Positions 1 to 64,000 of a stretch of DNA of 64,000 nucleotides are shown one piece after another. Made by a program: the position numbers and the translations under genes. The stretch is taken from positions 1,638,371 to 1,702,370 of the forward strand of contig NC_023135.1 in the NCBI RefSeq assembly GCF_000511355.1. The letters run 5' to 3'. The number at the start of each line of letters is the position of its first letter. The stretch's first letter is position 1. Source of the stretch: Leisingera methylohalidivorans DSM 14336. Its GTDB lineage: Bacteria > Pseudomonadota > Alphaproteobacteria > Rhodobacterales > Rhodobacteraceae. The notes beneath the pieces were generated by a model that worked only from the letters and a program-made list of their open reading frames with translations, did not search any database and had not been told where the DNA came from.

Positions 1-65
1 ATCTGCAGCGCGTCCTTGTCATGATCCCACCACAGGGACCGGTAATGCCTACCATCTACTTTCAT
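1..65 (-). CDS. mtnA: S-methyl-5-thioribose-1-phosphate isomerase, N-terminal 21 codons only
   Basis: Only the first 21 codons are in the window; the gene runs off the left edge on the minus strand. The peptide starts MKVDGRHYRSLWWDHDKDAL, which matches the N-terminus I know for MtnA, the methionine-salvage enzyme that isomerises methylthioribose-1-phosphate to methylthioribulose-1-phosphate. An AGGGAGA ribosome-binding site lies about 5 nt before the ATG at 65. The leader between this gene and the upstream metalloprotease folds into a strong nested stem, described separately. With so few residues the call rests on N-terminal similarity alone. Confidence 0.6.
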   Translation of the reverse strand, partial: MKVDGRHYRSLWWDHDKDALQ

Positions 66-84
66 CTGGCTGTCTCCCTAGTCC

Positions 85-143
85 GGCGGCTCAGCACGAG
101 GTGCCGGAATCGACCCGTTTTACGGGTCCGGCCTAGCGCCGCC
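85..143 (-). promoter_or_regulatory. Structured 5' leader upstream of mtnA
   Basis: Nested inverted repeats sit directly before the mtnA ribosome-binding site. The outer arms are GGCGGC (85-90) and GCCGCC (138-143), the inner arms GCCGGA (103-108) and TCCGGC (127-132), and the tip hairpin has arms GACCCG and CGGGTC (112-117 and 123-128). The two inner stems share two bases, so they may alternate. There is no U-tract, so a simple terminator is unlikely. It could be a cis-regulatory RNA; I do not recognise it as a SAM-II or SAM/SAH riboswitch. Confidence 0.4.
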
Positions 144-200
144 TGCGGGATTAGACAACCATCTGCACGGGGAGAATTCAATGATCAGTCGGCAGCCGGG

Positions 201-1046
201 TCAGAGTGAGGCGGTCTTGAATGTATCGCAGGCGTCCACTGCCCCGGTCTCATACCCGCGGGAAAACCAAGCCTGCCGCTGCGCGCTGGTGCCGTGCGAG
301 AAGGTGTGCGGTTGCGGCGCCTGGCCTGCGTTACGCTGCAGCGTATCGTCGCCGATCTGTTTGGCGGCGTTCATCGCTTCGCTGATGTCCCCCGGCTCCA
401 GCGTGCCCAAGTCATCACGTGCGTAGCGGGCCCAGACCCCGGAGAAGCAGTCGGCCTGCAGCTCTGTGCGCACGGAAATCGCATTGGATTCCACTTCGCT
501 CACCTGCGCGCGGATCCGTTGGGTTTCGCCCAGGATGCCGAGTTCATTCTGCACATGATGGGCAACCTCATGGGCGACAACATAGGCGGCGGCAAAATCG
601 CCGCCGGCACCCAGCCGCTGGCTGAGCGTGGTGAAAAAGGCCGTGTCGAGATAGACTTTCTCATCCAGCGGGCAATAAAACGGGCCGGAGGCGCCGGACG
701 CCCCGCCGCAGGGCGATTGCGTCACGCCCTTGAACAAGACCAGCACCGCCGGGTCGTAGGACCGCTCCAGCTGCTGCTCAAAAATCGCGGTCCAGATCTC
801 CTCAGTGTCGGCCAGGGCCACGCTGACAAATTCCGCGGCCTCCTGGTCGGCTTCGGTGACCGGCGCGGACTGGCGGCTTTGCGGCGCTGACCCTTGCAGC
901 AGCGGCGTGAGGTCGACGCCCAGAAAGGCCCCGACGACAACGATCAATACTGCCCCCGCACCGCCGATCCCCGCGGTCCTGCCTGTAAGCCCCCGGCCGC
1001 GCCGGTCCTCGATATTCCGGCTTCCACGGCGCCCTCTCCATCGCAT
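201..1046 (-). CDS. Neutral zinc metallopeptidase, YpfJ family
   Basis: A 281-residue protein of the YpfJ-like neutral zinc metallopeptidase family (Pfam Zn_peptidase). The basic N-terminus is followed by one hydrophobic segment at about residues 27-45 and a serine/glutamine-rich linker, so the enzyme is probably anchored in the inner membrane with its domain outside. The zinc motif HEVAHH is visible, followed by the expected conserved second half. The start at 1046 has an AGGAGG site 5 nt upstream. It lies on the same strand as mtnA, but the roughly 135-bp gap with its own structured leader suggests separate control. The physiological substrate of the family is unknown. Confidence 0.88.
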   Translation of the reverse strand: MRWRGRRGSRNIEDRRGRGLTGRTAGIGGAGAVLIVVVGAFLGVDLTPLLQGSAPQSRQSAPVTEADQEAAEFVSVALADTEEIWTAIFEQQLERSYDPAVLVLFKGVTQSPCGGASGASGPFYCPLDEKVYLDTAFFTTLSQRLGAGGDFAAAYVVAHEVAHHVQNELGILGETQRIRAQVSEVESNAISVRTELQADCFSGVWARYARDDLGTLEPGDISEAMNAAKQIGDDTLQRNAGQAPQPHTFSHGTSAQRQAWFSRGYETGAVDACDTFKTASL

Positions 1047-1330
1047 GTCATCCTCCTGGGTTTCAGGCCTATCGGCATCTCGGGATCAGTTAGCGGTGCC
1101 TAAGCGGCTATCAATGAATGCTGCGCAGGCGGGGCAGTCCGACCGGTCTCTATCAGGACAACCCCTGTTGCGCGCCAAAGGTTCCGCTCACAGCCCAATC
1201 ACACCAACAGCCTTGCGGATATGGTGAGCAGCTTAATCAATGAAAGGAGATTCACATCGGCGCCGATAGCAGTCTGCGCGCGTCCGCGCAGTCATTTCTT
1301 ACATAGTTTCAAAATTGGAAGGGGCACAGC
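1047..1330. other. Intergenic region between metalloprotease and decayed efflux genes
   Basis: No coding stretch or clear promoter was recognised. It lies between a minus-strand gene and plus-strand pseudogenes, so it should hold the metalloprotease promoter. Confidence 0.4.
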
Positions 1331-1800
1331 ATGGCACGACTCTGGATTGGGGCCTGTCTGGGGGGCCGGACTTGCAATGATAGCGGCAGCAGGCCTGATG
1401 CTCGCAGGTCCTGCACCCGCCCAGCAGGATCGCCTTTGCCGGCAACCAGGTTGATCCGGCCACCCGCGCCGTCTCTGTGCGGGCGCAGTTTCAAAACGAT
1501 CACCGGTTGATCTTGGACGGCGCCTTTCTGACCGTCGGCCTGCAATCGCAAGCGGCAGTCGACCGGATCATCATCTGTCAGGCCGGGATCCAGCGCGATC
1601 AGCAGGGGCCGTTTGTTCTGGCAGCGGATGATCAGAACGAGGTGGCCCAGCGCTACATCGTCACCGGCGATGTGCAGGGTACCGGCATCGTTATGCTGGA
1701 TCGGCTGACAGACGGGGAAACCGTTGTGGTCGAAGGCCTGCAAAAAATCCGTCCCGGTGTGGAAGTGGATCCGGTGCTGGCCGGGCGGGCAGGAGAATAA
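1331..1800 (+). pseudogene. RND efflux membrane-fusion protein, remnant
   Basis: Fragments of an AcrA/MexA-type periplasmic adaptor. A signal-peptide-like stretch (WGAGLAMIAAAGLMLAGPAP) is read in one frame. From about 1430 another frame gives GNQVDPATRAVSVRAQF and continues to the C-terminal beta-barrel and membrane-proximal region, ending in a stop at 1800. The hairpin and lipoyl domains, about 200 residues, are missing. The intact family is 350-400 residues; this is at most about 150 in two frames. It precedes an equally damaged RND pump gene, so the whole efflux operon appears dead. Confidence 0.8.
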
Positions 1801-1803
1801 GCG

Positions 1804-3870
1804 ATGTTTTCCTCAATCTTCATCTCGCGGCCGAAGTTTGCGATTGTCATCTCCCAGGTGCTGACGGTCATGGGGTGATCGGCTACTTCGTGCTGTCTGT
1901 GGCGCAGTTCCCTGAAATCACCCCGCCGGTGGTGAACGTCAGCGCAAATTGTCCCGGCGCCAATGCTGAAACCGTTGCAAAGAGTGTCGCTGCGCCGATC
2001 GAGGTACAGGTCAGCGGGGGGGACGGGATGCTTTATATGTCCTCCACTTCAGCTGACAGCGGCAGCTATTCTCTCGTTTTGACCTTTGAGGTTGGAACTG
2101 ATGCCGATATCGCACGTTGGTCAACGTGCAGTACCAGGGGGCGCTGGCAACGGCGGCCCTTCCTGCTGAAGTCACGGCACACGGTGTGGTGTCTCAGAAA
2201 GGTTCTTCCAACATGCTGCTGGCCGCGGCCCTGACATCCCCCGGCAGCTCGTATGACAACGCATTTTTTAGCGAACTATGCCGCGATCAATATCAAGGAT
2301 GCTCTGGCGCGGGTCGATGGTTTGGGCAAGACACGATTCCCGACCAACTTTGAATACGCCATGCAGGTATAGCTGGATCCGAACAAGATGGCCGGCCTAG
2401 GCATTGCGCCCGGTGACGTGATCAACACGGTGCGTGAACAGAATATCGAAGTCTCCGCCGGGCAGGTGGGCGCGCCGCCAGTGCCGGTGATCAAGTCTTT
2501 CAATACAGCATCAACTCCAAGGGCCGCCTGACCGAAGTCAGCGAGTTTGAGGACATCGTCATCCGAACCGGTGACGGCGGCAGCACTGTCCGGCTGAGAG
2601 ATATTGCCAAGGTGGAACCGGGGCCTCCAATTACAATTCCTCGGGTTACCTCGGCTGCGTGCCGGCGACCATCCTGGCCGTCTACCAGTCTCCCGGCGCC
2701 AATGCGCTGGCGGTGTCCGAGGCTGTGCTGGCAGAGTTGGACCGGTTATCGGCGGACTTCCCGGACGACGTCGCCTATTCGGTGCCATTCAACACCACGG
2801 ACTTTGCAGAACAGTCGCTGAATGACGTGATTCCCACCCTGATGATGACCTTCGCGCCGGTGATCTGGGTGGTCTTCATCTTCCTCGGCTCCTTCCGGGC
2901 GACTACTATACCGGCGGTGGCCATCCCGGTTTCCCTTATCGGGACATTTGCCCTGCTGGTGCTTGGCATGTCGCTCAACACCATTTCGCTGTTTGCCCTG
3001 GTGCTGGCGGTCAGCATCGTGGTGGATGACGCCATCGTGGTGGTGGAGAACGTCGAACGGATCATTGCCGAGGAGGGGGCTGCCCCCGGCTGAGGCCGCC
3101 CGCAAGGCGATGGAGCAGATTAACGGCCCGGTGATTGCAACCACACTGGTGCTGCTGGGAGTGTTTGTGCCGGGCACCTTCATGCCAGGAATCACCGGCA
3201 AGGTTTATTCGCAGTCTGCGGAGACCATTTCCGTTGCGGTTGTGATCTCCTCAGTCAACGCGCTGACCCTGTCACCGGCCCCTGTTCCATTATGCTCAAG
3301 GCGCGCTCCGGCCCGCCAAAAGGTCTGTTGGCCCTGTTCGAAAGCATGATCGGCGGCGTACGCAGAGGGTATTTGAGTATCGCCACCCGGGTGCTGCGCC
3401 TGCCGGTGAACGGGCTTGCCATCATCACGGCGGTTGCCTTTGGCTCCGGCAGTATCTTCACTGCCACCTCCAAAGTATTCCTGCCAGCCGAAGACAATGA
3501 CTATCTGACAGCAGCAGCTGGACGCGGCGGGTCTGGTCACAGTGATTCTGGCAATGGCAGTACTGTTCGGCGATCTGTTCCCTGGTCGCGCAATCCTGCT
3601 TTTGGTGATCCTGGCCCTGTTCGGAGCGATTGCGGCGGTGGCAATCGCCGGTAACGACATCAACCTCTACACGCAAATCGGGGTGATCATGCTGATCGGC
3701 CTGGCGTCGAAAAACGCCATTCTGATTGTCGAGTCCGCGATGGAGCAACGCGCCGCGGAATCTCAATCCGCGATGCCGCACAGGAAGCCGCCAAACAGCG
3801 TTTCCGCGCGGTGATGATGACAGCGCTGTCCTTCCTGCTGGGGGTGGGTGCCATTGCTGGTTGCTTCGGG
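1804..3870 (+). pseudogene. RND multidrug efflux transporter (AcrB-like), multiply frameshifted
   Basis: Starts MFSSIFISRPKFAIVISQVL, a typical RND pump N-terminus, then shifts frame near 1870 into GYFVLSVAQFPEITPPVV. Further AcrB-like blocks appear in different frames: a porter-domain segment at about 2400-2660, the transmembrane block with NTISLFALVLAVSIVVDDAI at about 2985, and GVIMLIGLASKNAILIVESA near 3690. In-frame stops and shifts separate the blocks. Only about 2.1 kb of the usual 3.1 kb is recognisable. Several independent lesions argue against sequencing error and for long-standing decay. Confidence 0.9.
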
Positions 3871-3935
3871 TGCCGGCGCGGCCAGCCAGCGTGCCATCGG
3901 CTGGTCCGGCAGGGCTGGCGGTGATTAGCCGGTTA

Positions 3936-4295
3936 TCAGGCGCGGCGCGCCCGCAGGCCGCGGTCATGGGCCGCCGACAGGATCAGATCCCATTTCCGCG
4001 GCGTGCAGCGGAACTCCGGCTCAACGTCGCAGGTCAACGGCGCATTTGCCTCGCTGGGTATCTTTCTGGCCGCGGCGGAAACGCAGCGTTCCAATGCCCA
4101 GAAATCCGTCAAAGACGGGTTGTCAGAAATCACTTGGCTCAGCAGCATTGCCGCAAGCTCCCCGTTAATGCTGTCGCCCTGCAAATTTTGGTACGGCGGA
4201 TCAATTTTAATGTGGTGCGTATTAGCGTCATCCGGATGACTTGTCACCAGGATGTTTTTCAGGCTGCCGCAAAACTGTAAAAAACTACCCGGCAT
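3936..4295 (-). CDS. Hypothetical protein, doubtful
   Basis: A 119-codon reading frame of unknown function, convergent with the efflux pseudogene. The middle and C-terminal part (DPPYQNLQGDSINGELAAML onward) has a plausible globular composition with cysteines and charged residues, but I recognise no domain. No good ribosome-binding site precedes the ATG at 4295, and its 3' end abuts the decaying pump gene. It may be a remnant of a longer gene or a chance frame. Confidence 0.3.
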   Translation of the reverse strand: MPGSFLQFCGSLKNILVTSHPDDANTHHIKIDPPYQNLQGDSINGELAAMLLSQVISDNPSLTDFWALERCVSAAARKIPSEANAPLTCDVEPEFRCTPRKWDLILSAAHDRGLRARRA

Positions 4296-4648
4296 AGCAG
4301 GTTAAGGTAATGGGCGCTGTGTCCTGCCTGCCGGAAGAATCGCTTCGCTCTCTACTTTCACCGCAAGAAAAAAATTCCTGCACAGGTGAAGTGTCACACC
4401 AGGTCCTTGATGGGGAAAATTACCTAACCGTCGTCAATTAAGAGAAAAATGCGGATTTGAGGGGTGCGTCAATAGATAGCACCCTTGACTTGATAGAGTG
4501 CCAATGAAACGCTTCTGCACGTGCAAAATAATCCGCACACGCCCAGCCCGGCGGGCCGATTTATGTGGCTGTGCAGTGACAGTAGAAACGCTTTCTCTGC
4601 CTTCCGCGCCGGGCTGCAAATCATAAGACAAGTGGGAGAGACTTGATC
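4296..4648. promoter_or_regulatory. Intergenic region and probable promoter of the TAXI transporter operon
   Basis: No coding region seen. It holds an imperfect stem at about 4461-4486 (GGGTGC/GCACCC arms) and a TTGACT -35-like box at 4485-4490. Transcription of the downstream TRAP genes must start here; exact boxes are not certain. Confidence 0.35.
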
Positions 4649-5611
4649 ATGAAACACACCAAGTTGGCTATCGGTGCATTGGTGGCGGCGGCCTTTTCGG
4701 CGCCCGCAGCATTTGCTCAGGAATACATCACCATCGGCACTGGCGGCGTGACCGGTGTTTATTATCCGACCGGCGGCGCCATCTGCCGTCTGGTGAACAA
4801 GGGCCGCAAGGAGCATGGCTTCAAATGCGCCGTCGAATCCACCGGCGGTTCCGTCTACAATGTGAACACCATCCAGGAAGGCGAGCTGCAGTTCGGCGTG
4901 GCCCAATCCGACATCCAGTACAATGCCTACAACGGTGTCGTGCAATTCGAAGGCAAGCCGTTCGAAGGCTTGCGGGCCGTTTTTTCCGTCCATCCGGAGC
5001 CGTTCACCGTTGTCGCCCGTGCCGATGCCGGCATCAGCAGCTTTGAGGATCTGAAGGGAAAGCGTGTCAACATCGGCAACCCCGGGTCCGGCCAGCGTGC
5101 AACCATGGAAGTGCTGATGGAAGCCAAGGGCTGGGGCATGGAAGATTTCGCGCTGGCAACCGAGCTGAAGGCGGCGGAACAGTCCGCAGCGCTATGCGAT
5201 AACCAGATCGACGCCATGATCTACACCGTTGGCCACCCCTCCGGTTCGATCCAGGAAGCCTCTACCGCCTGTGACTCGGTTCTGGTCACCGTGGACGGCG
5301 AGGCCGTGGAAAAGCTGGTAGGCGACAACTCCTTCTACCGCACCGCAACCATCCCCGGCGGCATGTACCGCGGCTCCGACGAGGACGTGAAGACCTTTGG
5401 CGTGGGCGCGACTTTTGTGACCTCGGCAGACGTCTCCGAAGATGCGGTTTATGCGGTTGTCAGCTCGGTGTTCGAAAACTTCGAGGCGTTTCAGAAGCTG
5501 CACCCGGCCTTCGCCAACCTGAAGCCGGAAGAGATGATCGCGGACGGTTTGTCGGCACCGCTGCATGCCGGTGCGGCAAAGTACTACAAAGAAAAGGGCT
5601 GGATCGAGTAA
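4649..5611 (+). CDS. TAXI-family TRAP transporter solute-binding protein
   Basis: A 320-residue periplasmic binding protein that captures an organic acid or related solute for the adjacent TRAP permease. A Sec signal peptide spans residues 1-25 and ends AAFAQ. The mature protein begins [20 protein letters not shown], the hallmark of the TAXI (TRAP-associated extracytoplasmic immunogenic) family, and has the expected length. The ATG at 4649 is 8 nt after GGGAGAG; a TTG two codons earlier is too close to the site. A hairpin follows the gene before the permease, which could lower permease expression relative to the binding protein. The ligand cannot be read from sequence; some characterised TAXI proteins bind glutamate or related dicarboxylates. 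Confidence 0.93.
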
Positions 5612-5628
5612 TCCACCCAACAAAAGGA

Positions 5629-5655
5629 ACGGGGCGCATTTGGCGCCCCGTTTTG
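5629..5655 (+). terminator. Hairpin terminator or attenuator between TAXI binding protein and permease
   Basis: Perfect 9-bp stem ACGGGGCGC/GCGCCCCGT with a five-base loop, followed by TTTT. It lies 18 bp after the binding-protein stop and before the permease, consistent with partial termination that keeps binding protein in excess. Confidence 0.75.
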
Positions 5656-5723
5656 CCTGAGGCCGCTGCCCAGGCTTGAAAAATTCAGGCCCCGGGAAAC
5701 GGCGGCCTTAGGGGAGATTATCC

Positions 5724-8333
5724 ATGGCATCCGATGCACAGGGAAATCGGCCGCTCAGCGAAGAAGAGCTTCAGGAACTTGTCGCGTCCTCAGACGCAGG
5801 CGCCCGCAATCCGGTAGGAAGCGTGGGGCTGTTCCTGGCAATCGTCGCAGTCATCTGGTCGGTATTCCAAGTCGTTCTGGCTTCACCCGTTTCCAACCTG
5901 CTGTTGCCCGGCAGTGTGGTGAACAATTCCCGGCAAATCCATTTGGCCTTTGCCATTTTCCTGGCCTACGCCGCCTATCCCGCGCTGAAGTCCAGCCCGC
6001 GGAGTTACATTCCTATTCAGGATTGGATCTTCGCGCTGGCCGGAACCGTGATCGCGATGTACGGCTATATTTTTTACCAGAAGATCGTCGATTCCGGCGG
6101 GCTTGCCGATGATATGGACAAGTGGTTCGCACTGGCAGGCCTGATTCTGCTGTTTGAGGCCGCGCGCCGCGCGCTTGGCCCGGCAATGGCGATTATCGCA
6201 ACCATCTTCCTGGCCTATGTGTTTTTTGGCTCCTCCGAATGGGTGCCGGAAGTCATACGCTGGAAGGGCGCCAGCCTCAAAAAGGCTATGAGCCATATGT
6301 GGATCACGTCCGAGGGCGTGTTTGGCATCGCCCTGGGTGTTTCCACAAAATTTGTCTTCCTGTTCGTGCTGTTCGGCGCGCTGCTGGATAAGGCTGGGGC
6401 AGGCAATTATTTCATCAAGATGGCCTTCGGCGCCCTTGGCCACCTGCGTGGCGGCCCGGCCAAGGCGGCGGTTGTTGGTTCTGCCGCAACCGGTCTGATC
6501 TCCGGCTCGTCGATTGCCAACGTGGTCACCACCGGCACTTTCACCATCCCGCTGATGAAACGGGTGGGTTTCACCAGCGAACAGGCCGGCTCGGTCGAAG
6601 TGGCGTCCTCGGTCAACGGCCAGATCATGCCGCCGGTGATGGGCGCTGCCGCCTTCCTGATGGTGGAATACGTGGGCATCTCCTATGTCGAGGTGATCAC
6701 CCACGCCTTCCTGCCGGCCGCGATCTCCTACATTGCGCTGGTCTATATCGTGCATCTGGAAGCGGTGAAGCGGAACATGCCGACGCTGGGCAACCGGGTG
6801 GTTTCCATGGGCCGGACCATCGGCGGCATGGCGCTGTTCTTTGCCGGCTTTGCTGCCCTTTGCTATGGCGTGCAGTATCCGGTCAAGTGGATCACCTCAG
6901 CGATGCCGGGCGCCTCCGGGCTGACACTGGCGGCGCTGGTGTTCGCGGCTTACGTAGCTCTGCTGTGGCTTGCCTCCGGCGTCGATGACCTGGTGCCGGA
7001 TGACCCGAACGCCAAGGAGGTCGAATTACCTGTAGTGGGCGAGATCTATAAGGCTGGCCTGCATTACTTGCTGCCGATCATCGTGCTGGTCTACTTTTTG
7101 ATGATCGAACAGAAGTCGCCGGGCTTGTCTGCCTTCTGGGCCACCGCGCTGCTGTTTGTGATCCTGCTGACCCAGAAACCGCTCAAGGCGATTTTCCGCG
7201 GCCAAAGCAATATGGCCAATTCCTTTATGGAAGGCGTCCACGACTTGTGGAACGGGCTGATCGACGGTGCCCGCAACATGATCGGCATCGCGCTGGCCAC
7301 GGCCACGGCTGGTGTGATCGTGGGCACCGTGACACTGACCGGTGTCGGGCAGGTGATGTCCGAACTGGTTGAGTTTGTCTCGGGCGGCAACCTGATTTTG
7401 ATGCTGGTGATGGTTGGTATCTTGTCGCTGGTTCTGGGCATGGGGCTGCCGACAACGGCGAACTACATTGTTGTCAGCTCGCTGATGGCCGGTGTGGTTG
7501 TTGAACTTGGCGCCCAGTCCGGTCTGATCGTGCCGCTGATTGCCGTGCATCTGTTTGTGTTCTACTTCGGGATCATGGCCGATGTGACGCCGCCTGTTGG
7601 CCTTGCCAGCTTTGCTGCAGCGGCTGTGTCCGGCGGCGATGCAATCCGCACCGGCTTCACCGCCTTCTTCTACTCCTTGCGGACCGTGGCACTGCCGTTT
7701 GTGTTCATCTTCAACACCGACCTTCTGCTGATCGATGTGAACTGGATACAAGGCATTCTTGTCGCCATATCAGCCACCATCGCCATCCTTGTCTTCACGG
7801 CCGGCACCATGGGCTACTTCGTCAGCCGCAGCCGGATTTATGAGAGTGTCCTACTGATCTTTGCAGCCTTCGCGCTGTTCCGGCCGGACTTCTTCATGGA
7901 CCGGATGATGCCGCCCTATGCCGAAGTGCCGCCGGCTCAGCTGGTTCAGGCCTTGGATGAGGCTGAGGCGGGTGCGGAGTTCAGGATCACGGTCGAAGGC
8001 CCTGATTTCGATACCTCCGAGATCAAAAGCACTACGATGATCCTGACGGCCGATGGCTCTGGCGGTCAGCAGGCAGTGGATGCCTATGGCCTGTTGCTGC
8101 TGGAGGAAGACGGCGTTGTGAAGCTGGACGAACCGATGTTCGGCACCCCGGCGGCGCCCAGTTTGGAGAGTTTTGATTTCTATGCCGATGAACCGGTGCA
8201 GGTCGCAACGATCCAGGCCCCGGCCAGCCAACTGCCCAAGGAGCTGATCTTTATACCGGCGCTGCTGCTGGTCGCGCTTGTTGCGCTGATGCAGCGCGGC
8301 CGTTCGCGTGAACAAAAAGGAGTCCCGGCATGA
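5724..8333 (+). CDS. TRAP transporter fused permease (4TM/12TM), TAXI type
   Basis: An 869-residue inner-membrane protein that fuses the small (DctQ-like) and large (DctM-like) TRAP subunits, as usual in TAXI systems. It drives solute uptake with an ion gradient. Helices begin near residue 32 and fill most of the length. Large-subunit signatures include GSAATGLISGSSIANVVTTG and GMGLPTTANYIVVSS. After about residue 690 there is a hydrophilic C-terminal section and a last helix near residues 845-860. The start at 5724 has GGGGAG upstream. The stop overlaps the next start by 4 bp (ATGA), so the stress protein is translationally coupled. Confidence 0.93.
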   Translation: MASDAQGNRPLSEEELQELVASSDAGARNPVGSVGLFLAIVAVIWSVFQVVLASPVSNLLLPGSVVNNSRQIHLAFAIFLAYAAYPALKSSPRSYIPIQDWIFALAGTVIAMYGYIFYQKIVDSGGLADDMDKWFALAGLILLFEAARRALGPAMAIIATIFLAYVFFGSSEWVPEVIRWKGASLKKAMSHMWITSEGVFGIALGVSTKFVFLFVLFGALLDKAGAGNYFIKMAFGALGHLRGGPAKAAVVGSAATGLISGSSIANVVTTGTFTIPLMKRVGFTSEQAGSVEVASSVNGQIMPPVMGAAAFLMVEYVGISYVEVITHAFLPAAISYIALVYIVHLEAVKRNMPTLGNRVVSMGRTIGGMALFFAGFAALCYGVQYPVKWITSAMPGASGLTLAALVFAAYVALLWLASGVDDLVPDDPNAKEVELPVVGEIYKAGLHYLLPIIVLVYFLMIEQKSPGLSAFWATALLFVILLTQKPLKAIFRGQSNMANSFMEGVHDLWNGLIDGARNMIGIALATATAGVIVGTVTLTGVGQVMSELVEFVSGGNLILMLVMVGILSLVLGMGLPTTANYIVVSSLMAGVVVELGAQSGLIVPLIAVHLFVFYFGIMADVTPPVGLASFAAAAVSGGDAIRTGFTAFFYSLRTVALPFVFIFNTDLLLIDVNWIQGILVAISATIAILVFTAGTMGYFVSRSRIYESVLLIFAAFALFRPDFFMDRMMPPYAEVPPAQLVQALDEAEAGAEFRITVEGPDFDTSEIKSTTMILTADGSGGQQAVDAYGLLLLEEDGVVKLDEPMFGTPAAPSLESFDFYADEPVQVATIQAPASQLPKELIFIPALLLVALVALMQRGRSREQKGVPA

Positions 8334-8761
8334 ACAAACCCGTCCTATGCGCCCTGGAATTGAGTGACCAAGCGTCCGACGAAAAGGTTCTGTCTCAGGC
8401 TGCCCGGCTGGCGGAGCTGGACGGTGCCCAGCTGGACGTCGTCAATGTGCTGCCTGATTTTGGCGAAAGCTGGGTGTCGGGCTTCTTTGAGGAGCACCAC
8501 CATCAAAAAGCGGTCAAGGACACCACCCAGCGGCTGCGCGATCTTTGCACCAAGGTGCTGGGAAAGGATGGCAACGCCAAGGTTCGCCACCTGGTGGCCA
8601 CCGGCAAAGCGTATCAGGAAATCCTGAAGGTAGCTGAAACGGCGGGCAGCGGGCTGATTGTAATCGGGGCCCACAAGCCGGATCTCAAGGATTACCTGCT
8701 TGGTCCGAATGCGGCTCGGGTGATCCGGCATTCGGACTGCTCGGTCTTTGTGGTTCGCTGA
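8330..8761 (+). CDS. Universal stress protein (UspA family)
   Basis: A 143-residue cytoplasmic protein with one USP domain: an N-terminal beta strand (PVLCALELS), then LIVIGAHKP and LLGPNAARVIRHSDCSVFVV at the C-terminus, corresponding to the ATP-binding G-2x-G-9x-G motif of the family. The usual serine after LLG is proline here. Its overlap with the TRAP permease gene suggests a regulatory partner of the transporter, as known for the TeaD-TeaABC TRAP system of Halomonas; that role here is inference. Confidence 0.9.
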   Translation: MNKPVLCALELSDQASDEKVLSQAARLAELDGAQLDVVNVLPDFGESWVSGFFEEHHHQKAVKDTTQRLRDLCTKVLGKDGNAKVRHLVATGKAYQEILKVAETAGSGLIVIGAHKPDLKDYLLGPNAARVIRHSDCSVFVVR

Positions 8762-8765
8762 AGAT

Positions 8766-8793
8766 ACTAAGGGCGCCTGCGGGCGCCCTTAGT
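8766..8793. terminator. Bidirectional terminator between the stress protein and AttH-like gene
   Basis: Palindromic stem with arms CTAAGGGCGC and GGGCGCCCTTAG around a short loop, between two convergent genes. The AttH-like stop codon lies inside the right arm. Confidence 0.65.
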
Positions 8794-9838
8794 CGTAGCC
8801 GGTCATCTCAAGGTAGCCCATTCCGGAATGGCTGCCGCTGACCGACACCGGCCCCTCCCAGTAAGAAAATGTTGTTCCCATCCAGCTTTGCGGATTAAGT
8901 GCTTGAACTTCAATGGAAACACCTTTTTCTGGCAGGCTTGCATGCCAGCGTGTGGGAATTTTCCGGCCCTGAACATCGCTCGCAGCCAGCGCCTCGGCAT
9001 GAAAGGCTCCAGGCGCCAGCGGCTCTGCTTTTCCATCTGCGGTTATCCATGTGCCTGACGTGAAATCACCGCGTTCGCCACGCAGCACAAACCCCATCAG
9101 CTTATCTCCGCTGTCAAAGCTGAGAGAGAACCAGTCCCAGCCGCTTTGATCCTCGGCCAGAGGCTGGCTTGACCATTCCCGGTCCAGCCAGCCGTGCCCG
9201 GCCACGGCAATAGGCCCGCCAGGCAGATCAAGCATTCCAGACACCTGATAATGCGGTTGAGAGTAATAATAGCTCGCTTGGCCGCTTGCGGATTTCACGG
9301 AATACCCATCCTCTCCATGCAGCGCGAGCGGACCGTCAGCGATGAGCTGCAACTCATAAGAAAACTCTTGCGCTGAAGCGGTTATCTCCATCCTTTCAAT
9401 AGCCTCTCCCGTGGAGCGCATCTGCCAATCGCCGATCCAGGCATCGAAAGGATCAGCCGAAACCCCAGCCTGACCCACACCTCCGCGGGCTATGCGTTCG
9501 GCGAACAGGTGCTGATCCGGCGCCGTCACGGCAGCATGGGCCATCCAGATTTGAGGGCTTTGCCAGCCCTCGGCCTCTCCCGGCGCCAGGGCGGAACGGA
9601 ACAACGTCCACTGGATGCCGTAATTGTTGCCGCCGGCGTCTGTAAGGTTGGCGGTTAAGTACCACCACTCAATGCGGAAATCCGGATGGGCGCCATGATC
9701 CTGAGGAAAAGTCAGCTGGCGGCCAAGCTCTGGAACTGCAAATCCGTCAGCCTCAGTTCCCAGCCCGGCGTAACCTTGCGGCAGGGCCGTAGTGGCCCAG
9801 CCTGCGATGAAGATCGTCAAAACGGATCTAACGTTCAT
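8789..9838 (-). CDS. Secreted lipocalin-like/CrtC-fold protein, AttH-like
   Basis: A 349-residue exported protein related to the AttH/carotenoid 1,2-hydratase fold ('predicted secreted hydrolase'). A signal peptide starts MNVRSVLTIFIAGWATTALP. Family motifs visible are FPQDHGAHPDFRIEWWY near the N-terminus and GHGWLDREWSSQPLAEDQSG in the middle. The reading frame extends far upstream inside the permease gene, but the ATG at 9838 with a signal peptide is the sensible start and overlaps the permease stop by 11 bp. It is the last gene of a three-gene ABC exporter operon resembling Agrobacterium attEFGH. The substrate is unknown. Confidence 0.85.
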   Translation of the reverse strand: MNVRSVLTIFIAGWATTALPQGYAGLGTEADGFAVPELGRQLTFPQDHGAHPDFRIEWWYLTANLTDAGGNNYGIQWTLFRSALAPGEAEGWQSPQIWMAHAAVTAPDQHLFAERIARGGVGQAGVSADPFDAWIGDWQMRSTGEAIERMEITASAQEFSYELQLIADGPLALHGEDGYSVKSASGQASYYYSQPHYQVSGMLDLPGGPIAVAGHGWLDREWSSQPLAEDQSGWDWFSLSFDSGDKLMGFVLRGERGDFTSGTWITADGKAEPLAPGAFHAEALAASDVQGRKIPTRWHASLPEKGVSIEVQALNPQSWMGTTFSYWEGPVSVSGSHSGMGYLEMTGYD

Positions 9839-12245
9839 TGGCAAACACCTTGAGCAATTCCGCCGGATCCAGGCGGCTGAGCCGGCGGGCGGGCAGGGCG
9901 GCCGCCACCACCGCGGCCAGCAGCGCCAGAAGGATAAGCCGAAGCCAGTCGCCTGGAAACAGATGCATCGGCAGCTTCCAGCCAAAAGCTTCAACATTGA
10001 TAACGGCCAGCAGCGCCCAGGCCAGAACAAGCCCAAGCGGCAGGGCCAGAACCGCGGTGATCGCGGCCAGAAGAAGGCTGCGCAGGACTTCGGCACCGGC
10101 CAGCTGGCGGCGGCTGAGCCCCATCGCCCAAACCGGCGCAAGCTGCGGCAAACGCTGGCTCCACAAGGTAAGCAGGCTGGTCAGCATGGCAAACCCGGCC
10201 ACCCCCAGCGTCAACAGGTTCAGCGCGGAGGTTATGGTAAAAGTCCGATCAAATATACTGAGGGACCGGGCCTTGATGCCCGCCTGGTCGACGATGTTTT
10301 CCTGAGGTATTTCGAATGCTTGACGAATGGAGCTGACAATTTCCGGCACATCTTCGGCAGGCAGCCGCAGCCCGAACTGCCGGTTGGGGATATCCGGTTC
10401 GCGGTCCAGCAATGCAGCCAGGGAAGTGATCACCTGGCCATTCGGGTTGCCATAATCTGAATAGATCCCGGCAATGGTCATCTCCCAATCCGGTGCCAGG
10501 GCCAAGGAAAGCCCGGGGCTAAGGTCATGACGGCGGGCGAATTGTTCATTGACCAGCAGAGCTTTTCCAGCGGCGACACGGTCCCAGACGCCGGGCAGTG
10601 CCTCCAGCAGCGGCCAATTCTGACGGTAGGTTTCATCATCCGCAACGCCGTAAATCCGCAGCGGCGCGCCCTTGTAGCGGATATCACTGCGCCGGATTGG
10701 CAGAACTGTTATGCCCTGATCCTCCAGCCACTGCGTCAGCCCCGTGCCTTGCTGATCGCTGACTGCAGTCACATAGACCTCGGCCGGCAGGCGTTGGTCC
10801 AGCCAGCCAATGAAGGTGAGCCTGAAGCTGGAAACCATTGTTCCGACGCCAATATTCGTCGCCAACGCCAAAAGCAGGGCCATCAGGGCAAGCGACATCC
10901 CGGGCAGTTGTGCCCGGGTATCGGCCCAAAGCCATTCGGCAAAGGGACGTGTGCACAGCCGCGCCCCGATCCGCAGACCTGTGGCGATCAGCAACGGCAG
11001 CATGAGTGCCGACCCCAGCATAAGCCCGGATAAGAAAACAAACCCTGCAATAAGCCCTTGAAAGAGAGCGATGATCGCAAGCCCGGCGAGTATGCACAGG
11101 GCACCTGCGCATGCCGCCGCCGTATGCGACCTGTTTGCTTGCTGCCCGCGTGCTTGGGGTGCGGGTGCGGCCAGCAAGGGCATCCGCCATAAGGCATAAA
11201 GCGCCTGCGCCCCGGCCAGAAATGTGCCGCCGCAGGCCATTGCCAGCCCGGACAACACCCACTCCAGGCGCAAGCCGAGGCCGCCGTCCACCGCGGCGCC
11301 GTACAGCCCGGACAGAGTGGCCTGAACATCCGGCAGCAGCGCCGCAGCGACCAGATAGCCGCCGGCCAGCCCGGCAGTACCGGAAATCAACGCGACAACC
11401 GCAAGCTCTGCTGCAATCAGCGCTACCAGAACCCGCATAGGAACACCCAGCCCGCGCAGGGTCCGGATCATGCCCCGGCGCTGCTCCAGGCTGAGACCGA
11501 TGGTCCCTTGAACGATGAACAGCCCGACAGCAAAGGATAACAGGCCGAAGGCCGTCAGGTTGAGGTGGAAACTGTCAGTAAGCCGGGCCGTGTCTGCCGC
11601 TGCACTGCGGGCTGGAATGCGGATCAGGCCGGGCGCAAGATGTTGAAGTGGTGTCAGGCCGGAAATCTGATCCGGCAGAATGAGCAGGTAGCTGAGACTG
11701 TCCGGCTGACGCAGCAGGCGGCTGGCCAAACTGATGTCAGAAATCAGCATGCCGGGCGGCAATCTGTCCGTTTCGGTTACCGGGTGCTCGCTCTGCGCCG
11801 CAGCAAGCACCCGCGCAGTTTCTGGATGCGCAAAGAACCGGCCGGGCGGCAATAATGCATCCAATGCAGGTGCGCGGTCCTGCTCAGCCGCCTCGGCCAG
11901 GGCTGGAACCAGCGGATGGCTTAGCAGATCAATACCCATGATATCAAAGCTTTGTCGTTTGAACCTGACAGTGCCCTCCAGCACCGGTGTCAGCTGCCAG
12001 CCCGCCCGGCGCAAGCGGGCGTATTGCTGCAGCGTGATTGTGCCATCTTCCGGTGCCAGCCGGTCCGCCGCCGTTGTGCCAAGCTGCTCCGCGGCCCGGG
12101 CGTAGCTGGCACGGGCTTCGCCGTTGATTGCCTGAACTGCAGACCAAAGCCCTGTTGCCAGGGCCAGCCCGGCCATCAGCGTCGCCAGTTGCAGAGGATG
12201 CCGGCGCCAGTGCGACAGGATTGCACTCAGCGCGGAGCGGATCAT
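9828..12245 (-). CDS. ABC transporter permease, FtsX/MacB-like
   Basis: An 805-residue inner-membrane permease with FtsX-type domains. There is one N-terminal helix (residues about 16-35), a large periplasmic region, then two four-helix blocks around residues 215-470 and 680-795. A second periplasmic domain (ITVLPIRRSDIRYKGAPLRI) sits between them, so it is a fused double permease as in YbbP-like proteins. It overlaps the ATPase stop (ATGA, 4 bp) and the AttH-like gene. The operon probably moves a lipid or hydrophobic envelope component, which is an inference from the AttEFGH/LolCDE relationship. Confidence 0.88.
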   Translation of the reverse strand: MIRSALSAILSHWRRHPLQLATLMAGLALATGLWSAVQAINGEARASYARAAEQLGTTAADRLAPEDGTITLQQYARLRRAGWQLTPVLEGTVRFKRQSFDIMGIDLLSHPLVPALAEAAEQDRAPALDALLPPGRFFAHPETARVLAAAQSEHPVTETDRLPPGMLISDISLASRLLRQPDSLSYLLILPDQISGLTPLQHLAPGLIRIPARSAAADTARLTDSFHLNLTAFGLLSFAVGLFIVQGTIGLSLEQRRGMIRTLRGLGVPMRVLVALIAAELAVVALISGTAGLAGGYLVAAALLPDVQATLSGLYGAAVDGGLGLRLEWVLSGLAMACGGTFLAGAQALYALWRMPLLAAPAPQARGQQANRSHTAAACAGALCILAGLAIIALFQGLIAGFVFLSGLMLGSALMLPLLIATGLRIGARLCTRPFAEWLWADTRAQLPGMSLALMALLLALATNIGVGTMVSSFRLTFIGWLDQRLPAEVYVTAVSDQQGTGLTQWLEDQGITVLPIRRSDIRYKGAPLRIYGVADDETYRQNWPLLEALPGVWDRVAAGKALLVNEQFARRHDLSPGLSLALAPDWEMTIAGIYSDYGNPNGQVITSLAALLDREPDIPNRQFGLRLPAEDVPEIVSSIRQAFEIPQENIVDQAGIKARSLSIFDRTFTITSALNLLTLGVAGFAMLTSLLTLWSQRLPQLAPVWAMGLSRRQLAGAEVLRSLLLAAITAVLALPLGLVLAWALLAVINVEAFGWKLPMHLFPGDWLRLILLALLAAVVAAALPARRLSRLDPAELLKVFANER

Positions 12246-12898
12246 GCGGTTTGGCCAAGCTGCAGATGAAGACGCTGGTCCAGCATACCGGCAATGGCGG
12301 TGGAATGCGTGACCAGAAACAGGGCCGCTCCGCTTTCCTGAACCAGCTCCAGCATGAGGTCCATCACCGCCGCACTGGCAGTTTCATCCAGGTTCCCGGT
12401 CGGCTCATCCGCCAGCAGCAATTTGGGGCGCAGGGCCAGGGCGCGGCCAATGGCAACCCGCTGTTGCTGCCCGCCCGAGAGCTGCTCGGGGTAGCGATCG
12501 AGAAATCCGGTCAGGCCAAGGCGCTCCGCCAGCACTCGCCCCCAATCCGGATCCCACCGGTTTCCCAACCGTGCATGCAACGAGATATTCTGCCGGATGC
12601 TGAGTGAAGGAATTAAATTAAACTGCTGAAAAACAAGTGAAACATCGCGCCTCCTGAGGGCAGCGCGCTGCCGGTCCCTGAGATTGGAAAGCCGGGTGCC
12701 CGCAATTTCAATTTCGCCGCTGTCAAAGTGATCCAATGCCCCGGCCAAGTGCAGCAATGTGCTTTTGCCGGAGCCGCTGTCGCCAGTCAGCGCCAGGCTG
12801 CTGCCGGCGGCCAGATCCAGTGACACCCCGCGTAACACAGCGGTTTCCGGTGTCTGTCCCGGATAGGTTTTGGTCACGTTGCGGATCTTCAAAACCAT
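12242..12898 (-). CDS. ABC transporter ATP-binding protein, LolD-like
   Basis: A 218-residue ATPase energising the FtsX-type permease next to it. Walker A ([12 protein letters not shown]), the signature motif LSGGQQQR and Walker B ([12 protein letters not shown]) are all intact, and the sequence groups with MacB/LolD exporters. I chose the ATG at 12898 ([15 protein letters not shown]) over one 17 codons upstream because homologues begin at this beta strand. First gene of the ATPase-permease-AttH operon. Confidence 0.92.
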
Positions 12899-13083
12899 CC
12901 TGCGGCACCCTCCTGCGCTTTGGTCTTCAATTCCTGCAACGGCACTCAATACCTCCGCCAGGAAGATGTCCAGTGCGGCACAAAGGCTGGCCCACCCGGC
13001 ATTCTTATGGTTAAGCGTAGCGGATCGCCTTTATAAGGTACCGCGAAGCCTCAACAAAGCTTCTCACCGACGGGAGTGCGGGA

Positions 13084-13533
13084 ATGACGCTATGGAACCA
13101 GTTGCTGTTGGGTTCGATCAATCTGAGTGTCTGTATGATACTCGAAATCTCGGTTCTGGTTTTTTGCTCGGCTGTGCTGAACAGGCTGTCGGCAGGATTT
13201 GCCAAACCTTTTAAGCCTTGGCAGGTCGGGCTCATGCTTGTGGTGGCTATCTTCATCATTCTGGGCGGTCATACGGCGCAGATCTGGATTTGGTCCGCCG
13301 CTTTTGTCCTGGTCGGTGCGCTCGGCGACTGGAACACATCAGTGTATTTCTCGCTGACAACCTATACAACGCTTGGCTACGGCGACGTTGTGCTGGGTCC
13401 AGCGCTGCGGATTTTTGCCGCTTTTGGTGCTGTCACCGGATTATTCGCGTTTGGAATCAGCACGGCCTTTCTGGTCAGCGCAATGGGACGGCTGTTTTCC
13501 TTGAACGGTGAAGCACATAGCGAAAAAGATTAA
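13084..13533 (+). CDS. Two-helix potassium channel protein
   Basis: A 149-residue membrane protein with hydrophobic segments at about 15-35, 45-80 and 115-140. The pore loop contains TTYTTLGYGDVVLG: TLGYGD matches the K+ selectivity filter of the Ion_trans_2 family. No cytoplasmic ligand-binding (RCK) domain follows, so gating control is unknown. A GGGA ribosome-binding site precedes the ATG. It is convergent with the cardiolipin synthase gene and the two 3' ends overlap by 4 bp, so no terminator separates them. Confidence 0.88.
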   Translation: MTLWNQLLLGSINLSVCMILEISVLVFCSAVLNRLSAGFAKPFKPWQVGLMLVVAIFIILGGHTAQIWIWSAAFVLVGALGDWNTSVYFSLTTYTTLGYGDVVLGPALRIFAAFGAVTGLFAFGISTAFLVSAMGRLFSLNGEAHSEKD

Positions 13534-14945
13534 AGCACAGGGGCCAGCAGGCGTGTCACGGGGGCCAGCAATCGTATGGGCCATGCCTGCTGGTCCAGCG
13601 GCTGTGTAAGCTCAATAGAACGCTGGAAATCCCTGGCCAGCATTTCGGACATTTCACGCGCCGACCGCGGGTCGAAAAACAACGCCATGGTTTCAAAATT
13701 CAGCCGGAACGACCGGTAATCAAGGTTGGCCGTTCCCGCACCCGAAATCCTGTCATCGATGACAAAACATTTCTGATGCATGAAACCGCCCTGATAGCGC
13801 AGGATATGGACGCCTGCCTCCCGCAGTTCATCAAAGAATGCAAAACCTGCAAGCCAAGGCAGGTGGTGATCAATGGAATCCGGTAATAGAATCCGGACAT
13901 CCAGCCCGCGTAGCGCAGCATGTTTCAAAGCGGCAAGCACCTCCTGATCCGGGACCAGGTAAGGGGACGCCATCCACACCCGTTCCTGTGCTGCGGTGAT
14001 CACCGAGAAAAACAGCATGGATCCGTTGCCGTCGGTATCGCCGGGTCCGGTTGAGACAATCAAGCCCGTCCGGTCTTGCGGTGACAGTTCAGCCTTCCAG
14101 TTCAACAGGTCCAGGATTGGCTCTTGCGTGTGCCAGTGCCAATCCTCGGCAAAGGAGAGCTGCAACTGCTGAACAACCGGCCCGGTAAGCCGCACATGCG
14201 TGTCCCGCCATGGTCCCATTACAGGGTTCAGCCCCATGTACTCCTCGCCGGCATTCAGGCCGCCGGTAAAGCCGGTCCGGCCATCCACAATGACGGTCTT
14301 ACGGTGGTTCCGGAAATTGATGCGCAGCCGGTGCCAAGGCGGCCGTTGAACTGCGGGATCAATCATGTTCACACCGGCTGTTTCCAGCGCGCGGGCAAAG
14401 CCGCGGGTCAGCTTCCGGCTGCCGATGCTGTCTGTCATAAACCAAACCGTCACACCGCGTTCAGCGGCTTCTATCAGCTTGGCCTGAAGCTTCCTTCCGA
14501 CAGTGTCCGCACGCAGAATATAGTATTGAACCAGGATATATTCTTGCGCTTCATCAATCGCTTCGAAGATGGAGTTGAACGTATTTTCACCATCGACCAA
14601 CAGTTCCAATCCGTTTCCGTGGCAAATGTTCATGCCGGCAATGGCTTCAAAGGGCGCTGCGTTCACCGGCAATGTCCGCGACTTTCCGGATCGGGCACTG
14701 GTATACTTCCGGGTAGCAACAACAGCCTGTTCCGCGGCGCGGCGGGCCGTCCAATATCCTTTGAACCGATGGTGGCCGAAAATCATATAGGCGGGCAGGG
14801 CGGCTATCGGCGCAGCCAGCAGAAAGACGGCCCAGCCAATGGCCCCTTGCGGCGTGCGCGCGGTGCGGGCTGCTTGAAGGGCTGCAAGCCCGGCAGCCGC
14901 CCAGGTTGCGGCAATAGCCACGGTGCTGAGAACAATCCAAAACAT
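13530..14945 (-). CDS. cls: Cardiolipin synthase
   Basis: A 471-residue phospholipase D superfamily enzyme that condenses two phosphatidylglycerols into cardiolipin at the inner membrane. Two N-terminal helices (residues 1-25 and 37-60) are followed by two HKD motifs, HRKTVIVDGRTGFTGG and HQKCFVIDDRISGAGTANLD. Length and layout fit bacterial ClsA. It is transcribed alone on the minus strand and ends tail-to-tail with the channel gene. Confidence 0.92.
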   Translation of the reverse strand: MFWIVLSTVAIAATWAAAGLAALQAARTARTPQGAIGWAVFLLAAPIAALPAYMIFGHHRFKGYWTARRAAEQAVVATRKYTSARSGKSRTLPVNAAPFEAIAGMNICHGNGLELLVDGENTFNSIFEAIDEAQEYILVQYYILRADTVGRKLQAKLIEAAERGVTVWFMTDSIGSRKLTRGFARALETAGVNMIDPAVQRPPWHRLRINFRNHRKTVIVDGRTGFTGGLNAGEEYMGLNPVMGPWRDTHVRLTGPVVQQLQLSFAEDWHWHTQEPILDLLNWKAELSPQDRTGLIVSTGPGDTDGNGSMLFFSVITAAQERVWMASPYLVPDQEVLAALKHAALRGLDVRILLPDSIDHHLPWLAGFAFFDELREAGVHILRYQGGFMHQKCFVIDDRISGAGTANLDYRSFRLNFETMALFFDPRSAREMSEMLARDFQRSIELTQPLDQQAWPIRLLAPVTRLLAPVL

Positions 14946-15090
14946 CTGAAGGTCCTAAGATAGCGCTTTGATTTCAAGTTAGTACTGAATGGCGGTGCCT
15001 GCTATACCCGGCCGGGCCGCGGCGGGCGGAAATCAAGGCCTATGATCTTTGCCGCTGGCAATTTCCCAATGGTTATGGAACCTTGCCGCT

Positions 15091-15957
15091 ATGCCGATCC
15101 TGCCGCCCTTTCGCTGCTGGCCTGCAGCCCTGCTGGACGCCGCCCGCCGTTTCAACCGGAAAAACGGCTGGGTGATGAGCAGCCATATCGCCATGTCGAT
15201 GATGCTGGCGTTGTTTCCATTTGTTCTGTTTACAGTGGCGCTGGCGGGGACAGTCGCCGGTTTACTGTCGCAGGAATTTGCCATGAAAACCATGATGGAA
15301 CAGCTGTTCAGCGTTTGGCCGGACGCGGTGGCACGGCCGATTCTGACCGAGCTGGAGGCGGTGTTGCAGACATCGAATACCCAGCTTGTCACCTTTGGCG
15401 GACTGTTAGCGCTCTATTTTGCGTCGAATGGCGTCGATGCTGTCCGCACAGCCATGGTGCAGGCCTACCATGATACAGATACAAGACCGTTCTGGCGGTC
15501 GAGGGCGCTGTGTATCGGGCTGGTCATTCTGGGCGGTGCAGGTATCCTGGCCGTCACAGTGTTTGAAGTGATAGTGCCGCTCTATGTCAGGCACATCGCG
15601 CAATTGCTGCCCTTCGACAACGTTCCAAACGGTTGGGAGAAAGGCTTGAGAGGCGCTCTGGCACTGGCCCTTCCTACTGGTGCGGTGCTCGCGTTTCATG
15701 TGCTGTTGCCGGGCCGGGTGCACCGATTGCGGCGGATCCTGCCGGGGGCGATCCTGACGCTTCTGCTATGGCTCGCCTGCGGCAGCGGCTTTGCGTTTTA
15801 CGTTGGTTCTTTCGCGCAATACTCGGCCACATACGCCGGGCTTGCCGGAGCTATGGCCGCAATGATCTTCCTCTATCTGAATTCGGCCATCCTGATCCTG
15901 GGGGCCGAATTCAACGGTGCACTGATCGAGATTGCCAACGGGATGGGCCGGTCGTGA
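15091..15957 (+). CDS. YihY/BrkB-family inner-membrane protein
   Basis: A 288-residue polytopic membrane protein with six predicted helices, the YihY/'virulence factor BrkB' architecture. Family features include SSHIAMSMMLALFPFVLF near the N-terminus and AAMIFLYLNSAILILGAEFN near the C-terminus. I chose the ATG at 15091, because the 14 upstream codons lack a better ribosome-binding site. Despite old names in this family (RNase BN, BrkB) the function is not established. Confidence 0.88.
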   Translation: MPILPPFRCWPAALLDAARRFNRKNGWVMSSHIAMSMMLALFPFVLFTVALAGTVAGLLSQEFAMKTMMEQLFSVWPDAVARPILTELEAVLQTSNTQLVTFGGLLALYFASNGVDAVRTAMVQAYHDTDTRPFWRSRALCIGLVILGGAGILAVTVFEVIVPLYVRHIAQLLPFDNVPNGWEKGLRGALALALPTGAVLAFHVLLPGRVHRLRRILPGAILTLLLWLACGSGFAFYVGSFAQYSATYAGLAGAMAAMIFLYLNSAILILGAEFNGALIEIANGMGRS

Positions 15958-16085
15958 AGCCTGCGGATTTCCAGCAACTGTTTCCGTTTCTTCAACAATA
16001 AGGCAGATCTGCCCCATTTGAGCCCATCTTGCGGCCAAATTACCTTTTAGATCTGCAGGACACAGCGATTCCAGAAGGGGCCATC

Positions 16086-16274
16086 ATGACGAAACTGCAA
16101 AGCAAACTTCGCCACACGCGCCTGTTTGATCTGATGCGCCAGCGTGAAATGGCCCGTGATGCCAGCCGTAAGCTGCGGGTGTCCCGGCTGACCGATGGCG
16201 AGGGAGATGAGGCTATCCTGCTGCGCGACCTTGCGACCCGGTCTCTGACCGCACCGCACAGCCGCCGAATTTAA
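16086..16274 (+). CDS. Small conserved-looking protein, 62 residues
   Basis: A short, basic, helix-prone protein starting MTKLQSKLRHTRLFDLMRQR. The AAGGGG site 6 nt before the ATG at 16086 supports this start over an upstream in-frame one. No domain is recognised. It is followed at once by convergent rlmE, with a short GGGGCC/GGCCCC-like stem between the two stops. Confidence 0.6.
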   Translation: MTKLQSKLRHTRLFDLMRQREMARDASRKLRVSRLTDGEGDEAILLRDLATRSLTAPHSRRI

Positions 16275-16281
16275 CGGGGCC

Positions 16282-16998
16282 TTAGCCCCGGAACCCGGTT
16301 GCAACCACAAATTTTTCGGAGCTGTCCGACCTTGAGGACGGCGGCTTCATGTTGGTCACCTTGGTGAACTTCTGCTTCAACAGCTTCTGCAGTTCTCCTT
16401 CGGCACCGCCGGCCAGGACCTTGGCCACAAAGGTGCCGCCCTCTTCCAGCACGTCAAAGGCAAAGTAGGCCGCGGTTTCACACAGCGAGATGATCCGCAT
16501 GTGATCGGTCTGCTTGTGACCGGAACTGGCCGCCGCCATGTCGGACATCACCACATCGGCCCGGCCGCCCAGCCATTCCTTGACCTGATCATCGGCGCCG
16601 TCATCCATGAAATCGAGCTGATGGAACTCAGCACCGGCCAGCGGTTCGACCTCCTGCAGGTCGACGCCGATAATGCGGCCCACGGCCTTGCCCTGTTTCT
16701 CGCCCAAGGCATTGATGCGCTTCACTGCCACCTGCGCCCAGCCGCCAGGCGCACAGCCCAGATCGACGATCCGGGCGCCGGGCACCAGAAAGCGGTATTT
16801 GTCGTCCAGTTCCATGATCTTGTAGGCCGCGCGCCCGCGGTAGCCTTCGGCCTGGGCCCGCTTGACATAGGGATCATTCAACTGGCGCTGCAGCCAAAGC
16901 GTCGAGCTGAGCTTACGCCCGCGCGCGGATTTCACCTTGACCTTCAGATCGCGCTGACCGCGTCCGGATGTATTCTTACCTGTCGGCGTCTTTGCCAT
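16282..16998 (-). CDS. rlmE: 23S rRNA (uridine-2'-O)-methyltransferase RlmE
   Basis: A 238-residue SAM-dependent FtsJ/RlmE enzyme that methylates U2552 (E. coli numbering) of 23S rRNA during late 50S assembly. The SAM motif [12 protein letters not shown] is intact. [13 protein letters not shown] carries the first catalytic lysine, and SDMAAASSG and FVAKVLAGG match the other KDKE tetrad motifs. The lysine/arginine-rich N-terminus (about 35 residues) is typical of alphaproteobacterial homologues. The ATG at 16998 is preferred; two more lie just upstream. It follows ppx/gppA on the same strand 77 bp away. Confidence 0.93.
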
Positions 16999-17075
16999 CA
17001 TCGTCACCATTTGCGCCGGTGCGCGGAATCCTAAGAAAACTCCGGCCCGGAAAAATCCAATTTCTCCGGCCCCGC

Positions 17076-18188
17076 CTAATAGGGGCCGTCCTCCAGAACG
17101 CCATCCGCACTCATCTGTGCATAAAGCAGACCCTCACGCAGGCCGCGGTCCGCAACTGACAGCCGGTCGGTCGGCCAGCAGCGCAGCAATGCCTGCAGGA
17201 TAGCTGAACCAGACATGATCAGGGCCTGCCGGTCCTCGCCGATGCGGGGATCACGGCGGCGGCCCAGAGGCCCGAGTTCTAGATAACTCCGGATCACTTT
17301 GTCAATCTGATCGCTGGTCATCCGCAACCCGTCCACCTTGGTCCGGTCATACCGTTTCAGCCCCAAATGCGACGCCGCGACTGTTGTGACAGTGCCCGAT
17401 GTGCCGACGATCTGAAAACCGGCCCGGGTCTGCTCATCCTTGTAAGGCGCAAAGTCAGCCAGGTTTTCCTCAAAAAACCAGCTCATCAGCGCAAAGCGGG
17501 CGGCGTCGTCCTCCACATCGTTGAACTGATCGCGCAAAGTGGCGACCCCCAGAGGCACGGAAATCCAATCCACCACCTTTGCCGTGGGAAACGGGCTTTC
17601 TGTAGAATTGAACCCGTTATGCAACCGCATGATCGCAGAGGGGCGGTCGCGCCGCGGGACTGACGAGATGTCGATCCACACCAATTCGGTCGAGCCGCCG
17701 CCGATATCGACCACCAGCAGCTGATCGGTTTTGGTCGAGACCAGCGGCGCGCAGGAAATCACTGCCAGACGCGCTTCTTCTTCCGGCTGGATGATTTCAA
17801 GCGTCAGACCGGTTTCCCGCTTCACCTGGCGGATGAATTCGCGGGCGTTCTTTGCCCGGCGGCAGGCCTCGGTCGCCACCAGCCGCATCCGCCTGACCTT
17901 GTTGCGTTTCAGTTTCTGCTGGCAAATCCGCAATGCCTGAATGGTGCGCGCCATCGACGACCGCGACAAGCGTCCGGTCCGCTCCAGTCCGGCGCCGAGC
18001 TGCACCGACTTGGAGAAACTGTCGACCACATGGATGCCGCTGCCCTTGGGCTGGGCGATCAGCATGCGGCAGCTATTTGTACCCAGATCCAGCGCAGCAT
18101 ACAGCGCATCTGGATCGGGCCGGGCCGGTGCAGGGGTTTCAACCGCTTTGGGAAACGCGCCCGCACCTTTCGAGCGCCTGGGCGCCAT
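17076..18188 (-). CDS. Ppx/GppA-family phosphatase (exopolyphosphatase)
   Basis: A 370-residue member of the ASKHA-fold Ppx/GppA family, which hydrolyses inorganic polyphosphate or pppGpp. Phosphate-binding motifs are [16 protein letters not shown] near residue 30 and [15 protein letters not shown] near residue 160. It is shorter than E. coli Ppx (about 510 residues) because it lacks the C-terminal domains, which is normal in alphaproteobacteria. The N-terminal 25 residues are proline- and basic-rich. It precedes rlmE in a probable two-gene operon. Substrate choice cannot be decided from sequence. Confidence 0.9.
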
Positions 18189-18472
18189 GATTCACGCCCT
18201 CCGATTATCGTGTTAACGACAACAATAGGTGCGCCGGTGCAGCGGCGCAAGCGCCAGACGGCAGAAGTAGCGCGATTTCCGCTGCTTCGAGGAAATCTCA
18301 TAATCCACATGAATATTTTGGCAAGAAACCCCTGTAGCTTTCGCAAGGGCACAAAGCTAGTGTCCCGGCAGCAAAACGTCGCTCAATCCCATCGTGTTGT
18401 CGAAAATCGACCAACGTGCGGGCGGCCGCCGCTCTAGAACGTGGTCTATCCAGGCTAGGAGGAATGTAAGGC

Positions 18473-18769
18473 ATGCCCGACGTAACGATCGTTTACTGGC
18501 GCGATATCCCGGCGCAGGTCATCGTTGGCAAAGGCCGCCGCGGGGCCAAGCGCCAGCTCGAAGAACGGTTCGAGCAGGCCATCGACCGCGCAGCCATGAA
18601 GGTGAACGCCAAAGACGCGGACGCCTATCTTGCCGAGTGGCGCAAGGCCGCGCCATATACCGCCGAAGGTGAAGCGGCTGAGATCGCCGAAGCCGAGGCA
18701 ACCCGCCTGGAAACGGAATACGATCAGGACCGCCTGAAAACTCTGATTGCAAATGACGGATGGGCGTGA
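18473..18769 (+). CDS. 'Virulence factor' family small protein of the one-carbon operon
   Basis: A 98-residue protein starting MPDVTIVYWRDIPAQVIVGK, matching the small Pfam 'Virulence_fact' family. The name is historical; in marine alphaproteobacteria these genes sit in tetrahydrofolate and corrinoid methyl-transfer clusters, as here. A GGAGG site precedes the ATG. It lies 27 bp before the metF-like gene. A helper role in methyl transfer is an inference from context. Confidence 0.8.
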   Translation: MPDVTIVYWRDIPAQVIVGKGRRGAKRQLEERFEQAIDRAAMKVNAKDADAYLAEWRKAAPYTAEGEAAEIAEAEATRLETEYDQDRLKTLIANDGWA

Positions 18770-18796
18770 GCCTGAATACCACTATGGGAGGCCGCG

Positions 18797-19723
18797 ATGG
18801 CTTTGCTGAACTTTAAGAAACGCGATTCTGGTGCTGGCCAGTCTGTCACCCCCGAAATGGAAGCCTTTCTGAAAGGCTATTCCATTGAGGTGATGCCGCG
18901 TACCGCGGCCAAGGTCGACGACTTCCGCGACCTTCTGCCGGCCGGCACCCGTGTCTATGTCGCGCATATCGAAGGCACCCCGATTGAAGACATGGTCGAC
19001 ACCGCCAAGCGCATTGCCGGCGAAGGCTATGATGTGATGCCGCACTTCCCGGCGCGTATCATTAAAGACAAAGCAACGCTTGGCGACTGGATCGCCCGTT
19101 ACCAGGGCGAAGCCGGCGTCAAGCAGGGCCTGATCCTGGCCGGCGGTGTTGCCAAGCCGCAGGGCGAGTTCGACTCCTCGATGCAGCTCCTGGAAACCGG
19201 TCTGTTCGACGAGGCAGGCTTTACCAATCTGCATGTTGCTGGCCACCCTGAGCCCAACCTGGACATCGACCCCAAGGGCGGCCGTGCCAACACCTATGCG
19301 GCGCTGGACTGGAAACAGGAATTCTCCAAGCGCACCGACGCCGAAATGGCGCTGGCAACCCAGTTCTGCTTTGAAGCGCAGCCGGTGATCGACTGGGTGA
19401 ACGAACTGACCGAGCGCGGCATGAACCTGCCGGTCCACATCGGCATCGCCGGCCCGGCCAAGCTGCAGACCATGATCAAATTCGCCATCGCCTGCGGCGT
19501 CGGCCCGTCGCTGAAAGTTCTGCAGAAACGTGCTAAGGACGTCTCCAAGCTGCTGCTCCCGCATGAGCCGGGCGAAGTGCTTGCGGATCTGGCGGCGCAC
19601 AAGGCAGCCAATCCGGATTTCGCAATCGAGAAGGTCCACTTCTTCCCGCTGGGCGGCATCAAGACCAATGCCACCTGGGCCATCAACAACGGCGGCGCCT
19701 CGGCGAAGCCGGTCAACTCCTAA
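18797..19723 (+). CDS. Methylenetetrahydrofolate reductase-like protein
   Basis: A 308-residue protein of the MetF superfamily (TIM barrel), interconverting methylene- and methyl-tetrahydrofolate. Recognisable parts include SIEVMPRTAAKVDDFRDLL at the N-terminus, RVYVAHIEG and VHIGIAGPAKLQTMIKFA, then FFPLGGIKTNATWA at the C-terminus. It differs from the classical MetF of methionine synthesis and belongs to the type found with corrinoid methyltransferases. Next to it is a methyl-THF methyltransferase 9 bp downstream, so this operon probably oxidises methyl groups taken from methylated substrates. Direction is inferred. Confidence 0.85.
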   Translation: MALLNFKKRDSGAGQSVTPEMEAFLKGYSIEVMPRTAAKVDDFRDLLPAGTRVYVAHIEGTPIEDMVDTAKRIAGEGYDVMPHFPARIIKDKATLGDWIARYQGEAGVKQGLILAGGVAKPQGEFDSSMQLLETGLFDEAGFTNLHVAGHPEPNLDIDPKGGRANTYAALDWKQEFSKRTDAEMALATQFCFEAQPVIDWVNELTERGMNLPVHIGIAGPAKLQTMIKFAIACGVGPSLKVLQKRAKDVSKLLLPHEPGEVLADLAAHKAANPDFAIEKVHFFPLGGIKTNATWAINNGGASAKPVNS

Positions 19724-19732
19724 GGATCAACA

Positions 19733-20797
19733 ATGACCCGTACAGTCGTAGAATCAAAAACTAAAACCGCGATCCTGGGCTTTGACGAGCCGTTCTGCGT
19801 CATTGGAGAGCGCATCAATCCGACCGGCCGTAAAAAACTGGCGGCCGAGCTGGAAGCCGGCGATTTTTCCACCGTCGAGAAAGATGCCGTCGCTCAGGTT
19901 CTGGCCGGTGCGACAGTGCTCGATATCAACGCAGGCGTGGTCTACAACTCGAACCCGAATCCGAACGAGACCGAGCCGCCGCTGATGAAAAAGATCGTCG
20001 AGCTGGTGCAGGGCCTGGTTGACGTGCCGCTGTGCATCGACTCTTCGGTGCCGGGCGCGCTGGAAGCCGGCCTGGAAATCTGCGAAGGCCGTCCGCTGCT
20101 GAACTCGGTCACCGGCGAAGAAGAGCGTCTGGAACAGATCCTGCCGCTGGTCAAAAAGTACAACGTTCCGGTTGTTGCGATTTCCAACGACGACACCGGC
20201 ATCTCGGAAGACCCCGACGTCCGGTTCGCCGTCGCCAAGAAGATCGTTGAGCGCGCCGCCGATTTTGGCATTCCCGCGCATGACATCGTGGTTGACCCGC
20301 TGGTGATGCCGGTCGGCGCCATGGCCACGGCCGGCTTGCAGGTGTTTGCCCTGGTCCGCCGTCTGCGCGAAGAGCTGGGTGTGAACACCACTTGCGGTGC
20401 ATCCAACATCTCCTTCGGCCTGCCGAACCGCCACGGCATCAACAACGCCTTCCTGCCGATGGCAATGGGCGCTGGCATGACCTCGGCGATTATGAACCCG
20501 GTGGCGCTGCCAATTACGCAGAAAAAGATCGCCGAAAAGAAGGCTGAAGTTGAAGCCGCCGGCATCGTCCTGCCCGAAGGCATGGAAGACGAAGCATTTG
20601 TTCAGATGTTCGGGCTCGGCTCCACCAAGCCGCGCGCCGGTAAGGAAATGGAGGCCATCCGCGCTGCCAACTTCCTGACCAACAACGACCCGCATGGCGG
20701 CGAGTGGATCAAGTTCAACAAAGAGCCTGCCAAAGAAGGCGAAGAAGGCCGTGGCCGTGGCGGCCGGGCTGGCGGCGGCCGCCGCCGCCGCGCCTGA
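19733..20797 (+). CDS. Methyltetrahydrofolate:corrinoid methyltransferase (pterin-binding domain)
   Basis: A 354-residue protein whose first ~290 residues form a pterin-binding (DHPS-like) TIM barrel: FCVIGERINPTGRKKLA, then LDINAGVVYNSNPNPNE and CGASNISFGLPNRHG. This is the AcsE/MtgA-like class that moves a methyl group between a corrinoid protein and tetrahydrofolate. The last ~20 residues are an Arg/Gly tail (GRGRGGRAGG then RRRR), unusual for an enzyme of this class. No corrinoid protein or reactivase gene follows before the terminator, so its partner must be elsewhere or upstream of the window's cluster. Confidence 0.85.
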   Translation: MTRTVVESKTKTAILGFDEPFCVIGERINPTGRKKLAAELEAGDFSTVEKDAVAQVLAGATVLDINAGVVYNSNPNPNETEPPLMKKIVELVQGLVDVPLCIDSSVPGALEAGLEICEGRPLLNSVTGEEERLEQILPLVKKYNVPVVAISNDDTGISEDPDVRFAVAKKIVERAADFGIPAHDIVVDPLVMPVGAMATAGLQVFALVRRLREELGVNTTCGASNISFGLPNRHGINNAFLPMAMGAGMTSAIMNPVALPITQKKIAEKKAEVEAAGIVLPEGMEDEAFVQMFGLGSTKPRAGKEMEAIRAANFLTNNDPHGGEWIKFNKEPAKEGEEGRGRGGRAGGGRRRRA

Positions 20798-20818
20798 ACC
20801 GGGCTGTATAATAGCGGA

Positions 20819-20851
20819 ATGGCCGGGCAGGGATGCCCGGCCATTTTTTTA
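20819..20851 (+). terminator. Strong intrinsic terminator of the one-carbon operon
   Basis: Perfect 11-bp stem ATGGCCGGGCA/TGCCCGGCCAT with a four-base loop and a run of eight T. Confidence 0.92.
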
Positions 20852-21520
20852 TGTACTGAAGTGTCGGGAAACGCTTCGGTTTACATGGCGGCCAACAGGC
20901 CAGGCGAGGCCGGAGGTTGGAAATGCCATCAGAGATCTGTTCAGCCATCCCCGTGCCGCTGCCAATCTTGCGCTGACGTATATATTCCAGGCTAGGGCGT
21001 CGAATTTTTCTGCCTGACGTTTGACGCGATGCAGCGGGCAGTCCCTTTCATACAAATAGAACAGGGCATATGAGCTTCTGGCGGCGCGCTATGGGGACCC
21101 GGTATAGGCATTTTAAAGGGACCCGCCTGGCGTGCGTGCTGCTGGCCCAAGGCGCCGTGAAAACTGAAATCATCCCGCAAATGCGCGTGGGAACTTCCGT
21201 AGCCAACTGAATTAAATGACGATTTCGCCTCGGGAACCTCGGGGTACTTCGGAATTAAGACGGGAGCCACCGGGGAACACCGCAGGTGCCTTCCTTGCTG
21301 GGGAGTCATCGGAGAAGTTGCTGTGTCCTTGTCGGGCCAAGCCGCGGTCTTCACCATGGGCCCGGCCCGGCGAATAATAAGGTTCACTGCGTCGCTCTGG
21401 AGGTCGGGTGGGTACAGTGGGCGAGGCAGCAAGGCGGCACCCTATGCCGTCATCTCTGTCATCCACCCGGAAACACATCCTGGGATCAAGAGTGGGTTAT
21501 TCTTGTTTTCAAAGGTAAAA
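20852..21520. other. 670-bp region without a recognised gene, left flank of the island
   Basis: Frames on both strands are short and of low-quality composition. The stretch 21190-21500 is GC-rich with several short inverted repeats and could encode a structured RNA. I checked by eye for the conserved parts of tmRNA, RNase P RNA and SRP RNA and did not find them. Confidence 0.4.
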
Positions 21521-21582
21521 TGGCGGAGAGACAGGGATTCGAACCCTGGGAACCCGTGAAGGCTCAACGGTTTTCGAGACCG
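21521..21582 (-). repeat. attL: 62-bp duplicate of the 3' part of tRNA-Ser(CGA)
   Basis: Identical base for base to 44561-44622, the 3' 62 nt of the intact tRNA-Ser, from the anticodon arm through CCA. Identity stops abruptly on both sides. The 5' D arm and acceptor strand are absent, so this copy is not a working tRNA. Together the two copies bound a 23-kb insertion. Confidence 0.95.
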
Positions 21583-21930
21583 TTTTCGAGTTCATTCCCA
21601 GAAGGTTCACACCAATAAAATAAGGGTTCTGTAACGGCGGATTGAGCAACCTCGGCATAGAAAGAGGGTAGGGGTGTCATAGAAAAGTGTCACAGTAAGC
21701 GGAGTTGGATGCGCCTATTGAGCGCTCGCTCTATAGGGCGGAGTCTTTCTGAATTGGCGGATAGTTGACCTTCGCTGTGCCTCGGTCAGATGGCAGCATT
21801 GCACAGGAAACTAACATTCGGCGTTGCGATTTCGATGCAATTGACTGCCGGCAGAGGTGTATCGCACGCACACATTTCAGACCGAAATGTGCGCAACGGC
21901 GACTTTCTCTCTCAGCCTATGACGTGTGGA
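21583..21930. other. Non-coding left end of the island with integrase arm-type motifs
   Basis: No gene seen. It contains two direct motifs of the form GGCATAG/GTGTCATAG at 21653-21660 and 21672-21682, matching motifs at the other end of the island, and a GACCTTCGC element at 21767-21775 also found at 22651 and 24318. Confidence 0.45.
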
Positions 21931-22413
21931 CTACTCTGACCTCCACCACTTCACAACAGCGTACACTATGCCAATGAACAAAAGGGACGGGAGGACTACA
22001 AAGTTCATGAAGACGCGAGCCGCATCCGCTATCGTCGCACCCGTTGAAATTGTGATATGTGTGATCAGGTTGGCAACGTCAGGAAAATTATAGAAGGTAA
22101 TAGCGATTGTCGACAAAAGAAGGGAAAGGGAAATTGAAAAATCTATCAAACCAACAGAAAAGAATTTAACTGGGCTTGCGGACCACATATCACGCAGGGC
22201 AACCCGGCTCCACGAGAATATCCGCACGAAACAAGACGCCGACAAAACAAATACTCCAAATAGGATGCCTGCCTTTGCCGCCTCCAAGCTTTCAAAAACC
22301 TTCTGCGCAGCTGTAAGTATCGCAAGGGCGCCAAAACGCGTCGCCCAAGAGTCAAAAATTTCGGCTTTAGTCAAAATTACACCTTCATCATCTTCGTTGA
22401 TCGAATTTTTCAT
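21931..22413 (-). CDS. Small multi-pass membrane protein of unknown function
   Basis: A 160-residue protein not recognised as a known family. After a charged N-terminus (MKNSINEDDEGVILTKAEIF) it has four hydrophobic stretches at roughly residues 26-42, 46-66, 85-105 and 128-152, suggesting an inner-membrane protein. AT-rich relative to the chromosome. It is downstream of a P-loop ATPase on the same strand with a 354-bp gap. An effector role coupled to that ATPase is possible but unproven. Confidence 0.65.
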   Translation of the reverse strand: MKNSINEDDEGVILTKAEIFDSWATRFGALAILTAAQKVFESLEAAKAGILFGVFVLSASCFVRIFSWSRVALRDMWSASPVKFFSVGLIDFSISLSLLLSTIAITFYNFPDVANLITHITISTGATIADAARVFMNFVVLPSLLFIGIVYAVVKWWRSE

Positions 22414-22767
22414 TCACTTTGAATGACCGCTAAGAAAAAATTCTCGTCACAGCGCTTCCCTTTCTCGAATCTCTGCATTTTGCCATGAAGACAACAGGCG
22501 GTTTGGGAAAGCTCACTTGGTAGAGCAGCAAATACTAAATTCCCCCCAACCGAACGACCGGCTTTACAGAAAAGGCGGTTGCGCCAATCACGAGCGTCAA
22601 AACGCTGCGCTGGTGAACGGATGTGCGCTCCAAAGAATGGGCGGTTAGCTGACCTTCGCCGCATTTGACTCTAATGTCAGCAATGGCGAGAAATAAACGG
22701 GCTGGAGATATACGCCTACTTGGCCCAACGGTAAGGCGCAGCGAGCAACCGCCAAATCCTATACGCC
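22414..22767. other. 354-bp non-coding stretch between ATPase and membrane protein genes
   Basis: No convincing frame on either strand. It contains a degenerate intergenic sequence with a GACCTTCGC core at 22651-22659 shared with two other sites in the island. The promoter of the downstream membrane protein is presumably here. Confidence 0.4.
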
Positions 22768-24072
22768 TCACTCTTGCATCAATGGAGAAGGAAGTTCTTC
22801 AGAAAACTCAGCAAGATCGCAATTCTTCAAAAAGAAGAAAAATGTCGAATCGATAGCAAAAAGACGGCGCTTGCTCTGATCATAGTCAATAAGCGGTGGA
22901 TTAATACCTTTCTTGTACTGTGTGCTACTCAAGTTATGAAGAAGATTGGTCATATCGCCGGGGCGAACATCATTCTTTCTATGATGCTCACTCTTGATTC
23001 GTTCAGTAATATCGGATCGATCTACGCCATGTTCAAACCCATCGTATCCAAGATCAAGTATTGCTCGCACAAGGTAATAGGGCAGATGAAGCGGCTGAAG
23101 AGCCTTTTCTTTTGAGTGGGTGATATTTCCGGATGCGATTAGCTCGAGAGCTTGCCGATGTGTGGCGCCATACTGATGAGATTTTTCTTGGATCGCCTTT
23201 TCTGCAAACTCTTCCCCGTACACTCCGAAAACGACATCACCACGCGATTTGAGGCCAGCTGTATCGCATGCTTCCCGCATGAGCTCTTGAAAAACGCCAA
23301 TGCTTCCGAAGGAGTTTTGAATGCATATCTCAACGATTTTCGGGTCTATCTCTGCGTTCAATTCTTCTGCGCCGAGTGCCGCAACTTGCCGAAAATCTTC
23401 CTCCTCCCATGGCTCGACCGGCACATCAATGACGCGATCTGTCAAATCCGAGCAATATATACGAAGCTTATCTTTTTGTCTCCAGACACCCAAGACAACA
23501 AAGAGTATCCCCATCTCCTGAAAGAGGCGAAGATCAAAGGAGATTTGTTTCTGAAGCAATTCATCTAAGTAATGAAAATTTTCCAGTATAATTCGCTGAT
23601 TAAATCCAACTTTTTTAAGAAGTTCCGACACGTCCTGAGGGACTGAAATATTGAAAGGGATAGTTTCGTATTGCGTTGCCTCCCGCTCAGAAGCCTCTCC
23701 CGAGCCGCCTCCTTTTAGTTCCGCTTCGCCGAATAGAGGAATCTTTGCTTTGAACTTCGCACCTGCGCTTCCACCAACCTTGCTCGCACTTTCTGATGTG
23801 GAACTTACCTCAATTAAAACTCCAGCCTGTCTAAGAATACTGGCGTAAACATCCTCGATCGTGGATTTCGGCGCAAGCCGAACTACAATGTTTTCCTGGT
23901 AAGAAAGATAACGCGACACAAGCGCAGTTTTCCCCTGCTTGGAGGCACCATAGACTACGACATGTTTGTCAGAACCTATTGCGTCATTAAACAGGCCGTC
24001 GATCTGGTCTCTCGGGATATATGATCTTACAGCTTTTGAGCTTACGCCAAAGACTTCATTGAGTTTCACCAT
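22768..24072 (-). CDS. P-loop ATPase (STAND/AAA-like) of unknown function
   Basis: A 434-residue protein. Walker A is YGASKQGKTALV (residues 41-52), and RIILENFHYLDEL (about 160-172) is a Walker-B-like strand with Glu in place of the usual Asp. A glycine/lysine-rich insertion (98-125) interrupts the ATPase core. Residues 320-434 look like a C-terminal winged-helix or helical domain. I chose the ATG at 24072 (MVKLNEVFGVSSK); the 20 codons upstream are hydrophobic noise. The gene is AT-richer than the core genome, a sign of transfer. ATPases of this design are common in anti-phage systems as sensors; that role here is inference. Confidence 0.75.
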   Translation of the reverse strand: MVKLNEVFGVSSKAVRSYIPRDQIDGLFNDAIGSDKHVVVYGASKQGKTALVSRYLSYQENIVVRLAPKSTIEDVYASILRQAGVLIEVSSTSESASKVGGSAGAKFKAKIPLFGEAELKGGGSGEASEREATQYETIPFNISVPQDVSELLKKVGFNQRIILENFHYLDELLQKQISFDLRLFQEMGILFVVLGVWRQKDKLRIYCSDLTDRVIDVPVEPWEEEDFRQVAALGAEELNAEIDPKIVEICIQNSFGSIGVFQELMREACDTAGLKSRGDVVFGVYGEEFAEKAIQEKSHQYGATHRQALELIASGNITHSKEKALQPLHLPYYLVRAILDLGYDGFEHGVDRSDITERIKSEHHRKNDVRPGDMTNLLHNLSSTQYKKGINPPLIDYDQSKRRLFAIDSTFFFFLKNCDLAEFSEELPSPLMQE

Positions 24073-24434
24073 TTTTGCTCCCAAAAGCCGCAAGAAAAAA
24101 ACAGAGATCACCGCAGGTAACCTTAGTTGCATAGCACTTGCAAGCAGGGAAGATACAGTTCTCCGCAGACGGATCGGGACTGGCTTGCGGCTTCGCGCCT
24201 TTGTGCGCTTACCTCCTTCAGCTCAACGAGCTATCTATCTCATTCCTTGCCGGTATTTTAGGCTGGCATGAGCGTCATACTGACCTTGGCATCACGCGCT
24301 GCTGCGGTAAAGCTTCCGACCTTCGCTGCTCAATGCTCAAATGGCCGCTCTGGGCCGGGAGCATCATGGCGCTCCAAAAGACCTTGAGGTCGTCAACAAG
24401 ACAGAAAGCTGTTCTCGGCTACCTTTACCTGATT
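24073..24434. other. 362-bp non-coding stretch upstream of the ATPase
   Basis: No gene found. It has a degenerate intergenic sequence with the GACCTTCGC core at 24318-24326, followed by AATGGCCGCTCTGGGCCGGG, a type often seen between genes in this family of bacteria. Confidence 0.4.
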
Positions 24435-25970
24435 TCACCGTCCGAACAGCTTCCCGGTAACCAAACGCCCTGTTTCCCAAAGCCCGGACGCGCCTCGCGA
24501 CATTTCCTGCGAGAAGGTAGCGCTGGCCTCGGCCCCTGTGCTGCGTCGGCGATTGCGCTGCGTCGCCAAGGCGTCCGATGCGCTGTGCGCGACGGTGGAG
24601 ATCAGTTGATCGAGGTTCCAGACCGCCCCTTCAGAGACGACAGGAATTGCCTCGCGGCAGGTCAGATCCGCACAGATGGCGGCGCTCGCTGCGGCAATGG
24701 TCGCCTGTGCCTCGCGCGGGAGGAGGTGTTCGGGAAAGGGCCAGTCCGGAAGCAGTTGGTCGACAGCGTTTGCCACGATGGTAACGGGCGGCATCCGCCG
24801 CAGGGGGCGGGCGGCGAAGGCGGCCTCGATCTGTCGGAGCAGCGCGACATCCGGGGCCCGTGCGGGGCGGTTGGCGCGGAGGATCCATAACACTTGGTCA
24901 CAGTCCAGTACCTGCGCGAGCAGGGTCTCGGCAACCTTTTCGCTGCCGTCGATGCCCTGTGTGTCGATCACTGAATAGGCAATCCCGTCGATGTCCAGCG
25001 CGTGGCGGGTCAGGTCGGGGGTTGTGGGTGCCATGTCCGTCTCGGCGACCTCACCTCCTGCCAGACGGTTAACGATTGTCGATTTTCCTGCCGACACCTG
25101 ACCAATCACAAGGAGACGTATCGGTTCGTTCGGCTGAGCGAGGATCTGTTTATCAAAGTCGGCGGAGCCGAGCTCAATATTCAAGAGTTCTTCATCCGTA
25201 AACCGCAGGTAGCCGGAATGCAGGTCCACTGCGGCGCGCGCGACCTCTTCCAGAATGATCTGCTGTACGAGGGCCAGGCTGAAATTTTTCATCTCGCCGC
25301 CATCTGCACTGCTGGTCACCGCCCCCTGGATTTCCTGCATGATGGCGGCCGGCGGGTTGGTTATCATGCGTTTCGCGCGCCATGCCCAGCCGACCACCGT
25401 GGCACCGCGCTGGACCCAAGCCTTGTTCTCCCAGATCCAGAGGATCGTCTTGAGGCTGATCCGGTCGGAAAATGGCACCATGTCATGCAGGTTGCGGCGG
25501 AGGCGGATCATAACGCGGTCGGCCAGCAGCAGCGCCTCGGGGATCGAAAAATCGAGGGCGCCTTTTTGACCTGCGGACAGCTGCTGCGCTGCTTTCTCGA
25601 CCAGATCGAAGGAAAGCTGTCGCATATCTCCCCAAGGGCGGGGTTCCCGGGCGATTTCTGTGCATAGGCTGTTGAACACCGCCAGTTCCCGCGCGGACCA
25701 TTCCGGGTTCGCCGTCACGATCGGGGCTGGGTCAGCATCGACGGGCGCGGCACTCTGCGTCTGTCGCAGGTGTTTCAGCAGCAGAAGGCTAAGCCGAAGC
25801 AGAAGGACCAGACCCAAGGTGATCGCGACAAAGGGCAGCAGCCAGTCATGCTCGGCCAACCAGAGGACACCGAGGATAACCAAAACCACCCAAGGCAAGG
25901 CATATAGGATGGCCGTCAGCAGTGCGGGACTGCGCGCGATACGTTTTAAGATCACCTTAACCGGCGGCAC
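24435..25970 (-). CDS. Membrane-anchored GTPase, third gene of a GTPase operon
   Basis: A 511-residue protein. Two N-terminal transmembrane helices (about 13-38 and 44-65) are followed by a helical region (90-285) and a GTPase domain. The domain has G1 GQVSAGKST (290-298), a G2 threonine near 317 and G3 DTQG (336-339). The G4 position reads NAVD rather than NKxD, so guanine specificity may be altered. Its start overlaps the upstream GTPase gene by 14 bp, so the two are co-translated. It resembles Era/dynamin-like 50S-binding GTPases in the core only. The partner gene also holds a GTPase, suggesting a heteromeric membrane machine. Confidence 0.8.
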   Translation of the reverse strand: MPPVKVILKRIARSPALLTAILYALPWVVLVILGVLWLAEHDWLLPFVAITLGLVLLLRLSLLLLKHLRQTQSAAPVDADPAPIVTANPEWSARELAVFNSLCTEIAREPRPWGDMRQLSFDLVEKAAQQLSAGQKGALDFSIPEALLLADRVMIRLRRNLHDMVPFSDRISLKTILWIWENKAWVQRGATVVGWAWRAKRMITNPPAAIMQEIQGAVTSSADGGEMKNFSLALVQQIILEEVARAAVDLHSGYLRFTDEELLNIELGSADFDKQILAQPNEPIRLLVIGQVSAGKSTIVNRLAGGEVAETDMAPTTPDLTRHALDIDGIAYSVIDTQGIDGSEKVAETLLAQVLDCDQVLWILRANRPARAPDVALLRQIEAAFAARPLRRMPPVTIVANAVDQLLPDWPFPEHLLPREAQATIAAASAAICADLTCREAIPVVSEGAVWNLDQLISTVAHSASDALATQRNRRRSTGAEASATFSQEMSRGASGLWETGRLVTGKLFGR

Positions 25971-27879
25971 TGTCGCGCTCCTTCACCTCGGCCCGCGAGA
26001 ATGCGGCAAGGTAGTGGTCCCGCAGCGACTGTTCATCGACCGTCCGGCCAGCCTTGGTGTGATACATCCAATACGCCGCAGCGCGCCCCACCGCATAGGT
26101 CGATGCAAAGCCATAGCCTGCGGTCAGGACCGGCACTGCTGTTTGACCGACGACGGGGATCAACCCAGCAAGGCTGCGGCCAAGGATGCCGACCAGCGTC
26201 CCACTCACCACGCCCGCCCCAAGCGCGGAGATAAAGGCGATCAAGCGGTCGCGGTCCCAGGGCAGACCGTAACTGTTCGCCAGCGCCGTGACCAAAGCGA
26301 GTTGCAAAGCGGGCGCGGTGGTTGCCCCAACCACAGGCACGGCCCCCGAGGCGGTCGCCATCCCCGCATATCGCAGAACGGTTCCGCGGCGCTCGAGAAA
26401 GGCTGCCTCCTCGGCGTCGCTGGCCTTTCGCCGGTCCATAAGCAGCACGACGGAGGGTAACGTATTGGCCAAGATCTGTTTCAGCTCGGACATATCGGCC
26501 TGTGATGGCACCGACATATCCAGTTCCAGCCAGGGCAGATCGCGCTTGGCGGCTTCCTCAAACTGCGACTGGTTCGCGGTTTGAACCCGTCGACGTTCAA
26601 GCGGATCGGGGACCTTATCTGCAGCGGTGTGGAGAACGACCACAGGCAGGTCGGGCTTTTTGCGCACCACCTGCGCCAAGGCCTCAGCGACGTTACCCTG
26701 AACCGGATCGTCGAGCCGCGTGAGCACGAGGACCATTTGCGAGGCGTCACCGTTGGAGGCAAGATCCGCATCCGGGCGATAGCCTGCTTCACCCAGCCCA
26801 CGGGTGTCGAGAAAGCGCAGGACCGGGTCCCCTTCGGGGTAATCATAGGCATCCGCCGTCCGAGTGCAGGAGGCAAAGCCATTTCCAACCTCTGCCGCGT
26901 CCTTGCCCGTTATCGCCTGCACGAGCGATGATTTACCGGCGCCGGTCTTCCCCAAAAGCCACAGCACCGGGATCGAGCGATCCACCGGGGCTGGACTGTC
27001 GGGCGCCTTCGTCTCGCTGTCCCAAAACGCGGCCACGCCCTCCGTCACGCTGGACCAGAGATAGGAGGGCGCGGCCGTCACATAGCCGAGCGCCGAGCGC
27101 GCCGTCTCGGACCAGCCGCCCGCGGCCTTTTGGAAAATCCGGTCTGTCCGGGCGATTGCAGCGAGTTCGGCATCGTGAAGCACGCCATCCGCCGCGGCGA
27201 TCTCGGTCAGAAAAGCCAGCAGCTCCGCCCTTAGGGTGTCGAAATTGCAGTCCGGGTTGTCGCGCTTATAGAGGGCGAGGGCCTCGGCGATCTCGTCTAC
27301 GCTGTGGCCTTCTGCGCTCTGTTCGATCACGGGCAAGGCTGCTGCGACATAGGCGGGATCAAGCCCCCATTCGGCGGTGAAATAATCTGCGATGGCTGCC
27401 CGCTCTGCATCGTCAACCTCTTCGGCTTCCCGTGCGACCCGGATCGCCAGCGAGCCCATCAGGTCAAACAGCGCCGCGCCGAGCACATCGACGGGCGTGT
27501 TGATGAAAGCCGGCACTTTCTTGACGCGCGCCTCCTCGTAGCCGCGGTAAAGGCGCAGAACACCGTAGCAGGCGGCGCCGCTGGCGACTGCGGCCCCGAC
27601 GACCCAACCGACGGGCGTCACCGCCGCTCCAACCCCGAGGGCCGCGAGCCAGCCGCCACCGAAAAACGTGCCCGCAACGGCGGAGGAGCTGGCCGCCAGC
27701 CCGCCCGCCGTCGCGGCTGTTCCGACTTGCCAGAGATCCCCGACCAGCCGCGCGGCCTGCAACGACGCAAAGGCCTCTTCGCCAATGTCGAGCTTCGCCT
27801 TGAACTTCATCGGTTCGGCGACCACCCGGCCGACGCCCTCGAACCTGCCGGTTTCGTCATAGTTTTCCATGATCGACAA
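25957..27879 (-). CDS. GTPase with TerB-like and DUF697-like membrane domains
   Basis: A 640-residue multidomain protein. Residues 40-115 hold two hydrophobic segments, 130-250 a TerB-like helical domain (LLAFLTEIAAADGVLHDAEL), and 300-480 a GTPase domain with G1 GKTGAGKSS (310-318) and G3 DTRG (358-361). Residues 505-620 form a DUF697-like membrane domain (SGAVPVVGATTAPALQLALV). The assigned TTG start directly follows the upstream stop and has AAGG 6-7 nt before it; an ATG three codons later (27870) is the alternative. It lies between a small membrane protein and a second GTPase. The layout recalls the E. coli YcjX-YcjF and YfjP neighbourhoods, whose roles are also poorly known. Confidence 0.8.
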   Translation of the reverse strand: MSIMENYDETGRFEGVGRVVAEPMKFKAKLDIGEEAFASLQAARLVGDLWQVGTAATAGGLAASSSAVAGTFFGGGWLAALGVGAAVTPVGWVVGAAVASGAACYGVLRLYRGYEEARVKKVPAFINTPVDVLGAALFDLMGSLAIRVAREAEEVDDAERAAIADYFTAEWGLDPAYVAAALPVIEQSAEGHSVDEIAEALALYKRDNPDCNFDTLRAELLAFLTEIAAADGVLHDAELAAIARTDRIFQKAAGGWSETARSALGYVTAAPSYLWSSVTEGVAAFWDSETKAPDSPAPVDRSIPVLWLLGKTGAGKSSLVQAITGKDAAEVGNGFASCTRTADAYDYPEGDPVLRFLDTRGLGEAGYRPDADLASNGDASQMVLVLTRLDDPVQGNVAEALAQVVRKKPDLPVVVLHTAADKVPDPLERRRVQTANQSQFEEAAKRDLPWLELDMSVPSQADMSELKQILANTLPSVVLLMDRRKASDAEEAAFLERRGTVLRYAGMATASGAVPVVGATTAPALQLALVTALANSYGLPWDRDRLIAFISALGAGVVSGTLVGILGRSLAGLIPVVGQTAVPVLTAGYGFASTYAVGRAAAYWMYHTKAGRTVDEQSLRDHYLAAFSRAEVKERDSAAG

Positions 27880-28317
27880 TCACGCCTTCACGGCCACGAG
27901 CTGCTCTTGCAGGGCAGTGACTTTCGTCGACCAGGCCGAGGACCGAAAATCGGACAAAGCGCCCATCGTCAAACCTGTCGCGAGCAGGATCGGGCCTACA
28001 AATGAGGCGAGGAGTGGCCCGACCAACGGAAGGGTCCCGACAATCAATGTGACGATCGAGGCCACGACGACGCCAAACATTGTGCCAGGAAAGGTCGTCA
28101 CGATCTCGAGAGCAACCGAAAGGATTTTGCGACCGATCGCAACGACGGTCGATCCGACCGACCAGGTCACTTTGGCCAGATCACAAAGCACCGCTTTGAA
28201 GTCCGCCGACACGTCAAGCTGGTCGATGTACGCCGTCAACTTCCGAAGGGGGAGCGCAAGGTTCAGGTCCTTCAGAAGGTCTGGATCGGGGGAATATGGA
28301 GGGTGCGACGTCGTCAT
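27880..28317 (-). CDS. Small hydrophobic protein, first gene of the GTPase operon
   Basis: A 145-residue protein of no recognised family. A charged N-terminus (MTTSHPPYSPDPDLLKDLNL) is followed by a helical stretch and two strongly hydrophobic segments at about 70-95 and 97-122. The tail is short and charged. I chose the ATG at 28317; 32 upstream codons in frame have poor composition. Its stop touches the start of the GTPase gene, so the three genes form one tightly coupled operon. Confidence 0.7.
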   Translation of the reverse strand: MTTSHPPYSPDPDLLKDLNLALPLRKLTAYIDQLDVSADFKAVLCDLAKVTWSVGSTVVAIGRKILSVALEIVTTFPGTMFGVVVASIVTLIVGTLPLVGPLLASFVGPILLATGLTMGALSDFRSSAWSTKVTALQEQLVAVKA

Positions 28318-28627
28318 TTTAATGGCCTGTTGCTTGAATGTGTCCCCATGTAATAGGCCGAAATGTTGAATTCCAAGCAAAATATCCGGGGGCAGTTGAA
28401 AGCCGCACCGCAAACGCCCGCTTTGTCGATCTCTACTGAAGTTGGTTCTTCAAAAAGGGCTGCACGGCGCACTGAATGACCGGTTTGGGGAAGCTGAGAT
28501 GCGGCGCGAAAGCTGACAACAGTGGTCTGGCTTGGGCCGGTTTTTCCGGTGGATTTTGCCGCCATTGCGCAGATGTTGCGTCGCAACGAGGTTATCCAAA
28601 CAGTCTGATCTGTCGATTTGCCGAACG

Positions 28628-28831
28628 TCAATGTCTGCTATCAACAGTACCGAGAATCTTGCTAAATACCAGATCACGCGGTGGTAGTTCCGGCTCATTC
28701 AGGGCGAGGTTAACGAGAGCCTTCCGGATCTCGTCGGGGATGCGGTTCCAAACCCGGCCGGGGTGTGGACGGCGGTCCTCGAGCCCGGCTTCACCGAACG
28801 CCTCATAGCGGGCATACCAAGGGTAGAACAT
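28628..28831 (-). pseudogene. Transposase helix-turn-helix fragment
   Basis: About 67 codons reading MFYPWYARYEAFGEAGLEDR, then RIPDEIRKALVNLALNEPEL. This is the helix-turn-helix region of an IS3/IS481-type transposase or integrase. It is cut at the 5' end exactly where an istB fragment starts on the other strand and lacks the catalytic DDE domain. Confidence 0.7.
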
Positions 28832-29036
28832 GCTTTTCCGGATGCCAGGCACGGGAAAATCACATCTGGCCAAGGCGCTCGGCGTGTTCGCGGTCAAGTC
28901 GGGCAAGAGCGTCCATCGTGCAACCCTGGCCGAACCGATTGCAGCGTTGAGCCAGGCTGAGCGGGAGGGTCGGCTGGCCGACAAGATCCGCTTTTATGCC
29001 TGGGTGTCTATGCTGATCGTCGACGAGATTAGTTAA
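28830..29036 (+). pseudogene. IS21-family istB ATPase fragment
   Basis: Codes for PGTGKSHLAKALGVFAVKSG, then EREGRLADKIRF and LIVDEIS: the Walker A to Walker B part of IstB, the IS21 transposition helper ATPase. The N-terminal domain is missing and a stop follows directly after Walker B. The intact protein is about 250 residues; only about 65 remain. Confidence 0.85.
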
Positions 29037-29138
29037 CGGCAGCAATCCGGTCCGGAACAGCCTGTGCCACGAACTCATGACTGTCACACGTCGGAAAAAT
29101 TAGTCGCTGAGAGATTAGGCCATATCCACTGGATGGGA

Positions 29139-29729
29139 TTACTGGTGCCCCGGCGGGCGCAACATTTCCAACACGGCATCCTTTGCCTCAAGCTGCGCGC
29201 GCAACGCAATGATCTGCTTAACCGCATCATCGAGTTCCAAGTCTTTGCGCTGCACCTCGGCTTCCAGGACAGCAACCCTTTCTTCCTCGGCGGATAGGCG
29301 GTTCTTGAACTCATCCTGTTCTTCTCGCTTCCTACGGAGCTCGTCACGCATTGATTGTAACCGTTCTTGCGCTTCCTGAAGTGGAAGAGTGCTTTGTTCC
29401 TTCAACTCACTGAAGCTCTCGGCGATCCCGGCGACGAGTTGACGGCGAGACTTGTCGATGGCCTGATCGATGAAATCCGTTGCCGACCTCGGGAGGGCGG
29501 CGATCAATTTCAAAACACGCTGTTCCTCTTTGGCGTCTTGAACTTCCTGGATCATTTGCCGCAAACCCTCCGGGCGGGGCTTGGCCGTCAAATACTGCTC
29601 TTCGATCATGTGTCGGGCAACATTTTCGACGGAAGGTTCCAGTCCGCGAATTTTGAGATCGGCCAGTGCCCTGGAAACCTGTCCCTCGTTATACGACTTC
29701 TTGCGCCCGGAGTTGGAACTTGCAGCCAT
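29139..29729 (-). CDS. KfrA-like DNA-binding coiled-coil protein
   Basis: A 196-residue protein with a KfrA_N-type DNA-binding domain (SYNEGQVSRALADLKIRGLE onward, to about residue 100) and a long coiled coil (about 105-180, rich in E, R, Q and L). KfrA proteins are plasmid-encoded repressors with a structural role in partition. The ATG at 29729 has AGGAG 7 nt upstream and is preferred to the ATG at 29744 and a TTG at 29771. Two palindromes just upstream look like its own operator. Nearby iteron-like repeats suggest a plasmid-derived segment in the island. Confidence 0.8.
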   Translation of the reverse strand: MAASSNSGRKKSYNEGQVSRALADLKIRGLEPSVENVARHMIEEQYLTAKPRPEGLRQMIQEVQDAKEEQRVLKLIAALPRSATDFIDQAIDKSRRQLVAGIAESFSELKEQSTLPLQEAQERLQSMRDELRRKREEQDEFKNRLSAEEERVAVLEAEVQRKDLELDDAVKQIIALRAQLEAKDAVLEMLRPPGHQ

Positions 29730-29762
29730 CGGGATGCTCCTCATGTTTTGATTTGTCCTATC

Positions 29763-29803
29763 ATTTGACAAATCAGATTTGACAAATTGCCTGCACGTGC
29801 AGG
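29763..29803. promoter_or_regulatory. Probable operator of the KfrA-like gene
   Basis: Two copies of the 11-bp palindrome ATTTGACAAAT at 29763-29773 and 29777-29787 (14 bp apart), followed by the perfect 14-bp palindrome CCTGCACGTGCAGG at 29790-29803. They lie 34-74 bp before the KfrA-like start, where an autorepressor would bind. Confidence 0.6.
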
Positions 29804-29984
29804 CCGAGGCACGTGTTGCCTCTTCGTGATTAGGAGTTGCGTTCGATTCAAATTTTGAGAAACAAACCCGGTCTGGAAGTCGGAAAAACCTTGGTCTCGC
29901 ATAGCGCGGTGAGGTTCACGGCCCGCGGAAACTCTCGTGTTTCATGCACGGAAGAACCCTGACAACCGTGTCAGAAAATAGGAC

Positions 29985-30083
29985 CTGCGAAATCTGCATT
30001 GACATCTGCAAAACCTGCACACCGAGCTGAAATTTCTGCATCTTCGGCTGACAAACTTGCATATCCATCTGCGAAATTTGCAT
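29985..30083 (+). repeat. Five iteron-like direct repeats with an exact 21-bp period
   Basis: Units of 15 bp begin at 29985, 30006, 30027, 30048 and 30069. Consensus is CTGMNAAAYYTGCAY; examples are CTGCGAAATCTGCAT and CTGCGAAATTTGCAT. The 21-bp period is exactly two helical turns, typical of plasmid iterons or partition sites. An alternative is a coding repeat: on the minus strand the same DNA reads as heptads of the form MQxxQxx. Confidence 0.75.
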
Positions 30084-30160
30084 CCGCCCCCCGTCAAGGC
30101 GTTGAAACCAAGCTATAAACCGTCCTCCCGAAAGAAGAGAAACCCCAGAAAGAGTAGAAA

Positions 30161-30188
30161 GGCCTCTGGTGAGGCCGTTTTTTGTTTT
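30161..30188 (+). terminator. Isolated plus-strand terminator downstream of the repeats
   Basis: Stem GGCCTC/GAGGCC with loop TGGT, followed by GTTTTTTG. No protein gene precedes it on the plus strand, so it may end a short RNA transcribed through the iteron region. Confidence 0.6.
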
Positions 30189-30511
30189 GAGTGGATGGCA
30201 CCACACCTGCGCCAACCTCTCGGGCACATCTGACACGTGTTGATTGACGGGCCGATGGCGACCGCAGTGCCGCGTGCCGGGGAAAATATCCTGTTCAGAT
30301 TGAAGGATCAGGCTCTCCCTCAGGCAATTCGTCCCGAGATGGCAGCGCACCACCATGACGTCCGGCCTGGAAACCCTGGGCGGGTCGGCGATACAGCTTC
30401 ACTGATCTCATCCAAACACCTTCATTCTGTCGGCAAGAAGAAATTGGCCCCGTATTTTCAAAGTTTCGGCAAACGACCGCATCTCCTTCCCAAACCAAGA
30501 GGGACAATCCC

Positions 30512-31180
30512 ATGCTTACAACCGCCGAAGTTGCACATCATTTTGCCCTTGCCGAGTATCGATTGGGTTGTAGCCCGCAATCAGGAACACTGAATGCCAT
30601 TGAAGGCCTATCGCAGCCTTGGCTGCGCTCCCAGATCCAACGATCCCAGGCATTTTCAGCTGGCGACAGAGTTATGGCAGGAGGAACGGGTGCTGTTTGA
30701 TAACATCGCTTTGACGAAGGATCACCGGTATGTCAGATGGCGGTTTTCGAAGTTCAGCTTCGAGCTCATGTCCGAGATGGACAGATACGCTTTGCTGATT
30801 GCAGAAAGACTAAAAACCGCCCGGACAGATTTGGATCTGGATGTCCTTCTCCAGGCCTACTGCATCATAGAATGCAGCGCCCGGAATTCCGGATGCTCGC
30901 TTAGGGTTTTCAAGGCCGGGGTGAAGAACCCGTACCGTTCAAACTCAAGGATGTCGATCGAAAGCTTAAAAGCAGTTTGCAGCGTCCGGCGGATCTCACC
31001 GGTTACCGTTTCGTCGTCGGCTACCTGCAGGAAGGCAAAGCGCCGGGGTACACCTCGGTGGCCATTCGCATCCAGCACGAAAAGACGAAATGGCCATCCA
31101 GGCGCATTTATAAGTTTCCACCCCGGACAAGGCAATTCTCTCTGGTCCCGGAAGCTGGCGCAGCCCAACAACCCTTGTAA
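30512..31180 (+). pseudogene. Frameshifted gene of unknown function
   Basis: A start at 30512 with GAGGG upstream gives MLTTAEVAHHFALAEYRLG. A protein-like stretch then continues in a second frame from 30594 (HFQLATELWQEERVLFDNIA to about 30880). It ends in the first frame again from 30905, after a stop at 30902, with PFKLKDVDRKLKSSLQRPAD and GYRFVVGYLQEGKAPGYTSV. The simplest reading is one gene with two frameshifts. No domain recognised. It precedes the truncated recombinase-like genes. Confidence 0.45.
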
Positions 31181-31266
31181 ATGAAGGCCTGACAACAATA
31201 TCGTCAGAAAATTCCTTTGGACAACCCAAAACCGGCCAATCTTCTTGATAAAGGAGTGGCGGAACG

Positions 31267-32220
31267 ATGTTTCAACAACTGAAATCCTGGGGCGAGGCTA
31301 ACGGACTTCCCGAAGGGAACTGGCCAAGACTGAAGGCCGCGATTGAATTCCAGGAAACCTTCGTACGCAATGGCGATCTTGCGAACATCGTTCATCCCCA
31401 TGATTTCGAGGACGCCTGGCCTCACGATCTGAAGGATGTGCCAGAGCACTTCAGCAATCCGGCACAGTACCAAGCCTGGCGGAATATTCTGATTTCCGGG
31501 TTGGAAGCGTGTTCCGGCCAAATTTCCCGAAAGTCAGCAGTTCAAGAAGAGGCGAAGGACGATTGGCTACGGCTGCGTGACTGGTGCAGGGAACGGGAGT
31601 TTGGTTACGTGCATGAGAACAACCTTCTGGCGCTGCGCCGGATTGCCCTTAGGCTTGATATCGAACCTGCAGGAGTGACCCAAGACTGGGCAGAGCAGGT
31701 GCAACAAGGCTTGGAGCAGTCTCAGCGCGCCTTGTTCAGGTCTGGTGTCGGCGCTTTTGAAAAAGCTCGCGCTCATCCTGAAATTCGTGGGGAGTTCGGT
31801 CTGACTGAAACACAGATTGGACAGCTCCAGTTCAAACCTTCACCTAACGAAGAACAGCCCTTGCCGCCGCGCTTCAAGGCGGACTTTGAGGAATGGGTTG
31901 GTCTTCTGGCTGCTGGGGAGCCCATCGGGTTCCGGGGGCGGCGGCGTAAACCCGTAGCGGAGGCGACTCTGCGCCAGTACCGGTTTGCGATCGCCTGGTA
32001 TTGGCGTTGCTTTGCTGTTGCGTTCCCAGACCAATTAAACCCGGAAACTGCCAAACTCGCACGCCAGCTCGTGTTGGAGGAAATCTCCGAGATCGCGGAC
32101 AAGACAAAAGGTCTTCAGCTCAAACCGGGTATGAAAAAGGAATACTTTTCTAAAGTCCTACCCTTCCTCCACCAATGGAATCCACAGCTGGTGCAACCAG
32201 GGAAGGAGAAAGAAAGATAA
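31267..32220 (+). CDS. Truncated relative of the large tyrosine recombinase (N-terminal part)
   Basis: A 317-residue protein with AAGGAG before the ATG. Its early part (PAQYQAWRNILISGLEACSG) parallels the 584-residue recombinase at 38012 (ENAYKAWRRKVSAAIKGATG), and the same downstream order of genes is repeated. Residues 195-280 resemble a SAM-like core-binding domain. No catalytic domain with the RHRY residues follows; the gene stops where it should begin. It may be a dead copy or a stand-alone DNA-binding subunit. Confidence 0.6.
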   Translation: MFQQLKSWGEANGLPEGNWPRLKAAIEFQETFVRNGDLANIVHPHDFEDAWPHDLKDVPEHFSNPAQYQAWRNILISGLEACSGQISRKSAVQEEAKDDWLRLRDWCREREFGYVHENNLLALRRIALRLDIEPAGVTQDWAEQVQQGLEQSQRALFRSGVGAFEKARAHPEIRGEFGLTETQIGQLQFKPSPNEEQPLPPRFKADFEEWVGLLAAGEPIGFRGRRRKPVAEATLRQYRFAIAWYWRCFAVAFPDQLNPETAKLARQLVLEEISEIADKTKGLQLKPGMKKEYFSKVLPFLHQWNPQLVQPGKEKER

Positions 32221-32222
32221 AG

Positions 32223-32597
32223 ATGAAAGATAAACAGACGGGGAAATTCGTGCGTACCGGGCGGATCAGCGAACGGCTCGCCGCGATGGAAGCACCAGAG
32301 AAGTTTGTAACTCAGGCCAGGGCGATTGAATCTGGGGAAACCGGTCTGAATGGATACCTCCATAAACCTGCTCTCAATGGAATGTTCAGGTTTATTGATT
32401 TGGCAGTCACCCAGGACCTTCCGTTGGATTTCCATACGAGCACGATCGTGGCATTTCTCGATGATCTTGATAAACGATCCACGGGCTCTGCGTATTGGTT
32501 GCGCTACGCAAATGCGATGCAGGAAGTGGCGCGCGAGATGGGTTACCCCTTCCAAGTCATCGATGGGTTCGAGGTGAGGTTGGGGCCGGTTTCTTAG
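32223..32597 (+). CDS. Truncated relative of the second recombinase-like protein
   Basis: A 124-residue protein starting MKDKQTGKFVRTGRISERLA. The segment MFRFIDLAVTQDLPLDFHTS parallels the N-terminal region of the 462-residue protein at 39763 (LDDFLAFIEDRQIASIWELS). The remaining ~340 residues of that family are absent. GGAAGGAG lies 14 nt upstream inside the end of the preceding gene. Gene order mirrors the intact pair 6.7 kb away. Confidence 0.55.
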   Translation: MKDKQTGKFVRTGRISERLAAMEAPEKFVTQARAIESGETGLNGYLHKPALNGMFRFIDLAVTQDLPLDFHTSTIVAFLDDLDKRSTGSAYWLRYANAMQEVAREMGYPFQVIDGFEVRLGPVS

Positions 32598-32760
32598 AAC
32601 ACCAGGAACCTCACATGCGATACCGGCCCAAACCGGCCGTTCCCGAAGCTATCAATCGCTGCAGCGTAGCTTTCACCAAACCGGCCATTCGCCGCGACCG
32701 CACATTGCATCGTGGTCATTGAGTTTCTTCGCGGTCACGGCGATCTCAGACTTCACGATG

Positions 32761-33084
32761 TCAGAAGGGCGGCTTCTTAGGCCAAGGGAAGCTCCAGACC
32801 TCACGAAGCGCGTGATCATATGGCTCGCCCCCCCTCGAACTGGCTACGTATCCGGTCCCAGGAACACCGGTGTGTTTTGCGTATACGAGTGCCTGCATCG
32901 GCGGATAGCCGTTCTCTCTGAACCAAGTCTGCATCACTCCAAGAAACCAGCGGGCGCTGCGATGGTGAAGTCCAAGCGGATCGGTGAGGTCCTTGTAAGT
33001 GATCCGCTGCCCCTTCCGAGCGCATCGGCGCAGTATCCTGTAAGCACGTCGGGCACGAGCAGTGTGGTCAATCATATTTGGCAT
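32761..33084 (-). CDS. Small protein with an MGMT/ATL-like winged-helix pattern
   Basis: A 107-residue protein. After a basic N-terminus, GQRITYKDLTDPLGLHHRSA resembles the helix-turn-helix part of alkyltransferase-like proteins, and GVPGTGYVASSRGGE resembles their later loop. The active-site PCHR is absent, so it would not be an alkyltransferase. The ATG at 33084 has AGGAG 7 nt upstream; a longer frame upstream is poor. Function unknown; it could bind DNA. It lies downstream of the reverse transcriptase on the same strand, 676 bp away. Confidence 0.6.
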   Translation of the reverse strand: MPNMIDHTARARRAYRILRRCARKGQRITYKDLTDPLGLHHRSARWFLGVMQTWFRENGYPPMQALVYAKHTGVPGTGYVASSRGGEPYDHALREVWSFPWPKKPPF

Positions 33085-33760
33085 GTGTCTTCTCCTGCGG
33101 CTCATGATGACGACGGAGATCTCGTGAGCCGCATGCCGAAGACCTCCTCCGCAAAAAGCGGGGGTTGGGTCAGCGGCCATCGGTTGATCCGACGGTTCGG
33201 CTCCTGAATGTACAGGCGGCTCTTTTTGCGATGCGGTATTTTGCATCGGCCCTGAAGGATAGAACATATGACGCGCCGACGAATTTGCAAGAACGGCAAG
33301 AACATTTCCAGGTAGAAACCTTGGGCCTACCCTCATCAAAAACTAAGGAAGTACGAGATATCCGGGGCATTTCGGCAGTAGACACGACGGCTATCGCCGA
33401 TGGATATGAACGGCAATCTCGGCCCGGACCTGCCGTTCATCGACCACTGCAATTGCTACGACGCAGTTCTTCAAAACGGAAGTTACTGCAACTTCTTCAT
33501 CCGGGTGGGGTTGAAATCATAAAAGCGCAGGCACGAGGAAGCGAACTTTTGCATTCGGCGAAGCCCGATTGCCCTCATCCACCTCACTCTATCCGAGATG
33601 CTTCTCTGTGCCCTTTCGGTTGCCCGATCTGAACCAGTCCGCGAAATAGATCAGCCACACTCGATATGTCAAACCCGTTGAGCCTTTAGATCTTGATGGT
33701 ATCGTTGATAGTGTGGAACCCCTTCGGCGGATGAACATCAGCGGGCGTCTACCTTCTTTA
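33085..33760. other. 676-bp stretch without a supported gene, downstream of the reverse transcriptase
   Basis: Plus-strand frames here are unconvincing. One 40-codon frame at 33400-33522 encodes a cysteine-containing peptide but has no ribosome-binding site. No repeat or terminator is clear. A 3' RNA partner of the reverse transcriptase could lie here; nothing proves it. Confidence 0.4.
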
Positions 33761-35323
33761 TCAGACTGCAGCCGATATTAGTGCGTTAAGGTCCGAGTGT
33801 CCTTTCCAAGCAGCTTTCATGGTCCGCTTCTCCGCCACCGTAAAAAATTGAGAGCTGTAAAGAATCGCTGCTTGAACATACGGGGGCTCCTCATCATAAG
33901 CCGCTCGAACTTCGCGTCTCTCACGCGCAGTTCCAAACTTGCACGCAAAAATTGCTGAAATTGCCCGAGTATGGCTCCCGATGCTACGATTACGAAACCA
34001 AGACATTACATGGGCAACGGTTTCCGCAGAGACCGCATCACAAGTCATAACGCCAGCCGCATGATACATCCTTTGGTAGTCAAGGTAAAAGCCATTTGCA
34101 CATATCAAAGCTTCTATCCGCTCTCTAACGTCCTGATTTATCCTTGCAAAATGATTGAGGTAAGAAAAGTAATGCCTCGTAAGATGGGGGCGTCGCGCCA
34201 AGCCATCGAATGCCCGTTCAACACCATAGTCGTCGCCTGCAGCTCTCAGGTAGGGCAACGCGAATCTATCAATTTTTTCAGATATTTCTGGGGTGTCATC
34301 ATGATAGTCCAATAGGGCACGGACAGCGAGCAATTCTTCGTCCAAGCCATCCGATATTGCCTCCTCCACCTCATCAGAATTCACCCAGTCACCTTGGAAA
34401 CCATAGCCACCGTTTTCCACAAGGTCCCGAGCTGCCTCGACTTCATCTCTGGCCTCTTCGAAAAGTCGATCAACCTCCCGCTGTTCAAAGAGCAATTCAT
34501 TGGACGCGAGGATTCGCGTCTTTGTCGGATTCAAAGCCAAACCGACTTTTCGCATGCTCTCTATCATCTCTGCCAGAAATAGCTTCGCATCGAGCTCCGT
34601 CGAGAACCCAATATAAAAGTCATCAACATAACGCGCAGATGGATGATCAAACAGGCTGCAATTTGCGTCAAAATCTGTCAGGTAAAAATTCCCAAGAACA
34701 TCCGAAGGAAAAACGCCTTGAATGATCCCTTGGGAACTTTTCTGACGGAACGCCAGCAAAAGCTTTTCCATGAGCCGAACGCTTTCTGCGCGGCAGCCAC
34801 ATCCTTCCAAGGCATTAACAAGATTATGCTGAGGAAGAGTTTCGAAGTAATTGGCAACATCACACTGAAGAACAAAATCCATATCCCCGCAAATGGCTTC
34901 GACTCTTCGCTGAAACTTGTTCCAACCCTCGAAAGACGGGTCAAACAAGCGATCCGCTTCTGTGGATGGTATATGACTAAAGGAACGGGTTCTATCGAAC
35001 TGAGCTTCAATCTCGGGCAACATGTTTTCCAAAAGCCCTTGATAAAGCAACCGATCCTGAGGCAGAAGAATTGAGCCCGGGCGGGTCAATACGCCTTGCT
35101 TGGGGGCGCTGATTGTTACGGGTAACTGTGGCTCGTATGTTCCAGCCGCGAGCTTGGATTTCAGTTGATTGATAAGATCAGCAGACTTGTCCCGGAAAAC
35201 GATATCCAAGTGAGGCGCTAAAATGAAGTCGCTGCGTGAGTCCACTTCTATATTTCGCGCCGCTTTTTCCCAGTCGATCGTGTCGACAACTTCACTTGCA
35301 AGACCTGGCATTGGGACGCTCAT
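33761..35323 (-). CDS. Reverse transcriptase of the UG/Abi (defence-associated) type
   Basis: A 520-residue protein. RT motifs in order are RPGSILLPQDRLLYQG (81-96), the catalytic strand VLQCDVANYFETLP (151-164), QGVFPSDVLGNFYLTDFD (202-219), the active site RYVDDFYIGF (231-240) and GLALNPTKTR (261-270). Residues 300-520 are an alpha-helical C-terminal region with no known domain. It lacks the maturase and endonuclease parts of group II introns, retron features and the diversity-generating signature. The pattern fits the UG/Abi class, several of which are proven anti-phage DRTs. The start at 35323 is a choice; an in-frame TTG lies 18 codons upstream. An IS ends about 220 bp upstream. Exact UG group not assigned. 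Confidence 0.85.
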   Translation of the reverse strand: MSVPMPGLASEVVDTIDWEKAARNIEVDSRSDFILAPHLDIVFRDKSADLINQLKSKLAAGTYEPQLPVTISAPKQGVLTRPGSILLPQDRLLYQGLLENMLPEIEAQFDRTRSFSHIPSTEADRLFDPSFEGWNKFQRRVEAICGDMDFVLQCDVANYFETLPQHNLVNALEGCGCRAESVRLMEKLLLAFRQKSSQGIIQGVFPSDVLGNFYLTDFDANCSLFDHPSARYVDDFYIGFSTELDAKLFLAEMIESMRKVGLALNPTKTRILASNELLFEQREVDRLFEEARDEVEAARDLVENGGYGFQGDWVNSDEVEEAISDGLDEELLAVRALLDYHDDTPEISEKIDRFALPYLRAAGDDYGVERAFDGLARRPHLTRHYFSYLNHFARINQDVRERIEALICANGFYLDYQRMYHAAGVMTCDAVSAETVAHVMSWFRNRSIGSHTRAISAIFACKFGTARERREVRAAYDEEPPYVQAAILYSSQFFTVAEKRTMKAAWKGHSDLNALISAAV

Positions 35324-35542
35324 CTTAGAAACCACATTCGACCCAAGACTACGTTGGTTCAAGCGTGGATGCGACAATAAACTACAAGTGCATCATGGCC
35401 GGTGCTCGCTGCGAACTTCGTTTTTGCACTCTTCCGGCCTGAGATAGCTTTACCCTGGTGGTTGGAGGGCCCAAGGTCCGCTTTCCGAGATGAAGCCTGA
35501 CGATTGCGGGCACGCGGCGAACGGCAGCTGTCCGCCGATTCC

Positions 35543-37064
35543 GTGGAAAAACACCCGTTCGCGGGTGCAGAATTTCGTTGCTTGAGTTGGGCGCAAGCGC
35601 CTTTCCTATCAGGCTGTGCGCGTCTGCTGCGGTGCAGGAAAGATCTTGGCCAATTTGCGGATGTTTTGGGCGGTTGCGGCGAGGAGGAATTCGTCATTTG
35701 CACCGCATGGGCCACGTAATCGGAGCCTTCCGAGGCCGAGGATGCGCTTGAGGTGCGCGAAGAGCATCTCGACCTTCTTTCGGAGCTTCATGGAGATGTC
35801 GTATTGCTTGGTCTTTGCGATGTCTCGGGCGACCTGGCGGGCGTCTTCGTGTTCTTCGCGGGTGATTGATCTGGCATCTGCGTTCGGGCAGCATTTCGCC
35901 TTGGACGGGCAGGCCTGGCAGGTCAGTTTCAGGGCACGGTATTTGGTTCTGCCCTGTCCGGTCGGCCCCCGGTTCGGATCGGAATAGTTCCGCCGGAACT
36001 GCTTCAGCTCTTGGCCCTCGGGGCAGACGTATTGGTCGTTCTCGGCGTCCCACTCGAAGTCCGCCCGGCTCCAGGTGCCGTCGCTGCGGCCAGATTTGTC
36101 GAAGACGGGGATGTGCGGGTTAATCTTGCGTTCAACCAGCCAACCCAGCATCGGTCCGGTGCCATAGGCCGTGTCGGCAATCAGGCGTTCGGGATGCAGG
36201 TCGAACTTCTCTTTGACCCGCTTCAACATGGTCTTTGTTGACCCGACCTCTGCTTGCCGGATGGAGCGGGTGGGTTCCACATCCAAGATGACACCATGAT
36301 CTGTGTCGATGAGATAATTGTCGGAATAGCTGAAGAATGCAGGGCCTTTACGGGCCGCTGTCCATTGGCTGGCGGGATCAGAATGCGAGGTGAACTTGGG
36401 TTGCACCTCGCTGGCGGCGCCAAAAGCGGCCTCGTCCAGGGTGTCGAGATACTCGCGCACGGCGCGGGGCGCATCGGCGGGATCGATTTGTCCCGCATCC
36501 CATTCTTCCTTCGGCGTCGAGTTCTGCTTGTTGGCATCCGCCTCGATCAGGCTGGCATCGACGGCCATGCGCTGTCCGCTCACCAGACCTTCTTGGATAC
36601 ACCGGGCGACAGTCGTCTCGAACAGGTGCCGCAGCAGTTCGCTGTCACGGAAGCGCCCGTGCCGGTTCTTGGAGAAAGTCGAGTGATCCGGAACCCGGTC
36701 GCTCAGATCAAGCCGACAAAACCACCGATAGGCGAGGTTCAGATGCACCTCTTCGCAAAGCCGCCGTTCCGACCGGATGCCGAAGCAATAGCCGACCAGG
36801 AGCATGCGGATCAGCAACTCGGGATCGACGGAGGGGCGGCCCGTGTGGCTGTAGAAATCCGCCAGATAGGCGCGGACGTCAGTCAAATCGACGAAGCGGT
36901 CGATGGACCGAAGAAGGTGATCCTGAGGGACATGATCTTCCAGCGAGAACTCGTAGAACAGCGACGGCTGCGCCTCCTGCCTTGGTCCCATCATCGCAAA
37001 TCCTCCCGCCCAATGCGGGAATTGAATCAGTAGTTCAGGCCGCAATCAAGGAGGAGTTTTTCAA
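35543..37064 (-). mobile_element. IS1182-family insertion sequence
   Basis: A roughly 1.5-kb element carrying one transposase. Candidate imperfect terminal repeats are GTGGAAAAACACC (35543-35555) and, inverted, GTTGAAAAACTCC (37052-37064). No target-site duplication was obvious. It sits between the reverse transcriptase gene and the second recombination module, both orientations leaving the flanking genes intact. Confidence 0.75.
35609..36994 (-). CDS. IS1182-family transposase
   Basis: A 461-residue DDE transposase that appears intact. The N-terminal domain (SLEDHVPQDHLLRSIDRFVD, then HTGRPSVDPELLIRMLLVGY) and the catalytic region (GQRMAVDASLIEADANK, RLIADTAYGTGPMLGWL, KKVEMLFAHLKRILGLGRL) fit IS1182. 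A cysteine cluster CQACPSKAKCC lies late in the protein. The ATG at 36994 follows GGGAGG by 8 nt. It could be active. Confidence 0.9.
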   Translation of the reverse strand: MMGPRQEAQPSLFYEFSLEDHVPQDHLLRSIDRFVDLTDVRAYLADFYSHTGRPSVDPELLIRMLLVGYCFGIRSERRLCEEVHLNLAYRWFCRLDLSDRVPDHSTFSKNRHGRFRDSELLRHLFETTVARCIQEGLVSGQRMAVDASLIEADANKQNSTPKEEWDAGQIDPADAPRAVREYLDTLDEAAFGAASEVQPKFTSHSDPASQWTAARKGPAFFSYSDNYLIDTDHGVILDVEPTRSIRQAEVGSTKTMLKRVKEKFDLHPERLIADTAYGTGPMLGWLVERKINPHIPVFDKSGRSDGTWSRADFEWDAENDQYVCPEGQELKQFRRNYSDPNRGPTGQGRTKYRALKLTCQACPSKAKCCPNADARSITREEHEDARQVARDIAKTKQYDISMKLRKKVEMLFAHLKRILGLGRLRLRGPCGANDEFLLAATAQNIRKLAKIFPAPQQTRTA

Positions 37065-37168
37065 CAAAATACGCCCTTTCTTCCCAATCGGAGGCCATCG
37101 ACATATTCTAAATTCGATTTTTCGATCTCAAACCTAACCCCCATCTTCTCTTCAGAATTGGAGGGCAG

Positions 37169-37708
37169 ATGTCACATTCAGACCGAAAAATTGAAAAGCC
37201 GGACTTGGCGACGGTCAAGGACCTTGCCAAGTTCTTCCAGGTAGAGCGCACTGCTGTGCCGGATGTCATGAGCGAAATGGGTGTCCCGAGGCGGGGCGGG
37301 GGTTATCCTTGGATCAGGATCTGGCGCGCGCTTGGTTTTGATCTCAAGACTGCAGAAAATCTGGAGGATCTCAAAATACCGTTGCTGAACCTGAAACAGG
37401 TGGCCGCAAAGCTGGGAGAGAGTGCAAAGACAACGCGCCGCCGCAGCAATGGTGAACACCGGGATAGATCCATTCCGGCGTATATCGACCTTGGTCCCCG
37501 GAAACGGCTGTTTTTTTCCGGCGAGGTTCAATCCTGGATATTGGGTGAACCGCTTCCCTTCAGCCGAGAACAGAAGAACCTGTCGTTCATCCCAGGACAG
37601 GCAAAAAGAACTGGAGCGCCCAAAGCAGCACGCAGAGAGGCCGAGGTCACATTGTCTCCGTCGCCCTCAGCAGCTGCCTTGTTCATGGCGCCGCGCAAAT
37701 CAGGCTGA
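37169..37708 (+). CDS. DNA-binding protein with two excisionase-like HTH domains
   Basis: A 179-residue protein with GGAGGG before the ATG. Two helix-turn-helix patterns are visible: DLATVKDLAKFFQVERTAVP (about 11-30) and LLNLKQVAAKLGESAKTTRR (about 71-90), the second followed by a wing-like KRLFFSGEVQSWI. The C-terminal third is basic and disordered. It is first in a module with two recombinase-like genes, separated from them by a strong terminator. A directionality factor or repressor is likely; this is inference. Confidence 0.65.
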   Translation: MSHSDRKIEKPDLATVKDLAKFFQVERTAVPDVMSEMGVPRRGGGYPWIRIWRALGFDLKTAENLEDLKIPLLNLKQVAAKLGESAKTTRRRSNGEHRDRSIPAYIDLGPRKRLFFSGEVQSWILGEPLPFSREQKNLSFIPGQAKRTGAPKAARREAEVTLSPSPSAAALFMAPRKSG

Positions 37709-37746
37709 ACCAGAACCGGGATTTCCTGAAACTCCTCCCGGGACCT

Positions 37747-37782
37747 ACCTCCTTTCCGCACCCGGAAAGGAGGTTTTCTTTT
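37747..37782 (+). terminator. Strong terminator after the double-HTH gene
   Basis: Perfect 12-bp stem ACCTCCTTTCCG/CGGAAAGGAGGT with a four-base loop and TTTCTTTTG tail. It separates the HTH gene from the recombinase operon. Confidence 0.92.
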
Positions 37783-37832
37783 GTCTGTCGGCAGGGTGCC
37801 GCCATGCCCATTTCATCAGCAACACTCCCGCG

Positions 37833-37987
37833 AAAATGACACCTGGGCAGGAAATTGGCCGAGCAACGGACAGATGACAGGCCGAGCGGACAAAATGACA
37901 AACGCCCCCGAAATTTCGGGAGCGGCAAGTGGAGGATTATTTGTCATTTTCGGCTTCGGTTTGGGGAATAATGGCCAATTTGTCATT
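37833..37987. promoter_or_regulatory. Symmetric operator-like or recombination site upstream of the recombinase pair
   Basis: Two copies of AAAATGACA (37833-37841 and, as AAAATGACAAA, 37892-37902) face two inverted copies, TTTGTCATTTT (37940-37950) and TTTGTCATT (37979-37987). Between the inner pair lies a perfect palindrome CCCGAAATTTCGGG (37907-37920). The block ends 24 bp before the recombinase start. Confidence 0.65.
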
Positions 37988-38011
37988 CAGCGGACAAGAA
38001 AAGAGGCCTTC

Positions 38012-39766
38012 ATGAGCTTTTTCAAACCCATCGCGCCGATGACATTCCAGAACGTGCTGGACTGGACCATCGCGCAAGACAAGAGAGACTACGTCTCCCC
38101 GGTCAAGCGGTGCAGTGAGTTGTACAAGAACCGGCACCTGCAAGACATTCCGGCCGATCTGGATGAATTTAAGCGACGCTTTCCGCTGGGCGGTTTCGAT
38201 CCCCGGCATTTCAAGACCGAGAATGCCTACAAGGCCTGGCGCCGGAAAGTGTCCGCCGCCATCAAAGGGGCCACCGGGCAGCTGCAGGAAGAACAAGAGC
38301 GCCGGGCGCGGCAAGACGCCTGGGCGGAGCTGATCGATGCTCTGGAGCCGCTCACCGGTATGCCCGAAGAGGCAATGTATCCGCACCAAGTGCTGATCCC
38401 AATCCGGAAGCTGGCCGATCTTGCCCGGCAGCATGGCAAAGACCCCAGCCAAATTTCCCAAGAGTGGCTGTGCGGGCTGCGGCCACGTTTGGGATCAAAT
38501 GAATGGAAATCCCTGCAATCCGCTTTTCGGCAACTGAATCATTTCCGGTACCTGTCGTCGGTCCGGCCGCTGCTTCCGCCGGAGCCGTTTGCCGAACCCG
38601 CGGTTCTGCGTGCCAAACTCCTGCCGGGTGTTCCGGCTCACGTCGCAGCTGAGATCAATGACTGGGTGCTCAACGCGACACGTGGAGAATACGATCCGGT
38701 CGAGGATAGTTTCGAGGAAGGGACCTCTGAGAATGACAAGTCATCCAAGACCGCGGCGCTGCGGAAGTTTATCAGCACTTTGTCGGAATGCGCTGGTCTG
38801 GAGGCCAACCTTGGGCTGAGGGAACTTATTTCTCCTGATAATGCAGTGCAGGTTGTGCGCAGGTGGTCGTCCAACATGGATGGGGCCGGCAAGATCACCG
38901 CCGGGACGGCACATGGCTACCTTAAGTCCATCTACGTCGTGATGGCGCGCAACGGCCTGCCCCCGGATGCGATGAAGGCGCAGCTGGCAAACAACCGGTT
39001 TTTGAAACAGGGCAAGAAGCAGGGAGGCGATATGTCACCCGGCGCGCGAACATTCTGTGAAACTCTGCTGGGATCGCAGAAACTGACCCTGACCTTCCTT
39101 TCCCTGCACGTGCAGCTGCGCAACCGGGCCCAAGAGCTCCTCAACAACTTCACGGGGGACGGGCGGGCAATGACCTCGAGAGAGATCGAGGAGGTGCGTT
39201 CCATCGGTTCGGTGGCGGCCGTCTGCGCTCTCGAAACCCGCGGCGCACCGATCCGCATCGAAAACGCGCTGGCGCTGGCAATCCGCGGCGATACCATCAC
39301 CTTCCATCTGCCGGGCAGGATGACGGATCACGCGACAATCACGCTGTCGCCGGAGCACACCAAGAACGACAGTGAGATTTGGGCGCCGATCGAACGCGGC
39401 AACCTGAACGGGCTCGAAGTGATCGAATGGTACATGGAAACGATCCGTCCGTTGTATCCGGGTGCGGATAGCAGCGATTTCCTGTTCCCGGGGATTATTG
39501 CGGAGGGCAATCTTCCCTACGAGACCTTTCTCGGCTGGTTCAAGCGCGAAACCCGTGCTGCCGGCCTGCCGATGACTCCGCATAATTTCCGCCACGGGTT
39601 GGCCTCGCTGCTGATCGAAGCCAACCCGGGAAGGTGGGACCTGCTCGAGCGCCTCCTCGATGATACAGTCGGCACTGCCAGGAAAAACTATGGCTGGGTC
39701 AACAAACGCGTGCAGCGCTCCGAGGTGCAGAAATACGTGCTCGATCTGACGAGGCTGAAGGCATGA
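38012..39766 (+). CDS. Large tyrosine recombinase/integrase
   Basis: A 584-residue site-specific recombinase, much longer than a usual integrase (350-420). The N-terminal ~330 residues are DNA-binding and helical. Catalytic residues are a box I arginine in ALETRGAPIRIENALAL, box II HNFRHGLAS (524-532) and the nucleophile Y560 in RKNYGWV. AAGAGG precedes the ATG at 38012; an upstream in-frame region overlaps the operator repeats and is not protein-like. It overlaps the next gene by 4 bp. A two-gene recombinase operon recalls islands with several co-transcribed recombinases (GInt, recombinase-in-trio), though the match is not certain. Confidence 0.85.
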   Translation: MSFFKPIAPMTFQNVLDWTIAQDKRDYVSPVKRCSELYKNRHLQDIPADLDEFKRRFPLGGFDPRHFKTENAYKAWRRKVSAAIKGATGQLQEEQERRARQDAWAELIDALEPLTGMPEEAMYPHQVLIPIRKLADLARQHGKDPSQISQEWLCGLRPRLGSNEWKSLQSAFRQLNHFRYLSSVRPLLPPEPFAEPAVLRAKLLPGVPAHVAAEINDWVLNATRGEYDPVEDSFEEGTSENDKSSKTAALRKFISTLSECAGLEANLGLRELISPDNAVQVVRRWSSNMDGAGKITAGTAHGYLKSIYVVMARNGLPPDAMKAQLANNRFLKQGKKQGGDMSPGARTFCETLLGSQKLTLTFLSLHVQLRNRAQELLNNFTGDGRAMTSREIEEVRSIGSVAAVCALETRGAPIRIENALALAIRGDTITFHLPGRMTDHATITLSPEHTKNDSEIWAPIERGNLNGLEVIEWYMETIRPLYPGADSSDFLFPGIIAEGNLPYETFLGWFKRETRAAGLPMTPHNFRHGLASLLIEANPGRWDLLERLLDDTVGTARKNYGWVNKRVQRSEVQKYVLDLTRLKA

Positions 39767-41151
39767 AGAAACCTGATCGCCGGACCGTTCCGGAAATCCT
39801 GCAGCACCCGCGATGGGATCCCTTGGCCGCAACGCTGAACATGAGGGCTGTGACCGCGCCGCAATTGCGTGTCCTCGATGATTTCCTCGCCTTCATTGAA
39901 GACAGGCAGATTGCTTCGATATGGGAACTTTCTGTTTCGGACTGCCTGTCATTCGATGCCGGGTATCGGTCCGCCAACCGCTTGCGCGCCTTGAAAAAGG
40001 CGATGCAGGCTGTCTTCCCGGCCCAGCCCGCCATCCTCGTCCTGACTGACGCCATCCGCCGGAAAGAGGCGCAAACCCGGAAACCGGCGGCCACGGCGCC
40101 AAGGCAGCGCACGCTCAGGGTATCGATTCCGGAGGAGGAATTGCCAGAGCATTGGAAAAGCGCGCTGGCAGACATGGCGGCAGGCTTTGATGGGTACGGT
40201 GTCATCGCACCGTCTCCCAAAATGATCCCGACATACAGAATGAAGCTGAGGCAGCTGGCCTGTTCGGCCAGAAAGGCCGGGGTGCCGGAGGAAATCTCGG
40301 TTGAGGCAGTGAAGGCCTTCACCCGCGACATGCGTGGACGCAGGCTGGCCGCCGCGACACAGCTGGCCTCTTTCTCTGCATTGAAGAAATGTGCCCGTTA
40401 TGTCGGCGCCGACCAGGAGGCGCAGGAGCTATTGTCGCAGCTCCTGCGAAAGGCTGAGGATCAAGCCCGCAAAGCTCCAAAGAAGAAGTATGAAAAGCTG
40501 CAGAAAACCGGATACTCGCCGGTAGCGATCATCGGCCGCGCGGAGGACTTTCTGAAGGAGGCGGAAAGCCTGACATGCGCACGCTCGCGCCAGGCGTTGA
40601 GAAACACCGCCGCTGCTTTGGCGCTGTTTTCTGTACTGCCGGTCCGCTTGGCGGATACACGGCTTGTATTCGGGGAGCACCTGTCGTGGCGGCAAGGGCG
40701 ATATGAGCTGCACATCACCCTGTCCAAGGATGATGAGACTTATGACGCGGAAATTGATCCCCGGCTGAATGTATTCATTGATGCACTGATCCTCAGGGGG
40801 TGTGACGCGGCCTGGCTCGACCAGATGCGCAACGGCTGCCTGACGTCCAATCGGCCGCTCTTCGTTCGAAACGACGGGGTTGGTGTGGGCTACAACTATA
40901 TCTCTGATTGCTGGCGCAGTGTTTTCGGAACCGGCGAGCATATTGCCCGGACCATCCTGCACACCTTTCTGGGTGTGGAATTGGGGGCTGCCGGAACGGA
41001 CATGGCCCTGGCGGCCAACGGCCAGAAATCACCCCGGACAGCCGCGGATTACCAGGACCAAATGGTTGCAAAAGCACAGCGTCTGCAAGGACAGAAAGCC
41101 TTTGAGGATATGGCCGGCGGCGTAAGCTTGAAGCTCTTTGAATTCACCTGA
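39763..41151 (+). CDS. Tyrosine-recombinase-like partner protein with atypical active site
   Basis: A 462-residue protein translated from an ATGA overlap with the large recombinase. The central part has a box-I-like FSVLPVRLADTRLVFG. In place of HxxRH it reads HIARTILHTFLG, and a tyrosine follows in TAADYQDQMVAK. The histidine/arginine spacing is off, so it may be catalytically impaired and act as a structural partner of the recombinase. The N-terminal region is copied in the truncated gene at 32223. A long hairpin follows the stop. Confidence 0.75.
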   Translation: MKKPDRRTVPEILQHPRWDPLAATLNMRAVTAPQLRVLDDFLAFIEDRQIASIWELSVSDCLSFDAGYRSANRLRALKKAMQAVFPAQPAILVLTDAIRRKEAQTRKPAATAPRQRTLRVSIPEEELPEHWKSALADMAAGFDGYGVIAPSPKMIPTYRMKLRQLACSARKAGVPEEISVEAVKAFTRDMRGRRLAAATQLASFSALKKCARYVGADQEAQELLSQLLRKAEDQARKAPKKKYEKLQKTGYSPVAIIGRAEDFLKEAESLTCARSRQALRNTAAALALFSVLPVRLADTRLVFGEHLSWRQGRYELHITLSKDDETYDAEIDPRLNVFIDALILRGCDAAWLDQMRNGCLTSNRPLFVRNDGVGVGYNYISDCWRSVFGTGEHIARTILHTFLGVELGAAGTDMALAANGQKSPRTAADYQDQMVAKAQRLQGQKAFEDMAGGVSLKLFEFT

Positions 41152-41160
41152 AACGGGCTT

Positions 41161-41217
41161 GGAGGCGCGCTTTTCAGCGCATCCCTCGAGGTGAGAATGC
41201 GCTGAAAAGCGTCCTCC
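41161..41217. repeat. Long imperfect hairpin between recombinase and exonuclease genes
   Basis: Left arm 41161-41182 (starts GGAGGCGCGCTTTTCAGCGC) pairs with right arm 41197-41217 (ATGCGCTGAAAAGCGTCCTC) with a single-base irregularity and a 14-base loop. No U-tract follows. It could end the recombinase mRNA, block read-through or serve as a recombination site. Confidence 0.7.
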
Positions 41218-41239
41218 AACCCTGAGAAAAGGAAGAACC

Positions 41240-41761
41240 ATGGAACCTGTTTTCATTGATTTCGAAGCGTCAAGTCTGGCGCCCAAAAGCTGGCCCATCG
41301 AGGTTGGTATCGCTTGGGTGGACAACGGTCGGGTTGCTGTCGAGGCGAAACTCATCCGTCCGGAGCCGTCCTGGTCGATGGATGACTGGCATCCGGCAAG
41401 CGAGAAGGTGCACGGCATCCCCAGGAGTGCCCTGAATGAGGCGGAAACGGCGGGAAGCGTAGCGATGTGGCTTCGGGGCAAGCTCCAAGGAAAACACGTT
41501 GTCAGCGATGCGCCGGAATTCGATCAGCGTTGGCTCGACCGTCTGATGCAATCCATCGGTGGAGCACCGGATATCACGCTCGACGACTTTGATCGTGCGG
41601 TCTGGTGGGCCTTTTCGGAAATGGACGGTCAGGTTGCTCCAGGACGTCTGCACGACGTGTACAGCCATCTGGCGAATGAAACGACGGTACATCGCGCAAG
41701 TGACGATGCCGCCAAACTTGCCCGGGCATGGCTGGCAGGGATCAGGGAAAGCAGAGAATGA
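41240..41761 (+). CDS. DEDDh-type 3'-5' exonuclease
   Basis: A 173-residue nuclease of the DnaQ-like fold. Exo I is VFIDFEASSL (D-F-E), a middle Asp lies in VSDAPEFDQRWLD, and Exo III is HRASDDAAKLARA (H-x-A-x-x-D). It is only the catalytic domain, without a polymerase or helicase partner. AAGGAAG precedes the ATG. It follows the recombinase pair after the hairpin. It could process recombination ends or degrade nucleic acid in defence; context alone cannot decide. Confidence 0.85.
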   Translation: MEPVFIDFEASSLAPKSWPIEVGIAWVDNGRVAVEAKLIRPEPSWSMDDWHPASEKVHGIPRSALNEAETAGSVAMWLRGKLQGKHVVSDAPEFDQRWLDRLMQSIGGAPDITLDDFDRAVWWAFSEMDGQVAPGRLHDVYSHLANETTVHRASDDAAKLARAWLAGIRESRE

Positions 41762-41978
41762 GGCATGCATCGGTGATGATGCCAAGGGAGAATTTGATTA
41801 TCTGGCCGAAACCGCAATCACGAAGAGATCGAAGACCTTTGTTTTCCGCACAGTCCTCAGGCTGAGACCGCGCAGAAAACAAAGTCATTCGAAATATGAA
41901 AAGGAACAACACAGCGACGCTCCGCCCCCTTCTTGAGCTGCCCTGAGCGGCAGCAAACCACTAACAAGGAGTTGCGCT

Positions 41979-42356
41979 ATGCACACATCCCCTTCACCTG
42001 CCGTTCAGGCCCTTTTTCTCTTTCTTTCCGAGAACAATGAGGGCCTGCAGAATGCTGCCCTCGTTTTGGGGGGCGGAAAGGCCCTGAATCGCGTTCAACA
42101 TCTGCTGGATCATCTGGGAGCGGCCCGGCAACTGACCCGTCGTGCCCGTCTCGATCTCGTCGCCCTGCACGAGCTGTTCACCCTGAAATACGTTGGTGAC
42201 CCGCTGCGCCTCGAAACCGCGCTCTTCGCAGAAATCGATCCCATGGATCCGATGGTTGAGGAGATCTGTCTTTTGACAGACCGCCTGGAAGATCACATGC
42301 GCGCCATCGATGCTGCGTCTGATCTGCCAGTCTTCGATTTCGACATCGCTGCATGA
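41979..42356 (+). CDS. Hypothetical protein, island gene
   Basis: A 125-residue, leucine-rich, helical acidic protein (NRVQHLLDHLGAARQLTRRA, then VEEICLLTDRLEDHMRAIDA). No family recognised. AAGGAG lies 8 nt before the ATG, and the stop is 11 bp before the next start, so the two genes are coupled. Confidence 0.65.
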   Translation: MHTSPSPAVQALFLFLSENNEGLQNAALVLGGGKALNRVQHLLDHLGAARQLTRRARLDLVALHELFTLKYVGDPLRLETALFAEIDPMDPMVEEICLLTDRLEDHMRAIDAASDLPVFDFDIAA

Positions 42357-42367
42357 GGGAGGTTCAG

Positions 42368-42784
42368 ATGCAATACGACACAGGTTGCGAGCCGGAATCT
42401 CCTCAGGAGCGGGCTGCTCTTCGAGCCATTCGGTATGCGAGGCACTTCGTATCGGAATGGCGAGAAGCTTCAGTTGAGATCCCGGAGTTGAAGCTCCGCC
42501 AGATCGCGCCGACGCTCGAACGCCTCGAGGACGGTGTCCTCTTCGATTTTCAGGACGTGTCTGTTCTGGAAATTCTCGAAAAGACCATTGTCCGGCACGT
42601 GAATGACATTCGGGAAGGGTATGGCAGCCGGGCCATTCGATTGGATGTCAGCGGCGATGATATTCTTTGCCCGACGCTTCGAGAGGGCCGTTATCTCATC
42701 GAGCAATGGAAATGCTTCAAGCATGCGCGCCAACACGTCCTCGATCTCCGGCAGGCGCGGAAAATAGCCGATAGGTTTGGGTGA
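42368..42784 (+). CDS. Hypothetical protein, island gene
   Basis: A 138-residue charged, helical protein of unknown family (QYDTGCEPESPQERAALRAI, then HVNDIREGYGSRAIRLDVSG). GAGGGAGG lies 5 nt before the ATG at 42368, better than the ATG at 42353 that overlaps the previous stop. Probably co-transcribed with the preceding gene. Confidence 0.6.
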   Translation: MQYDTGCEPESPQERAALRAIRYARHFVSEWREASVEIPELKLRQIAPTLERLEDGVLFDFQDVSVLEILEKTIVRHVNDIREGYGSRAIRLDVSGDDILCPTLREGRYLIEQWKCFKHARQHVLDLRQARKIADRFG

Positions 42785-42991
42785 AATGAAGTTTCTGCTG
42801 CTTCTGGCTTTGTTGGAGGCAGCGGCAAGCACAGCGGAACTAAGCAGAGAGAGCTATGCGGGGTCGAACGAGTGAGGGGGCGTCCTCTATTCGCTCTGCA
42901 ATCAAACCCCCAGTCAAACCAGTTTTCGGCTTTTCCGAGCCGACCACAGCTCCCGGGTACGCAAGCTCTAACCCGTACCGGAGGCATCACG

Positions 42992-43378
42992 ATGACCATT
43001 CAAACCAAACAAACCAAAATTTCGGTTTCTGAGGAAGCAGCCAATGTCCTCGAAACGATGAAACCGAGGCTCAGGTCGTCGGATGTCGCAAGGCTGAGTA
43101 GCAAGTCACGAAGGGCTATTACTCAGCACGCGGCAAACGAGGAGATCCCAGGTGCCGTCAAACTCGGCGGTGTCTGGACGTTCGATCACGACCTGGCCCT
43201 ACTTTGGATAAATGAGGGCAGCAAATGTCTAACAAAGAAGAAAAACCAAAAAACATCTTCAAGCCGAACAACAGCAAGTATTGGTGGCTCCGGGTCAAAA
43301 TCAACGGCGTCACCCACCGGGAAACGCTTCGTACAACTTCTAAAAGAGCAGCGGCAAGTAAAGCCAAACGCCGCATAG
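42992..43378 (+). CDS. Excisionase-like HTH protein
   Basis: A 128-residue protein. The core SSDVARLSSKSRRAITQHAA, then EEIPGAVKLGGVWTFDHDLA, is an AlpA/excisionase-type winged HTH with a helix reading a groove and a wing. The last ~50 residues are low-complexity Ser/Thr/Lys because they overlap the integrase gene in another frame. GGAGG precedes the ATG at 42992. Position just before int fits a recombination directionality factor. Confidence 0.75.
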   Translation: MTIQTKQTKISVSEEAANVLETMKPRLRSSDVARLSSKSRRAITQHAANEEIPGAVKLGGVWTFDHDLALLWINEGSKCLTKKKNQKTSSSRTTASIGGSGSKSTASPTGKRFVQLLKEQRQVKPNAA

Positions 43379-44322
43379 ACGAGCTGCGAGGGCAGGAAGA
43401 GGCCGGTGAACTGGACTGGCGGTTCGGCACTGGATTGGCCAAATTGTATGACGCGCTGGATAGCGATAGTAGTTCATGGAGCGTCGAAACGCGGAAACGG
43501 TATAAGTGCAGTCTGCGGCAGATCCTGCGCACCATAGACGAGTATTGCACCGACATCGGAAGCGATATTGAGGACCTGATGGCGGTAGAAGTCACGACGC
43601 CGGTTGTTTCCGAGTTTGTCGAACGCAGACGTGCGAGCGGGGTGACGGTCTCTACCATCAACAGGGACCTGACGGCATTCTCAAATCTCATGAAATCCAT
43701 CAAGAATGACGGATGGATTGAAACAAACCCGGTCCAAAACTACGAAAAGCAAGGCATGAAAGAGGTCTTGCCCGATATCGTTCTGCCTTCGGAAGCCAGC
43801 ATCCAAAAGCTGTCGGCGCGGGCTCCAGGCACTTTGAATTACTTTCCCAAATTTCTCGACGCTACTGGCGGCCGTGTTACTGAGATGGCGATGCTACCTT
43901 GGTCCGATATCTCGGGCCTCGAAAACCCTATTGAAGGGAACGTTCAGGCGATCCTGCGGAATACGAAAGGGAAGAAGGTTCGCGCGATTGAGTTGCGGCA
44001 ACAAGCAATCGACATCCTGTTGAAGATCCCTCGATCAAATGTCTCACCCTATATTTTCTGGAATTCTACCGAACACGGCTATTATAAGGACCCGTCGAAC
44101 CTCTTCTGGGAATACGGACAAGAAACAGGGTTCGATGCCCGGCTGCATGATCTTCGGCACAAGTTCGCCATTGAACGCCTCAAGGAGGGTTGGTCCATCT
44201 ATCGCGTTCAGAAATACATCGGCCATGGATCGGTGCTGACCACAGAGCGCTACTATCTCAGGTATCTTACCGCGGAACAGAAGGCTCGAGTGTCCGCAGA
44301 TGGCGATAACGGGTTTCGCTAA
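43225..44322 (+). CDS. int: Tyrosine site-specific integrase of the tRNA-Ser island
   Basis: A 365-residue phage-type integrase. The N-terminal arm-binding part (YWWLRVKINGVTHRETLRTT) precedes a core-binding SAM-like domain and a catalytic domain. Box I arginine is in DATGGRVTEMAML, box II is HDLRHKFAIERL (308 onward), then IGHGSVLTTERYYLRYL with the tyrosine nucleophile. It ends 238 bp from the intact tRNA-Ser, as expected for an integrase that uses the tRNA 3' end as attB. Its 5' end overlaps the excisionase gene by 154 bp. Confidence 0.93.
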   Translation: MSNKEEKPKNIFKPNNSKYWWLRVKINGVTHRETLRTTSKRAAASKAKRRIDELRGQEEAGELDWRFGTGLAKLYDALDSDSSSWSVETRKRYKCSLRQILRTIDEYCTDIGSDIEDLMAVEVTTPVVSEFVERRRASGVTVSTINRDLTAFSNLMKSIKNDGWIETNPVQNYEKQGMKEVLPDIVLPSEASIQKLSARAPGTLNYFPKFLDATGGRVTEMAMLPWSDISGLENPIEGNVQAILRNTKGKKVRAIELRQQAIDILLKIPRSNVSPYIFWNSTEHGYYKDPSNLFWEYGQETGFDARLHDLRHKFAIERLKEGWSIYRVQKYIGHGSVLTTERYYLRYLTAEQKARVSADGDNGFR

Positions 44323-44344
44323 GAAATGCCCGGTGAAATGAAAA

Positions 44345-44376
44345 GGGGATCCCGCGATTGCGGGGTCCCCTTTTTT
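44345..44376. terminator. Terminator after the integrase
   Basis: Stem GGGGATCCCGC/GCGGGGTCCCC with loop GATT, flanked by AAAA on the left and TTTTTT on the right, so it can work on both strands. Confidence 0.85.
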
Positions 44377-44405
44377 CATGCTCAGGGGGCTGTCAGTCTT
44401 GAAAA

Positions 44406-44478
44406 GGGGCATAGATACCGGCCTAAGGGGGCATAGTCGGCATACCCGGAAGCCACAAAAGGTGTCATAGTATGACAC
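44406..44478 (+). promoter_or_regulatory. Putative integrase arm-type sites, right end of the island
   Basis: Three direct motifs: GGGGCATAG (44406-44414), GGGGGCATAG (44427-44436) and GGTGTCATAG (44461-44470). The last extends into a perfect palindrome, GTGTCATAGTATGACAC (44462-44478). Related motifs in the same orientation occur just inside attL at 21653 and 21672. Confidence 0.55.
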
Positions 44479-44560
44479 TACTGGCCCGAAACACAGAAAA
44501 CAGATAAGGGTTTCCTTGGCCCTAAGTAGGGCGAATTTTGCAGCGATTTCAGGGGGATAT

Positions 44561-44650
44561 TGGCGGAGAGACAGGGATTCGAACCCTGGGAACCCGTGAA
44601 GGCTCAACGGTTTTCGAGACCGCCCCGTTCGACCACTCCGGCACCTCTCC
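44561..44650 (-). tRNA. tRNA-Ser(CGA), island attachment site (attR)
   Basis: A 90-nt class II tRNA on the minus strand. The acceptor stem GGAGAGG pairs with the 3' CTCTCC, the anticodon loop reads CTCGAAA giving CGA, a long variable arm is present, the T loop GTTCGAATCC is intact, and CCA is encoded. The 3' 62 nt (44561-44622) are repeated exactly at 21521-21582. Insertion restored the tRNA, so it should still work. Confidence 0.95.
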
Positions 44651-44772
44651 GCGGGGGTCTGGTGGGGCAGCGTTTAAGGTTGATTCCGGGCTGGCGCAAG
44701 TGGGAAATGCGGCTTTGGAGAAAAAAGCCGATTTCCCGTTGCCTGCCAAGGGTTTTTGCCTAAATTTGGATT

Positions 44773-45624
44773 ATGCAGTTGACCCTCAAACCCCCCGCCG
44801 TGCTTTTGCGCCTCCTGGCTTTGCTGTGTTTCGCCGCCGCGGGATTGCCGCAAACCGGCCTGGCCGCAGACCGCGAAAGGGTCGAGGCGTTTCTGGAAGT
44901 CACCGGCTTTGACGTTGCACTCGATAGCATTGCCTTATCTGCGTCCAGCGCACCGGACATGCTGGGCGTGGATGCAGGCGCCTTTGGCAATCAATGGACC
45001 GAATTGTCCGAGGATGTCTTTGATACCGCTGAAATGCGCAGCCTGGCGCTGGAGATCCTCGAAAGCACTCTGGACGAAGAAGCCCTGGATCATGCGGCAG
45101 ACTTTTACGCCAGCGATTTAGGGCAGCGCCTGGTGCGTGCGGAAAACGCCTCGCATACGGTCGAAGACGACGCGGTGAAGCAATTGGCGGGCAACCGTAT
45201 TATTTCCGACCTGGTCAAAGCCGGCAGTGAACGGATTGCGATGTATCAGCGGATGGTATCTGCAATTGATGCCGCTGGAACAGGTGTGAAAGCGCTGCAG
45301 CAGATTCAGTTCCGCTTCCTTATGGCTGCCGCTGCTGCCGGGGTAATCGAACTGGAGCTGGATGCTGACGGCCTGCGCGCTCTGATGCAGGCGCAGGAGG
45401 GCGAACTGCGCCTCAGCATGCAGGCCTCCAGTCTGGCAGCCTCTGCCTATACCTACCAGGAATTCAGCGATGCAGAGGTTGAGGCCTATGTTATAGCCCT
45501 GGAAGAGGCGCCGATGCAGCGGGTTTATGAACTGCTGAATGCCGTGCAGTATGAGATCACGGCCAACCGGTTTGAAGAGCTGGCGCACCGGATGGCCGAC
45601 CTGACACCCGGGCAGGATATCTGA
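44773..45624 (+). CDS. DUF2059 domain protein, exported
   Basis: A 283-residue protein with a signal peptide (LLRLLALLCFAAAGLPQTGL, ending near LAA). The mature part is almost wholly alpha-helical. The DUF2059 region includes EALDHAADFYASDLGQRLVR, and a second helical half follows. Probably periplasmic. Function unknown. It is the first core gene after the island and runs in the same direction as rplU. Confidence 0.8.
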   Translation: MQLTLKPPAVLLRLLALLCFAAAGLPQTGLAADRERVEAFLEVTGFDVALDSIALSASSAPDMLGVDAGAFGNQWTELSEDVFDTAEMRSLALEILESTLDEEALDHAADFYASDLGQRLVRAENASHTVEDDAVKQLAGNRIISDLVKAGSERIAMYQRMVSAIDAAGTGVKALQQIQFRFLMAAAAAGVIELELDADGLRALMQAQEGELRLSMQASSLAASAYTYQEFSDAEVEAYVIALEEAPMQRVYELLNAVQYEITANRFEELAHRMADLTPGQDI

Positions 45625-45662
45625 ACCTGCAACACACTTGCGGTGCGGGTTGTGGAAAACTG

Positions 45663-45691
45663 TTGACACCTCAGGAGTTCCGAACCATAAG
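45663..45691 (+). promoter_or_regulatory. Predicted sigma-70 type promoter of rplU-rpmA
   Basis: TTGACA at 45663-45668, a 17-bp spacer and CATAAG at 45686-45691. A consensus -35 with a weak -10 is common in this family. It lies 138 bp before the rplU start. Confidence 0.45.
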
Positions 45692-45828
45692 CCCGCATCC
45701 CGGCCCGGAATCCGTGCGCCGGGGTTTATTTGCAATACGCCCATCACACGGGCGCGCTGTTCGAGGCGGCTTTGGCCGGAACGCCCGCAAGGGGGCCGTA
45801 GGACGCGGGTAGAAAAGGAATGACGCAC

Positions 45829-46383
45829 ATGTTTGCGGTCCTCAAGACCGGCGGCAAGCAGTACAAGGTTCAGGCGGGCGATATCCTCCGCGTTGAAAAA
45901 CTTGCTGCAGACGCTGGCGACACCATCCAGTTCGACGAAATCCTGATGCTTGGCGGCGACGCACCTGTTGTCGGCGCCCCGCTGGTGGACGGCGCTGCCG
46001 TCAAGGCGGAAGTGATCGATCAGATCAAAGGCGAAAAGCTGATCAACTTCGTCAAGCGCCGCCGGAAGCACTCCTCCAAGCGCACCAAGGGCCACCGTCA
46101 GAAGCTGACTCTGGTCCGGATCACCGAGATCCTGGCATCGGGCGCAACCAAAGCTGCTCCGAAAGCCGCTGCAAAAGCTGCTCCTGCCGCTGACGCCGCC
46201 GGTTCGGACGACCTGACCCAGCTGACCGGCGTTGGCCCTGCCGCCGCCAAGAAGCTGAACGAAGCCGGTCTGACCAGCTTTGCCCAGATCGCAGCCTTGT
46301 CCGAAGACGGTATTGCTGCTATCGAAGCGGTCAAAGTGAAGCCCGAGTGGGTTGAGCAGGCCAAAGAGCTGGCTAAAGGCTAA
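45829..46383 (+). CDS. rplU: 50S ribosomal protein L21 with C-terminal helix-hairpin-helix extension
   Basis: A 184-residue protein. Residues 1-103 are L21 ([20 protein letters not shown], then [20 protein letters not shown]). An alanine/lysine linker joins a helix-hairpin-helix-like domain ([20 protein letters not shown]). E. coli L21 is 103 residues, so ~80 are extra; such extensions occur in many alphaproteobacteria. The ATG at 45829 is preferred: an ATG at 45820 lies too close to the AAAAGG site. Cotranscribed with rpmA 11 bp downstream. Confidence 0.95.
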
Positions 46384-46394
46384 GGAGAGAGAGA

Positions 46395-46664
46395 ATGGCA
46401 CATAAAAAAGCTGGCGGTTCCTCACGTAACGGCCGCGACTCCGCGGGCCGCCGTCTTGGCGTGAAACTCTTCGGTGGCCAGGCGGCCATCGCAGGCAACA
46501 TCATCGTGCGTCAGCGCGGCACCAAGTTCTGGCCGGGCGAAAACGTAGGCATTGGCAAAGACCATACTCTGTTTGCCACGTCCGAAGGTGCTGTTACCTT
46601 CCGCAAAGGCCTGAAAGGCCGCACCTTTGTATCGGTTCTGCCAGTGGCGGAGGCCGCTGAGTAA
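46395..46664 (+). CDS. rpmA: 50S ribosomal protein L27
   Basis: An 89-residue ribosomal protein whose N-terminus reaches the peptidyl-transferase centre. [20 protein letters not shown] is the standard start with no cleavable extension, and the length is normal. GGAGAGAGAG precedes the ATG. Followed by a strong terminator. Confidence 0.97.
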
Positions 46665-46694
46665 GCCGACCCGAAGGGTGAAGACATCTTTAGA

Positions 46695-46731
46695 GGGACC
46701 GGCTTCAGGGCCGGTCCCCTTTTCTGTTTTA
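46695..46731 (+). terminator. Terminator of rplU-rpmA
   Basis: Stem GGGACCGGC/GCCGGTCCC with a short loop and CTTTTCTGTTTT tail. Confidence 0.9.
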
Positions 46732-46944
46732 AGGGTCCGGGTAAATGATGTTCCCAAGAATGACCATGGGCGGGATTTCTGCTGAAAGCCGCAGTGCCGC
46801 TCACGTCCGGCCAACAGAAAGTTTTACGACAATTGAAGCGCCTGTGCCTTGCCGCCGGGGCAGGGCATGCACATTTGAAGATGGCCGCCGCAACAACAAG
46901 GGCTGTTACAGCCAGAAAGTCTTTGGCAGAGGAGGAGCACATCC

Positions 46945-47481
46945 ATGAACTTGGAACAGATTGTGTGCCAGCAGGTAATCGAAACGGACCGCTTTATTCT
47001 GCGGCCCTTGCGAAAATCCGATGCCGGCCTGATTGAACACTACGTCAGCGATGCGCGCGTTGCCCGCATGACCCGCTCGGTGCCGCATCCGCTGCCGCCG
47101 GGCGCCGCCGAGGCCTTTGTCGCCCGCGCCATGGCCGAAGAGCGGGACGAGGATGTCTGGGCGATTGATGGCACCGCCGAAGGTGACGCTGAACTGAAAG
47201 GCGTGATCGGACTCAAGCGGATGGACCGCAACCAGTCGGAGGTCTCTTACTGGACCGCACCGCCGTTTTGGAATACCGGGCTTGCCTCCGCCGCGGTCAA
47301 GGCTTTGGTGGATGCAAATCCGCAAGGCAACGCGGCGATGTTTGCATCGGTGTTTCAGGACAACCCGGCTTCGGCCCGGGTGCTGATCCATTGCGGCTTT
47401 GAATATCTCGGCGACGCCGAGAGCTATTCAGTCGCCCGCGATGCCTCGGTCCCGACCTGGACTTACAGCCGAAAACTGTGA
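46945..47481 (+). CDS. GNAT-family N-acetyltransferase (RimJ/RimL type)
   Basis: A 178-residue acetyltransferase. It opens with ETDRFILRPLRKSDAGLIEH, typical of RimJ/RimL/SpeG-like enzymes. EVSYWTAPPFWNTGLASAAV covers the acetyl-CoA-binding region, though the Q/RxxGxG/A loop is less canonical, and NPASARVLIHCGFEYLG is the conserved C-terminal element. GGAGGAG precedes the ATG. It lies between rpmA and obgE as in related genomes. Substrate unknown. Confidence 0.88.
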   Translation: MNLEQIVCQQVIETDRFILRPLRKSDAGLIEHYVSDARVARMTRSVPHPLPPGAAEAFVARAMAEERDEDVWAIDGTAEGDAELKGVIGLKRMDRNQSEVSYWTAPPFWNTGLASAAVKALVDANPQGNAAMFASVFQDNPASARVLIHCGFEYLGDAESYSVARDASVPTWTYSRKL

Positions 47482-47593
47482 TTGGCGCGGCGCGCGCTTT
47501 GCGGTAAGGCAAACGAAACATTCCCGCCAGAGCCCCGGGGCTTTGGCGGGACACGTGTATTGCGCGGGCGGGCACAGGATCCCGCCGCATTAA

Positions 47594-49731
<2,138 letters not shown>

Positions 49732-49807
49732 GCCGACCATCTGATATTCTATTCCAGCCGGCAGGCACCCGACGTGCCACAGAAGGACCGGCAAGGGCGC
49801 GAGACAC

Positions 49808-51073
49808 ATGAAAGACAATGAAAACATCCCCGCTGTGATGGCGGAACTTGGCAAACGTGCAAAGCAAGCGGCGCAAATCCTGGCAACAGCCAGCGCGGAG
49901 CGCAAACATGCCGCTTTGATCGCTGCCGCCGAAGCGGTTTGGAACCGCCGGGCCGAAATCATTACTGAGAACGCCAAGGACTTGGAGTTCGGCCGCGGCA
50001 AGGGACTGTCCGGCGCGATGATGGACCGGCTGATGCTGGACGAGCCCCGCATCCAAGGCATCGTTGACGGTCTGCGCGCGGTGGCAGAACAGCGCGATCC
50101 TGTAGGTGAGGTGATGGAGGAGTGGGAACAGCCCACCGGCCTCAGGATCCAGCGCGTGCGCACGCCGCTGGGGGTGATCGGCGTGATCTACGAAAGCCGC
50201 CCGAATGTGACGGCGGACGCCGGCGCGCTGTGCCTGAAATCAGGCAATGCCGTCATTCTGCGCGGCGGCTCGGAAAGCTTTCATTCCTCCCAGGCCATTC
50301 ATGCCTGCCTGGCCGAAGGCCTTAAATCCGCCGGTCTGCCCGAAGACGCTGTTCAGCTGGTGCCGACCCGCGACCGGGCGGCGGTGCAGCAGCTGCTGAC
50401 CATGACCGATTATGTCGACGTCATCGTGCCCCGCGGCGGCAAAGGGCTGGTCGGCCTGGTTCAGCGCGAGGCGCGGGTGCCTGTCTTTGCCCATCTGGAA
50501 GGCATCGTGCACATCTATCTGGATAAGACCGCCGATCCGCAAAAAGCGCTGGACGTGGTGCTGAACGCCAAGACCCGCCGCACCGGTATCTGCGGCGCCG
50601 CGGAATGCCTGCTGATTCACCAGGACATTGCGCCGACGCTTGGCAAGGCGGTACTGGAGGCGCTGGCATCTGCCGGCGTGGAAGTCCGTGCCGAATCGGG
50701 GCTGCCGGGACCGGACAGCATGGTCACCGCCAGTGACGAGGATTGGGGCAAGGAATATCTGGATTCCATCATCGCGGCGAAACAGGTCGCAGACATTGAC
50801 GAAGCAATCCAGCACATCCGCACACATCACTCGCAGCACACCGATTGCATCATCACCGAGGATGAATCCGCAGTTCAGAAATTCTTTGCTGAACTCGACA
50901 GCGCGATCCTGATGCACAACGCCTCCACCCAGTTCGCCGACGGCGGAGAGTTCGGCATGGGCGCGGAAATCGGTATTGCCACCGGCAAGATGCATGCGCG
51001 CGGCCCGGTGGGGGCTACCCAGCTGACCAGCTTCAAATACCTGGTGCGCGGCGACGGGGCCACCCGGGCTTAA
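49808..51073 (+). CDS. proA: Glutamate-5-semialdehyde dehydrogenase (gamma-glutamyl phosphate reductase)
   Basis: A 421-residue NADPH-dependent enzyme for the second step of proline synthesis. Aldehyde-dehydrogenase-fold motifs include [20 protein letters not shown], the catalytic cysteine in [17 protein letters not shown], and [20 protein letters not shown]. Length normal. It is 76 bp after proB and ends in a terminator. Confidence 0.96.
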
Positions 51074-51088
51074 GCGGTGAAAAATGCA

Positions 51089-51118
51089 AAACGCCGGGAA
51101 AACTCCCGGCGTTTCTTT
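51089..51118 (+). terminator. Terminator after proA
   Basis: Stem AACGCCGGGA/TCCCGGCGTT with loop AAAC and TTCTTTG tail. It lies between convergent proA and the chpT-like gene. Confidence 0.85.
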
Positions 51119-51135
51119 GCGCATGATACTGCAGA

Positions 51136-51732
51136 TCAGAACTGCAGCGTGATCTTTTCCAGGCTTTGCTCCAGGCGGACAGTGCGGTCAGCCTCCTTGG
51201 CGGCCTCGGGCAGCAGGGCAAATTGCACCAAGGCAGGCGTGATTTCTGCACTTGAATTGCCGCCGCTGACCCGCGCCCACAGCTCATCATCCACGTTCAG
51301 CTTGCGGCCTTCGCCCGTCACCGTCCATTTGCCGCCGGCACAGAAAATCTTGATCGTTCCGCCATAGGGCAAGGCGGATTCCAGGCACAGCGCCGCCAAC
51401 AGGGACAGGCGCGCCTCGCTGCGGGTGCAGCCCTCCAGCGGAGACCATTGGTATTTGATCCGGCCGCCCTTGCTGATGTCCTCCAGCACCGAAACCAATT
51501 CGGCCCGGCTCATCTGCTGGTCGCCTGCGGCGCCAAAGGCAATACGGAAAAAACGGATGCGGGCATTGGCATTGGCCACACTGTCAGAGATCAGTTCCAG
51601 TTCAGGTCCGGACATGCTGCCCGCCATTCCAAGCAGTTCCAAACCGTTGTTTATGGCACCGACGGGGCTGATCAGATCATGACAGATCCGGGACCCTACC
51701 AAAGCGGCCAAATTGGCGTTATCTACACCCAT
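51136..51732 (-). CDS. chpT: Histidine phosphotransferase, ChpT family
   Basis: A 198-residue protein. GSRICHDLISPVGAINNGLE is the dimerisation/phosphotransfer helix with the phospho-accepting histidine in HDLISP. The second half is a degenerate GHKL-like ATPase fold. In Caulobacter ChpT relays phosphate from CckA to CtrA and CpdR; in Roseobacters it feeds CtrA-controlled motility and gene-transfer-agent functions. The start at 51732 has GGAGGAAG upstream. Divergent from a DUF3553 gene. Confidence 0.85.
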   Translation of the reverse strand: MGVDNANLAALVGSRICHDLISPVGAINNGLELLGMAGSMSGPELELISDSVANANARIRFFRIAFGAAGDQQMSRAELVSVLEDISKGGRIKYQWSPLEGCTRSEARLSLLAALCLESALPYGGTIKIFCAGGKWTVTGEGRKLNVDDELWARVSGGNSSAEITPALVQFALLPEAAKEADRTVRLEQSLEKITLQF

Positions 51733-51766
51733 AACTTCAACTTCCTCCGAACTGGGCCACCCGCCA

Positions 51767-51949
51767 ATGAATGACCTCAACGCTATTTTAGCCCCCGGCT
51801 TGTTCGTCCGGCACCCGGATCACCCTGAATGGGGTGTTGGGCAGGTGCAATCGAATGCGGGCGGCAAGATCACCGTGAATTTCCCCGATCAAGGCAAGCT
51901 TGTGATTGACGGAGTGCGCGTCTCCCTTATTCCCGTCTTTGATCCATAA
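51767..51949 (+). CDS. DUF3553 small protein
   Basis: A 60-residue protein. LAPGLFVRHPDHPEWGVGQV and KITVNFPDQGKLVIDG are the conserved core of DUF3553, a beta-barrel-like fold also found at the C-terminus of some DNA-repair helicases. It could bind DNA or helicase partners. The start at 51767 lies 34 bp from the divergent chpT start, so both promoters are packed between or within the genes. Confidence 0.82.
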   Translation: MNDLNAILAPGLFVRHPDHPEWGVGQVQSNAGGKITVNFPDQGKLVIDGVRVSLIPVFDP

Positions 51950-52056
51950 CGGTTTATGAAGAGTTAACGAACCCCGTCTAACTCGCCTTAAAAGCTGCGC
52001 GTTCTTTGCCTTAATAGAAGCATGCGCTCAAGCCTGATCGACGCAATGGTGACCGA

Positions 52057-52818
52057 ATGCAAGACTGCCCCCCGGAATTTTCCGTCAAGATCGCAGAAAC
52101 AGACGCGGAACTGCGCGCGGCACAGGCCCTGCGCTATGACGTATTTGTTCGGGAGCTTGGCGGCGGCGGCGCGATGGTGGACCATGATGCGGGGCTGGAG
52201 CGGGACAGGTTCGACCCGTTCTTTGACCATATGCTGGTGATCGATGACACCACGGGCACCGTGGCCGGTGTCTACCGTCTGCTGCGAGATGATCAGGCCG
52301 CCAAGGCCGGACAGTTTTATTCCGAGGACGAATATGACCTGACCGTGCTGAAGTCTTCGGGCCGCAGGCTGCTGGAGCTGGGACGCTCTTGCCTGCATCC
52401 GGATTACCGCGGCGGCATGGCGATGTTTCACCTCTGGTCCGGACTGGCCGGCTATGTGGAGGCCCACAATATCGAAGTCCTTTTCGGGGTCGCAAGCTTT
52501 CACGGCACCGACCCAGCTGCGCTGGCCGATCCGCTGGCCTTGCTGCAGCACAATCATCTCGCCCCGCCCGAACTTCGCGTACGATCAAAAGCGTTTCAAA
52601 CCATGGGTTTGGTGGCCGTAGATGATCTCGACCGCAAACGGGCCATGGTGCAAACCCCGGCACTGATCAAAGCGTATCTGCGGCTAGGCGGATTTGTCGG
52701 CGACGGCGCCTATATCGATCAGGCTTTCAACACCACCGACGTATGCCTGATCCTCGACACTGCGCGCATGAACGACCGCCAGCGCAGGATTTATACCGGA
52801 GGCAAGGACCGGGGATGA
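52057..52818 (+). CDS. olsB: L-ornithine N(alpha)-acyltransferase
   Basis: A 253-residue GNAT-fold enzyme that attaches a 3-hydroxy fatty acid to ornithine, first step of ornithine-lipid synthesis. Recognisable stretches are LRYDVFVRELGGGGAMVDHD, RLLELGRSCLHPDYRGGMAM and VEVLFGVASFHGTDP-like IEVLFGVASFHGTDPAALAD. Overlaps olsA by 4 bp (ATGA). Confidence 0.93.
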   Translation: MQDCPPEFSVKIAETDAELRAAQALRYDVFVRELGGGGAMVDHDAGLERDRFDPFFDHMLVIDDTTGTVAGVYRLLRDDQAAKAGQFYSEDEYDLTVLKSSGRRLLELGRSCLHPDYRGGMAMFHLWSGLAGYVEAHNIEVLFGVASFHGTDPAALADPLALLQHNHLAPPELRVRSKAFQTMGLVAVDDLDRKRAMVQTPALIKAYLRLGGFVGDGAYIDQAFNTTDVCLILDTARMNDRQRRIYTGGKDRG

Positions 52819-53645
52819 GCGTCAGCTGGCAAAGCGAAGAGGCGCCGGATCCGGTCCGGATCGGTGCCCTGGGCTGGCTGCTGGTGCTGGTGCGCGGACT
52901 GCCGCTGGCGATGCTGGTTTTTGGCGGTTTGCTGGTTCTGCTGGCCTTGCGGCTGATCGAACGGCCGGTTTTCGGCGTGCAGCGGCCGGTGACGCCGTTC
53001 ATCACGCAGTTTGTCTGCCGCAACGCCTTTCGCATTCTTGGTATCAGCTTCAATACCCGTGGGGCGCTGATGCGTCAGAAAGGCGCCGTGGTGGCCAATC
53101 ACGCCTCCTGGCTGGACATCTTTGCCCTCAATGCGCGCAAGCGGATCTACTTTGTCTCCAAGGCGGAAGTCGCAAAATGGCCGGGGATTGGCTGGCTCGC
53201 GCGGGCCACCGGAACAGTTTTCATCGAACGCGACCCCAAAAAGGCCAGGGAACAGGCAGTCCTGTTTGAACAGCGCCTGCTGGCCGGTCACAAGCTGCTG
53301 TTTTTCCCCGAGGGCACCTCGACCGATGGTTTGAGGGTTTTACCCTTTAAAACAACGCTCTTTGCGGCGTTCTTTTCGGAACAACTGCGCGAGGATCTGC
53401 ACATCCAGCCTGTTTCAGTCCGCTATCATGCGCCTGACGGCGCCCCGGCCCGGTTTTACGGCTGGTGGGGGGATATGGATTTCGGGCCTCATCTTCTCAA
53501 AATCCTGGCAGCCCCGCGGCAGGGCCAGGTGGAGCTGATTTACCACCAGCCCTTGAAGGTTGCCGGTTTTGCAGACCGCAAAGCCCTGGCCGCGGCGGCT
53601 GGGGCGATGGTGAAAGACGGCCACCGCCGCGCCTTGGGCGGCTGA
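52815..53645 (+). CDS. olsA: Lyso-ornithine lipid O-acyltransferase
   Basis: A 276-residue PlsC-type acyltransferase that completes ornithine lipid at the inner membrane. An N-terminal helix (about 25-48) is followed by the acyltransferase motif NHASWLDIFALN, TVFIERDPKKA and LLFFPEGTSTDG. The start at 52815 overlaps the olsB stop. Ornithine lipids are major membrane lipids of Roseobacters. Confidence 0.93.
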   Translation: MSVSWQSEEAPDPVRIGALGWLLVLVRGLPLAMLVFGGLLVLLALRLIERPVFGVQRPVTPFITQFVCRNAFRILGISFNTRGALMRQKGAVVANHASWLDIFALNARKRIYFVSKAEVAKWPGIGWLARATGTVFIERDPKKAREQAVLFEQRLLAGHKLLFFPEGTSTDGLRVLPFKTTLFAAFFSEQLREDLHIQPVSVRYHAPDGAPARFYGWWGDMDFGPHLLKILAAPRQGQVELIYHQPLKVAGFADRKALAAAAGAMVKDGHRRALGG

Positions 53646-53833
53646 AAATTGTGGCGGGAAACCGATTCCGCCTGTTTCGCTATTGTCAGCTGACAATTTC
53701 TGCTCTATGAGCGCGCCTACGAACCCGCAGGCGGGGTTTGGCCTGATCAGGGGAGACATCCCTGACGGACCCCCGGTTGGAGCATCCGCTCTGAACCCCC
53801 GCCGAGGATAGAAACCGGAAAGGATATAATAGC

Positions 53834-54610
53834 ATGGCTCTTCCTGAGTTCACCATGCGTCAGCTGCTTGAAGCTGGCGTTCACTTCGGCCACCAGACCC
53901 AGCGCTGGAACCCGCGCATGGCACCGTTCATCTACGGTGCGCGCAACGGCATCCACATCATGGACCTGACCCAGACTGTTCCGATGCTGGACCAGGCGCT
54001 GCAGGTTGTCCGTGACACCGTTGCCAAAGGCGGCCGCGTCCTGTTCGTCGGCACCAAGCGCCAGGCAGCCGGCCCGATTGCCGAAGCGGCTGATAAGTCG
54101 GCTCAGTACTTCATGAACCACCGCTGGCTCGGCGGCACCCTGACCAACTGGAAAACCGTTTCCCAGTCGATCAACCGCCTGAAGGAAATCGACGAGAAGA
54201 TGTCCTCCGGCGCCGAAGGCCTGACCAAGAAAGAGCGTCTGGGCATGGAACGCGATCAGGAGAAGCTGGAAGCGTCTCTGGGCGGCATCCGTGAAATGGG
54301 CGGCGTGCCGGACCTGCTGTTCGTCATCGACGTGAAAAAAGAAGCGCTGGCCATCGCCGAAGCCAAGAAACTGGGCATTCCGGTTGTGGCTGTTGTCGAC
54401 ACCAACTGCTCCCCCGACGGCGTGGACTTCATCATTCCGGGCAACGACGACGCATCGCGCGCCATTTCGCTGTACTGCGACCTGGTTGCCCGTGCAGCAC
54501 TGGACGGCATGTCCGCTCAGCTGGGTGCCGCAGGTGTTGACCTGGGCGCGCTGGAAGAAGCGCCGGCCGAAGAAGCTGTGACTGAAGAAGCCGCCGCTGC
54601 TGACGCCTGA
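53834..54610 (+). CDS. rpsB: 30S ribosomal protein S2
   Basis: A 258-residue ribosomal protein. [20 protein letters not shown] is the standard start, [18 protein letters not shown] [20 protein letters not shown] and [20 protein letters not shown] are family motifs. The last ~15 residues are an acidic/alanine tail. The 188-bp leader after olsA probably carries the promoter and possible S2-dependent autoregulation. Confidence 0.97.
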
Positions 54611-54636
54611 TCCGTCCCGTCACGGAACTGACATGC

Positions 54637-54670
54637 GGGGCAGGGTATCACCTGCCCCAAATCTGTTTTT
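54637..54670 (+). terminator. Attenuator-like hairpin between rpsB and tsf
   Basis: Stem GGGGCAGG/CCTGCCCC with a six-base loop, followed by AAATCTGTTTTTG. Partial termination here would set the S2:EF-Ts ratio. Confidence 0.75.
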
Positions 54671-54689
54671 GAAATGAGGAGAGCCTAAG

Positions 54690-55565
54690 ATGGCAATCAC
54701 TGCTGCTATGGTGAAAGAACTGCGCGAATCCACCGGCGCAGGCATGATGGACGCGAAGAAAGCCCTGGTCGAAAACAACGGCGACATGGAAGCCGCGGTT
54801 GATTGGCTGCGCACCAAAGGCCTCGCCAAGGCTGCCAAGAAATCCGGCCGTACCGCCGCAGAAGGCCTGGTTGCCGTGATCGTCGAAGGCAACAAAGGTG
54901 TTGCCGTCGAAGTGAACTCGGAAACCGACTTTGTCGGCAAGAACGCCGAATTCCAGGAAATGGTCGGCGGCATCGCCAAAGCAGCCCTGGGTGTTTCCGA
55001 TGTTGAAGCGCTGAAAGCTGCCGACATGGGCGGCAAGACCGTTGCCGAGACCATCACCGACAAGATCGCCACCATTGGCGAAAACATGTCGGTCCGCCGC
55101 ATGGCCGTGCTGGAAGGCGAAACCGTTGTGTCCTACGTGCACAATGCCGCCGCTGCAGGCATGGGCAAGATCGGTGTTCTGGTTGCCATGACCGGCGGCG
55201 ACGCAGCGATCGGCAAGCAGATTGCAATGCACATTGCAGCTGCCAACCCCGCGGCACTGTCCGAAGCGGACATGGACGCCGCCGTGGTTGAGAAGGAAAA
55301 GCAGGTTCAGATGGACATCGCCCGCGAATCCGGCAAGCCGGAGCAGGTGATTGAAAAGATGATCGTCGGCCGGATGAAGAAATTCGTCGCGGAATCGACC
55401 TTGCTGAACCAGCAGTTCGTTGTGAACCCGGACCTGACCGTTGAAGCCGCAGCCAAAGAGGCAGGCGCAACCATCACCGGTTTCGCCCGCGTCGAAGTCG
55501 GCGAAGGCATCGAAGTCGAAAAAGAAGACTTTGCCGCTGAAGTTGCCAAGGCAGCACAGGGCTGA
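54690..55565 (+). CDS. tsf: Translation elongation factor Ts
   Basis: A 291-residue nucleotide exchange factor for EF-Tu. The N-terminal UBA-like part is [20 protein letters not shown], followed by the core motif [14 protein letters not shown]. Length normal. GAGGAGAG precedes the ATG. Second gene of rpsB-tsf. Confidence 0.97.
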
Positions 55566-55609
55566 TTTGGGCTGATCCGGGCGGATCAGCTTTCACGATA
55601 AATCTCAGG

Positions 55610-55640
55610 AACCGGCAGGGTCATCCCTGCCGGTTTTTTC
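55610..55640 (+). terminator. Terminator after tsf
   Basis: Stem AACCGGCAGGG/CCCTGCCGGTT with loop TCAT and a T-rich tail. A second hairpin, GCTGATCCG/CGGATCAGC, precedes it at 55571-55590. Confidence 0.92.
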
Positions 55641-56044
55641 CGTCGTATCGCCCCGGTCCGGCGACAGCGCTGCCGGGCGCTGAATGCCCGGCGGCTGACA
55701 CGGCCTATGCGTTTCTGGGAACAGGAGACCTGCAGCAGGGATCTGAGGGACCCCACTGATGGGGATGGGCGAGGCCCCTCTGTATCCGGAATAGACGCGG
55801 AACAATACGCGCCTATCCCTGACCAGGTAGGAGAGCCTTGAAATCACAAGGGTCGTTACCCATTAGTTCCTTGGCCAAAGCCACCACTCACGGAACAGGG
55901 GCAACATGCAGAAAATCAACCTAAAATGGTAGTATAGGATTCCATACTTCCTGGAGCATAGAAGAGGCGCGGCAAATTAGGAAAACCGGTAATACGCCAA
56001 GGGGCAGCGGTACAGCCCGGATCGCCGGCACCCGCGCAGCTGCC
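55641..56044. other. 404-bp intergenic region between tsf and luxR
   Basis: No coding stretch with good composition on either strand and no clear RNA. The two flanking genes converge here. Confidence 0.45.
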
Positions 56045-56800
56045 TTAGGCATCCATGATATACATCTGATTGTGCAGCGCCGCCTTCAGAACGGCCTGGG
56101 CGGTTGTCTCTACCGACAGCGATTCTCTGGCAAGGCGCAGGTGTTTTTCAATCGTCGCAGGTGTAAGCCCCATCAGAAGTGCAATGTCCTGCGTGGTTTT
56201 GCCATCGCCAACCCATTGCAAAACCTCCCGCTGCCGTTTGGTAAGGCAGCGGTTCGGCGCTGTATAGGGCAGGGTGAGGATTTTCAGATGGGCCACATTG
56301 TTCATCAGCACGATGTCCTCGCCCGATTCCTGCCACAGCGCATCCACCGCATCCTGAGACATGCCGGGTTTTGCAGCCAGTGATATCGCGCCCTTGTACC
56401 GCGGAGACGCTGAGTAGAAACTGACGGTGTAACCGGCATTCATGTCAAGCTTCTGATTGAACTCATGCACCCGCCGGGCTTCAGGCCCAAGTGTACCGCC
56501 GGCAATCATGTCCTGCACGATACGCCAGCTGCCAGCGCCTTCATTCTCCAATGCCCAGCGAAGCATCGGCGCGTGGAAATACAGCCCCTTGTGCAAAAAG
56601 CCGTTCAGATATTCGCTGTCATGATTGGACAGGATAACAAAATCGTCCGGATCCCCCAGCGAGGTTGCCGTCTTGTAGCGGGTATAGCCGTAAATCAGCC
56701 GGTCGAACCCGAACCTGTACATTTGCCGGACATGCCCGTCCCACAGCTCTTCCAGGCTTTGAGCGCCGCAAAGAAAGTTCAGGTATTCCTTTACGTTCAT
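56045..56800 (-). CDS. LuxR-family regulator with autoinducer-binding-like domain
   Basis: A 251-residue regulator. Residues 15-165 match the autoinducer-binding domain pattern (FDRLIYGYTRYKTATSLGDP, then WALENEGAGSWRIVQDMIAG), and 185-240 form the LuxR HTH (LTKRQREVLQWVGDGKTTQD, then MGLTPATIEKHLRLARESL). No luxI gene is in the window, so it is an orphan or solo regulator. Its ATG at 56800 overlaps the aroQ stop by 4 bp, so it is translated with aroQ. An upstream in-frame extension lies inside aroQ and is not used. Confidence 0.88.
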   Translation of the reverse strand: MNVKEYLNFLCGAQSLEELWDGHVRQMYRFGFDRLIYGYTRYKTATSLGDPDDFVILSNHDSEYLNGFLHKGLYFHAPMLRWALENEGAGSWRIVQDMIAGGTLGPEARRVHEFNQKLDMNAGYTVSFYSASPRYKGAISLAAKPGMSQDAVDALWQESGEDIVLMNNVAHLKILTLPYTAPNRCLTKRQREVLQWVGDGKTTQDIALLMGLTPATIEKHLRLARESLSVETTAQAVLKAALHNQMYIMDA

Positions 56801-57246
56801 AAACTTACGGCCTTTTCCAAATGTGCCTTCAATGCGTCCAGCGCCAGCAGGTATCCCTGCGCGCCAAAACCGCAAATCTGCCCCAGTGCCGCCTTGGAGA
56901 TATAGGAGGTGTGCCGGAACGGCTCGCGTGCGTGAATGTTGGAGAGATGCACTTCAACGGCCGGGATCTCTACGGAAATCATGGCATCCATCAGTGCAAT
57001 AGACGTGTGCGTATAGGCGCCGGCGTTCAGAATGATCCCCTGATGCTGCCCCTTGGCCGCATGAATGGCATCAATCAGCGCCCCTTCGTGGTTCGACTGG
57101 AAGCAGCTGACCGAGACGCCAAGCTTCTGACCATGTTCGGCACAGGCCTGCTCGACCATCGCCAGGGTGACCGAGCCATAGACGTCCGGCTGCCGGGTGC
57201 CAAGCAGGTTGAGGTTGGGGCCGTTCAATACCAGAATGCTCGTCAT
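56797..57246 (-). CDS. aroQ: 3-dehydroquinate dehydratase, type II
   Basis: A 149-residue enzyme that converts 3-dehydroquinate to 3-dehydroshikimate. ILVLNGPNLNLLGTRQPDVY contains the catalytic arginine and tyrosine lid; INAGAYTHTSIAL-type LNAGAYTHTSIALMDA and VEVHLSNIHAREPFRHTSYI hold the histidine and arginine of the active site. It is dodecameric in this family. AAGGAA precedes the ATG. Unusually it forms a two-gene unit with a LuxR regulator. Confidence 0.95.
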   Translation of the reverse strand: MTSILVLNGPNLNLLGTRQPDVYGSVTLAMVEQACAEHGQKLGVSVSCFQSNHEGALIDAIHAAKGQHQGIILNAGAYTHTSIALMDAMISVEIPAVEVHLSNIHAREPFRHTSYISKAALGQICGFGAQGYLLALDALKAHLEKAVSL

Positions 57247-57612
57247 CGGATCTGTTTCCTTTTCGTCCTTCCCTTTGAAGTACTAAGACAAATTTTCAGC
57301 AAATGCGATCATGCAAACGCGCAAGATTTGGAAAAATTCGAATTTTGGAATTTACAGAACCCGCTGAGGCAAGCGGTTCCCCGGCACAGTCAGGGGCCTT
57401 CTATTCCGGGCCCTTTCAACAACGGGGCGCAGTCATTTTCAGCCAGAAAACCCATTGGCGCGGTGAAGTCTTTGCTGGACAATAATCCGGCACCGGCGCC
57501 CCGGAACCTGAACCTCACCGTCACCCGGCTCGTCTCCTTTTGAAACACTGTATACAGTCCGGTTGAATACATGGTCCGGGTCAATGAGACACAGCGAAGG
57601 GAGGGCACGGCG
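57247..57612. other. 366-bp divergent intergenic region
   Basis: Between divergent aroQ and the serine hydrolase. No gene; the palindrome CTGTATACAG at 57548-57557 lies about 55 bp before the hydrolase start and could be an operator. Confidence 0.4.
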
Positions 57613-58824
57613 ATGAAATCAGACCGGCTGGAACGCATGAGGCGGTGGCAGCAACGCTATGTGGATGAAGGGAAATATCCAGGAAGCTCTCTTTTGATCC
57701 GCCGCCGCGGCGAGGAACAGTATTTCCACGCGGCTGGTTTGCGCAACATCGAGGAGGATCTGCCGTTCACCCGTGACACGCTGGTGCGCCTTTATTCGAT
57801 GACCAAGCCGGTGACCTCTGTGGCGGTGATGTATCTTCTGGAACAGGGGCTGTTCCATCTGGATGCCCCCGTCAGTGATTTCCTGCCGGAATTCAAGGAT
57901 ATGCAGGCGCTGGTGCCCGGAGCCGTCCGGATCAGCCAGACCCGGCCTTGCACTGCTCCGACACTGCATCAGCTGCTGACTCACACCAGCGGGCTGAGTT
58001 ACCCATTCAACCCGGGCGTCCTGCCGGAAGCCATGGCCAAGGAGGATCTGCTGTTCAAGCCGGACCATGGAACACTGGCCGCGATGGTGACCCGGCTTGC
58101 CGGGCTGCCGCTGGCGTTCGAACCGGGGTCCCGCTGGGAATATTCCGTGTCGACCGATGTGCTGGGGCGCGTTGCCGAAGTTGTTTCGGGCAAGCCATTG
58201 GGCCGGCTTTTGCAAGAGGTGATCTTTGAACCGCTGGGAATGGCGGAGACCGGGTTCCAGCCGACCAGCGGGGCAGGGAACCGGTTTGCCTCTCTCTATA
58301 CGCCGCTGGCGGGTGACGCCATGGCACTGAATTCCGCAGAGACCGGCACCGGCAGCCTGCGCCTGACCGACAGTTACCCGCAGTCTCCCTTCTGGCAGAG
58401 TGAAATGCACTCCGGCGGCGGTGGATTGATCGGCACAATTGACGACTACATGGCATTCACCGAAATGCTCCGGTGCCGCGGCCGAAGTCAAGACGGCTTT
58501 ATAATCAGCCCGCAAACAGCTGATTTCATGATGCAAAACCACCTGGTAGGCGATATTGCTTCGATGGGACCGCAAAGCTTTGCCGAACAGCCGATGGAGG
58601 GTATGGGCTTTGGTCTTGGCGGCGCGGTTGTCCTGAATCCGGCACGGGCGCGCTGCCCCGGATCCGCCGGCGATTTCAGCTGGGGCGGCATTGCGTCTAC
58701 GTTCTTCTGGGTGGACCGGCAGTTTGATGTGTCGGTGGTGTTTTTCACCCAACTGGCGCCCTCCAGTTCGTATCCGGCACGGCCGGAACTCAAAGCGCTG
58801 GTCCACGGCGCCATTGCCGAATAA
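57613..58824 (+). CDS. Serine hydrolase of the beta-lactamase (class C) fold
   Basis: A 403-residue enzyme of the beta-lactamase/EstB/6-aminohexanoate hydrolase superfamily. The SxxK catalytic motif is LYSMTKPVTSVAV, the YxN-like element is WEYSVSTDVLGRVAEVVSGK, and FSWGGIASTFFWVD is the third conserved element. No signal peptide, so it is cytoplasmic and more likely an esterase than an antibiotic-resistance enzyme. GGGAGGG precedes the ATG at 57613. tesB follows 54 bp later. Confidence 0.88.
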   Translation: MKSDRLERMRRWQQRYVDEGKYPGSSLLIRRRGEEQYFHAAGLRNIEEDLPFTRDTLVRLYSMTKPVTSVAVMYLLEQGLFHLDAPVSDFLPEFKDMQALVPGAVRISQTRPCTAPTLHQLLTHTSGLSYPFNPGVLPEAMAKEDLLFKPDHGTLAAMVTRLAGLPLAFEPGSRWEYSVSTDVLGRVAEVVSGKPLGRLLQEVIFEPLGMAETGFQPTSGAGNRFASLYTPLAGDAMALNSAETGTGSLRLTDSYPQSPFWQSEMHSGGGGLIGTIDDYMAFTEMLRCRGRSQDGFIISPQTADFMMQNHLVGDIASMGPQSFAEQPMEGMGFGLGGAVVLNPARARCPGSAGDFSWGGIASTFFWVDRQFDVSVVFFTQLAPSSSYPARPELKALVHGAIAE

Positions 58825-58878
58825 CTTCCAACTGCAGCGGTTCCAGGTAAGATGGCCGTTCTGCATCAGAAAAGACCA

Positions 58879-59757
58879 ATGAAAGCGCTGCAAATGCCGG
58901 ATACCGCCAAAGTCCTCCTTGATCTGCTGGATCTGGAAGCACTCGATACTAATCTGTACCGCGGATCCGGTTCCGGCGGCGAAACGCCGACCCGCATCTA
59001 TGGCGGTCAGGTGATCGCGCAGGCGCTGACGGCTGCATATGCGACTGTTTCCGGACGTTTATGCCATTCTCTTCATGCGTATTTCATTCGTCCGGGCGAT
59101 CCGTCCAGACCGGTTATCTACGAGGTTGACCCGGCCCGGGACGGCCGCAGCTTTACCACCCGGCGGGTGGTGGCGATGCAGAACGGCAAGCAGATCCTGA
59201 ACCTGGCATGTTCCTTTCATGCGCCGGAACCCGGCTGGGAGCATCAGCACCAAATGCCGGATGTTCCAGCGCCGGCCGCGCTGGAGCCGCGTGACAAAAT
59301 TCTCTTGCGCGAGGCGTTCCGGGTCGACCCGGCCAAACGCGGAGAATTCACAAGACCGCGGCCTTTCGAGATCCGCGAAGTTGCGCCGCGCGACCCACTG
59401 GAGCCGGAAGAAACAACCGATATCAATCATATGTGGATCAGAATGGAAGCGGCCAAAGATGCCGGACCCGAGCTGCAGCATATCCTGATGGCTTATGCCT
59501 CGGACTTTGGCTTGCTCGGATCATCGATGCGGCCGCATGGGCTGACGTTTCACAAACCCGCCGCCATGACCGCCAGCTTGGATCATGCAATGTGGTTTCA
59601 CGCAGCAGTCCATTTTGAGAACTGGCATCTTTACACAATGGACGCACCGTTTACGGGCAACGGCCGTGGTTTCAATCGCGGGTCTATATACACAGAGGCC
59701 GGTCAACTGATCGCCAGCGTTGCCCAGGAGGGTTTGCTTCGCCCGGTAAGCGGTTGA
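58879..59757 (+). CDS. tesB: Acyl-CoA thioesterase II
   Basis: A 292-residue double-hotdog thioesterase that releases free fatty acid from acyl-CoA. GGQVIAQALTAAYATVSGRL and LHAYFIRPGDPSRPVIYEVD are the N-terminal hotdog, and SLDHAMWFHAAVHFENWHLY then GRGFNRGSIYTEAGQLIASV the C-terminal one with catalytic D, T/S and Q. The ATG at 58879 is chosen; one nine codons upstream is possible. Confidence 0.93.
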   Translation: MKALQMPDTAKVLLDLLDLEALDTNLYRGSGSGGETPTRIYGGQVIAQALTAAYATVSGRLCHSLHAYFIRPGDPSRPVIYEVDPARDGRSFTTRRVVAMQNGKQILNLACSFHAPEPGWEHQHQMPDVPAPAALEPRDKILLREAFRVDPAKRGEFTRPRPFEIREVAPRDPLEPEETTDINHMWIRMEAAKDAGPELQHILMAYASDFGLLGSSMRPHGLTFHKPAAMTASLDHAMWFHAAVHFENWHLYTMDAPFTGNGRGFNRGSIYTEAGQLIASVAQEGLLRPVSG

Positions 59758-59856
59758 AAATTGAGACTTTAATCTGCAGCGTCACAGTGCTTTAAATAAA
59801 CAAACTCAACATAATCCCTATTATGAGACTTCCATACCCCGCAGGGTGGATTCACA

Positions 59857-60637
59857 TCCGAAGTGCAAATTCTGTATCAAAACAGATGTTTGCATGGAGG
59901 CTATTGAATGGGACGCAGCTACCCTCACCTGAGTTTGGAAGAACGCCGGAAGATTGCCTAGTGGCGTGAAGCCAAAATGCCAGTGCCTGAGATCGCAGAC
60001 CGGCTGGGCCGCGCAGCGTCGACGATCTATCGCGAACTGAAGCGCAATTTCTTTCACGACAAGGAACTGCCAGAGCTGAACGGATACTATTTTCAAAGAC
60101 CTTCCCAAGTCTCGGATCGCCACGAATTCGGACACTGGGAATGCGATCTGATGATGTTCCGCAAGGAACATGGAAAGGTGAACCTGACCTCTTTGGTCGA
60201 GCGCGTCAGCCGCTATGCCGTGGTCATGCGCAACGAGGACCGGCACTCCAAACCGATCATGGAGGCGCTGATCAGCGGTCTGGCTTCCCTGCCCGCCGAT
60301 GCGCGCCAATCAATCACCTTCGACCGCGGCACGGAATTCTCGGCCTGGCGGCGTCTCAAGGACGGGATCGGCGCGGACAGCTGGTTCTGTGACCCGAAAG
60401 CTCCGTGGCAGAAAGGCACCGTGGAGAACACCAGCAACAGGCTGAGAAAATACCTGCCTCGCTCGACCGAGCCGACGACGCTGACAAACCGATATTTAAG
60501 GTCGGTTTGCCACCGCCTCAATTCCACCCCGCGCAAGTGCCTCGGCTACAAGACGCCAGCAGAAGTCTTTGAAAGCAAGCTGATGGAAATCCAGAACCGA
60601 TTGGAATAAAAAGACATATCAGAAGTTGCGCTTCAGC
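59857..60637 (+). mobile_element. IS30-family element, internally deleted
   Basis: Imperfect terminal repeats TCCGAAGTGCAAATTCTG (59857-59874) and, inverted, GCTGAAGCGCAACTTCTG (60620-60637) flank one damaged transposase gene. About 780 bp remain where intact IS30 elements are about 1.1 kb. Not mobile on its own. Confidence 0.7.
59908..60609 (+). pseudogene. IS30-family transposase, nonsense mutation and internal deletion
   Basis: Starts MGRSYPHLSLEERRKIA, then a TAG at 59959-59961. After WREAKMPVPEIADRLGRAAS (the HTH) the sequence jumps from ELNGYYFQ to SDRHEFGHWECDLMMFRKEH, losing roughly 100 residues between HTH and DDE domain. The catalytic part has DRGTEFSAW and, later, KGTVENTSNRLRKYLPR. 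Confidence 0.88.
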
Positions 60638-60683
60638 GTGAGTTCACAGAAAGAGAATAACCCGAACAGGCGGTTGGCGATTG

Positions 60684-60809
60684 AGGGCAGAGCGCCTGGA
60701 ACCTTGTGACTTGGACGCTCAAATATCCGAGATTCTGAACCAGCTCACCGACAATACAGAAGTTTGGAAAGGGCTTACGGCCCGGTTCCGCGACAGTTCC
60801 GACGACTAA
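60684..60809 (+). pseudogene. DUF4279-like C-terminal remnant
   Basis: A short frame reads DLDAQISEILNQLTDNTEVW, then GLTARFRDSSDD and a stop. It resembles part of DUF4279, where SEIL/REIL and QLTD are typical, but neither start nor C-terminus is present. It lies beside the IS30 remnant, which may have destroyed the gene. Confidence 0.4.
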
Positions 60810-61168
60810 TCCCGCAAGGCTTTTCAGCCTTTCGATATTTGGGGGCTGCGGGCTGCCAAGCCTTGCTGCCATCGGTGCGTGGTGAGACATTCCTGCTTTG
60901 CACAACCAGTGACAGTTCAACCTGGTTGCAACACTATAATGCGGTAAGCAGTTCCGCCCGCCGTCAAGAAAATGGCTTCCCCTGAGAACAGAGGAAGCCA
61001 GTTATCACCGGTCAGGCTCCTTCATTGACTGCCCGAAAGTTTTCTTACCTGGGCCTTCCCGGTGTTCAGAACGGGCGCACCCGTTCCTGATAGCGTTGGA
61101 TGCAGTATCAATGCTTCCAGCATCCGTCTGCGCCGCCGAGTGAAATTCAGAGACGCAGACAGTTTCCT
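60810..61168. other. 359-bp intergenic region downstream of nrdJ
   Basis: No supported gene. An imperfect hairpin GGCTTCC/GGAAGCC lies at 60977-61001 and may terminate nrdJ transcription from the minus strand. Confidence 0.4.
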
Positions 61169-64000
61169 TCAGCTGCAGCCGGAAGTTCCGCCGCAGGTGT
61201 TGCACTTCATGCAGGTGCCGTTGCGCACCAATGTGTAGTTGCCGCATTCGCCGCAGGCTTCGCCCTCGTAGCCTTGCATCTTTGCCTTGGCGCGCGCGTC
61301 CATGCCTCCGCCGGAATGCGCGCTCGTGTCCCCGGTCTCTGGCACCAGCGTCTGCAGCGCCGCGACGGGATCGGTTCCGGTTGCAGCGGTGCTTGCCTCG
61401 GTCTGGCCGCCCTGCAAGACCACCAGTTCCTGCGGCAGCCGCTTGCGCAGATAGCCGGTCGACGAGATCTGCTTCAACACTTCCAGCGACCGCGAGGCGG
61501 CGTTTTCACTCAGCTCGGACAGGTTCGACACGCCGTCTTCCTCGCCGCGCCCCAGGTCGTCGAAACTTGCGCCTTCGGGCTTTACATGCGCCAGATCTGT
61601 CCGGTCCAGATAGCTGACGGCCAGTTCTCGGAACACGTAATCGAGGATCGAGGTCGCGTTCTTGATCGAGTCGTTGCCCTGAACCATGCCGGCGGGCTCA
61701 AACTTGGTGAAGGTGAACGCATCCACAAATTCTTCCAGCGGCACGCCGTATTGCAGGCCGACCGATACCGCGATGGCGAAATTGTTCATCATCGCGCGGA
61801 AGCCCGCACCTTCCTTGTGCATGTCGATGAAGATTTCGCCCAAGGTTCCGTCAGAGTATTCACCGGTGCGCAGGTACACTTTGTGACCGCCGACAACCGC
61901 CTTCTGCGTATAGCCCTTGCGGCGCTGGGGCATCTTCTCGCGGTGGCTGCGGACCAGCTCCTTGACCACCACTTTCTCGATGATCTTTTCGGCCAGAACC
62001 GCGGCCTTTTCCTGGGTGGAGCCGCTTTCCAGCACCTCTGCTGCCTCATCGTCATCCTCGACCAGCGCCGCTGCCAGCGGCTGGCTCAGCTTGGAGCCAT
62101 CGCGGTACAGCGCGTTGGCTTTCACCCCCAGGCTCCAGCTCAGCTCATAGGCTTTCTGGCAGTCCTCGATGGTGGCCGAATTCGGCATGTTGATGGTTTT
62201 GGAAATCGCGCCGGAGATGAAGCTTTGGGCCGCCGCCATCATGTAGATATGGCTGTCAACGCTCAGGAAACGCTTACCTTTTTTGCCACAGGGGTTTGCA
62301 CAGTCAAAGATCGCATAATGCTCTTCCTGCAGATGCGGTGCGCCTTCCAGCGTCATGGTGCCGCAAACATGGTCGTTGGCCGCGTCAATGTCCGCCTTGG
62401 TAAATCCCAGGTGGCGCAGCAGGTCGAATGTCGGATCATTCAGCTTTGGCGCCGGAATGCCCAGCACGCCGGTGCAGAAATCCTCGCCCAGGGTCCACTG
62501 ATTGAACACGAAGCGGATGTCAAAGGCCGATTCCAGCGCGGCATCCACCTTGGCAAGTTCATTGGGGCCGAAACCGTGGCCGGCCAGCGAGGTGTGGTTG
62601 ATGCCCGGCGCGTTGCCGATGGAGCCATGGCCAACTGCGTAAGACACAATTTCCTGGATCTGGGCAGAGCTGTAGCCCAGCCCCTCCAGCGCCGACGGCA
62701 CTGACCGGTTGATGATTTTGAAGTAACCGCCGCCGGCCAGCTTCTTGAACTTCACCAAGGCAAAGTCAGGCTCGATGCCGGTGGTGTCGCAGTCCATCAC
62801 CAGGCCGATGGTGCCAGTGGGTGCAATCACTGTGGTTTGCGCGTTGCGGTAGCCGTGCTTTTCACCCAGATCCAGCGCCTCGTCCCAAGCGCTGGCGGCC
62901 AGATCGGTCAGCAGCACGTCGGGGCAGTTGGCGATGTCCAGCGGCACCGGCGCAACCGACAGCGCCTCGTACCCGCCCGCATTTCCCTTTGCAGCGTTTC
63001 GGTGATTGCGGATCACACGCAGCATGTGGTCTGTGTTTTTTGCATAACCCGGGAAGGGCCCCAGCTCCGCGGCAATTTCGGCCGAGGTGGCGTAGGACAC
63101 GCCGGTCATCAGCGCGGTCAGCGCGCCGCACAGCGCCCTGCCCTCGTCCGAGTCATAGCTATAGCCCATGTTCATCAACAGGCCGCCGATATTGGCATAG
63201 CCCAGACCCAGGGTGCGGAAGTCATAAGACCGCTGCGCGATTTCCTTGGAGGGGAACTGCGCCATCATCACCGAGATTTCCAGCGTCAGCGTCCACAGGC
63301 GGCAGGCGTGCATATAATCATCGGCCTGAAACTGCCCGTCCTTGAGGAAACTCAGCAGGTTCAGCGACGCCAGGTTGCAGGCTGTGTCGTCCAGGAACAT
63401 GTATTCAGAACAAGGGTTTGAGCCGCGAATCTCACCGTCTTCCGGGCAGGTGTGCCATTCGTTCACGGTGTCGTGGAACTGGATGCCGGGATCAGCGCAG
63501 GCCCAGGCCGCATGGCCCACTTTCTCCCACAGGTCGCGGGCTTTGACCACCTTGGCGACCTTGCCATCGGTGCGGTTGACCAGCTGCCAGCCGGCATCCT
63601 TTTCCACCGCATGCAAGAAAGCATTGGTAACCCGGATCGAGTTGTTGGAGTTCTGACCCGAGACAGAGCTGTAGGCCTCGGAATCCCAGTCGGTGTCATA
63701 GGTCGGGAACTCGATCGACGTATGGCCTTGCTTGGCGTAATCCAGCACCCGCTTGACGTAGGTTTCCGGGATCGCCACCTTCTTGGCTTCGCGGATCGCA
63801 CCCTTCAGCCCGGTGTTGACGGCAGGGTCATAGGCATCCGCTTCGGCGCCGTCCCAGCTGCGGATCGCTTCGAAAATGCCGTTCAGCATCTTCTCGTGCA
63901 TCTTGGAGCCGGCCACGATGGAGGCGACTTTCTGCTCCTCCAGCACCTTCCACTCGATGAACTGCTCGATATCAGGGTGATCGGCATCGACGATCACCAT
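61169..64000 (-). CDS. nrdJ: Adenosylcobalamin-dependent ribonucleotide reductase (class II), N-terminus outside the window
   Basis: The last 943 residues of a class II reductase that makes deoxyribonucleotides using B12. The C-terminal region carries a cysteine cluster, [20 protein letters not shown] then CGG, typical of the large alphaproteobacterial form (about 1,200 residues). [20 protein letters not shown] includes active-site cysteine and asparagine, and [20 protein letters not shown] is the barrel motif. About 250-280 residues lie beyond the right edge. Any cobalamin riboswitch would be upstream, not visible here. Confidence 0.95.

What the first reader, a model, noticed from the sequence alone, without database searches (positions are those of the whole stretch)
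33761..35323. Uncharacterised UG/Abi-type reverse transcriptase in a tRNA island
All core RT motifs including YVDD are intact in a 520-residue protein with a ~220-residue helical C-terminus of no known domain. It lacks intron-maturase, retron and diversity-generating features. Proteins of this general class include proven DRT anti-phage systems, some of which use a neighbouring non-coding RNA. The group it belongs to is not evident, and the flanks (35324-35542 and 33085-33760) are non-coding, so an RNA partner may be present.
Basis: partly seen in the sequence, partly recalled or inferred. Interest (0 to 1): 0.78.

Follow-up and report, generated by a model that had tools for sequence, protein, structure and literature searches.

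The report
UG20 antiviral-type reverse transcriptase, single-gene system
This is an intact member of a catalogued but unstudied bacterial reverse-transcriptase family (UG20) carried on a mobile island; it looks like a one-protein phage-defence enzyme that makes DNA without an RNA partner, and it has an invariant tyrosine that may start the DNA chain.

Summary
An intact RT with YVDD lies on the minus strand (33761-35323; likely start ATG 35311, 516 aa) inside a 23-kb island bounded by a duplicated tRNA-Ser end. The group is evident: PADLOC RT_UG20, 681 bits over the full length, next best 211. I found no functional study of UG20 in the library searched.

The suggested RNA partner is not supported. 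In 0 of 7 UG20 pairs with 75-80% RT DNA identity do flanks match beyond shuffles, whereas DRT2 loci at 78% share a 338-nt upstream block. No recurrent neighbour gene was found.

The predicted fold matches DRT6, DRT4, AbiK and AbiA over nearly the full length: RT core plus C-terminal alpha-solenoid. Best reading: a single-gene, Abi-like enzyme making untemplated, protein-primed DNA in anti-phage defence. Function is inferred, not shown.

New element: an invariant Y-G-F-x3-W motif (22 of 22) in a disordered acidic linker between the domains. DRT8-type RTs keep a linker tyrosine (9 of 9), and AbiA's likely priming tyrosine lies in the same linker. Tyr303 is the candidate primer.

The parts
33761..35311 (-). 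UG20 reverse transcriptase gene, 516 aa, from the conserved M-P-G-L start (ATG 35323 is also possible)
34442..35311 (-). RT domain (fingers and palm), about residues 1-290
34619..34630 (-). catalytic YVDD, residues 228-231, invariant in 22 of 22 aligned UG20 proteins
34322..34486 (-). acidic linker, residues 276-330 (47-64 aa and 28-58% Asp/Glu across 22 proteins); residues 301-314 have pLDDT under 50
34385..34405 (-). invariant Y303-G304-F305-x3-W309 motif; Tyr303 (34403-34405) is the candidate DNA-priming residue (inference)
   Evidence: AbiA comparison
33764..34339 (-). C-terminal alpha-solenoid, residues 325-516
   Evidence: weak alphaRep match
35312..35540 (-). upstream flank, about 230 nt up to the probable IS end; no conserved RNA element detected
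33085..33760 (-). downstream flank; no similarity to the flanks of relatives detected
35609..37045 (-). IS transposase (DUF772, DDE); probable imperfect terminal repeats at 35538-35555 and 37053-37070
21507..21582 (.). left att-like repeat (tRNA-Ser end)
44547..44622 (.). right att-like repeat, overlapping tRNA-Ser(CGA) 44561-44650
43225..44322 (+). island integrase (Phage_integrase)
22768..24132 (-). ATPase, PADLOC candidate defence family PDC-S59 (221 bits), same island

Best explanation
The gene encodes a UG20 reverse transcriptase that works as a single-gene, Abi-like (AbiA/AbiK/DRT4/DRT6-like) defence polymerase. Shown here: UG20 identity, intact catalytic motif, purifying selection, predicted RT-plus-alpha-solenoid fold, no conserved cis RNA or partner gene detected, mobile-island setting. 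Inferred: the enzyme polymerises dNTPs without a template, starting from one of its own hydroxyl residues, most likely the invariant Tyr303 of the disordered acidic linker, which may swing to the active site. The single-stranded product lies in the channel between RT core and solenoid; during phage infection its accumulation or stabilisation blocks the phage or kills the cell, as reported for DRT4. The acidic stretch around Tyr303 may also occupy the DNA channel and hold the enzyme off at rest.
Against: No activity, product or defence phenotype has been tested. The highest Z are group II RTs (24.4, residues 7-281). Foldseek TM-scores to DRT4, DRT6 and AbiK are moderate (0.59, 0.54, 0.47-0.51 by query length). 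The alphaRep match is weak: no single stretch passes the threshold. AbiK primes from a fingers-loop Tyr and DRT1 from a serine, so priming sites move between families. Other hydroxyl residues are equally invariant in UG20 (Ser80, Ser112, Ser203, Tyr381, Tyr384 among them). In the DRT8-type set a second Tyr, in the fingers, is present in all 8 rows that have letters there. An invariant linker Tyr could be a docking motif. The UG21 protein L096 has no linker Tyr by eye. An RNA acting in trans is not excluded. Not every UG20 locus lies in an evident defence island.
Confidence: 0.62

Rival explanations
1. A class 2-like two-part system: the RT reverse-transcribes a neighbouring non-coding RNA, as DRT2, DRT9 and DRT10 do.
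For: L010/L011 share a 112-nt leader at 69% directly upstream; window and L008 share a short block there by eye (score ties the best shuffle, z 2.5). An IS lies about 230 bp upstream in the window, so a longer upstream RNA could have been lost from this copy. A few flank stretches of relatives fold better than shuffles: L012 0-120 nt upstream z -3.3 and downstream -2.7, -2.9, -2.3; L008 200-320 nt upstream z -3.1; L009 0-120 nt upstream z -2.1 (54 stretches in six loci).
Against: 0 of 7 pairs with RT DNA identity 74.8-79.5% share a flank; L006/L019 (81%) share none within 2 kb by blastn, where hits were confined to the same or near-identical strains, L010/L011 and the L022/L023/L026 set. The L010/L011 leader is less conserved (69%) than the RT gene (86%). 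DRT2 control positive. No synonymous-site peak for window/L008 (z -1.3 to 1.1), no Rfam match near a gathering score; the window's own flanks give z -2.6 to 1.4, and the better-folding stretches do not recur at one place.
Confidence: 0.08
2. An Abi-like enzyme as above, but primed from another residue; the YGF-x3-W linker is a regulatory plug or a docking motif for a host or phage protein.
For: Short invariant motifs in disordered acidic segments often act as docking or DNA-mimic elements (general knowledge); AbiK and DRT1 prime elsewhere; other hydroxyl residues are as invariant.
Against: DRT8-type RTs keep the linker Tyr but not the rest of YGF-x3-W, which fits a chemical role for the Tyr; AbiA precedent.
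Confidence: 0.22
3. A domesticated RT with a housekeeping or repair role unrelated to phages.
For: Some UG20 genes seem to sit alone beside ordinary genes, for example L008 and L012 (product guesses from protein starts).
Against: Very patchy: 4 of 390 genomes of the order and 3 of 394 of the family, own genome included. Found on plasmids, in a locus with baseplate-like genes by eye (L002), near Gabija, methyltransferase, IetA or SIR2/DarT genes in some loci, and on a tRNA island here.
Confidence: 0.06

Closest known systems
RT_UG20 (PADLOC-DB 2.0.0, candidate DRT)
   Same: Full-length match, 681 bits; roughly 510-550 aa RT plus helical C-terminus; one clade
   Different: Nothing separates it from the family; I found no function for the family in print
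DRT8 (UG7; group name recalled)
   Same: Nearest profile that bears a DRT number (160 bits, after UG21 and UG22); conserved Tyr in the RT-solenoid linker
   Different: Separate clade; no YGF-x3-W; antiphage activity reported, no established mechanism (PMC13213688, passages)
DRT4 / DRT6 (UG15 / UG12; the pairing of names is recalled)
   Different: 11-15% identity; different UG groups; their class label was not checked
AbiA and AbiK
   Same: RT core plus alpha-solenoid; protein-primed untemplated synthesis; AbiA's favoured priming Tyr in the same linker
   Different: AbiA has an added HEPN domain; AbiK primes from a fingers loop; 14-17% identity
DRT2 / DRT9 / DRT10 (class 2)
   Same: RT core with a YxDD-type motif
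   Different: They carry a cis ncRNA; none detected here; DRT2 and DRT9 fold matches cover about half the protein

Membership tests
UG20 reverse transcriptases | Best and full-length match to the UG20 profile | tested here: met
   680.8 bits, 5-520 vs 1-511/511; next 210.5
UG20 reverse transcriptases | Monophyly with other UG20 proteins against DRT8 and UG21 | tested here: met
   22 rows one group, 100/99, against 8 DRT8-type rows; the single UG21 row also falls outside (97/98); the tool warns of long branches
UG/Abi class 1 (Abi-like) polymerases | RT core fused to an alphaRep/HEAT-like alpha-solenoid | tested here: met
   Predicted structure with near-full-length matches to DRT6, DRT4, AbiK, AbiA, Abi-P2; alphaRep profile match weak
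UG/Abi class 1 (Abi-like) polymerases | Template-independent, protein-primed DNA synthesis | not testable with these tools
   Needs biochemistry; candidate primer Tyr303 proposed from conservation
UG/Abi class 2 (ncRNA-templated) | Conserved cis-encoded non-coding RNA beside the RT | tested here: not met
   DRT2 positive control. A rapidly evolving or trans RNA would be missed
DRT8 | Best match to the Drt8 profile | tested here: not met
   160.3 bits vs 680.8 for UG20
Group II intron RT/maturase | Maturase domain; score above the family cut-off; intron RNA | tested here: not met
   Only RVT_1 in Pfam; TIGR04416 80.4 vs cut-off 300; no intron match in Rfam over 32500-36000
Retron | Retron RT model and adjacent msr-msd RNA | tested here: not met
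   NF038233 26.5 vs cut-off 235 (one retron model only listed); Rfam over 32500-36000 gave one chance miRNA match at E<=1; Rfam may lack retron RNAs
Anti-phage defence system | RT-dependent protection from phage | not testable with these tools
   Indirect only: island and neighbours

The most novel reading that the evidence does not exclude
UG20 and DRT8 form a mechanistic subclass of template-free defence polymerases in which a tyrosine in a disordered acidic linker between palm and solenoid primes DNA synthesis, the acidic segment acting as a built-in DNA mimic that keeps the channel closed until phage infection. The invariant Y-G-F-x3-W motif is the UG20 signature of that device.
Probability: 0.4. 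Interest if true: 0.6.

Novelty: new member of a known kind. Interest (0 to 1): 0.42.

Why it matters
UG20 is one of many catalogued DRT candidates for which I found no mechanism. The data here turn 'maybe an RNA partner' into a directly testable single-protein hypothesis with a named residue, and they suggest the same test for DRT8, whose antiphage activity is reported without a mechanism (PMC13213688, passages). If right, it would mark linker priming as a recurrent mode next to the AbiK fingers loop and the DRT1 serine.

Tried and rejected
RNA partner: tested by pairwise flank alignment against shuffles, 2-kb BLAST, Rfam, fold z-scores and synonymous-site conservation; rejected as unsupported. 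In one search the 11 pairs show scattered 30-codon bins with z up to 2.8, mostly the first 30 codons (L013/L014 2.8) and codons 300-330, the acidic linker (L022/L024 2.8, L023/L024 2.5, two pairs 2.0); window/L008 shows none. I built no covariance model, as there was no conserved flank to align. Partner protein: all-against-all BLAST of neighbouring ORFs found no family shared by more than two loci; rejected. Viral and phage carriage: no match, 13 loci matching parts of the RT core. DGR and CRISPR features were not searched for specifically. The gene upstream of RT in L006 looks CHAT-like to my eye only; PADLOC gave no match. The 2022 UG/Abi survey (Mestre et al., recalled) was not held, so the class 1 label rests on fold, not on that paper; the DRT4 paper was not held either. 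Several paper searches showed only part of their hits (30 of 3,623; 12 of 150).

Rows dropped before counts. Of 27 loci, 18 entered the 22-row alignment A2 (L009 as its copy L002); the other rows are window, L004, L006, L007. Left out: L016 (99.5% copy of L017), L026 (cut by the contig end), L028 (broken frame), L029-L034 (partial, broken or distant), L003 (copy of L015) and L005 (broken frame; used in the flank test). One search tested 12 loci in two groups, 60 comparisons; L010/L011 upstream alone beat the shuffles. In the DRT2 control I set the L080 start 117 nt inside the annotated one, to match its relatives, so part of its block overlaps the annotated CDS; L048 scores 381.7 against a Drt2 cut-off of 390. 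Of the nine DRT8-type rows, four came with the Drt8 profile and five only by tblastn at 27-28%; L108 was read from an internal ATG only (311 aa) and left out of the tree. One search, an earlier extraction of these rows, was faulty and replaced. Neighbour scan: 107 ORFs of 180 aa or more from 18 loci, longest first, some surely spurious (25 of 114 families shown, each hit by one ORF); of 10 neighbours picked by eye, 6 matched a PADLOC model at E<=1e-15. Repeats of earlier loci: L001, L078, L086, L091, L097 are the window; L079 and L098 repeat L027; L104 repeats L101; L106 repeats L099.

Full report
What is there. The ORF at 33761-35323 (minus) is intact and carries RYVDD. Close relatives begin with M-P-G-L, which puts the likely start at ATG 35311 (516 aa). 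Residue numbers below use that start. The closest relative found, L008 from a Pseudophaeobacter MAG, is 86% identical in protein, while only 43% of the codons at conserved residues are identical, so the gene is under purifying selection.

What it is. PADLOC gives RT_UG20 at 680.8 bits over the whole profile; the next models are UG21 (210.5), UG22 (168.2) and Drt8 (160.3). Five of five relatives tested are UG20 as well. In a tree of 31 rows the 22 UG20 proteins form one group against the eight DRT8-type rows; the single UG21 row falls outside on a long branch, and the tool warns of long branches. Pfam lists only RVT_1. None of the Drt models listed from NCBIfam reaches its cut-off.

Distribution. 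UG20 is rare: 4 of 390 genomes of the order at E<=1e-40, 3 of 394 of the family and 2 of 289 of the class at E<=1e-30, the window's own genome counted each time. One GTDB scan gave 27 loci, 24 of them alphaproteobacterial by record title. Three of 13 plasmid records have a match over at least 80% of the query, one in a Nitrospirota MAG. No full-length copy came from viral contigs or phages.

Setting. The gene lies in a 23-kb island between two copies of the tRNA-Ser(CGA) end (21507-21582 and 44547-44622), with an integrase beside the tRNA. The flank matches lie 117-285 bp apart in 12 of 20 congeners, and 0.8-12 kb apart in the other 8 (read off), so the site is a hotspot. The left-flank match in congeners stops near window position 20,850, some 650 bp before the left repeat, so a little more foreign DNA lies outside the repeat. 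The island also carries an ATPase matching PADLOC candidate PDC-S59 (221 bits) and two GTPases with weak LeoA/LeoBC similarity. An IS transposase gene lies at 35609-37045; its probable terminal repeat ends about 230 bp upstream of the RT start. Elsewhere UG20 genes lie within about 6 kb of GajA and GajB (L024), GajB (L022), a methyltransferase (L013) and IetA (L020), 6 of 10 neighbours picked by eye matching PADLOC, and of DarT, macro-domain and SIR2 genes (L005). No neighbour family is shared by more than two loci. This fits a stand-alone gene that often, not always, rides in defence islands.

No RNA partner found. Class 2 DRTs keep an RNA next to the RT (PMC12632851, passages). I compared 500 nt on each side between UG20 loci. 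In 7 pairs with RT DNA identity of 74.8-79.5% (window/L008; L005/L013, L005/L014, L005/L015, L013/L014, L013/L015, L014/L015) none beats 60 shuffles on either side; window/L008 upstream ties the best shuffle, z 2.5. Of 60 comparisons in that call only L010/L011 upstream (86% RT identity) beats them, a 112-nt leader at 69%. In the control, DRT2 loci L080/L081 with 77.7% RT DNA identity share a 338-nt upstream block (z 177), and L048/L080, with 52% protein identity, share 298 nt (z 45); the six upstream comparisons of these three with the two Calothrix DRT2 loci were negative, so the test loses power at about 35% protein identity. Window/L008 shows no synonymous-site peak. Rfam has nothing credible. 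The window's flanks fold like shuffles apart from one stretch at z -2.6 about 500 nt downstream; L012 and L008 have stretches at z -3.3 to -2.3 and -3.1, at different places. A trans-acting or very fast-evolving RNA is not excluded.

The linker. Between core and solenoid lies a segment of 47-64 residues, 28-58% acidic, variable in length and sequence, except for Y303-G304-F305-x3-W309, identical in 22 of 22. The model has pLDDT under 50 at residues 301-314, which hold the motif. In nine DRT8-type RTs one linker column is Tyr in all nine; one other Tyr column, in the fingers, is Tyr in the eight rows that have letters there. [quoted passage not shown] AbiK uses Tyr44 in a fingers loop and DRT1 uses Ser402 (PMC9508834, PMC13275509, passages). 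I therefore propose Tyr303 as the primer. This is inference: Ser80, Ser112, Ser203, Tyr381 and Tyr384 are just as invariant, and a docking or plug role is possible.

Mechanism and standing. Best reading: a single-gene defence polymerase that makes untemplated, protein-linked DNA. A 2026 commentary describes DRT4 as making random ssDNA whose 3' end a phage protein protects, so that toxic ssDNA accumulates (PMC13213688, passages). How UG20 would be triggered is unknown. My searches for UG20, UG21, UG22, UG19, UG7, DRT8, DRT11 and DRT12 in the open-access library showed no functional study of UG20 (one search listed 12 of 150 hits); subscription papers are mostly missing, and the 2022 UG/Abi survey was not held. 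The finding is a new member of a known kind with a sharp, testable prediction.

Noticed in passing
window 24435-27879 (-): Two adjacent GTPase genes, one with a TerB domain, weakly similar to LeoA/LeoBC, on the same island; possible dynamin-like system.
   Followed up: partly
window 22768-24132 (-): AAA-like ATPase matching PADLOC candidate defence family PDC-S59 (221 bits).
   Followed up: partly
window 37781-41151 (+): Second recombinase-like gene (weak Phage_integrase) followed by a 462-aa gene with no Pfam match, inside the island; perhaps a nested element.
   Followed up: no
window tRNA-Ser(CGA) site, 44561-44650: Insertion hotspot: 8 of 20 congeners have 0.8-12 kb between the flank matches there.
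   Followed up: partly
L034, about 5001-6154: Seemingly decayed UG20 copy (29% identity, no open frame of 300 aa there) beside a gltD-like gene (by eye) in Tardiphaga robiniae.
   Followed up: no
L005, 10001-11558: UG20 copy with a broken reading frame on a Rhizobium acidisoli plasmid beside DarT, macro-domain and SIR2 genes.
   Followed up: no
L002/L009: UG20 gene directly upstream of phage baseplate-like genes (by eye), so probably carried in a prophage-like region.
   Followed up: no
L104-L112 (DRT8-type): Linker tyrosine in 9 of 9 DRT8-type RTs, preceded by proline in 7 of 9.
   Followed up: partly
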